Positions 1 to 24,347 of a stretch of DNA of 24,347 nucleotides are shown one piece after another. The DNA comes from a virus. The stretch lies in IMG/VR virus record IMGVR_UViG_3300042434_001157, positions 1 to 24,347 of that record; one strand, written 5' to 3'. A program made the translations under genes and the position numbers. Within the stretch, counting starts at the first letter, position 1. Each line of letters opens with the position of its first letter. Below the pieces are notes generated by a model. That model was not told the DNA's origin. It saw only the letters and a program-made list of their open reading frames with translations, and did no database searches.

Positions 1-15
1 TTGGAATTAAAATAC

Positions 16-44
16 TTGATTTTTTATACAAAATTCTGTATATA
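16..44 (+). promoter_or_regulatory. Possible sigma70-like promoter
   Basis: TTGATT at 16-21 and TATATA at 39-44 are separated by 17 nt, a standard sigma70 layout, and would start transcription about 20 nt before the gene at 72. The -10 part overlaps a perfect 12-bp palindrome (37-48, TGTATATATACA) that could also be an operator. The region is very AT-rich, so chance matches are likely. Confidence 0.35.
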
Positions 45-71
45 TACATATATAAACCGTTATAAAACATT

Positions 72-362
72 ATGGAACTAAATACACCAAACATACAACA
101 GCCTGCATCACTTGAGCAAAAAATATTTGATGCAGTAGAAATACAAGAACTAACTGCTATTCGCGAAGCATATGAACAAGCTACTATTTCGCTTGGTCAA
201 TTAGAAATGCAAAAGCGTGAAATAGCCAAAACAGAAAAGCGACTTAATGAACGATTGGCTGCTATAGAAGCCCAAGAAAAAGTATTTTTGGATAAGATCG
301 TAGCCAAGTATGGCGAAGGTACGTTTGATATTAATACAGGCGCATTTACGCCAAGATCGTAA
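72..362 (+). CDS. Small coiled-coil protein of unknown function
   Basis: A 96-residue protein that I do not recognise by family. Residues about 15-75 are rich in Glu, Lys, Gln and Ala with heptad-like spacing, so most of the chain is probably one long helix or coiled coil; the last 20 residues are a short Gly/Thr/Phe-rich tail. There is no signal peptide or membrane segment. It lies directly upstream of the tail sheath but is separated from it by a terminator. There is no clear Shine-Dalgarno site before the ATG. A role as a small tail-assembly or regulatory protein is only a guess from position. Confidence 0.8.
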   Translation: MELNTPNIQQPASLEQKIFDAVEIQELTAIREAYEQATISLGQLEMQKREIAKTEKRLNERLAAIEAQEKVFLDKIVAKYGEGTFDINTGAFTPRS

Positions 363-390
363 TAATAGTTATATTTATTATAATACCCAA

Positions 391-418
391 AATCCTCCAT
401 ATTAGTGGAGGATTTTTT
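391..418 (+). terminator. Intrinsic terminator
   Basis: A 9-bp perfect stem, AATCCTCCA (391-399) with TGGAGGATT (406-414), a 6-nt loop, and a T-run reaching 418. It ends transcription after the small gene at 72-362, so the sheath needs its own promoter between here and 481. Confidence 0.9.
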
Positions 419-440
419 ATTGTTTGAAAAATTAGTGTCA

Positions 441-448
441 TATTTATA
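441..448 (+). promoter_or_regulatory. TATTTATA motif, candidate late promoter of the sheath gene
   Basis: TATTTATA lies between the upstream terminator and the sheath gene, 32 nt before the ATG. The same octamer recurs upstream of many + strand genes in this window. It is the reverse complement of the T4 late promoter core TATAAATA, so the direction of any promoter is uncertain. Confidence 0.45.
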
Positions 449-480
449 TTTACAACTTTTTATATAGGAGTTAAAAAACT

Positions 481-3400
481 ATGGCAATCGAACAAAATGG
501 AACATATAGCCCTTCAGAACGAATCGTTTCGCCTGGTGTATTCACCAGAGAAGTAGATCAATCGTTTCTTGCACAGGGCGTAGCAGCAATCGGCGGCGTG
601 GTAGTAGCCCCATTCCCAAAAGGACCGGGATTTTCACCAACCGTAATTAACAGCGAAGGTGATTTAAGCACCATCTTCGGTGATGCGGACGGCACACTAT
701 ACGGCCCAATCACAGCCCAGCAATATCTTCGTCAGCAAGGACAAGTCACAGTTGTCCGCGTTGGCGGTCTTTCTGGATACAATCAACAGAAAGCATTGTT
801 TGTCACAGCTACACCTGGTCAATATGGACGCTTTCAAGAAAATTCGGTAGTTTCTGGTTCTCTACTTGACGCAACATTATATCCAAATTCTGCGGCAAAT
901 AGCGTATTCAAAATTACTGGTAGCGTTAGCGTAACATTTGATAGCGGTTTCTATGAGGATGAAACCATCGAAGTTGGTACACTACAAGTTGCTACATTTG
1001 CAAGCTCTTCAACAAACCTATACGGAGCAGTTACTGCTTCCGATGGTTGCTTGGATTACTTCTTTGCCACAGCTTCTGCGACAAATACCTCATTCACTAT
1101 TTCTGGCGATGCTCCTTGGAACGGTTCAAGATTGTCTTCATTGACAATCCGCCGCATACCAGGTGCTTGCGATTTTGAACTTGAAATTGAAGGTGTATTA
1201 ACTGGCTCATATGGTGCGTTCAATCCAAACGCATTTACTCCAGGTGTTGGATTGACCGAGGATGGGTGTGGAAGTTCTTCTTATGCCACCGGAAGTGATA
1301 GCGTATTGTTGGCCGTATTGGCAAATACCGCATATGATCGCAGTCAGAATCTATATGGATTCAGCGGATCTTTGCTATCAACATCGTCGGTCGTTTCTGT
1401 CACCGCCGATTTCTCGTTGGCGTTAAACACTATCTATACAGATGGAAGCGGAAATACGGCAAGTTCTTCTTATGGTACATATCAGTTCTCATTGGACGAA
1501 GAATCAAACAAATATATTACAAACGTGTTTGGTACTGATCCAAAAGCTGGTTATGTTCCTGTTGCTGCTGGTCAAAAGATTGAAGCAGCATACACATACA
1601 AAAACTTCAAACATCGTACCAAAACAATTATAAATCAAATGCTTGCTTCTGGTAGCTGGAAGATTGCTATTTTTTCTCGCGACGCAATGGATTTTGAAGA
1701 TGGTATTGAGCCAGCAGATGGAACTTCCGCATTTGATCTCACAAATGCATATACTCCGTTCATTCGCTCACAGCTAATTGCTGCCTTTACTGGTAGCGGA
1801 GTGTCTTCGAGTGCTGCATATGATCTATTCAAGGTACATACTCTGACAGATGGCACCGCTGCAAATACAGCATATAAACTTGAAATATCAAACGTAAAGT
1901 CACCTGGTTCTGTACCTGGCACCTCGTATGGTTCATTCACGTTGGCGGTTCGCAGCTATAGTGATACAGACCTAAAGCCTGTATATCTAGAACGTTTTGA
2001 TAATCTAAACTTGGATGTCAATAGTGCAAATTATGTTGCTCGTCGTATTGGTGACACATACAACTATATCGACTTCAACGGTAAGATTCTGGAATTTGGA
2101 GACTTCCCACAAAAGAGCAAATATGTTCGTGTTGAAATGGCAACTGCTCCATGGCCAGTTGACGCAATTCCATATGGATTTGGTCCATATGCCACACCAG
2201 TCGGCGGTGATTATGCTCGTTTGGGCAAGATTCCTGCGATGCAATACTGCTCTGCCTCGGCGTACTTGTTACAGCCAGGTAGATATGCTTCTGGTGTAGT
2301 ATTCCAACCAGCACCAGCACAAGCAGACGCGGATCTTGCTGCTCTATATCCAAATGGATCTAGCGTCGGTCCAGAACTAGACAATAAGCAATACTTCGCT
2401 CCAGTACCACAAGGTTCTGCGGTAGGAGCTAATGTTGCGTTTGACCTAGAAACATATTGCGGAGTTTCTCCATTGTATGTTGCTTCTCAAGAAAATACAA
2501 ATGTTAAGAAGCGTCGTTTTGTTCTAGGATTCCAAGGTGGATTTGATGGTCAATCGCCATCTGTTCCAGTATTAATTGGTAATGATATATTGCCAACAAA
2601 TCAACAGGGACTAGATTGCTCTACGTCAACAAGTCGTGGTACATATGCTTATAGACAATCAATTGCTGCTTTAAGCAATGCGGATGAGTTTGATTTCAAC
2701 CTCATCACTGTTCCCGGCATTAACTACGAAGACCACGCATATGTAGCAACTTCAATCGTTGATATGTGCGAACGTCGTGGCGACGCATTCTATATCATGG
2801 ACATTGCTCCAAATCAAACAGCCGGTGCAACTGCTATTCAAAACGTAGTAGATCTGGCCGGTCAGTTTGATACAAACTATGCTGCAACATATTATCCTTG
2901 GGTCAAAGTTACTGAGACCAATAGTAACAAGATCATGAACGTTCCTCCTTCAGTAGTAATGATGGGCGTCTATGCCGCCAACGATAAAGTTGCCGCTGAG
3001 TGGTTTGCCCCAGCAGGTCTAAATCGAGGCGGTATCCCAACGGCTGTGTCTGTAGCAGATAGATTGACACACACTGAACGTGATACTCTATATGAAGGTC
3101 ACGTAAACCCAATCGCCGCGTTTCCTGGTCAAGGCGTTGTGGCTTGGGGTCAGAAGACACTGCAACGTAATCCAAGTGCATTGGATCGCGTAAATGTTCG
3201 CCGTCTATTGATCGCGTTGAAGAAGTTCATCGCTTCTTCTTCAAGATTCCTAGTGTTTGAACAGAACGTAGCAACAACTCGTCAACGTTTCTTGAACATC
3301 GTCAATCCATACTTGGAAAGCGTACAGCAGCGTTCGGGTGTGTATGCCTTCAAGGTTGTTATGGACGACAGCAACAATACACCTGATCTAGTTGATCGTG

Positions 3401-3504
3401 GCATATTGTATGGTCAGATCTATATTCAGCCAACACGTACCGCTGAAATGATTGTATTGGACTTCAATGTACTCCCTTCGGGTGCCGTTTTTCCGAGCGC
3501 ATAA
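481..3504 (+). CDS. Contractile tail sheath protein (T4 gp18-like), oversized
   Basis: A 1007-residue tail sheath subunit, the protein that polymerises around the tail tube and contracts during infection. The N-terminus (residues about 10-100, with SPGVFTREVD and a GG.V..PFPKGP stretch) matches the start of phage sheath proteins. The conserved C-terminal sheath domain covers about residues 840-1003, with YEGHVNPIAAFPGQGVVAWG and LDRVNVRRLL followed by IAxxxxxFVFE-type helices. T4 gp18 has 659 residues, so roughly 350 extra residues sit in the middle, rich in Ser, Thr, Gly, Ala and Tyr, probably as surface domains. AGGAG at 466-470 supports the start. Arginine codons are mostly CGT/CGC, as expected for a highly expressed virion gene. 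A strong terminator follows. Confidence 0.95.
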   Translation: MAIEQNGTYSPSERIVSPGVFTREVDQSFLAQGVAAIGGVVVAPFPKGPGFSPTVINSEGDLSTIFGDADGTLYGPITAQQYLRQQGQVTVVRVGGLSGYNQQKALFVTATPGQYGRFQENSVVSGSLLDATLYPNSAANSVFKITGSVSVTFDSGFYEDETIEVGTLQVATFASSSTNLYGAVTASDGCLDYFFATASATNTSFTISGDAPWNGSRLSSLTIRRIPGACDFELEIEGVLTGSYGAFNPNAFTPGVGLTEDGCGSSSYATGSDSVLLAVLANTAYDRSQNLYGFSGSLLSTSSVVSVTADFSLALNTIYTDGSGNTASSSYGTYQFSLDEESNKYITNVFGTDPKAGYVPVAAGQKIEAAYTYKNFKHRTKTIINQMLASGSWKIAIFSRDAMDFEDGIEPADGTSAFDLTNAYTPFIRSQLIAAFTGSGVSSSAAYDLFKVHTLTDGTAANTAYKLEISNVKSPGSVPGTSYGSFTLAVRSYSDTDLKPVYLERFDNLNLDVNSANYVARRIGDTYNYIDFNGKILEFGDFPQKSKYVRVEMATAPWPVDAIPYGFGPYATPVGGDYARLGKIPAMQYCSASAYLLQPGRYASGVVFQPAPAQADADLAALYPNGSSVGPELDNKQYFAPVPQGSAVGANVAFDLETYCGVSPLYVASQENTNVKKRRFVLGFQGGFDGQSPSVPVLIGNDILPTNQQGLDCSTSTSRGTYAYRQSIAALSNADEFDFNLITVPGINYEDHAYVATSIVDMCERRGDAFYIMDIAPNQTAGATAIQNVVDLAGQFDTNYAATYYPWVKVTETNSNKIMNVPPSVVMMGVYAANDKVAAEWFAPAGLNRGGIPTAVSVADRLTHTERDTLYEGHVNPIAAFPGQGVVAWGQKTLQRNPSALDRVNVRRLLIALKKFIASSSRFLVFEQNVATTRQRFLNIVNPYLESVQQRSGVYAFKVVMDDSNNTPDLVDRGILYGQIYIQPTRTAEMIVLDFNVLPSGAVFPSA

Positions 3505-3523
3505 ATCATAAAAAATTGATTAC

Positions 3524-3555
3524 AAGAAACCCACTTTTTAGTGGGTTTCTTTTTT
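3524..3555 (+). terminator. Intrinsic terminator after tail sheath gene
   Basis: A 12-bp perfect stem (3524-3535 with 3540-3551; core AACCCACT/AGTGGGTT), a TTTT loop, and a T-run to 3555. It marks the end of the sheath transcription unit and the left edge of the island between sheath and tube. Confidence 0.93.
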
Positions 3556-3593
3556 ATATAGCAAGATTTCATCATTTTGCCTACCGGTTCATA

Positions 3594-3607
3594 TATTTAT
3601 ATTTATA
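3594..3607 (+). promoter_or_regulatory. Two overlapping TATTTATA motifs, candidate promoter
   Basis: TATTTATA occurs at 3594-3601 and again at 3600-3607, directly before the ATG at 3607 of the homing endonuclease. This is the octamer seen upstream of several other + strand genes. If it acts as a -10 box, the transcript would be almost leaderless. Confidence 0.4.
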
Positions 3608-4404
3608 TGAAAACAAATTATGGAAACCCAATGTCAATAAATAAAATTTGCGAATGGACCGGTAAATCTTTTACTGTTGATTGGAAGCACAGAAATAAAA
3701 GATTCATAGATACAAAAGCAATGTATGCTTGGAGAAAATCGCAAAATCACGAAATTGTAAATTGCTTAAATTGCAATAAACCGTTTGACAGATATAAAAG
3801 AATACTACACCCAAGATCTGGAAAATTGCAGCAATATTGCTCAAATGAATGTAACAGAAGTTCAAAAGAAAAGAGAGAAAAACTTAAAATTTGGATAAAT
3901 GACAACAATCCTATGAAAGATCCAATCTCGGTTGAGAAAATATCAAAAACCAAACTAGAAAAATACGGAAATTATAAATACAACAACCCAGAAAAAGCTG
4001 CAAATACTTGTATGAAAAAATACGGAACCGCGTGCTATTTTGATAGCCCTTCTGCTATATTATCAAACGGAAAACGCATATCAAAGTTTCAAAAACAAAC
4101 GTATGATCTTGTTTTATTAAAATATCCAGATGCAGTTCTTGAAAAATATCTAAAAGACGTTCATTGTTCTGTGGACATTTATATACCTTCGATCAAAAAA
4201 GTAATTGAGTGCTATGGGGATTATTGGCATTGCAATCCTAAAAAATACAAATCAGATTATTATAATAAATCTTTGCGCATGACAGCAAAAGAAAAATGGG
4301 ACAAAGATGCCATTAAAACAAATAAGTTAATGTCGGTCGGTTACGATGTCGAGATAGTTTGGGAAAACTCAAAGAAAAAACTTGTGCATTCAACAAAACC
4401 GTGA
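3607..4404 (+). CDS. Homing endonuclease, EDxHD / Vsr-like family
   Basis: A 265-residue probable free-standing homing endonuclease, a selfish gene that cuts alleles lacking it. Residues 15-35 look like a degenerate first zinc finger, followed by a C-x2-C...C-x3-C finger (C53, C56, C78, C82). Two KYG-type repeats (about residues 99-155) resemble DNA-binding NUMOD-like units. The nuclease domain has D190 in VDIYIP and E201/H208 in IECYGDYWH, matching the Vsr-like EDxHD fold. The usual helix Glu before D190 appears to be Gln (Q162), so activity is in doubt. I chose ATG 3607 because it puts the first Cys at residue 15, as in the larger relative at 6834-8363. ATG 3631, with GGAA upstream, is the alternative; a TTG at 3577 is less likely. 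Confidence 0.82.
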   Translation: MKTNYGNPMSINKICEWTGKSFTVDWKHRNKRFIDTKAMYAWRKSQNHEIVNCLNCNKPFDRYKRILHPRSGKLQQYCSNECNRSSKEKREKLKIWINDNNPMKDPISVEKISKTKLEKYGNYKYNNPEKAANTCMKKYGTACYFDSPSAILSNGKRISKFQKQTYDLVLLKYPDAVLEKYLKDVHCSVDIYIPSIKKVIECYGDYWHCNPKKYKSDYYNKSLRMTAKEKWDKDAIKTNKLMSVGYDVEIVWENSKKKLVHSTKP

Positions 4405-4412
4405 TATTTATA
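4405..4412 (+). promoter_or_regulatory. TATTTATA motif 4 nt before the HAD gene
   Basis: TATTTATA follows directly on the stop codon of the homing endonuclease and lies exactly 4 nt before ATG 4417. The same 4-nt spacing is seen at 17613-17620 and 24199-24206. Confidence 0.4.
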
Positions 4413-4416
4413 AAAT

Positions 4417-4980
4417 ATGCATATACTCCTAAAAAATCTATTGAAAGAAGTAGAAGAAAAGTCTCCACTTAAATATCAAATGTATGTGGATATGGACGGA
4501 GTTCTTGTAAACCTTGATAAAGGATTCAAGGCAGTTTCTGGCGGATTATCTCCTCAAGACTATGAAGCAAAAAATGGCAAAAACACTTTTTGGAAAGTAG
4601 TAAATAAAAATCCTAATTTCTGGCTTGACCTAGAACCATTGCCAGACGCTAAAGTTCTTTGGGATTATATAAAAGATAGATTCAAAGATCCACCCGCTGT
4701 TGTACTGAGTGCAGGCATCGGCACAAAAATAAAAGAGCAGAAAACTGCATGGATACGCAAGCATATAGACCCAAGTGTTCAAGTTATTATTGCTTCGTCC
4801 GGCGTATCAAAGCCACAATATATCATTGATAGAGCGGATGTCAGACTTACTCATATACTACTTGATGATACAGACAAGAATATAACTGCTTGGGAAAATT
4901 CCGGTGAAAATAGAATTGCTATTTTACATAAAGATGCGGCGAGCAGCATAAATAAGATTAAACAGATTGTGTCTGTATGA
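4417..4980 (+). CDS. HAD-superfamily phosphatase, 5'(3')-deoxyribonucleotidase-like
   Basis: A 187-residue HAD-fold hydrolase, likely a soluble nucleotide phosphatase. Motif I is DMDGVL (nucleophile D25, acid/base D27), motif II is the Ser of VVLSAG (about residue 98), and motif IV is LLDDTDKN near residues 153-160, followed by the W-x2-SGE stretch typical of phage and bacterial 5'-nucleotidases. All expected catalytic acids are present. The first 15 residues (MHILLKNLLKEVEEK) form an extra amphipathic helix, loosely like the N-terminal motif of the proteins at 9.1-13.1 kb. The stop overlaps the next start as ATGA (4977-4980), so translation is probably coupled. The natural substrate cannot be read from the sequence. 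Confidence 0.8.
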   Translation: MHILLKNLLKEVEEKSPLKYQMYVDMDGVLVNLDKGFKAVSGGLSPQDYEAKNGKNTFWKVVNKNPNFWLDLEPLPDAKVLWDYIKDRFKDPPAVVLSAGIGTKIKEQKTAWIRKHIDPSVQVIIASSGVSKPQYIIDRADVRLTHILLDDTDKNITAWENSGENRIAILHKDAASSINKIKQIVSV

Positions 4981-5225
4981 ATCACGTTTCGCTAAAATCT
5001 TTGCTGCTAAAAGAACAATTTCATGTATCCGACATGGTTATGCTTGAAAAGGCGTGCAAGGCTTTTGCAGACGTATTAATAAAAAACAATATTGTAGCAC
5101 ATCAACATAAAGACCTTACAGCAGCAGATACTCCTATATCTCAGTATTCAGAAGATATAGCAGAAGTTGTTCGCAATGAAGTAATCAAATGGATGGATGT
5201 AGCAAACAGACGAGGTGGAAGATGA
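4977..5225 (+). CDS. Small unknown protein in HAD/nucleotidyltransferase operon
   Basis: An 82-residue protein that I do not recognise. It begins with a short hydrophobic-basic segment (SLKSLLLKE) and is otherwise mostly helical, with acidic and hydrophobic residues alternating. No catalytic motif, membrane segment or signal peptide is visible. It overlaps the upstream HAD gene by ATGA and the downstream nucleotidyltransferase by ATGA (5222-5225), so the three genes are almost certainly translated together. It may be a partner or adaptor of the nucleotidyltransferase; that is inference from coupling only. Confidence 0.7.
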   Translation: MNHVSLKSLLLKEQFHVSDMVMLEKACKAFADVLIKNNIVAHQHKDLTAADTPISQYSEDIAEVVRNEVIKWMDVANRRGGR

Positions 5226-6130
5226 ATTATCCTTTATACAACGACAAACTTGCTCCTATATGGAACATCAATGAAGATGGTGCGAGACTTGATGACGAAG
5301 TAAGAAAATCGCTCATCAAGATCGCGATGGATTTTGTGCAGGACTTAAAAAAGAACCAAGATATAAACATCAAGACAGAAGACATACTTCTTATTGGTTC
5401 TATTACCAATTATAACTGGACGCCATATTCAGATATTGATCTACATATATCAACTGATTTTTCCAAACTTGATATGAGCAAAGAAGACGCACAGGCGATG
5501 TTTGATGCGATTAAAACTGGTTGGAATAGCAAGCACGACATTGTGATGAAAAACTTTGATGTTGAGTTATATGTTGAAGATATAGGGGCAGAACAGGTAT
5601 CTGCATCAAAGTATAGTGTTCTACGAAACGAATGGATAAAAGAACCAAAGAAAGAAAGTCCAAACTTCAACAAGTCACTTATAAAAAAGAAGTATAAAGA
5701 GTACTCAAAGAAGATAGACGACTTGATGGATGCAGACAGCGAAAAGCCGCTAAAAGATTTACTTGACAAGATATACAAGTTTCGTCAAGCAGGATTAGAC
5801 AAGGGCGGCGAACTAAGTGAAGAAAATATTGTATTTAAGATACTAAGAGCAAAAGGTAAGTTAGATAAACTAAAAGACACTATATCGGCGATTTACGACG
5901 ATAAGATGAGTGTCGATGAAATCGCCATGAACAATAGTTATTATGAGAAGGATGTTCAAGACGCGGCAGATGATATATATGCGATTGCAAAAGCGTTAAA
6001 AGTATATCCAGATATTGAACCATATATCAAAAAGATATCATTAAAATACAAGAAGTATTCGGACGATGTGCATATAGACATCGCAAGGGCATTTTCAAAG
6101 CTTAGAAAACAACAAATAAAAACATCTTGA
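5222..6130 (+). CDS. Minimal nucleotidyltransferase-fold protein
   Basis: A 302-residue protein with a pol-beta-type nucleotidyltransferase core: G59-S60 followed by D71 and D73 in SDIDLH, with a third acid likely E115 in FDVELYV. This is the GS...DxD signature of enzymes that transfer a nucleotide to protein, RNA or a small molecule. Residues about 140-300 are helical, Lys-rich and of unknown role. From memory, similar proteins occur in other aquatic T4-like phages without a proven function. The start at 5222 is chosen for the GAGG at 5212-5215 and the ATGA overlap with the upstream gene; an upstream in-frame start at 5189 would lie deep inside that gene. The stop overlaps the promoter of the next gene. 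Confidence 0.82.
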   Translation: MNYPLYNDKLAPIWNINEDGARLDDEVRKSLIKIAMDFVQDLKKNQDINIKTEDILLIGSITNYNWTPYSDIDLHISTDFSKLDMSKEDAQAMFDAIKTGWNSKHDIVMKNFDVELYVEDIGAEQVSASKYSVLRNEWIKEPKKESPNFNKSLIKKKYKEYSKKIDDLMDADSEKPLKDLLDKIYKFRQAGLDKGGELSEENIVFKILRAKGKLDKLKDTISAIYDDKMSVDEIAMNNSYYEKDVQDAADDIYAIAKALKVYPDIEPYIKKISLKYKKYSDDVHIDIARAFSKLRKQQIKTS

Positions 6131-6154
6131 CATAATATATCGGCGTGATAATAT
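6127..6154 (+). promoter_or_regulatory. Extended -10 sigma70-like promoter, apparently leaderless
   Basis: TTGACA (6127-6132), a 16-nt spacer ending TGA, and the -10 box TAATAT (6149-6154). The start codon of the next gene lies 6 nt further on, where transcription should begin, so the mRNA would have no leader. The -35 box overlaps the stop codon of the nucleotidyltransferase. The same geometry recurs at 22763-22790. Confidence 0.6.
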
Positions 6155-6160
6155 GTCGGT

Positions 6161-6850
6161 ATGCTAAAGAATATCAAGTTTGCCCGGTTTGGTGGGCTTA
6201 GTTCAGTCAATCAAAAGGGATATGATTCGAACTGTGATGGCTATCATTCTCCTCCCGCCAAGCGTGGCTTTTATGCGTTTCTTTGGCCGTATTATGAGTT
6301 CTTTCTTCTCAGCGGTGGATTATGGACAAACTATCCTTGGTCAATAGGCACCAAGTTCATTTACTTAAAAGACGCCAAGGGTAATATCATTGACGAAAAT
6401 CATCCTGATCATGAATACTTTTCCAGCACAGGAAAGTATTGGAGCATTCCCACCAAAGAATGGTATTTTCATCATAAGAAACATCCTGAATATGAAGACC
6501 CCGAATATGATGCTAAGTTGGAGGCACATTGTATTGATTGGGAAACAAATCACGGAGATAAGCCCAAGTGGGTGTTGGCTCAAAAGCCTTCGCCCAGAAT
6601 CTTTGAGTACAAAGGAAATATCTGGCATCATTTGACCTGCTATCTCGGACCTTCTGGTGCACTGAAGCAGAAAGGTGGTTGGACTCTTTCGCCATTTGAC
6701 GAATACGCAAAAGCATTACAAAAAAACATGCACGCTGGTCGCAGGACACAGTGCGAATACAATTCCAACAAAGGACTACCGAAGTCCAACAAAAATCCTT
6801 ATGTGGGAATATCCAAAGATCATCTGGAAGTTTTTATTGAGAAGTTGTAG
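6161..6850 (+). CDS. Conserved-looking phage protein of unknown function
   Basis: A 229-residue protein without a named family. It is unusually rich in aromatics and His: an N-terminal FARFGGLSS segment, a PPAKRGFYAFLWPYYEFFLL segment around residues 32-51, and many Trp, Tyr and His residues in the middle (for example WYFHHKKHPEYEDPEY and KGNIWHHLTCYL). The hydrophobic patch near residue 45 is too broken by charges and prolines to be a clear membrane span. I recall similar FGGLSS/RGFYAF proteins in other phages, without a known role. It starts at the predicted transcription start of its own promoter. Its last 17 nt overlap, tail to tail, the homing endonuclease on the other strand. It may be an independently expressed accessory gene. 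Confidence 0.75.
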   Translation: MLKNIKFARFGGLSSVNQKGYDSNCDGYHSPPAKRGFYAFLWPYYEFFLLSGGLWTNYPWSIGTKFIYLKDAKGNIIDENHPDHEYFSSTGKYWSIPTKEWYFHHKKHPEYEDPEYDAKLEAHCIDWETNHGDKPKWVLAQKPSPRIFEYKGNIWHHLTCYLGPSGALKQKGGWTLSPFDEYAKALQKNMHAGRRTQCEYNSNKGLPKSNKNPYVGISKDHLEVFIEKL

Positions 6851-8363
6851 AGCTTCTCCATATCCATTTTGTATGACCGCAATCCCATATACGGTCAAAT
6901 CCGTTCAGTTTCATATTTTCCCATTCAGATAAGTTGGGATCAAATGTTTTTAACTTTTTTGCCAGTTTAGATTTTTGGAACATCTGTCGGTTGAATACTG
7001 TACTAAAGTCGGGAGATACATAATGATAACCTTGTGCTGTATTTCCTTCAAAGGTCATTCCTAGCTTAGAATACAAGTCTCCAGAGAACAATCTGCGGTC
7101 AGAGTAGCTTACTACGCTCTTTGGCTTATAATCCAATAGGAATATACTAAACAACTTTGTTGCTCCACCGTGCACACGAGTATTCAACGCATTGCAGAAC
7201 CTTGATATTTCCCATTCAACTTTTCGGTCAAATCTACTTCTACAAAACGTCATTATGCTGACCAAGGAGTTTTTATAGTATAAGCCATATGCGACAGATG
7301 ATTTGTCCTCACCTTGCATATGACACTTGTTCAAGAACTCATTCTTTTCTTTGGTGTCTACTTTTCGTATTTCGCATTCTCGTCCGTGGATCTTGGCAAC
7401 GTGCCCGCCAACATACTGACGTATGATTGACTTTACAATATTCTGCTTATGCTTCCATTCGCTTTCAAGTATATGAATGAGGTGTATATTTTTCTCGGCA
7501 CACTTCTCAGTCTTTTCCAGATGATAGTTTTTTGACATTCTGGGATGGCTGGCTCTGTGCCAATACAACCCGTTATATTCTATAGCGAACGAAAGATCGG
7601 GGATGTAAAAATCAAGCTCCTTGCCATCCAACACAACTCTATTATTTCGTAGTATAGTTTTACCCTTTACTTCAGACACCAAGAACTCTTGCAAACCAGT
7701 TTCTGCGGTTTCTTTCTTTTCAGGATGGCATAGTTCACAGAACACATCTGTTGGCACATATACTGTAGACTCGAATCCATTATTACATTTTTTACAATTA
7801 AACTTGTATCTATGCGAGAAATGATAGCCCGCATAGTCCTCTTGTTTGCATAACCACTTTACATTTTGCGAATTAAACAGAGTTTTTAGTTTTTCATAAT
7901 GGTTCTCTTGTTTGAGTTTACTTCGTTTTTGTATAACATCTCTAGATTTGCCGGGATTGTCCACACCGTACTTTTCAATCCAAGTTTCCATTATCCGCTG
8001 TCTTACAGGACTTTTTGACGACAATACATTTTCTACACCATAGTTTTGTACATTGGTATATTTGGCTTTATCAAGTATAGCTTTTGATTGCAATGCGTGT
8101 TCTACACCATATTTGGTCATCATAGAGTTCTTGAAATTATTTACAACTTCAGAAGTCTTCATAGGATGATCCGTGCCGTACTTTTTTAGTGAGGTTTCTA
8201 CCTGCGACGCTCGCATTTTTGCTAACACTTCTGGGTCTTTGTTAGAACAAGATTTACAGCAATACTTCTGCTTGTTTCGTTTCTGCCATTTCACTCTGAA
8301 ATCTGTATTGCAAGTTTTACATTTTAGCTCTACAAAGTCTGGGTTTTTCTTGGGTCTGGCCAT
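6834..8363 (-). CDS. Large homing endonuclease, EDxHD type with KYG repeats and C-terminal domain
   Basis: A 509-residue selfish endonuclease on the strand opposite to all neighbours. Domains in order: a zinc finger (C15, C18, C36, C39); four KYG/NYG repeats at about residues 61, 84, 107 and 131, likely DNA-binding; a second zinc finger (C190, C193, C209, C212); a Vsr-like nuclease core with E226, D251 in LDFYIP, and E262/H269 in IEYNGLYWH; and a C-terminal domain (about 355-505) of the type found in Hef-like phage homing endonucleases, with VVSYSDRRLFSGDLYSKLGM. All expected catalytic residues are visible. It is related in architecture to the smaller enzyme at 3607-4404. It sits between the unknown gene at 6161 and the tail tube gene. 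Confidence 0.88.
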   Translation of the reverse strand: MARPKKNPDFVELKCKTCNTDFRVKWQKRNKQKYCCKSCSNKDPEVLAKMRASQVETSLKKYGTDHPMKTSEVVNNFKNSMMTKYGVEHALQSKAILDKAKYTNVQNYGVENVLSSKSPVRQRIMETWIEKYGVDNPGKSRDVIQKRSKLKQENHYEKLKTLFNSQNVKWLCKQEDYAGYHFSHRYKFNCKKCNNGFESTVYVPTDVFCELCHPEKKETAETGLQEFLVSEVKGKTILRNNRVVLDGKELDFYIPDLSFAIEYNGLYWHRASHPRMSKNYHLEKTEKCAEKNIHLIHILESEWKHKQNIVKSIIRQYVGGHVAKIHGRECEIRKVDTKEKNEFLNKCHMQGEDKSSVAYGLYYKNSLVSIMTFCRSRFDRKVEWEISRFCNALNTRVHGGATKLFSIFLLDYKPKSVVSYSDRRLFSGDLYSKLGMTFEGNTAQGYHYVSPDFSTVFNRQMFQKSKLAKKLKTFDPNLSEWENMKLNGFDRIWDCGHTKWIWRSSTTSQ

Positions 8364-8384
8364 AGTATTCTTCGGTTTAAAAGC

Positions 8385-8413
8385 AGTTTATGATTATATA
8401 TATTTAGCGTCAA
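8385..8413 (-). promoter_or_regulatory. Possible promoter of the reverse-strand homing endonuclease
   Basis: On the - strand, TTGACG (8413 to 8408) and TAAACT (8390 to 8385) are separated by 17 nt and lie about 20 nt upstream of the ATG at 8363. Both boxes match the sigma70 consensus only partly, and the region is AT-rich. Confidence 0.35.
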
Positions 8414-8437
8414 ATAAAAAATACTGTTTATTGTTAT

Positions 8438-8445
8438 TATTTATT
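8438..8445 (+). promoter_or_regulatory. TATTTATT motif upstream of tail tube gene
   Basis: A one-base variant of the recurring TATTTATA octamer, 47 nt before the tube start. It is the only candidate between the opposing endonuclease gene and the tube gene that resembles the motif upstream of the sheath. Confidence 0.3.
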
Positions 8446-8492
8446 ATACGTGATAAACACCCTGTATAAACAATTAACAGAAAGATAATACT

Positions 8493-8981
8493 ATGGCAGA
8501 GCTACTAGATCAAAATCAAATATTCTTTACGGCCTTCGAGCCCAAGGTACAAAACCGTTTCATTATGAACATCGACGGCATTCCTGCATACCTAATCAAA
8601 GCTACAGGTCGTCCAAGCATACAGAACAATTCAATTACTCTAGATCATATCAATTTGAAACGTAAACTCAAAGGAAAGAGTGAATGGCAAGATCTTTCTA
8701 TTACATTATATGATCCAATCGTGCCATCTGGCGCACAGGCTGTGATGGAATGGGTTCGCCTTGCTCACGAATCTGTTACTGGTCGTAACGGATATGCTGA
8801 TATGTACAAGAAGGATGTCCAGATTCAAGTTCTTGGTCCTGTTGGCGACATTGTTGAGAAGTGGGACTTGAAAGGTGCATTTCCTAGCTCGGTAAATTTC
8901 CAAAGCATGGACTGGGCAAATGCCGAAGCAATGACAATCGAAGTTACACTGACGATGGATTACTGCATCCTACAGTTCTAA
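8493..8981 (+). CDS. Tail tube protein (T4 gp19-like)
   Basis: A 162-residue major tail tube subunit, which stacks in hexameric rings inside the sheath to form the DNA channel. Length (T4 gp19 has 163 residues) and sequence fit: an FEPKVQNRFIMNIDGIPAYLIKATGRPSI start, a central LSITLYDPIVPSGAQAVMEWVR region and a C-terminal WDLKGAFPSSVNF...EAMTIEVTLTMDYCILQF. In T4 the gene directly follows the sheath gene; here almost 5 kb of other genes intervene. All arginine codons checked are CGT or CGC, as in the sheath, which suggests selection for high expression. Upstream AGAAAG is a weak ribosome binding site. A terminator follows. Confidence 0.95.
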   Translation: MAELLDQNQIFFTAFEPKVQNRFIMNIDGIPAYLIKATGRPSIQNNSITLDHINLKRKLKGKSEWQDLSITLYDPIVPSGAQAVMEWVRLAHESVTGRNGYADMYKKDVQIQVLGPVGDIVEKWDLKGAFPSSVNFQSMDWANAEAMTIEVTLTMDYCILQF

Positions 8982-9005
8982 TATTATTATAGTGTTCTTA
9001 TACAG

Positions 9006-9036
9006 AACCCTCACCATAAAAAGTGGGGGTTTTTTA
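9006..9036 (+). terminator. Intrinsic terminator after tail tube gene
   Basis: A 9-bp stem, AACCCTCAC (9006-9014) with GTGGGGGTT (9023-9031; one T-G pair), an 8-nt loop, and a T-run to 9036. It separates the tube gene from the cassette that begins at 9154. Confidence 0.9.
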
Positions 9037-9043
9037 TTTTATC

Positions 9044-9072
9044 TTGACAAGTTTCTGTCTACCCCCTATAAC
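9044..9072 (+). promoter_or_regulatory. Strong sigma70-like promoter heading the 9.1-13.1 kb cassette
   Basis: TTGACA (9044-9049), a 17-nt spacer and TATAAC (9067-9072): a perfect -35 box with a five-of-six -10 box at ideal spacing, right after a terminator. It would give a leader of about 75 nt before the gene at 9154. A TATTTATA motif further down (9130-9137) could give a second start. Confidence 0.7.
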
Positions 9073-9129
9073 CCCGGTTATCACCTGAGTGAAACACAAC
9101 TATATCATACTTTTTTATAGTATAGTTTA

Positions 9130-9137
9130 TATTTATA
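9130..9137 (+). promoter_or_regulatory. TATTTATA motif upstream of cassette
   Basis: TATTTATA lies 16 nt before ATG 9154, downstream of the sigma70-like promoter at 9044-9072. The cassette may thus have two promoters, one for the host polymerase and one for a later phase. Confidence 0.4.
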
Positions 9138-9153
9138 TATACCTAAAAAAATA

Positions 9154-9384
9154 ATGACTAAAGCAGAACTAAGAAAAATAATAGTTGAGGCTGTTAAAAA
9201 GGCAAAAGCCAAGAACACTCGCACTGCTGCGTCATATATAACTTCACCAACAGAAACTAATCCAACATTGTATATTAATATAACTGTGTCTGGTTCTGAT
9301 ATGGATGAAACGGAAGATATGCGTGAAAAAATACTAAAAACGCTACAACAAGAGTTTAACATAAAACCAACTAAACAGGATTAA
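9154..9384 (+). CDS. Small protein with N-terminal LRKIIVEAV targeting-like motif
   Basis: A 76-residue protein and the first gene of the five-gene cassette. Residues 3-16 (KAELRKIIVEAVKK) form a basic amphipathic helix that recurs at the start of the next two proteins and inside the two after them. It contains IVE before A13, which fits the (L/I)xE cleavage rule of T4-type prohead proteases. The rest (about 25-76) looks like a small alpha/beta domain, with a beta stretch TLYINITVSGSDM and a C-terminal helix. No family is recognised. There is no Shine-Dalgarno site. A capsid-targeted internal protein is inferred, not shown. Confidence 0.75.
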   Translation: MTKAELRKIIVEAVKKAKAKNTRTAASYITSPTETNPTLYINITVSGSDMDETEDMREKILKTLQQEFNIKPTKQD

Positions 9385-9388
9385 TATT

Positions 9389-9760
9389 ATGAATAAATCA
9401 GAACTTAAAAAAATTATACGTGAAGTAGTTGAAGAAGTCATGAAAGATGATTTTGCTCCACTTGGTGTAGCACAAGAATGGAGACTAGATGAAAAAGCTC
9501 CACCGGATTTTCCAAAGAAACTTCACGACAAACTGCTGAAACAGTATAAGGACGATGAAGGTAAAGCATATGCTACTATGTGGAAGATTTTTTATGCCAA
9601 GAAAGATGGTAATAAAAAGATAAATGAAATGTGGAAAGTATTTGAAGGTAAAGATCACGATGAAACTGATATGAATAATCCAGAAGAAAAACGTGAAGTT
9701 GAACTGGCCAAGAAAGCAAAAGCTGCTGCCGAAGAAATCTTAAAAATGCACGGAAAATAA
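9389..9760 (+). CDS. Cassette protein with targeting-like motif and PPDFPKKLHDKLLKQY module
   Basis: A 123-residue protein. Residues 2-18 (NKSELKKIIREVVEEVM) are the clearest copy of the cassette motif. LDE at 33-35 sits just before the start of a module (residues 37-85, APPDFPKKLHDKLLKQY...MWKIFYAKKDGNKKINEMWK) that I recall from marine phages as a small domain of unknown role. The C-terminus is a charged Ala/Lys/Glu helix. AGGA at 9377-9380 gives a proper ribosome binding site. The stop overlaps the next ATG by one base (TAATG). Function unknown; probably a virion-associated protein by context. Confidence 0.8.
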   Translation: MNKSELKKIIREVVEEVMKDDFAPLGVAQEWRLDEKAPPDFPKKLHDKLLKQYKDDEGKAYATMWKIFYAKKDGNKKINEMWKVFEGKDHDETDMNNPEEKREVELAKKAKAAAEEILKMHGK

Positions 9761-10323
9761 TGAATAAGTCTACACTCAAAGAAGTAATTCAAAATGTGGT
9801 TGCTCATAAACTGGCGGAAACCAACGGTGATGCGTCAAAGTATGGATATATTATTTCCGGAAAAGACACCAACGATCCGCACCTTCAGTTAATAGGTTAT
9901 GGTAATATGCCAAAAAGTTATTGGCAAAAAAAACTTGACGGATACGCCGACGAGTTGAAGAAGAGAATTAAAGCCGAAGACTGGAATGCGGCGGTATACT
10001 TTATGAAGCAAAGTAGTGTATTCAATCTCGCAGTCAATATGATGAACGAAATATACGAAAAAGATCTTAATGAACTTGATACCACACTCGATTCATCTGC
10101 TGCTGAAACTGGATTGACTGACGCGGATAAAAAAGAACTAGCGAATCTAAAAGCTCAGAGTGACAAACTAACTGCTAATATTAAAAAAATAGAAGGCGAT
10201 GTAGCCAAGCTACAACAAACCATCCAGCCAAAAATGCAAAGAGCGGAGCGCATGAAAGCAAAGCTGCAAAAGCAGCAGTCTGATAATATTCGCAAGCAAC
10301 AGGCAATACAAGACAGAGCTTGA
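9760..10323 (+). CDS. Cassette protein with targeting-like motif and C-terminal coiled coil
   Basis: A 187-residue protein. The N-terminus (NKSTLKEVIQNVVAHKLAE, residues 2-20) carries the cassette motif and ends in LAE before T21, a possible prohead-protease site. Residues 25-100 hold an unrecognised domain (KYGYIISGKDTNDPHLQLIGYGNMPKSYW at its start). Residues about 120-185 are Lys/Gln/Ala-rich with strong heptad character and form a long coiled coil, so it may oligomerise or act in a scaffold. Its start overlaps the upstream stop, so the two genes are coupled. The function is unknown; scaffold or core-like behaviour is inference. Confidence 0.78.
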   Translation: MNKSTLKEVIQNVVAHKLAETNGDASKYGYIISGKDTNDPHLQLIGYGNMPKSYWQKKLDGYADELKKRIKAEDWNAAVYFMKQSSVFNLAVNMMNEIYEKDLNELDTTLDSSAAETGLTDADKKELANLKAQSDKLTANIKKIEGDVAKLQQTIQPKMQRAERMKAKLQKQQSDNIRKQQAIQDRA

Positions 10324-10329
10324 TGTATT

Positions 10330-12120
10330 ATGGATAACATTGAGAAACAGCTTATTGAACTTGAAGAAAATCTTCACAAATGGTTCAAGGAGAAATGGGT
10401 AAGATTCGGACCAGATGGTAAGATACGTGGTCAATGTGCCAGAGAAAAATCAAGCGAAGGTAAGCCAAAATGTCGTCCACTAAAGTCTGCACAAGCGATG
10501 GGAAAGAAAGGTAGAGCAACTGCTGCACGCAGAAAGAGACGTGAAGACCCAAATCCAGATCGTAGCGGCAAAGCAAAAAATGTAAAAACCGAGGCTGATA
10601 AGATGGATGAACTAAAGTGCTGGAAGGGATACTCACGAGTACGTGGTGTGCCTGCTGGTGCACCAGGTAGTTGTAAAAAGAAAACAGAGGAATCTATAAC
10701 AGAATCTTCCAATTTCTCTATTGAACAACTGGCAACCATTAGCGATCAAGCACTGGATCAAGCATATGGATATGGTCGCAGCACGCCGGGTAATACTTTT
10801 GGTTGGCAGGCTAATATAATGTCTGCAATATATGCTAAAGAAGTAATTGATATGGGCGTTACTGATATTGAAAAAATTGCGAATGCTATTCACAAAGGAT
10901 GGAATGTTACAGCAAAAAAGTTTGTTGAAAATCCGGATCAATTTGATGATACTGAAAAACTACGCCAGTCTGGTAAACTGGATAGTAAGATACAACAAAG
11001 AAAAAAATTGATGAATATTGACTACAACCAACTAAGCGATGCCGAAAAAGAAAAGGATCGTGTTGTAGCTCGTGCTTTGTTGCAATCGTTGAAAAAAGAA
11101 TTGAGCGAATATATAACACCAGAAACCATACATAAACTTGCAGACGACTTAGGTATTGAGTGGGACAACGAGCCAAGCTTTCTTGAACTTACAAAAGAGT
11201 TGACGGGTAAAGAACACTTGGACGATTTAAATCAATCAGAGTTGATGAAAGTTAAAAACCATTTAGAAAAACAAAATATAGCAGAAACAGAGGAATTTAC
11301 TATGGATAATGTAAATGAAAATCATATGTGCCCTATTTGTGGTGGAGAACTTGTGTCAGAACTATTGATGAACGAAAAGAAAGATGCTTGTTATTATAAA
11401 GTTAAATCGCGCTATAAAGTGTGGCCAAGTGCATATGCTTCTGGTGCATTAGTAAAATGCCGTAAAAAAGGAGTAAAGAACTGGGGCAACAAATCAGAAG
11501 GCGTTGAAGAACTTGATGAAAAATGGAGCAAAAAATACAAGCGTAGCATTGATTGTAGTCATCCAAAAGGATTCAGTCAAAAAGCACATTGCCAAGGCAG
11601 AAAAAAGAACGAGGAAACCCTTATGAAAGAAGAACAACTGAAGAATATAATCAGAGAAATGGTAGAAGAGATGTATAACGAACAGAACCAGATGCAAGAT
11701 GAATGTTGGGAATGTTATGAAGCTGCCATGGAAGAAGGTACCAACGAGGCTTATGAAGAATGCTATCGCAAGACCAACTGGGAAATGGTTCCAGAAGGTG
11801 AAGAGCATACTTGCGAAGGCGATGAGTTTTATGAGATTTATGGAGATATTAACGCCGATGCTAAAGAAAACTTGACAGAAGCAGAATATCGTGGTCGCAA
11901 GGTAAAACTTGGAAAACCAATGAGGGGCGATGTAAAAAAGTTCAAAGTTTTTGTTCGTAATCCAACAACCGGTAAAGTAAAGAAGGTAAACTTCGGCGAT
12001 AAAAAGATGCGTATCAAGAAGAGTAATCCAAAGAGAAGGAAAAGTTTTAGAGCACGTCATAATTGCGCTAATCCAGGACCACGTACAAAAGCACGTTACT
12101 GGAGTTGCAGAAAGTGGTAA
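10330..12120 (+). CDS. Multi-module phage protein (polyprotein-like) with RyR-like domain
   Basis: A 596-residue chain of small units. (a) Residues 20-83, WVRFGPDGKIRGQCAR...RKRREDPNP, a basic Cys-containing module. (b) 93-117, LKCWKGYSRVRGVPAGAPGSCKK. (c) About 135-250, a RyR-like domain with IHKGWN and MNIDYNQLSDAEKEKDR. (d) 333-388, CPICGG then a Cys-containing VKSRYKVWPSAYASGALVKCRKK unit. (e) 404-426, RSIDCSHPKGFSQKAHCQGR. (f) M432-M448, an internal copy of the cassette motif. (g) 519-596, a basic RGRKVKLGKPMRGDVKKFKV...RARHNC...YWSCRKW unit. ITE, IAE, LDE and LTE (ending at 125, 319, 397, 517) fall at or near module edges, as expected for prohead-protease sites. I know these modules only as recurring phage units of unproven role. 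Mostly CGN arginine codons suggest high expression. Confidence 0.85.
   Translation: MDNIEKQLIELEENLHKWFKEKWVRFGPDGKIRGQCAREKSSEGKPKCRPLKSAQAMGKKGRATAARRKRREDPNPDRSGKAKNVKTEADKMDELKCWKGYSRVRGVPAGAPGSCKKKTEESITESSNFSIEQLATISDQALDQAYGYGRSTPGNTFGWQANIMSAIYAKEVIDMGVTDIEKIANAIHKGWNVTAKKFVENPDQFDDTEKLRQSGKLDSKIQQRKKLMNIDYNQLSDAEKEKDRVVARALLQSLKKELSEYITPETIHKLADDLGIEWDNEPSFLELTKELTGKEHLDDLNQSELMKVKNHLEKQNIAETEEFTMDNVNENHMCPICGGELVSELLMNEKKDACYYKVKSRYKVWPSAYASGALVKCRKKGVKNWGNKSEGVEELDEKWSKKYKRSIDCSHPKGFSQKAHCQGRKKNEETLMKEEQLKNIIREMVEEMYNEQNQMQDECWECYEAAMEEGTNEAYEECYRKTNWEMVPEGEEHTCEGDEFYEIYGDINADAKENLTEAEYRGRKVKLGKPMRGDVKKFKVFVRNPTTGKVKKVNFGDKKMRIKKSNPKRRKSFRARHNCANPGPRTKARYWSCRKW
11623..11673 (+). 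other. Internal copy of the targeting-like motif, with its own ATG
   Basis: Encodes MKEEQLKNIIREMVEEM (residues 432-448 of the 596-residue protein). It begins with Met, like the N-terminal copies, although it lies inside a longer reading frame. This looks like a former N-terminus, so the gene probably arose by fusion of formerly separate small genes. No clear Shine-Dalgarno site precedes the internal ATG. Confidence 0.55.
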
Positions 12121-12121
12121 T

Positions 12122-13078
12122 ATGGACAATTCACCAAAATATCTTTTTAAGATAGGTCAACTAGAAGCTAGTTTGACCGATCTTGCGTATGATGATATAT
12201 TCTTGAAAGAACGTGATCCAAAAAAGAGAGAACAATATATCAAGAACATAATAGATGCATCAACAAAAGCGGCAGAAGATTATGCCAGAAGAATTAACCT
12301 CAAAGAAAACACTATGAAAAAATCAGAACTAAAAGAACTACTAAAAGTAATCGCAGAAGAAGTGATTGCTGTTAAAAAGTCAAAACTAGATGAAACAAAA
12401 GGATTATCTGGTTTCAAGAAAGCAAAGGAGTCAACAGAGCATACCGAAAACGTAGCCGACTCAAAGTCGTTGACCACGACAGCAGAACCAAAAGAAAAGA
12501 AAGAAGGCAAAAAACTTCCTGTCGTTAAAAAGCCAGCTAACCCACAAAAAGTTGGTAGTCTAAAGGAAGAAATTCTTAAAATGATACGCGAAGAGATCGA
12601 TGAAATGGCTCGTGTAAAAGGCGCGGTTGGTAGTAAATTCAAGGTAGAAGATCCAAATTCTCCAACAGGTTGGGTTGTTAAAGGACACAAGACAATACCA
12701 GATGGTACACCAACAGAGGCTCCAAAAGGACCATATCAGCCAAAAGGCATGACTGGAATGGGAAGACCAAAAGCATCCGCAGGAGACGAAGGAGGTGAAG
12801 AAGGCGAAGATATTTCTTCAGTATCATCGTCCGTTCCATCAAAAATTTCCGTTACATTCGACGGCGATGATGTGGGAGAAATTGATATGAACAAAATAAA
12901 AGGACCACTTATGGCACACCTGAAAACTTTGTTGGGCGGAGAATTGTCTCTGTATAAAATAGATCCATCTCTACAAGCAAAGCTGGATGCATATAGCGAT
13001 ATGTATGTTGATGATAAGCTACCAGCAGGCGCAAAACTAACCCTGCAAGTAGTAGGAGACACCGTAAAAGCAGTATAA
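12122..13078 (+). CDS. Cassette protein with two internal targeting-like motifs
   Basis: A 318-residue protein of at least four parts. Residues 1-62 are an unrecognised helical unit. M65-V81 (MKKSELKELLKVIAEEV) is a cassette motif, followed by LDE at 89-91. Residues 95-146 are a low-complexity Lys/Glu/Thr/Pro linker. Residues 147-161 (LKEEILKMIREEIDE) are a second motif ending in IDE. Then come a short unit (KFKVEDPNSPTGWVVKGHKT), a Gly/Pro/Glu linker (about 195-235), and a C-terminal folded domain from about 240 (ISVTFDGDDVGEIDMNKIKG... to LTLQVVGDTVKAV). It starts one base after the upstream stop. The family is not recognised. By context it is a virion protein cut and packaged with its neighbours; that is inference. 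Confidence 0.78.
   Translation: MDNSPKYLFKIGQLEASLTDLAYDDIFLKERDPKKREQYIKNIIDASTKAAEDYARRINLKENTMKKSELKELLKVIAEEVIAVKKSKLDETKGLSGFKKAKESTEHTENVADSKSLTTTAEPKEKKEGKKLPVVKKPANPQKVGSLKEEILKMIREEIDEMARVKGAVGSKFKVEDPNSPTGWVVKGHKTIPDGTPTEAPKGPYQPKGMTGMGRPKASAGDEGGEEGEDISSVSSSVPSKISVTFDGDDVGEIDMNKIKGPLMAHLKTLLGGELSLYKIDPSLQAKLDAYSDMYVDDKLPAGAKLTLQVVGDTVKAV
12314..12364 (+). other. Internal targeting-like motif with ATG
   Basis: Encodes MKKSELKELLKVIAEEV at residues 65-81 of the 318-residue protein. It closely resembles the N-terminus of the protein at 9389 (MNKSELKKIIREVVEEV), which suggests a fused ancestral start. A second internal copy without Met lies at 12560-12604. Confidence 0.55.
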
Positions 13079-13106
13079 TAAATAAAAAATATAAATAACC
13101 TCAATG

Positions 13107-13137
13107 TTCTGCCGCTTTTTAGCGGCAGAAACTTTTT
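13107..13137 (+). terminator. Intrinsic terminator ending the 9.1-13.1 kb cassette
   Basis: A 10-bp perfect stem, TTCTGCCGCT (13107-13116) with AGCGGCAGAA (13121-13130), a TTTT loop and a T-run at 13133-13137. Together with the terminator at 9006-9036 it isolates the five-gene cassette as one transcription unit. Confidence 0.93.
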
Positions 13138-13160
13138 ATATATACAAAAACTAATTTTAG

Positions 13161-13174
13161 TTCATATATATGAA
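13161..13174 (+). repeat. 14-bp perfect palindrome upstream of gp26-like gene
   Basis: TTCATATATATGAA is its own reverse complement and lies 21 nt before the gp26-like start, after the terminator. It could be an operator or part of a promoter. AT-rich palindromes can also arise by chance. Confidence 0.3.
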
Positions 13175-13195
13175 TAAACAAACGTTATACTACAT

Positions 13196-14032
13196 ATGGA
13201 TAATAATACAATACCTGTTACAAAGCAAAATACACAACCAGCAGCACCACAAGTAGCTCCACCTGTACAAGCAGAACAGAAGCTCGATTTTCCAACGGAA
13301 TATATTGATTTGCCATCGGAGGGTTATTTTTATCCGCTTTCTTCTCCACTTAGTTCTGGTCGTATACAATTGAAGTATATGACTGCTCGTGAAGAAGATA
13401 TTCTTACCAATCAAAATCTTATTAAGAAGGGTGTAGTATTGGATGAATTGTTAAAGGCATTGATTGTAACGCCAAACGTAAAACTGGATGATATTTTTGT
13501 AGGAGACAAAAATGCAATATTTATAGCTGCCCGAAGACTTGCATATGGTGATGAATATCCTGCAAAAATTACATGCCCAAAATGCGGCGAAGAAAATGAA
13601 GTAAAAATAAACTTGGGAGAACTAAAATCCAAGGAATTTGATTTTAGTAAATATACCAAAGGAGAAAATGCGTTTTCTTTTGAGCTACCCGTATCAAAAA
13701 AGACTGTAGTTTATAGACTACTAACGCATAAAGACGAAGGGGATATTGATGCAGAGCTAAAGGGTCTTGCAAAAATATCCAAAGCAAATACGCCAGAAAT
13801 GACCACAAGATTAAAGTATAGCATTGTATCCGTTGACGGAAATAGTGACAGAGGAGTGGTCAAAAAATTTGTGGATAATATGTTAGCTAAGGATAGTATG
13901 GCACTAAGAAGATATATTCGTGAAAACACACCGGATATGGATATGACGTTTGACTTTACTTGCAGTGCCTGTGGGCATAATGAAAGGATGGCAATGCCAC
14001 TGGGTGTTGACTTCTTTTGGCCTACCACCTGA
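13196..14032 (+). CDS. Baseplate protein, T4 gp26-like
   Basis: A 278-residue protein of the T4 baseplate family (gp26, baseplate hub). Residues 1-28 are a Pro/Gln/Ala-rich tail. The conserved core starts at about residue 31 (DFPTEYIDLPSEGYFYPLSSPLSSGRIQLKYMTAREEDIL), continues with VLDELLKALI and FIAARRLAYGDEYPAKITCPKCGEEN, and ends in CSACGHNE...GVDFFWPT. The two CxxC pairs (CPKC, CSAC) would bind zinc. T4 gp26 has 208 residues, so this form is longer, mainly at the N-terminus. It begins the tail/baseplate gene block after a strong terminator; no Shine-Dalgarno site is evident. Its 3' end overlaps the next gene in another frame. Confidence 0.85.
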   Translation: MDNNTIPVTKQNTQPAAPQVAPPVQAEQKLDFPTEYIDLPSEGYFYPLSSPLSSGRIQLKYMTAREEDILTNQNLIKKGVVLDELLKALIVTPNVKLDDIFVGDKNAIFIAARRLAYGDEYPAKITCPKCGEENEVKINLGELKSKEFDFSKYTKGENAFSFELPVSKKTVVYRLLTHKDEGDIDAELKGLAKISKANTPEMTTRLKYSIVSVDGNSDRGVVKKFVDNMLAKDSMALRRYIRENTPDMDMTFDFTCSACGHNERMAMPLGVDFFWPTT

Positions 14033-14252
14033 GTATAAGATAAGTTTACACGAAGAGATATTTACGCTGTGCTATTACAGCAATGGGGCATTTAGTCACA
14101 CAGAGGCATATGCAATGCCTATACATTTACGTAGATTTTATATAAGAAAGCTCGTAGATACAAAGAAGCAAGAGGCGGACCAGCACGAAAATGCCGCCAA
14201 AGGTCCAAAATCGAGTGGTCCAAAAGTCGATAGACCCGGAATACGTAGGTAA
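13980..14252 (+). CDS. Small tail-assembly protein overlapping the gp26-like gene
   Basis: About 90 residues. The core (GLPPEYKISLHEEIFTLCYYSNGAFSHTEAYAMPIHLRRFYIRKLVDTKK) is helical and resembles small proteins encoded between gp26 and the tape measure in other T4-like phages, possibly in the position of a tail-assembly helper such as T4 gp51. The tail is charged and Gly/Pro-rich. The start is uncertain. ATG 13980 is the only ATG ahead of the core, but it lies 53 nt inside the gp26-like gene in another frame; GTG 14004 or TTG 14007 are alternatives and would give a more typical length. A frameshift product with the gp26-like protein is possible but unsupported by a clear slippery site. Function inferred from position only. 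Confidence 0.6.
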   Translation: MKGWQCHWVLTSFGLPPEYKISLHEEIFTLCYYSNGAFSHTEAYAMPIHLRRFYIRKLVDTKKQEADQHENAAKGPKSSGPKVDRPGIRR

Positions 14253-14269
14253 AAATGGTGGTTATTATA

Positions 14270-14277
14270 TATTTATA
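14270..14277 (+). promoter_or_regulatory. TATTTATA motif upstream of tape measure gene
   Basis: TATTTATA lies 20 nt before ATG 14298, in the 45-nt gap after the small overlapping gene. No Shine-Dalgarno site is visible between it and the ATG. Confidence 0.4.
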
Positions 14278-14297
14278 TAAGATAACCTATCATATAA

Positions 14298-17200
14298 ATG
14301 GCCGATAATAAGAACGTATCAATGACACAGGAAGAATATGATCGCGCAAAAGCGGCATTGGATGTATATGAAAAAATATCAGAGGTTGTAGATAAAACTC
14401 GCGGTGTTTCAAAAAAAAGAGCAGAAGATTTGCAGAAAGAAATACAAGGTAACGAAACAGTATTAGATTTAACTAAAAAAATTGAAGAAAAAAAGCAAAA
14501 AATTACAAAGCTAGAAACTACGTATAGTGCTATACAAAAAAATGAATATCAGTTGCAAGCATCCAATGAAAGATCTGGTATAATCAAGGATCAAGTCAAA
14601 CTTCAACAAGAGCTACTTACCTGGAAAGAAAGACAATTTCAGCAAGAAATAGCTTCCGGAAAAATTACAGAAAGAACAGCAGCGGCCAGAAGACGAGAAA
14701 TACAAACAATTAAAGATACACTCGTCGCAAAGCAGCGAGAAGAAAAAATAGAAGATTATATACAATCTATACTAACGAAGAAAATTGCAGGCGGAAAGGC
14801 TGTGGCTGAAGATATAGCTCGCCGTCTAAAAACCGAAAAAGATGAACTTAAAACTTTAGAAGATCAACTAAAAATAACAAAAAACTTAATTAGAACGACT
14901 CAAGAAATTGAGCAGTTTGTCAGCGCGAACGCAGAAGAATATGGCAAAGTAAAAAAATTTTTATCGGATATTTCTAAAGGCGGAATGGCCGCTTGGTTGG
15001 CAATGTTAAACGCATCGTTGGCGAGATGGAAAGAACTTGATGTAGCTGCGTTTAATTTTAGACAAACTACTGGATTTTTGGTCAGTCAAACTAAAAATTT
15101 AGACAATGCAGTTAGACGAGTAAATGTGCAGATGGCAAATTTGGGCGTGGGATTGAAAGAATTGTATGAAATTGGACAGGCACTTACTGAAGAATTTCAA
15201 GTCATAGGACTTGTAACAGAAGAAGTAATTGCAAATACTGCAAAGGTCGCGGCGAATCTTGGACTTAATGTAAAAGATGCTGCAAAATTCAAGGGGTTGT
15301 TTGAATCTATTTCTCAATCTGTAGGAAGTTCTGGAGACTCGATGATAAAATCTGCTGTGGCTTTGGCTGAAATGGGCGGAGTAGCACCAAGAGCAGTATT
15401 GAATGATATGGCAAACGCATCAGAAGATACTCTTGCATTTCTTGCCAAGAGTCCTATGGCTCTTATACGTGCTACCGTAGAAGCAAGAAGATTGGGAACT
15501 ACGGTAAATTCGTTATCAAAATCTGCGAGAGGGTTTCTTAATTATCAAGATTCTATTACGAGCGAGCTTGAAGCTTCTGCATTAATTGGAAAATCGTTAA
15601 ATTTCCAAGAAGCCAGAGCAGCCGCATATGCCAGAGATGTAGTAAAGTCCAGAGAGCTTGCACTTAAGCAGATTGAAAAGGCAGGAGACTTTACAGGATT
15701 AAATGTATATCAACAAGAAGCACTTGCTAAAGCGGCAGGAATGACAACTGCCGAAATAATTAAGCAGCAAAATCAACAAAAACTTCTCGCGAAATTAGAA
15801 CAGACAAAACCAGAATTGTATAAAAAGTACATGGAAATGCAGCAAAAAATAAAGGAAAATGAAAAAGCTGCGGCGGCGGATCTGGAAAAACAAGCAGAAG
15901 AAATGGCAAAACAACAATTAATGCAAGGAGAGATTAATAAACTTACCAACGCATTTTCTGGAATTTGGACAGACATATCAGATTCTCTTCTTGCCATAGC
16001 AAATACAATAATGCCACCAATAATAATTGCTGCAAGATTACTCGGAGCAACGTTTAAAATTATTACGGCAATAATTCGTGGATTTTTATCTCCGTTTGAT
16101 AAATTTGTAAGTAAATTAAGATCTGGAGAAGAAGGCGGACTGACGTTGGAAAAAATAATGACAAAGATAGGAGAAGGGGTGGAAAAAATTATTCCTTATG
16201 CGGAAAAACTTGGAGAATTGGTTAGCTTGGTAGTAAGAGGATTTATGTTCTTGGGCATAATCTCTGGAAAATTATTCACGGAATTAAAAGTATTTAAAGA
16301 TATAGTTGGATATTTTTCTAATTTTGGTAGATCGGTACTCATGAATATTGGTTATATAAAAAATTTCGTTGATTACATAAAAAATTTAGGAAGTGCAGCG
16401 TCTATAGGTTTTGCTCGGATATTAAATGGGTTTGATAATATAAAAAGAGCAATTACATTTGTGAAATCTGGGCTTGATGTTGTACCTAAACTTTTTGGTG
16501 CAGTTGGTGGAATTGGTCAGCACCTAGGACCAGTGACAAAAGTGTTTGGAGTATTTGGAAAAATATTTGGTTCCGTAGGCAGATTTGTTGGATTATTCGC
16601 AAAAGCTATACCTGGCATAGGACAAGTTATAACTGCAATTCAAATATTGTGGGAGTTGGGAACAAGCTTGTTTAGTATATGGACCGACGATAATTTGAGT
16701 ATTGGTCAAAAAATAATTGCGTCTCTTAAAGCTGTGCCGGGTGCTATATTCGACGTAATAGTTTCTCCGCTTATAGATATTGGAGCGTGGATATTAAAAA
16801 TGTTTGGTGTAGATTTAACAGATGGTATGATTGATGGCTTTAAAGCAAGCGCAAAAAAAATATTTACATATCTCATGTTTCCATTTATTGGAGTTTATGA
16901 ATGGATTTCGGAAAAATTTTTGGGAAATTCTCCATCGGAGATAGGACTTGGAATAGTCGATGGAATAAAATCTATAGGAGGAATGTTATTAGATGCGTTG
17001 ATAGAACCATTTTCGAATGGATATAATTGGATTAAAAAGAAACTGATGGGGAAGTCCCCATCGCAAATAGGACTTGGAATAGTTGACGGTATAAAATCGG
17101 TCGGACGTATGGTGTTGGATGCACTTACTTCGCCATTTAAAGCTGTAGTAAATTTTATATCTAGGATATTTGGAGGAGACGGTTCTCTTGGCGATTCTAT

Positions 17201-17612
17201 CATAAATGGTATAAAGAATATTATGGGCGGAGTATTTGACTTGTTAATCTCACCGTTTAAAAAAGCATCAGAATTTATTACAAATATTCCCGTTATTGGT
17301 AAATTGTTTGGCGGAGGAGATGCCACGGCAGCAGTAAATACTGAAGCAACGGTTAATGTTGAAAAGCAAGTTGCGATGGCAGTCGAAGTTAAAAACCTCG
17401 ATGAGCTTAAAGAAACAATAAATAAACTTATTGAAGCAATATCAAAACTTGGAGGAACGGCGGGCGGAGCATCTCCGGTGGTTAATGTAAACAATAATCA
17501 AAACGCGATGATCGAAAAATTAGATGAACTTATTGGTCTACTAAAAGATGGCGCAATCGCGGTTAATATGGACGGAGCGTTAGTTTCTAGAACATTGGCC
17601 AAGACATCTTAA
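14298..17612 (+). CDS. Tail tape measure protein
   Basis: A 1104-residue protein that fits a tape measure, the protein that sets tail length and is ejected at infection. Residues 1-215 are a Lys/Glu-rich coiled coil. About 220-560 are helical (FRQTTGFLVSQTKNLDNAVRRVN... is typical). About 562-597 (SLLAIANTIMPPIIIAARLLGATFKIITAIIRGFL) and 640-660 are hydrophobic, probably membrane-interacting. Residues about 802-1010 contain repeats of 41-42 residues with NSPSEIGLGIVDGIKS and KSPSQIGLGIVDGIKS, the SPS.IG motif common in tape measures. The C-terminus has a short helix and a Gly-rich end. T4 gp29 has 590 residues, so scaling by length suggests a tail of about 165 nm. Arginine is mainly AGA. It lies between baseplate genes. 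Confidence 0.88.
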   Translation: MADNKNVSMTQEEYDRAKAALDVYEKISEVVDKTRGVSKKRAEDLQKEIQGNETVLDLTKKIEEKKQKITKLETTYSAIQKNEYQLQASNERSGIIKDQVKLQQELLTWKERQFQQEIASGKITERTAAARRREIQTIKDTLVAKQREEKIEDYIQSILTKKIAGGKAVAEDIARRLKTEKDELKTLEDQLKITKNLIRTTQEIEQFVSANAEEYGKVKKFLSDISKGGMAAWLAMLNASLARWKELDVAAFNFRQTTGFLVSQTKNLDNAVRRVNVQMANLGVGLKELYEIGQALTEEFQVIGLVTEEVIANTAKVAANLGLNVKDAAKFKGLFESISQSVGSSGDSMIKSAVALAEMGGVAPRAVLNDMANASEDTLAFLAKSPMALIRATVEARRLGTTVNSLSKSARGFLNYQDSITSELEASALIGKSLNFQEARAAAYARDVVKSRELALKQIEKAGDFTGLNVYQQEALAKAAGMTTAEIIKQQNQQKLLAKLEQTKPELYKKYMEMQQKIKENEKAAAADLEKQAEEMAKQQLMQGEINKLTNAFSGIWTDISDSLLAIANTIMPPIIIAARLLGATFKIITAIIRGFLSPFDKFVSKLRSGEEGGLTLEKIMTKIGEGVEKIIPYAEKLGELVSLVVRGFMFLGIISGKLFTELKVFKDIVGYFSNFGRSVLMNIGYIKNFVDYIKNLGSAASIGFARILNGFDNIKRAITFVKSGLDVVPKLFGAVGGIGQHLGPVTKVFGVFGKIFGSVGRFVGLFAKAIPGIGQVITAIQILWELGTSLFSIWTDDNLSIGQKIIASLKAVPGAIFDVIVSPLIDIGAWILKMFGVDLTDGMIDGFKASAKKIFTYLMFPFIGVYEWISEKFLGNSPSEIGLGIVDGIKSIGGMLLDALIEPFSNGYNWIKKKLMGKSPSQIGLGIVDGIKSVGRMVLDALTSPFKAVVNFISRIFGGDGSLGDSIINGIKNIMGGVFDLLISPFKKASEFITNIPVIGKLFGGGDATAAVNTEATVNVEKQVAMAVEVKNLDELKETINKLIEAISKLGGTAGGASPVVNVNNNQNAMIEKLDELIGLLKDGAIAVNMDGALVSRTLAKTS
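16701..17327 (+). repeat. Tandem 41-42-residue repeats in the tape measure gene
   Basis: About five degenerate units starting near residues 802, 843, 885, 927 and 968. Two neighbouring units share an identical 17-nt stretch, ATAGGACTTGGAATAGT, at 16941-16957 and 17067-17083, 126 nt (42 codons) apart. The period is in frame, so copy number changes would alter tail length by whole units. Confidence 0.75.
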
Positions 17613-17620
17613 TATTTATA
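17613..17620 (+). promoter_or_regulatory. TATTTATA motif 4 nt before a baseplate gene
   Basis: TATTTATA follows the tape measure stop codon directly and ends exactly 4 nt before ATG 17625. There is no Shine-Dalgarno site. The spacing is identical to that at 4405-4412 and 24199-24206. Confidence 0.4.
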
Positions 17621-17624
17621 ACTT

Positions 17625-19754
17625 ATGGCAGACAATACATTTTTAGCTCCACTATCACCTATACAGCGAAGTACACCTGCGCAAAATCTGATAGCATTCC
17701 AAAAGAATGAATATAATTTATATAATAAGTTTAGTCCATATTATCAAGCTGGTGGGGATATTGGATCTAACCAGCCTTATATATACACGAAGCTTACTGA
17801 CTCAAACTTTCAAAAGAATTTAACTAGATACGACACGACAGCATTTCCCGTAGGTTCTACCGCAAGAGATGTCATAAGAATGACAAAGTTTTCAACAAGC
17901 GGTATTGGTTTATTATACACGGGGAAACAATTATTACTTCAGCAGCAAAACGCATTCAACGAAACAAGAATCTATAATCCATTAAGTTTATTGAAAGCAA
18001 CGGCAAGACCCGGTTCGCTTGGGTTAATAGGATATCCACAAAGACATTTGGAAACAAGCGGAGGGTTGCTAAACTTCTTCAAAGATTCTCTATTAAGTAC
18101 GTTTGGGTTTTCTACCAAAGACTCGGAAAAACCGAGACTGGATGGTACTGCTACTGGAGAAAATGGAGTTCCATATTCTGAATATGCAAGTAAAAGAGGT
18201 GGAGCAAAATATGGGTTGCTAAGATACCCCACTGCGTCAAAAGCTGTTTCAAATTTTAATGAAATTTGGGCATCAAATGCTGGTCAAAATGATAATGGAG
18301 GAGGATTTTTACAAAAGTTGGCAAGCGGACTGGTGGATAAACTTCGCAAACTTATACCAAGTACGAATCCACTTGGGGCATTTGGAGGAAGTGTCGGAGA
18401 AACATGGAAATATAGACCAGAGTATGAAACCGGAAAAGAAGGTATTTATTATTCATTTTTAAACGATAGATCGGGGCTATTAAAAACCACAGCATATAAT
18501 CAACCGCAGACCTTTTATAATGATAGATATGCAACAACGGGTACACAAACTGGAGGTACATCTCCTATAGGAAATTTAGGTGCATCCGATTATCACAAAT
18601 ACTATCCAGCAAAACAAGATCCTAGAGATACTTCCACACAATATGCACCTAGTGTAAAGATACAAATGGATTCCGTCGGAATAACCGATTTTGAAATTGA
18701 CCGCGCAATCGGGAGACCGGCATATAATAATTTAAAAGATTTGTATTCAAAAATGGTGGTCGCAATGCTACCATACAATCAAACTACGGGAGGCGGTCAA
18801 TTTAGATCTTCTGCGGAAAGATACACAGAAAATCCGATAATAGGAGTCAACAGTAACAATAATTATGAGTCTATTCCAAATGGAACAGGTGCACAACCTA
18901 CCGTAGTTGATAAATCATCTGTAGCAGAAGGTCCGTATTTAAAATATTTGAGAGAACAAGGTGGAATAGTAAATGAAATAAGAATAGACAACAGAGGGTT
19001 TGCAAAAGCGTCAAAAAAACTTAATGAAACAGGAACGCCGGACGATTACAACTTATTGACTCCAACTGGAGACATAGATGAGTTATTTTTGGCCCAAGGA
19101 TCGAATCAGTCAAGAGACCTTATTTTCTTTTACTTTTACGACTTGATTAATCAAATTTATATTCCATTTAGAGCCACTCTCGGAAGCATACAAGATAACA
19201 ATACTGCTGATTGGGATGACATTAAATACATGGGTCGTGCAGACAAGCTTTTTGTATATAAAGGGTTTAGCAGAGACTTAAGTTTTAATTTTAGAGTATA
19301 CGCAAATAGTATATACGAGTTGGTCCCTAACTGGGAAAGAGTTAATTATTTAGTAGGATTAACTAGACCAAGTAAATACACAGACAGAGCAATAGTTACT
19401 AATGAAGAAATCTTACTATCAGAAGATCCAGACACTGCAACCACGGGGAGAGAAAGTGGATTTATATATCCGCCTATGATTGAATTCAGAATAGGAGACT
19501 TATACGTAGACCAGCCAGCTATATTAAGAAGCGTAGGCGTAACCGTTCCAGACGACGCGCACTGGGAAACACTAAGAGATAACAAATATACGTATGTATA
19601 CGGAAAAGAAAAAACCATAACGCAAGATAATGTATATTCTCGACAGCTTCCAACCATGATAGATGTATCGGTACAACTAAGTGTCATTGAAAGAGAACAA
19701 TCACAGACAAAAAATTATCACTTTGGTCCTCAAGTAGGATGGAGTACATTGTAA
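17625..19754 (+). CDS. Putative baseplate / tail-tube junction protein
   Basis: A 709-residue protein directly after the tape measure. The C-terminal half (about residues 490-700) has a tube-like beta-rich pattern: FFYFYDLINQIYIPFRATLGSIQDN, KLFVYKGFSRDLSFNFRVYANS, YPPMIEFRIGDLYVDQPAILRSVGVTVPDDAHWE and LPTMIDVSVQLSVIEREQ. This pattern resembles proteins that cap the baseplate and start the tail tube (T4 gp48/gp54 role). The N-terminal half is rich in Gly, Asn, Tyr and Ser and not recognised. No membrane segment is seen. Arginine is almost all AGA, unlike the sheath and tube, consistent with a low-copy protein. It is followed one base later by the gp53-like gene. Confident as a tail protein, moderate for the exact role. 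Confidence 0.72.
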   Translation: MADNTFLAPLSPIQRSTPAQNLIAFQKNEYNLYNKFSPYYQAGGDIGSNQPYIYTKLTDSNFQKNLTRYDTTAFPVGSTARDVIRMTKFSTSGIGLLYTGKQLLLQQQNAFNETRIYNPLSLLKATARPGSLGLIGYPQRHLETSGGLLNFFKDSLLSTFGFSTKDSEKPRLDGTATGENGVPYSEYASKRGGAKYGLLRYPTASKAVSNFNEIWASNAGQNDNGGGFLQKLASGLVDKLRKLIPSTNPLGAFGGSVGETWKYRPEYETGKEGIYYSFLNDRSGLLKTTAYNQPQTFYNDRYATTGTQTGGTSPIGNLGASDYHKYYPAKQDPRDTSTQYAPSVKIQMDSVGITDFEIDRAIGRPAYNNLKDLYSKMVVAMLPYNQTTGGGQFRSSAERYTENPIIGVNSNNNYESIPNGTGAQPTVVDKSSVAEGPYLKYLREQGGIVNEIRIDNRGFAKASKKLNETGTPDDYNLLTPTGDIDELFLAQGSNQSRDLIFFYFYDLINQIYIPFRATLGSIQDNNTADWDDIKYMGRADKLFVYKGFSRDLSFNFRVYANSIYELVPNWERVNYLVGLTRPSKYTDRAIVTNEEILLSEDPDTATTGRESGFIYPPMIEFRIGDLYVDQPAILRSVGVTVPDDAHWETLRDNKYTYVYGKEKTITQDNVYSRQLPTMIDVSVQLSVIEREQSQTKNYHFGPQVGWSTL

Positions 19755-19755
19755 T

Positions 19756-20058
19756 ATGAATAGATATATTGAAAATGAAACTAATGTTTTTAAACGCTAT
19801 GATGGTAAGCGCGTATTTAAAACAACTAGATATCCAAAAATACCTGTTGCTGCGAACGACATATATATTGTAGCAAATGAAACAGATTATCTTGACAACC
19901 TTGCACACAGGTTTTATAATGATAGTACTTTGTGGTGGGTACTTGCTCAAGCAAATGGCGTAAAAGCAACACTCAAGGCACCCACAGGACAACAAATAAG
20001 AATACCACAAAACATAGATAATATTATTCTAAAATTTAGAAGAGAAAACAACACATAA
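19756..20058 (+). CDS. Baseplate wedge protein, gp53/LysM-like
   Basis: A 100-residue protein. The segment NETDYLDNLAHRFYNDSTLWWVLAQANGVKATLKAPTGQQIRIPQ (about residues 42-86) matches the LysM-like fold of phage gp53 and tail X proteins: an acidic/aromatic helix, a WWVLAQANG core and a GQxIRIP ending. Such proteins sit in the baseplate wedge and may bind other wedge parts or peptidoglycan. T4 gp53 has 196 residues, so this is a reduced version. GGAG at 19741-19744 is a weak ribosome binding site at a long spacing. It starts one base after the preceding stop. Confidence 0.8.
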   Translation: MNRYIENETNVFKRYDGKRVFKTTRYPKIPVAANDIYIVANETDYLDNLAHRFYNDSTLWWVLAQANGVKATLKAPTGQQIRIPQNIDNIILKFRRENNT

Positions 20059-20063
20059 TTGTT

Positions 20064-22370
20064 ATGAGCAACGTAACTGTAGTACCGTGGGGATTGCATC
20101 CACTATCACCGTGGGTAGTAGATGAGCTTAAACGAAGGGCACGAGAATATGGGCAAAACCCTACCCCGACAGAAGCTAAACCATATAGTGGACCGAGAAC
20201 TGCATGGGCGAGATTTTTTTCAAATGGGATATCTTCGCTACCAGATGCTAAAGGTAAAGACGGTTTTGTTTTGGGAGGAACATACGGGTTTAATGAAAGT
20301 TATGGATTTAACGCAGATGGAAAAATTACTATAGGAGTAGACGCAAGGGGAAATCCACATCAAATACCGTTTGATAAATCTTCTGCTCTTGGACCAAACC
20401 AACAATTAAAACAGAGAACGGATTTTCCACACCGTCCACCACCTAGCTTAGAGTCGGTGTCTTGTGAATTCAGCGGAACAAATTCTAGTTTCCCCAGCTT
20501 ATGTAGAAAAATAACCATAAATTGGAAATGTTATTCTCTCGCGCAATTGAATTATCTTATTCCATATTTTTTAACTCCGAGAATAACTTGTTTAATTGAA
20601 TGGGGATGGAACAATTATGATACAGTATCATTAGTAGATTTGACCGACCTAGACTGGATAAATCAAATGTTTGTTGACCCAAGTTATACGCTCGAATATA
20701 TAAAAAAATCCAACGGAAATTATGACGCTGGGCTGGGGTTTATCGTAGATTACGGGTTTAAGATGAATGATAATGGTGGATATGACTGTCATACTACATT
20801 AATTAATGCAAATAAACTTATAGAAGGCGAACAAATCGCAAACAAAGATGTTACCATAAAACAGCAACAGGACTATCTTTCGGTAAAAAGTTTTCATTCT
20901 TTTGCAAACGATAACATGAAAAACATAGATTCTAAGGAAGATAAGTATAAACAACTAAGAAAAGAATTGAGGATCGGTGACAAGACCTTTGAAGAAGAAA
21001 AAAGAGTATTTAGAATACAAGATACTCCGATATCAAAGAATACTCCAAATTTTTGGTTGAGGATGGATTTAGTACAGGACATAATTAATGCATTTTTTAA
21101 AATTGAAATGCGTGGAACGCAAAATGCAATTATACGTGAACTTGATATATTGGAAACGAGAGTTTGCGCAAATCCGTTATTGAAATCGGCCAACACGAAT
21201 GTATTGGTACCAAATAGGTATGCTCCTAGGTTTGTATTTGAAGAAAATAAAGGTGAAGGCACAGCCAATAATTATAAACCAGAAGATGAAAAATATAACC
21301 TTCTGTTTAAAGATAAAGTAGAAGATATCTTAAAAGAATATTATTTAGACACAACAAAATTTGACAATTTGCAAGAAATAATAAATCCAAATGGAGAATC
21401 ATTTCCGGTGTATCGAGACGAGCAAGTTCTTGATTCTGACGGCAAGGTTGCGCAAAATCTAAAAGCGGGATATTGGGGACTTCTAAAAGATTTATTTATA
21501 AATGAAGAATATTTTAGAGCGCTGGTTAAAAAAAATGATTCCGTATTAAAACTAATAGAAGAACTGTTGCAAGGAATAAACCAGTCATTATGCCAGATAT
21601 GTCAACTTAAACTAATACCCGCCGAATATGGAAACAGAAAATATTCCGTTTATGACGAAAATTTGCCAGGTATAGCCGTAAAAAATGATGCAAAAAATTT
21701 GCCAATAATAACTCTTGGTGCGATAGATTCTGCATTTTTGCGAGCCGCGTCGTTTGATGTAAAGCTTAGTTCGGAAATGATGAATCAGTTGGTAATGCAA
21801 AGTGCAAACCCGGAACAAGATCCAGATGGATCCACGCAGACAAAAAATGTCGCTGCTACACCTATAGTAAGCAGGTATTCCGCAGGAGACAGATTATATA
21901 GAAAAGGAGAACTACCAACGGTGGTTGTATCGGGAAATACTCCATCTGAAAGTGCCGTTGATGCTCATATCAAAAAACAGGACGAACTTGTAAAGAAACG
22001 TCAAACTCGCAGCAATAAAAACAAAAATGCTTTTTATGTATATTATGCACAAGATAAAAATAACCCAAAGAAAGATCTAGAATATTTTATATGTGAAAAA
22101 AATTCTACATTTTTGAATTATATCTTGAAACTGCCAAATAAAAAATCTCCATACTTGAATAATGCAATAATGCCAGGAACCACACTGACGTTGGAACTAT
22201 TGGGAATATCGGGTGTAAACTATCTTTCTCAATTTTTGATAGACCATGCACCAGAAGCATATAATTTTGAAAATGCGGTATGGCAAATATCAGATGTCAA
22301 GCAAAATATTGAAGATAAAATGTGGATTACTACACTAGTTGCACAGGTAAGACCACTCACAGTATTATGA
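20064..22370 (+). CDS. Large baseplate structural protein, exact role unknown
   Basis: A 768-residue protein in the baseplate block. Residues about 128-190 (HRPPPSLESVSCEFSG...FPSLCRKITINWKCYSLAQLNYLIPYFLTPRITCLIEWGWNNYD) form a recognisable unit that I recall from baseplate hub or wedge proteins of other myoviruses, where PPP...S.. is followed by a LIEWG strand. The C-terminal region (about 690-768) contains a beta pattern: YLNNAIMPGTTLTLELLGISGVNYLSQFLIDHAPEAYN...WQISDVKQNI...MWITTLVAQVRPL. It has no signal or membrane segment and no catalytic motif. The stop overlaps the next start as ATGA (22367-22370). A gp27-like hub role is possible but unproven. Confidence 0.68.
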   Translation: MSNVTVVPWGLHPLSPWVVDELKRRAREYGQNPTPTEAKPYSGPRTAWARFFSNGISSLPDAKGKDGFVLGGTYGFNESYGFNADGKITIGVDARGNPHQIPFDKSSALGPNQQLKQRTDFPHRPPPSLESVSCEFSGTNSSFPSLCRKITINWKCYSLAQLNYLIPYFLTPRITCLIEWGWNNYDTVSLVDLTDLDWINQMFVDPSYTLEYIKKSNGNYDAGLGFIVDYGFKMNDNGGYDCHTTLINANKLIEGEQIANKDVTIKQQQDYLSVKSFHSFANDNMKNIDSKEDKYKQLRKELRIGDKTFEEEKRVFRIQDTPISKNTPNFWLRMDLVQDIINAFFKIEMRGTQNAIIRELDILETRVCANPLLKSANTNVLVPNRYAPRFVFEENKGEGTANNYKPEDEKYNLLFKDKVEDILKEYYLDTTKFDNLQEIINPNGESFPVYRDEQVLDSDGKVAQNLKAGYWGLLKDLFINEEYFRALVKKNDSVLKLIEELLQGINQSLCQICQLKLIPAEYGNRKYSVYDENLPGIAVKNDAKNLPIITLGAIDSAFLRAASFDVKLSSEMMNQLVMQSANPEQDPDGSTQTKNVAATPIVSRYSAGDRLYRKGELPTVVVSGNTPSESAVDAHIKKQDELVKKRQTRSNKNKNAFYVYYAQDKNNPKKDLEYFICEKNSTFLNYILKLPNKKSPYLNNAIMPGTTLTLELLGISGVNYLSQFLIDHAPEAYNFENAVWQISDVKQNIEDKMWITTLVAQVRPLTVL

Positions 22371-22756
22371 TATACAATCAAACATTACCTAGTCAGTACG
22401 GCACGTTTCCAGAGATTGGTGAAATAACAAATATTTTAATCACCAAACCAAAACCATCCCCCGAAGATTATAACAAGGGATATATTACTCGCGTATTTGT
22501 AAAAAAGATAAATGAAAACGTGATTAATGAAATATCTTATGTGGATAAATCTTCTATTAATTTAAATTTGTATAAAACAGTCCAAGTAAAGTGGAAAATT
22601 ACTGGACCAAAGAATAACATATATAAAGGCAACATTCTTGACAAAGCTGGCGTAACTGAGCAAAATAGGTTTGAGATAGATAGAATAAAAAAAGAAGAAG
22701 GTATAGATCTTTCTGGAGTATTGAACAACCCGCTTGAGTATTGGAGAGGTAACTAA
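22367..22756 (+). CDS. Small tail/baseplate-associated protein of unknown function
   Basis: A 129-residue protein that I cannot name. The central part (TNILITKPKPSPEDYNKGYITRVFVKKINENVINEISYVDKSS) and KWKITGPKNNIYKGNILDKAGVTEQNRFEIDRI contain charged helices and short strands. The YKGYI.R.F..K and GV.EQNR segments resemble small structural proteins in other T4-like phages, but this is memory-based. The start is set by the ATGA overlap with the preceding gene; an upstream in-frame start (22322) would lie within that gene. Coupled expression with the large baseplate protein is likely. Confidence 0.72.
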   Translation: MIYNQTLPSQYGTFPEIGEITNILITKPKPSPEDYNKGYITRVFVKKINENVINEISYVDKSSINLNLYKTVQVKWKITGPKNNIYKGNILDKAGVTEQNRFEIDRIKKEEGIDLSGVLNNPLEYWRGN

Positions 22757-22762
22757 AATAAG

Positions 22763-22790
22763 TTGACATTGTTCGCAGATATGCCATATT
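22763..22790 (+). promoter_or_regulatory. Extended -10 sigma70-like promoter, apparently leaderless
   Basis: TTGACA (22763-22768), a 16-nt spacer ending TGC, and the -10 box CATATT (22785-22790). The GTG start of the polymerase gene at 22797 lies 6 nt further on, exactly where transcription should begin. The distance from -35 box to start codon (28 nt) and the TGn before the -10 box are the same as at 6127-6154. Confidence 0.6.
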
Positions 22791-22796
22791 GCTCAT

Positions 22797-24164
22797 GTGC
22801 ATATTGTAGAAACAACCGAAGACTATAACAATCTGTGTTCAATCATAAACTCTGAACACGTTTATATCAGTGCTGTTTGTTTGGATAATCAAAAGCATGT
22901 GTCCAACAACAACATATCACTATTATTCTTCTACTTTTATGTCAGCGACGACTATTGGTGTTTGCCCATAGATCATAACGAGTGCATCTGCTTGGATAAT
23001 ATTCTTGAGAGCGTCAAGGTTGTATTGCGTAATGCCAAGTTTCATAACAAGATAGTTTCGGACAAGAAGAATATTGTTCAGTTGTTTGGCGAGGATTATA
23101 ACTTCATAGACATAGATGTGTTTAGATTTCTTGAGAATGGCCAACTGCCGTCTGAAATTGAGACGACCAACTCGCACAGTTTCATTGATTTTCATTTCAA
23201 GAATATGTTTGATCTGAACAAGTGTGTGCCGGTATATAAGCACGCCAAAGTATTCACCAATAATGTTCAGAAGATAAAGAACATATACTTGTCTAATATT
23301 CGCGAGAAGGGATTTGTATTCACCAACAATGTTATGACTGACTTGTTTGCCAAGTTAGAGTCAAATGGATTGTGCGTGAATGAAGATTTTACTGATATTT
23401 TCGGCGAGGAACAAAATCGCCATATCAAAAACAATTTTGTATTTTCGCAATACAACCTGCTTACATCAACTGGCAGACCCTCTAATAGATTTGGCGGCGT
23501 CAATTATGCGGCGTTGAATAAGAATGATGGTAGCAGAAACTGCTTTGTAAGCAGATATGGCGACGATGGTATGCTTGTGATGATGGACTATAATGCGTTT
23601 CATCCGCGTCTTATTGCTCACTTATCCAACTTCCAAATGGACGCCGCTGAAAATCCATACGCATATCTATCCAAGTATTATTTCAACAAGTCCAATATAA
23701 CCGACGAAGATATTGCTGTCGCTAAAGGATTTACATTTACACAGATATATGGCGGCATTGATAAGAAATGGATACATATTCCATATCTAAAGAAGGTGCA
23801 GGAATATATTGACCATCGCTGGAAGTTCTTTGAGGAAAATGGATATATAGAAACGCCAAAGTATGGCAGAAAAATCAAACATTGTCATATTCAAGATCCT
23901 ACTCCCAATAAACTATTCAACTATATACTACAGGCGTTTGAGACAGAAATGGCAGTAGATGTGCTTGGCGAACTAATGAATTATCTAAATGATAAACAAA
24001 CCAAGCCGGTGCTATATACATACGATAGCATATTGTTTGATGCTCATAAAAGCGATAAGATGCCTGTTATAAAAAGAATAAAGAGCATAATGGAACGCGA
24101 CAAGTTTCCGGTAAAAGTATATGCAGGCAAGAATTATGGTGATATGAAACAGATCTCTATATAA
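22797..24164 (+). CDS. Degenerate family A DNA polymerase-like protein
   Basis: A 455-residue protein with the palm/fingers signature of family A (Pol I) polymerases. Residues 223-230 hold TSTGRPSN. Motif A is MMDYNAFHPRLIAHL (D264). Motif B is AVAKGFTFTQIYGG (K310, Y318, G319). Motif C is LYTYDSILFD (D410). Both catalytic aspartates are present, but by hand alignment with Klenow, E710 is His (H269), R754 is Ile (I306), H881 is Tyr (Y409) and E883 is Ser (S411). The N-terminal 160 residues look like a 3'-5' exonuclease fold without its acidic residues. It is shorter than Pol I. The GTG start at 22797 fits the promoter; an ATG at 22795 runs into a stop. It is placed oddly among baseplate genes. 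Confidence 0.8.
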   Translation: MHIVETTEDYNNLCSIINSEHVYISAVCLDNQKHVSNNNISLLFFYFYVSDDYWCLPIDHNECICLDNILESVKVVLRNAKFHNKIVSDKKNIVQLFGEDYNFIDIDVFRFLENGQLPSEIETTNSHSFIDFHFKNMFDLNKCVPVYKHAKVFTNNVQKIKNIYLSNIREKGFVFTNNVMTDLFAKLESNGLCVNEDFTDIFGEEQNRHIKNNFVFSQYNLLTSTGRPSNRFGGVNYAALNKNDGSRNCFVSRYGDDGMLVMMDYNAFHPRLIAHLSNFQMDAAENPYAYLSKYYFNKSNITDEDIAVAKGFTFTQIYGGIDKKWIHIPYLKKVQEYIDHRWKFFEENGYIETPKYGRKIKHCHIQDPTPNKLFNYILQAFETEMAVDVLGELMNYLNDKQTKPVLYTYDSILFDAHKSDKMPVIKRIKSIMERDKFPVKVYAGKNYGDMKQISI

Positions 24165-24172
24165 TATTTATA
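24165..24172 (+). promoter_or_regulatory. TATTTATA motif after the polymerase gene
   Basis: TATTTATA begins directly after the stop codon of the polymerase-like gene, 38 nt before the next ATG. A second copy lies at 24199-24206. Confidence 0.3.
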
Positions 24173-24198
24173 ATAAGCGTATATCTCATATATACGAA

Positions 24199-24206
24199 TA
24201 TTTATA
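24199..24206 (+). promoter_or_regulatory. TATTTATA motif 4 nt before the last gene
   Basis: TATTTATA ends exactly 4 nt before ATG 24211. It is the third case of this spacing in the window, after 4405-4412 and 17613-17620. Confidence 0.4.
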
Positions 24207-24210
24207 TATC

Positions 24211-24347
24211 ATGGAAAAAAGTAAGATTATAGAGTATGTTCTCAATGAATGGGCGATGCGTTCGCCAGATGGTTTGGCGAGTGGACATGACACCCCAGAA
24301 AATATTTCTATATTAAATGAAATACTGGCAGAACGAGATGAGATCAA
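24211..24347 (+). CDS. Start of a small protein, cut by the window end
   Basis: The reading frame is open from ATG 24211 to the window end: 45 complete codons and two bases of the next. It begins MEKSKIIEYVLNEWAMRSPDGL, followed by a Thr/Pro/Glu-containing stretch and a helix (ILNEILAERDEI). The EWAxRxxDG element followed by a spacer and a leucine-rich helix is a small module that I recall from aquatic phage proteins, without a known role. The N-terminus KSxIIxxVLNE also recalls the cassette motif at 9.1-13.1 kb. The frame follows a TATTTATA motif at the 4-nt spacing seen twice elsewhere, which supports the start. Confidence 0.6.
   Translation, partial: MEKSKIIEYVLNEWAMRSPDGLASGHDTPENISILNEILAERDEI

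Follow-up and report, generated by a model that had tools for sequence, protein, structure and literature searches.

A short helical tag shared by unrelated phage genes as a candidate capsid-targeting propeptide

The 24,347-nucleotide stretch of DNA from a T4-like phage analyzed here (the window) contains a cassette of five genes that share a short amphipathic motif. According to our analysis, this motif is quite probably a capsid-targeting propeptide, from which an S77 protease would free the cargo in the head for ejection with the DNA. What the sequences show directly is a common tag, the genes that accompany it, a protease in relatives and sites that are position-specific and Glu-strict. 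We infer that an N-terminal amphipathic helix of approximately 12–20 residues (consensus MKKSELKxLIKEExxxxLxE) would dock unrelated proteins on the prohead scaffold core, that the gp21-type (S77) protease would cut after (L/I)xE at the helix end or at the boundary of the folded body, and that the cargo would be released inside the head and then ejected together with the DNA. The modules of the putative 10330 polyprotein and the parts of the 12122 fusion (genes are named by their first nucleotide) would be liberated by the same enzyme.

Tag copies and their cassette

The features of the cassette and its surroundings are listed in Table 1. All peptides quoted in the initial annotation were found at their places, but they are N-terminal only in the 9154, 9389 and 9760 gene products; in two of the five genes the tag is internal, at residues 432–448 of the 10330 product and at residues 65–81 and 147–163 of the 12122 product. 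With a position-specific tag matrix, built from the equivalent island in relatives, the six copies scored 27.6, 40.3, 26.6, 28.7, 16.9 and 9.1 bits, and shuffling the five cassette proteins produced 0.06 protein windows of at least 8 bits per trial. Near-identical phages were among the training set, and therefore the independent tests on a 297-kb relative (G007) and on the cultured Flavobacterium phage immuto weigh more. No further ORF of the window among those tested reached 8 bits.

The bodies behind the tags are indeed unrelated: BLASTP among the five returned the tags with weak extensions, and the best match (E 4e-4, 9389 against 9760) starts in the tag. Recent duplication inside the window was ruled out, because the tag copies are only 50–73% identical in DNA. 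The claim that each copy contains or is closely followed by (L/I)xE was also correct, including the exception of the 11623 copy, in which IRE lies within the tag and the next triplet, LTE, about 70 residues further on. The idea of unrelated cargo under one tag is supported, with the refinement that the 10330 and 12122 products appear to be multi-module fusions.

The proposed unit with one promoter and one terminator is consistent with the upstream TATTTATA element and the two hairpins. There are 13 copies of TATAAATA/TATTTATA in the window versus 3.0 expected, and TATTTATA lies at most 45 nt upstream of gene starts in 7/11 copies in the window and 28/49 in G007 (sense strand). The cassette is flanked by the genes for tail tube and baseplate hub and falls within the block of tail genes, not that of head genes. 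Its gene content is hypervariable; it is a gene-shuffling island of putative cargo that more distant relatives lack.

Searches of Pfam, PHROG and PDB gave no match of cassette genes to tail sheath, tube or baseplate proteins, and Pfam, PADLOC and PDB searches with the cassette bodies revealed no convincing family; weak PADLOC matches of the 9760 product were coiled-coil cross-matches. Megablast of the whole window against phage records found no match. The AlphaFold model of the 9389 product has a helix at residues 3–21, a low-confidence stretch at 19–34 and helices at 43–86 (pLDDT about 80), and Foldseek found no match to it. The 4417 nucleotidase (phrog_2643, E 1.5e-20; Pfam NT5C just below the cut-off; G007 homologue MHILLKNILKEA), outside the coordinates of the initial annotation, likely belongs to the tagged set; it stays under 8 bits with the tag matrix.

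Table 1. Features of the cassette and related genes in the window
Feature	Position	Strand	Remarks
5'-nucleotidase (NT5C-like)	4417..4980	+	short-form N-terminal LLKE peptide
Small gene	4977..5225	+	N-terminal MNHVSLKSLLLKE; homologues MSNLKLKSILLKE and MNEIKLKSLLLKE
Terminator-like hairpin	9004..9033	+	between tail tube gene and cassette
TATTTATA element	9130..9137	+	candidate late promoter of cassette; consensus match only
Putative cargo gene 1, 76 aa	9154..9384	+	tag MTKAELRKIIVEAVKK at 9154-9201; sole (L/I)xE is IVE, residues 10-12
Putative cargo gene 2, 123 aa	9389..9760	+	tag 9389-9442, flexible linker, helical body
Predicted cut RLDE/KAPP (scissile bond after E)	9485-9493	+	cargo gene 2; alignment A2
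Putative cargo gene 3, 187 aa	9760..10323	+	tag, then globular and coiled-coil body
Predicted cut KLAE/TNGD (after E)	9811-9819	+	cargo gene 3; alignment A3
Multi-module gene, 596 aa	10330..12120	+	small basic Cys-containing modules parted by (L/I/M)xE sites
Predicted cut ELEE/NLHKWF (after E)	10360..10368	+	L/I-x-E kept in 9/9 variants
Predicted cut ELDE/KWSKKYKRSIDC (after E)	11512..11520	+	11/11 distinct upstreams, 6/6 dissimilar contexts
Internal tag MKEEQLKNIIREMVEEM	11623..11673	+	28.7 bits; internal too in G007 homologue at 50931
Predicted cut NLTE/AEYRGRKVKL (after E)	11872..11880	+	start of last module (phrog_7595)
Fusion gene, 318 aa	12122..13078	+	N-terminal module MDNSPKYLFK, then NLKE/NT (predicted cut after E)
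Tag MKKSELKELLKVIAEEV	12314-12364	+	inside 12122 fusion gene
Predicted cut KLDE/TKGLSG (after E)	12386-12394	+	12122 fusion gene
Second tag-like helix	12560-12610	+	12122 fusion gene
Terminator-like hairpin	13107..13130	+	3' of cassette; 10 pairs, T tail

Predicted cut sites and modular products

At least 133 ORF families in public viral contigs have MKKSEL[KR]xLI[KR]E in common, and their bodies are dissimilar. The tag has L/I at positions 10, 14 and 18 and E at 12, 16 and 20, and its conservation drops after residue 20–21. Among the matches listed, L/I18-x-E20 occurs in 57 of 133 families versus about 4 expected, and the ratio of E to D at P1 is 57:0 with L/I at P3 versus 15:6 without it (p = 2e-4); 27 of the 133 have no (L/I)xE in residues 13–40. 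We regard the predicted (L/I)xE cut site as well supported, and its distal position (around residue 20 or where the body begins) as better supported than the one within the helix.

The triplet also stands immediately, or two residues, before conserved modules in nearly all dissimilar contexts, with the middle residue free. At boundary anchors picked after the pattern was seen, (L/I/M)xE is carried by 11/11 distinct upstreams of the KWS module (10330 product), 20/20 of the AEYRG module (9/9 dissimilar contexts), 18/19 of the xKGLSG module (12122 product; here (L/I)xE) and 8/8 of the cargo gene 2 module (LxE two residues ahead of PPxFP, P2 free), versus 2–4% expected per context. The variants preceding the NLHKWF/WVRFGPDGKI module all carry L/I-x-E, and the 9760 orthologues have KLSE, KLTE, KLNE, KLKE and one RKMGE at the cut place. 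For the CWKGY module the rule fails, with (L/I)xE ahead in only 2/15.

The 10330 product has (L/I/M)xE sites at residues including 13, 94, 125, 260, 319, 349, 397, 443, 469 and 517, and PHROGs 727, 3477, 38880, 23735 and 7595 match different segments of it. Its AEYRG module occurs alone in G019 (tagged), in C48C1 (T4-like tag) and, untagged, in Aegir and CRP-902; untagged homologues begin with MAKYQGRTVKL or MATYKGKSVSL, exactly at the predicted cut. We read the product as a putative polyprotein in which predicted protease sites link small basic modules: except at the CWKGY boundary, sites are kept at changing boundaries and modules also stand alone. The two halves of the 12122 product are separate genes in another contig (L039). 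The AlphaFold model of the 10330 product is poor except for one helical domain (approximately residues 131–255), and Foldseek returned nothing under E 0.001.

Genomic company of the tag and alternative explanations

A profile search of the window's other ORFs, G007 and immuto found the tag beyond the cassette in the relatives; as far as these genomes indicate, the tag is genome-wide, not local to the cassette. In G007 the tag is specific to N-termini, of which 13/374 reached at least 8 bits versus 9/5666 internal blocks; this excess, together with the shuffling result, ruled out a chance origin. Head-module genes of G007 outrank the rest of the genome on the tag matrix (p = 1.7e-5), and (L/I)xE lies within residues 5–22 in 8/11 head versus 63/359 other genes (7/7 versus 45/216 in immuto). 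The five immuto N-termini placed first by the matrix include those of the gene between portal and protease and of the one ahead of the baseplate genes. Immuto (host Flavobacterium sp. LMO8) has its gp21 in immuto35A_200, and immuto35A_156, _175, _176, _190 and _198 are its candidate tagged proteins. Three tandem G007 genes have unrelated bodies and tags identical over the first 36 nt, in which recent copying of the tag is visible.

In relatives, including immuto, the tag is found on prohead-core genes beside a gp21-type prohead protease, and in many contigs tagged genes come right after gp21, in the gp20–gp21 interval or some 1 kb ahead of gp17. Peptidase_S77 is encoded by 8/8 large tagged contigs tested. 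The protease of relatives and tagged contigs has the catalytic His and Ser, and its GEL(D/N)HP and SSRG motifs are also present in T4 gp21. The major capsid propeptides end in LIDE/A, LISE/A and IVSE/A (predicted cut after E), aligned with T4 FLTE/A. The tag-matrix scores of the major capsid protein, gp21 and some core genes are low, and the 24-kb window, itself a genome fragment, contains no gp21 protease gene. Pfam searches over 80 tagged families gave 11 models with one member each (GP88, LRR repeats and a weak Endonuc-MspI among others). The 20-residue tag, too short a query, found no match in cultured phages by tblastn even at E 10, and a literature search for the motif found nothing.

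The positions of tagged genes, gp67/gp68-like and post-gp21, would also suit a set that is only partly cargo, the tag marking scaffold-associated core proteins of the prohead. These would be lost by digestion, as is most of the T4 core, whose proteins gp21 degrades (PMC9026906). We consider this reading unlikely, since the proteins with a tag or a leading LxE include several enzymes or conserved folded modules (nucleotidase, lysozyme of the T4 type, nucleotidylyltransferase) and the gene content of the island is hypervariable, unlike a structural core. It is rather improbable that the tag is a coiled-coil assembly helix by which accessory proteins attach to the scaffold or to some part of the tail or baseplate, without proteolysis and with the (L/I)xE spacing as a helix repeat. 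The place of the cassette, a further tagged gene preceding the baseplate genes in both G007 and immuto and the L/I and E positions agree with such a helix, whereas residue 20 is Glu-only when L/I is at 18, conservation drops beyond that residue, (L/I)xE directly precedes modules far from any tag, and tags occur on genes between portal and protease. Steering to a host factor such as a chaperonin or membrane, as by an ordinary targeting or folding peptide, would suit the Lys-rich, helical tags and the T4 head protein, whose N-terminus guides proteins to GroEL (Snyder and Tarkowski 2005, as cited in PMC10052503), but it is very improbable, leaving unexplained both the Glu-strict (L/I)xE and the link to head genes and the S77 protease.

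The capsid-targeting propeptide proposed by analogy in the initial annotation is supported by the company of head genes, the S77 protease, the Glu-strict sites and the module boundaries. A glutamate at every fourth residue is also expected of an amphipathic helix and counts against it, as do the mismatch to T4 internal proteins, the siteless families (27/133 among the matches listed), the CWKGY boundary, the low tag-matrix scores mentioned above, the lack of gp21 in the window fragment, the choice of boundary anchors after the pattern was seen and the tail-block location.

More broadly, there is perhaps an even chance that a portable head-loading code exists in aquatic T4-like phages: a helix of 20 residues, ending in a protease site, would be copied onto incoming genes, and through it islands of small proteins, some of them polyproteins, would be packed, cut apart in the capsid and injected. 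Most small environmental phage genes have no assigned role; if true, the tag would account for a large set of "unknown" genes, would assign hundreds of families to the virion straight from sequence, and would place them in the first minutes of infection, when anti-defence and take-over proteins act. The polyprotein, if real, would mean that tailed phages deliver several peptides from one gene, and the tag with its cut site could be used as a handle for loading cargo in phages besides T4. The cultured phage immuto has the tag, and the idea is therefore directly testable.

Comparison with known systems

The T4 capsid-targeting sequence comprises 10–19 residues with processing at residues 8 and 10, and alone suffices to package a foreign protein (PMC9026906). 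Like the T4 sequences (IPI, IPII, IPIII, Alt), the tag is a short N-terminal peptide on unrelated bodies (in the window, N-terminal in 3/5 genes and internal in two), with an (L/I)xE end and a fast-changing cargo set, and an S77 prohead protease is encoded in the same phages. The T4 propeptides have IAE at residues 8–10 (IPII, IPIII) or P1 at 19 (IPI); those of IPI, IPII and IPIII score −15 to −10 bits on the tag matrix, without sequence match. These comparisons support a tag that would work like the T4 sequence without detectable homology to it. Unlike in T4, the tag is a longer Lys/Glu-rich helix that is present on prohead-core genes too, and the putative cargo is grouped as an island of several genes within the tail block, with multi-module fusions and internal sites.

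The leaders of Kyanoviridae and pelagiphages are T4-like (MKKFKQYIDEG, MKKFSEIIEAR), whereas those described here are MKKSELK-like, yet the same cargo families occur in both: the AEYxGKKV module in C48C1, a nucleotidylyltransferase in Melnitz and a nucleotidase in HTVC008M. Mass spectrometry has detected cytidylyl- and NMN-adenylyltransferases in the virions of cyanophages (PMC3037559, PMC10665884). The N-terminal basic, KKDACYxKVKSRY and CWKGY modules of the 10330 product recur in the cyanophage "structural protein" T4-GC 119/phrog_727, but this protein is devoid of the MKKSELK tag and does not keep (L/I)xE before the KKDACY module (QMEG). Phages of the SPN3US/phiKZ type likewise remove propeptides by cutting behind a triplet whose last residue is Glu, with several sites per propeptide, and their substrates include delivered ejection proteins (PMC10052503), as proposed here; their propeptides differ in being mostly long (111–254 residues), without a short tag common to many small proteins.

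Layout and variability of the tube-hub island

The fragment derives from a T4-like myovirus, and the five open reading frames of the cassette (9154, 9389, 9760, 10330 and 12122, named by start), with every peptide quoted in the initial annotation, are present in it. The motif described there as shared by all five leads three of them; the remaining copies are internal to 10330 and 12122. Intergenic distances of -1 to +6 nt, the TATTTATA element and the two hairpins, which are consensus matches, are consistent with the proposed single transcription unit.

Features of the window
Feature	Positions	Strand
Tail sheath	481-3504	
Endonuclease-like gene	3577-4404	+
Endonuclease-like gene	6834-8363	-
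Tail tube	8493-8981	
Terminator-like hairpin	9004-9033	
TATTTATA before the cassette	9130-9137	coding
Terminator-like hairpin	13107-13130	
Baseplate hub	13196-14032	
Tape measure	14298-17612	
Other TATTTATA examples	441-448, 4405-4412, 14270-14277, 17613-17620	coding

Coding-strand TATTTATA, which matches the T4 late-promoter consensus when reverse-complemented, lies shortly ahead of numerous gene starts, both in the window and in relatives; since sometimes only 4 nt separate it from the start codon, its role may be that of a promoter or lie in translation. The two endonuclease-like genes (homing/HNH-type PHROGs; DUF7487) break up the tail block, the second on the opposite strand.

Comparison of 80 loci whose tail tube genes are related showed that the island is hypervariable. 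In closer relatives, the tube-hub interval holds a variable gene set, the majority beginning with an MKKSELKxLI(K/R)E-like tag; in more distant ones (L047-L077), the hub directly follows the tube. Gene content, order and fusion state differ: the halves of 12122 are two separate genes in L039, and the modules of 10330 occur in varying combinations.

Distribution of the tag and its protease company

The suggested profile search of related genomes, using a matrix trained on island tags from other phages, found the tag genome-wide and marking head genes. In the 297-kb relative G007, 13/374 gene N-termini reached at least 8 bits vs 9/5666 internal blocks. Among the tagged genes are 274387 and 274702, which are situated between portal and protease, and outliers at 95738, 233029 and 248387 plus a tandem trio at 139632-140448; head-module genes outscore the remaining genome (Mann-Whitney p = 1.7e-5), with several head genes scoring low. 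The top five N-termini of the cultured, distantly related Flavobacterium phage immuto (MW353176) were 113144, 81481 (immediately ahead of baseplate genes), 123311 (between portal and protease), 102836 and 102250; (L/I)xE falls within residues 5-22 in 7/7 head-block genes vs 45/216 elsewhere.

The three tandem overlapping G007 genes (inside L093 and L094) share the first 36 nt of their tags, including synonymous sites, and have unrelated bodies, so the tag alone appears to have been copied recently. A second N-terminal family, approximately MENFDLKKFLVENKLTxNSxxL followed by an E-ending site, is common to otherwise different immuto proteins (103762, 117587, 118588). In contig L346, the gene directly upstream of gp21 (2063-2410, minus) carries the variant tag MKITKSHLRKIIKEEVSKVLSE, and the one directly downstream carries MKKSELKSLIKE.

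Two DNA-pattern scans of viral contigs yielded at least 133 families of tagged frames, counted by dissimilar bodies. Among the matches listed from the first, 60/127 were on stretches also bearing gp17, gp18, gp19, gp20, gp21 or gp23; tagged frames among those listed recurred immediately behind gp21, in the interval from gp20 to gp21, and some 1 kb ahead of gp17. The prohead protease expected by the initial annotation was sought in relatives because the window, which holds no protease gene, is the entire 24,347-nt record. Peptidase_S77 occurred in 8/8 large tagged contigs tested and in 4/16 tail-tube-selected contigs, mostly fragments; the T4 gp21 motifs GEL(D/N)HP and SSRG are retained.

Predicted cleavage sites and module boundaries

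Because IxE at residues 10-12 is built into the scan pattern, that site is not independent evidence; residues 18-20 are left free. Among the matches listed, (L/I)xE occupied residues 18-20 in 28/80 and 29/53 families, vs 2.6 and 1.2 in shuffles, and a downstream site was absent in 27/133; conservation is at background beyond residue 20-21. The repeat of an amphipathic helix explains part of this spacing. An acidic helix as such should accept Asp; with L/I at residue 18, residue 20 was E 57 times and D never (otherwise E 15, D 6; p = 2e-4; among the matches listed). In T4, Asp in place of the P1 Glu blocks processing (PMC9026906). The major capsid propeptide ends of G007 (LIDE/A; slash, cut), phage Mel-JY01 (LISE/A) and immuto (IVSE/A) agree with T4 FLTE/A.

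Predicted sites also precede conserved cargo blocks across related loci, against 2-4% per context expected from composition; these probabilities are descriptive, since anchors were chosen once the pattern had been seen. All 11 distinct upstreams of KWSxKYKxSIDC, spanning 6/6 dissimilar contexts, end in LxE, and (L/I)xE precedes AEYxGxxV in 20/20 (9/9 contexts), its middle position taking seven different residues. It precedes xKGLSG in 18/19, and for PPxFP the site is two residues earlier in 8/8. The rule is not universal, as KKDACY follows MNE or MSE, and (L/I/M)xE precedes CWKGY in only 2/15. The AEYRG module occurs inside the putative polyprotein of the window, alone behind an MKKSELK-type tag (G019, IIGE/AEYRG), alone behind the T4-like peptide MKKFKQYIDEG (phage C48C1, ELTE/AEYQG), and untagged in non-T4-like phages, where its start, MAKYQG or MATYKG, coincides with the predicted cut.

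In the AlphaFold model of 9389, residues 3-21 form a helix, confidence is low over 19-34, and the helical body starts at 43 (pLDDT about 80); RLDE falls in the loose linker. That of 10330 is poor; its sole confident domain (about 131-255) has predicted sites on either side, at 125 and 260.

Cargo and comparison with T4

Cargo bodies are mostly without relatives. The tagged or LxE-led set includes an NT5C-like nucleotidase (window 4417, G007 19047) and a T4-type lysozyme (G007 283739, identified by reading the sequence). Kyanoviridae-type phages carry T4-like leader peptides on nucleotidylyltransferase and nucleotidase. Cyanophage virions have been shown to contain cytidylyl/NMN-adenylyltransferase proteins (PMC3037559; PMC10665884), and these observations lend indirect support to putative delivery of tagged cargo. 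A 79-aa tagged protein of contig L134 (3115-3351, minus) resembles the C-terminal part of the window nucleotidyltransferase-like gene 5189-6130, a further module standing alone behind a tag.

No description of the motif was found in open-licence papers. The proposed analogy with the T4 capsid-targeting sequence holds at the level of predicted function: the tag appears to work alike, and homology is not claimed, because it has no match in the propeptides of IPI, IPII and IPIII. Judged from sequence, what would be new relative to T4 is a tag of different sequence, carried by very many unrelated families and also by prohead-core genes, together with the hypervariable island and with multi-module products predicted to be cleavable.

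Follow-up and report, generated by a model that had tools for sequence, protein, structure and literature searches.

A divPolA1-type polymerase-like gene with an invariant histidine at the steric-gate position heads a phage replication-recombination module

We analyzed a stretch of viral DNA of 24,347 nucleotides (IMG/VR record IMGVR_UViG_3300042434_001157, positions 1 to 24,347), referred to here as the window. Near its end lies a gene that an earlier, sequence-only reading had described as a degenerate family A polymerase in the baseplate block. The features of this region are as follows.

20064 to 22370, + strand: large baseplate-block protein in the position of gp6; a relative lies upstream in 168 of 173 loci
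22322 to 22756, + strand: small conserved protein of 144 amino acids (aa), immediately upstream of the polymerase gene (locus comparison)
22763 to 22791, + strand: sigma-70-like promoter, with TTGACA at 22763 to 22768 and a weak -10-like CATATTG at about 22785 to 22791
22797 to 24164, + strand: divPolA1-type family A polymerase-like gene, 455 aa, GTG start
22797 to 23200, + strand: vestigial 3′-5′ exonuclease-like domain, residues about 1 to 135 (AlphaFold2 secondary structure and family alignment columns)
23475 to 23477, + strand: R227, equivalent to Klenow R668, invariant
23586 to 23603, + strand: motif A, DYNAFH, with catalytic D264 (D705 in the Klenow alignment) and H269 (steric gate E710), both invariant
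23712 to 23753, + strand: motif B (O helix), with I306 (R754, lost), K310 (K758), F314 (F762) and Y318-G319 (Y766-G)
24021 to 24029, + strand: motif C, Y409-D410-S411, equivalent to Klenow H881-D882-E883; Y and D invariant, third residue Ser or Ala
24211 to 24347, + strand: beginning of the following gene, which runs past the window end; relative of a 512-aa protein of contig G001 (related contigs)

No family match was found for the large upstream protein, which is called gp6-like by position alone, or for the 144-aa protein. Elsewhere in the window, the tail block holds two homing-endonuclease-like open reading frames (ORFs) (3577 to 4404, + strand; 6834 to 8363, − strand). A 5′-deoxyribonucleotidase-like gene and a nucleotidyltransferase-like gene (phrog_36119), at 4417 to 4980 and 5189 to 6130 on the + strand, stand between the tail sheath and tail tube genes.

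The polymerase ORF is real, with GTG at 22797 and a stop codon at 24162 to 24164. Its 455-aa product matched phrog_17 DNA polymerase (E = 2e-17) and, by phmmer, Klenow chains (E of about 0.003); the Pfam DNA_pol_A score was 33.1 bits, slightly below the cut-off of 34.3. An AlphaFold2 model made with 26 family members as input (pLDDT, 90.4; pTM, 0.86) had Klenow as its best PDB fold match (E = 1.4e-19), and the best 50 fold matches listed were DNA polymerases only. Profile comparison with T7 RNA polymerase (hhalign) gave no significant similarity (E = 0.48). The protein has the family A fold, motifs 1, A, B and C, the two catalytic aspartates, and the Lys and Tyr of the O helix; the steric-gate Glu characteristic of the family (E710 in motif A) is replaced by His. 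Despite this change at the gate, the fold and remaining motifs still place the protein in a divergent branch of the family A superfamily.

That branch has been described. By tblastn, the protein is homologous over most of its length to gp1 of Flavobacterium phage vB_FspM_immuto (E = 6e-43; 29% identity), and a common alignment including the immuto homologue has 34 invariant columns. The text of Yutin et al. (2024, Virol J 21:200; PMC11348598) describes a family, divPolA1, in 14 phages including immuto: the polymerase residues are kept, the thumb is truncated, the exonuclease is inactivated, replication genes follow, and elsewhere there is a regular polymerase, which may belong to family A, B or C. 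In the view given there, divPolA1 probably retains polymerase activity. Besides its homology to immuto gp1, the window protein has its exonuclease aspartates replaced, and replication genes lie downstream; a regular polymerase is co-encoded in related records (ten of at least 119 kb and the contig G006). We concluded that the gene belongs to divPolA1 and that the window protein is a new member. Many large phages of aquatic settings have this small second polymerase beside their replication genes.

From alignments by eye, the sequence-only reading had held that the catalytic aspartates D264 and D410 and the Lys and Tyr of motif B remain, and that the equivalents of Klenow E710, R754, H881 and E883 are changed to His, Ile, Tyr and Ser. 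We aligned the protein with Klenow, T7 gp5, the second immuto PolA and an SPO1-like polymerase (Goe26), and each of these assignments was confirmed. The multiple alignment showed D705 (D264), K758 (K310), F762 (F314), Y766 (Y318) and D882 (D410) to be kept, as were R668 (R227), N845 (N375) and Q849 (Q379). E710 (H269), R754 (I306), H881 (Y409) and E883 (S411) are replaced; an alignment restoring E710, R754 and E883, which would have told against the reading, was not obtained. Between the equivalents of Y766 and N845, the fingers have 55 to 57 residues (56 in the window protein), versus 79 in Klenow.

The same reading had found the exonuclease part to be without acidic residues, and for the catalytic acids this agrees with the inspected alignment. 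Because the hhalign comparison with Klenow spanned polymerase residues 211 to 449 only and stops short of the exonuclease part, the mapping of that part rests on the inspected alignment and on the published legend and text. The catalytic acids are absent as judged from alignment columns and motif mapping by inspection, rather than by structural superposition. For two other divPolA1 members, a published structure-guided alignment has all three exonuclease catalytic aspartates replaced, according to the accompanying text (PMC11348598).

R754 of Klenow touches the nucleotide triphosphate. E710 is described as the steric gate of Klenow (PMC13228545; PMC9324360) and as universally conserved in A-family polymerases (PMC4882331). 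The polymerase of phage Tt72, an active enzyme, has Ser at the E883 position (PMC9324360); hence, the change of E883 to Ser is not diagnostic of inactivity, and we dropped it as a sign of such.

A single protein query found 79 related IMG/VR contigs, an alignment as query gave at least 472 matching stretches, and the immuto homologue gave 312. Our main comparison set comprised 124 distinct full-length sequences, with pairwise identity down to 23% (median, 30%). D264, H269, K310, F314, Y318, G319, Y409, D410, R227 and Q379 were unchanged in all 124, and N375 was near-invariant. Position 411 was Ser or Ala; the R754 position was Tyr, Ile, Val or Leu, and Arg in none. For the pairs in which it was computable, dN/dS of the polymerase was 0.05 to 0.11, about 0.06. 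In 45 further distinct sequences, reached through SSB or UvsX genes (see below), D264, H269, K310 and Y318 were each present in 44 of 44, and Y409 and D410 in 45 of 45. The word "degenerate" thus does not fit a gene under such strong purifying selection with invariant active-site residues, and a pseudogene is ruled out on the same grounds. The alternative that had been offered, a special polymerase, and the changed sugar gate are supported; H269 is fixed in 124 of 124 and 44 of 44 sequences. We infer that the fixed His in place of E710, the lost R754 and the shorter fingers together indicate a nucleotide site rebuilt under selection, not a loss of function.

Inactivity had also been suggested. 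A catalytically dead scaffold or replisome regulator is favored by the loss of E710, R754, H881, E883 and the exonuclease acids, but the two-metal aspartates and the equivalents of K758, Y766 and R668 are kept in all of about 170 distinct sequences. We consider such a dead protein improbable.

Since relatives should not be picked by the polymerase itself, we also fetched loci with two independent baits, SSB from contig G001 and UvsX from phage Mel-JY01. Of the SSB loci, 37 extend at least 4.4 kb upstream, and all of these have the polymerase in that stretch. So do 19 of 22 UvsX loci; in the remaining three, the region ahead of SSB seems expanded, and the polymerase may be out of reach. Among GenBank phages, clear members were found only in four immuto records, Mel-JY01 and LR756508. 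When bacterial and archaeal genomes were scanned, only three MAG contigs matched, one of them weakly, and we rejected the idea of a host gene.

Across loci, the gene order is large baseplate protein, small protein, polymerase, a protein of about 131 aa, gp32-like SSB, UvsX, 5′-3′ exonuclease and gp41/DnaB-like helicase. For loci with at least 7.5 kb downstream (n = 33), the 131-aa protein, SSB, UvsX and exonuclease follow on one strand in every case, and the helicase, on the same strand, in 31. The SSB-to-helicase genes of the window lie past its end and were seen in near-identical contigs. Given this fixed order, the gene opens a replication-recombination module and is not a stray in the baseplate block. 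Recent acquisition, read earlier from the location and the promoter, is ruled out by the fixed synteny (33 of 33 and 37 of 37 loci).

Two observations concern the genes downstream. The protein of about 131 to 151 aa between polymerase and SSB, present in 33 of 33 loci (e.g., 11864 to 12259 of L152), has no family match. In T4, genes 59 and 33 lie in the neighborhood of gene 32, and for this reason the protein could possibly be a helicase loader or a late-transcription factor. In contig G001 at 44438 to 47414 (L112 and L152), the gp41/DnaB-like helicase is in two ORFs with a DUF559/MTES_1575-type endonuclease between them, and the second half has a HINT/intein-like stretch; the arrangement resembles a fractured gene carrying a split intein. 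The endonuclease within this split helicase has a phrog_22677 domain in common with the window ORF at 3577 to 4404.

The polymerase gene had been credited with its own promoter, and comparison bears this out. Of 49 distinct upstream sequences, 47 have a TTGAC between positions −45 and −28 relative to the start codon (shuffled mean, 0.7), and in 43 it sits at −34 or −35; the -10-like CATATTG was called by inspection. The start codon is GTG in 40 of these sequences and ATG in 9, and a Shine-Dalgarno-like motif occurs in 1 of the 49. With this promoter spacing, transcription would begin on the GTG or right beside it, so that the polymerase mRNA is probably leaderless. G001 (IMGVR_UViG_3300023184_000026; 297 kb) has this layout at 46 of 314 ORFs, an enrichment over the control value of 13; the primase gene is among them, and examples lie at 36051, 110641, 157603, 172207 and 249067. 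Being enriched phage-wide in G001, the layout marks a promoter class and is no sign of acquisition. In G001, there is probably a phage-wide class of leaderless genes whose predicted transcription start is the start codon. A literature search by the terms tried found no paper on leaderless early phage promoters.

A check for another complete polymerase had been proposed, and each of the ten records that reach 119 kb has one, of family A or B; the two long records lacking it, 97 and 114 kb in size, are fragments. Among the first seven long contigs, six carry a family B polymerase of about 850 aa, with an exonuclease domain in that of G001, the one scanned; one of the six is the 68-kb contig G006, whose divPolA1 is 100% identical to that of the window. 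Mel-JY01 and LR756508 also carry a family B polymerase. In immuto and its relatives, the other enzyme is a full family A polymerase of about 780 aa (gp71 in immuto). In LR756508.1 (260623 to 266900), the family B polymerase is spread over two open frames of 1022 and 625 aa, several kb apart; an intein or inserted genes may interrupt it. A DnaG/gp61-like primase, a relative of the immuto DnaG-like primase, was found in all four large genomes tested (immuto, Mel-JY01, LR756508 and G001). This rules out divPolA1 as the sole primase; the idea of a special polymerase for priming is thereby weakened. With a replicase and a primase also encoded, divPolA1 is unlikely to be essential for copying, but this singles out no other specific role.

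These data bear on whether divPolA1 might itself be the main replicative polymerase, with the swappable "regular" polymerase as the accessory. DivPolA1 sits in the constant replication module, and the other polymerase differs between lineages, being of family A in immuto-like phages and of family B elsewhere (family A, B or C among published members, according to the text of PMC11348598). However, divPolA1 has no proofreading site, truncated fingers and an altered gate, whereas the other polymerase has polymerase and exonuclease domains. We give this arrangement little credence.

The reading that we favor, with somewhat better than even confidence, is that divPolA1 serves the replication-recombination module of large T4-like phages as an accessory polymerase, active but without proofreading. 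Its partners would be the 5′-3′ exonuclease and the helicase, whose genes lie just downstream of its own, and its task would be to fill gaps or extend primer ends on SSB- and UvsX-coated intermediates. Copying of the genome would fall to another, complete polymerase of family A or B. Both the catalytic activity and the repair or primer-processing role are predicted from sequence comparison; inactivity appears unlikely, given the invariant active-site residues. With R754 lost and about 23 finger residues missing, the enzyme might work poorly or take an unusual substrate. Since the second polymerase is fixed while the main one changes family between lineages, an accessory enzyme, and not the replicase, would be the constant part of the module.

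Relaxed sugar selection by divPolA1 (dNTP versus rNTP, through His269) is possible. A stronger version, in which divPolA1 uses rNTPs in vivo for RNA synthesis or for extension of mixed RNA/DNA primers (much as Pol alpha extends primase products), seems unlikely to us. In its favor, the rNTP-excluding E710 of Klenow is His in every divPolA1 member examined, and E710 is described as universally conserved in the A family (PMC4882331). Against this, F314 and Y318 are kept, the bulky His may itself serve as a gate, a dedicated primase is present, and similarity was to DNA polymerases (the best 50 fold matches) and not significantly to the T7 RNA polymerase profile. Still more speculatively, the clade may have swapped the gate Glu for an obligatory His in a nucleotide site rebuilt with loss of R754 and part of the fingers, and may naturally use rNTPs, or both sugars, in making or extending primers for recombination-dependent replication. 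In this widespread and strongly conserved phage clade, the His is invariant and R754 is absent, so that natural sugar selection in the family A fold can be tested directly with one protein of about 450 residues.

The invariant E710-to-His change, the lost R754, the shorter fingers and the conserved promoter are apparently unreported in the text of PMC11348598; the gate change may show in its figure alignment. Our literature search found no later paper on divPolA1 and none on phage Mel-JY01. Immuto gp1, like the window protein, has a truncated thumb region, a dead exonuclease, the catalytic aspartates, the same downstream genes and a regular polymerase alongside. The two branches differ in motif C (YDS in the window branch, YDA in immuto) and motif A (FHP versus YHL). 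DivPolA1 occurs here in larger phages, G001 with 297 kb and LR756508 with 484 kb, versus the 155 to 190 kb given in the published text (PMC11348598).

Klenow, or bacterial DNA polymerase I, and T7 gp5 have the family A fold and motifs 1, A, B and C in common with divPolA1. In contrast to these enzymes, divPolA1 has E710, R754, H881, E883 and the exonuclease acids replaced, fingers about 23 residues shorter and a short thumb. DivPolA2 of barbaviruses and vibriophages (AUR84708) is likewise a second divergent family A polymerase without exonuclease, but by inspection it keeps the gate Glu (DFKAFE) and has motif C FDE, and its gene context differs according to the text of PMC11348598. With the gate Glu kept and no significant profile match, we rejected it as a relative of divPolA1. 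Tt72 PolA (PMC9324360) and the SPO1-like Goe26 polymerase have Ser for E883, as in the window protein. Unlike divPolA1, both keep the gate Glu, the Goe26 polymerase keeps R754, and Tt72 PolA has an active exonuclease.
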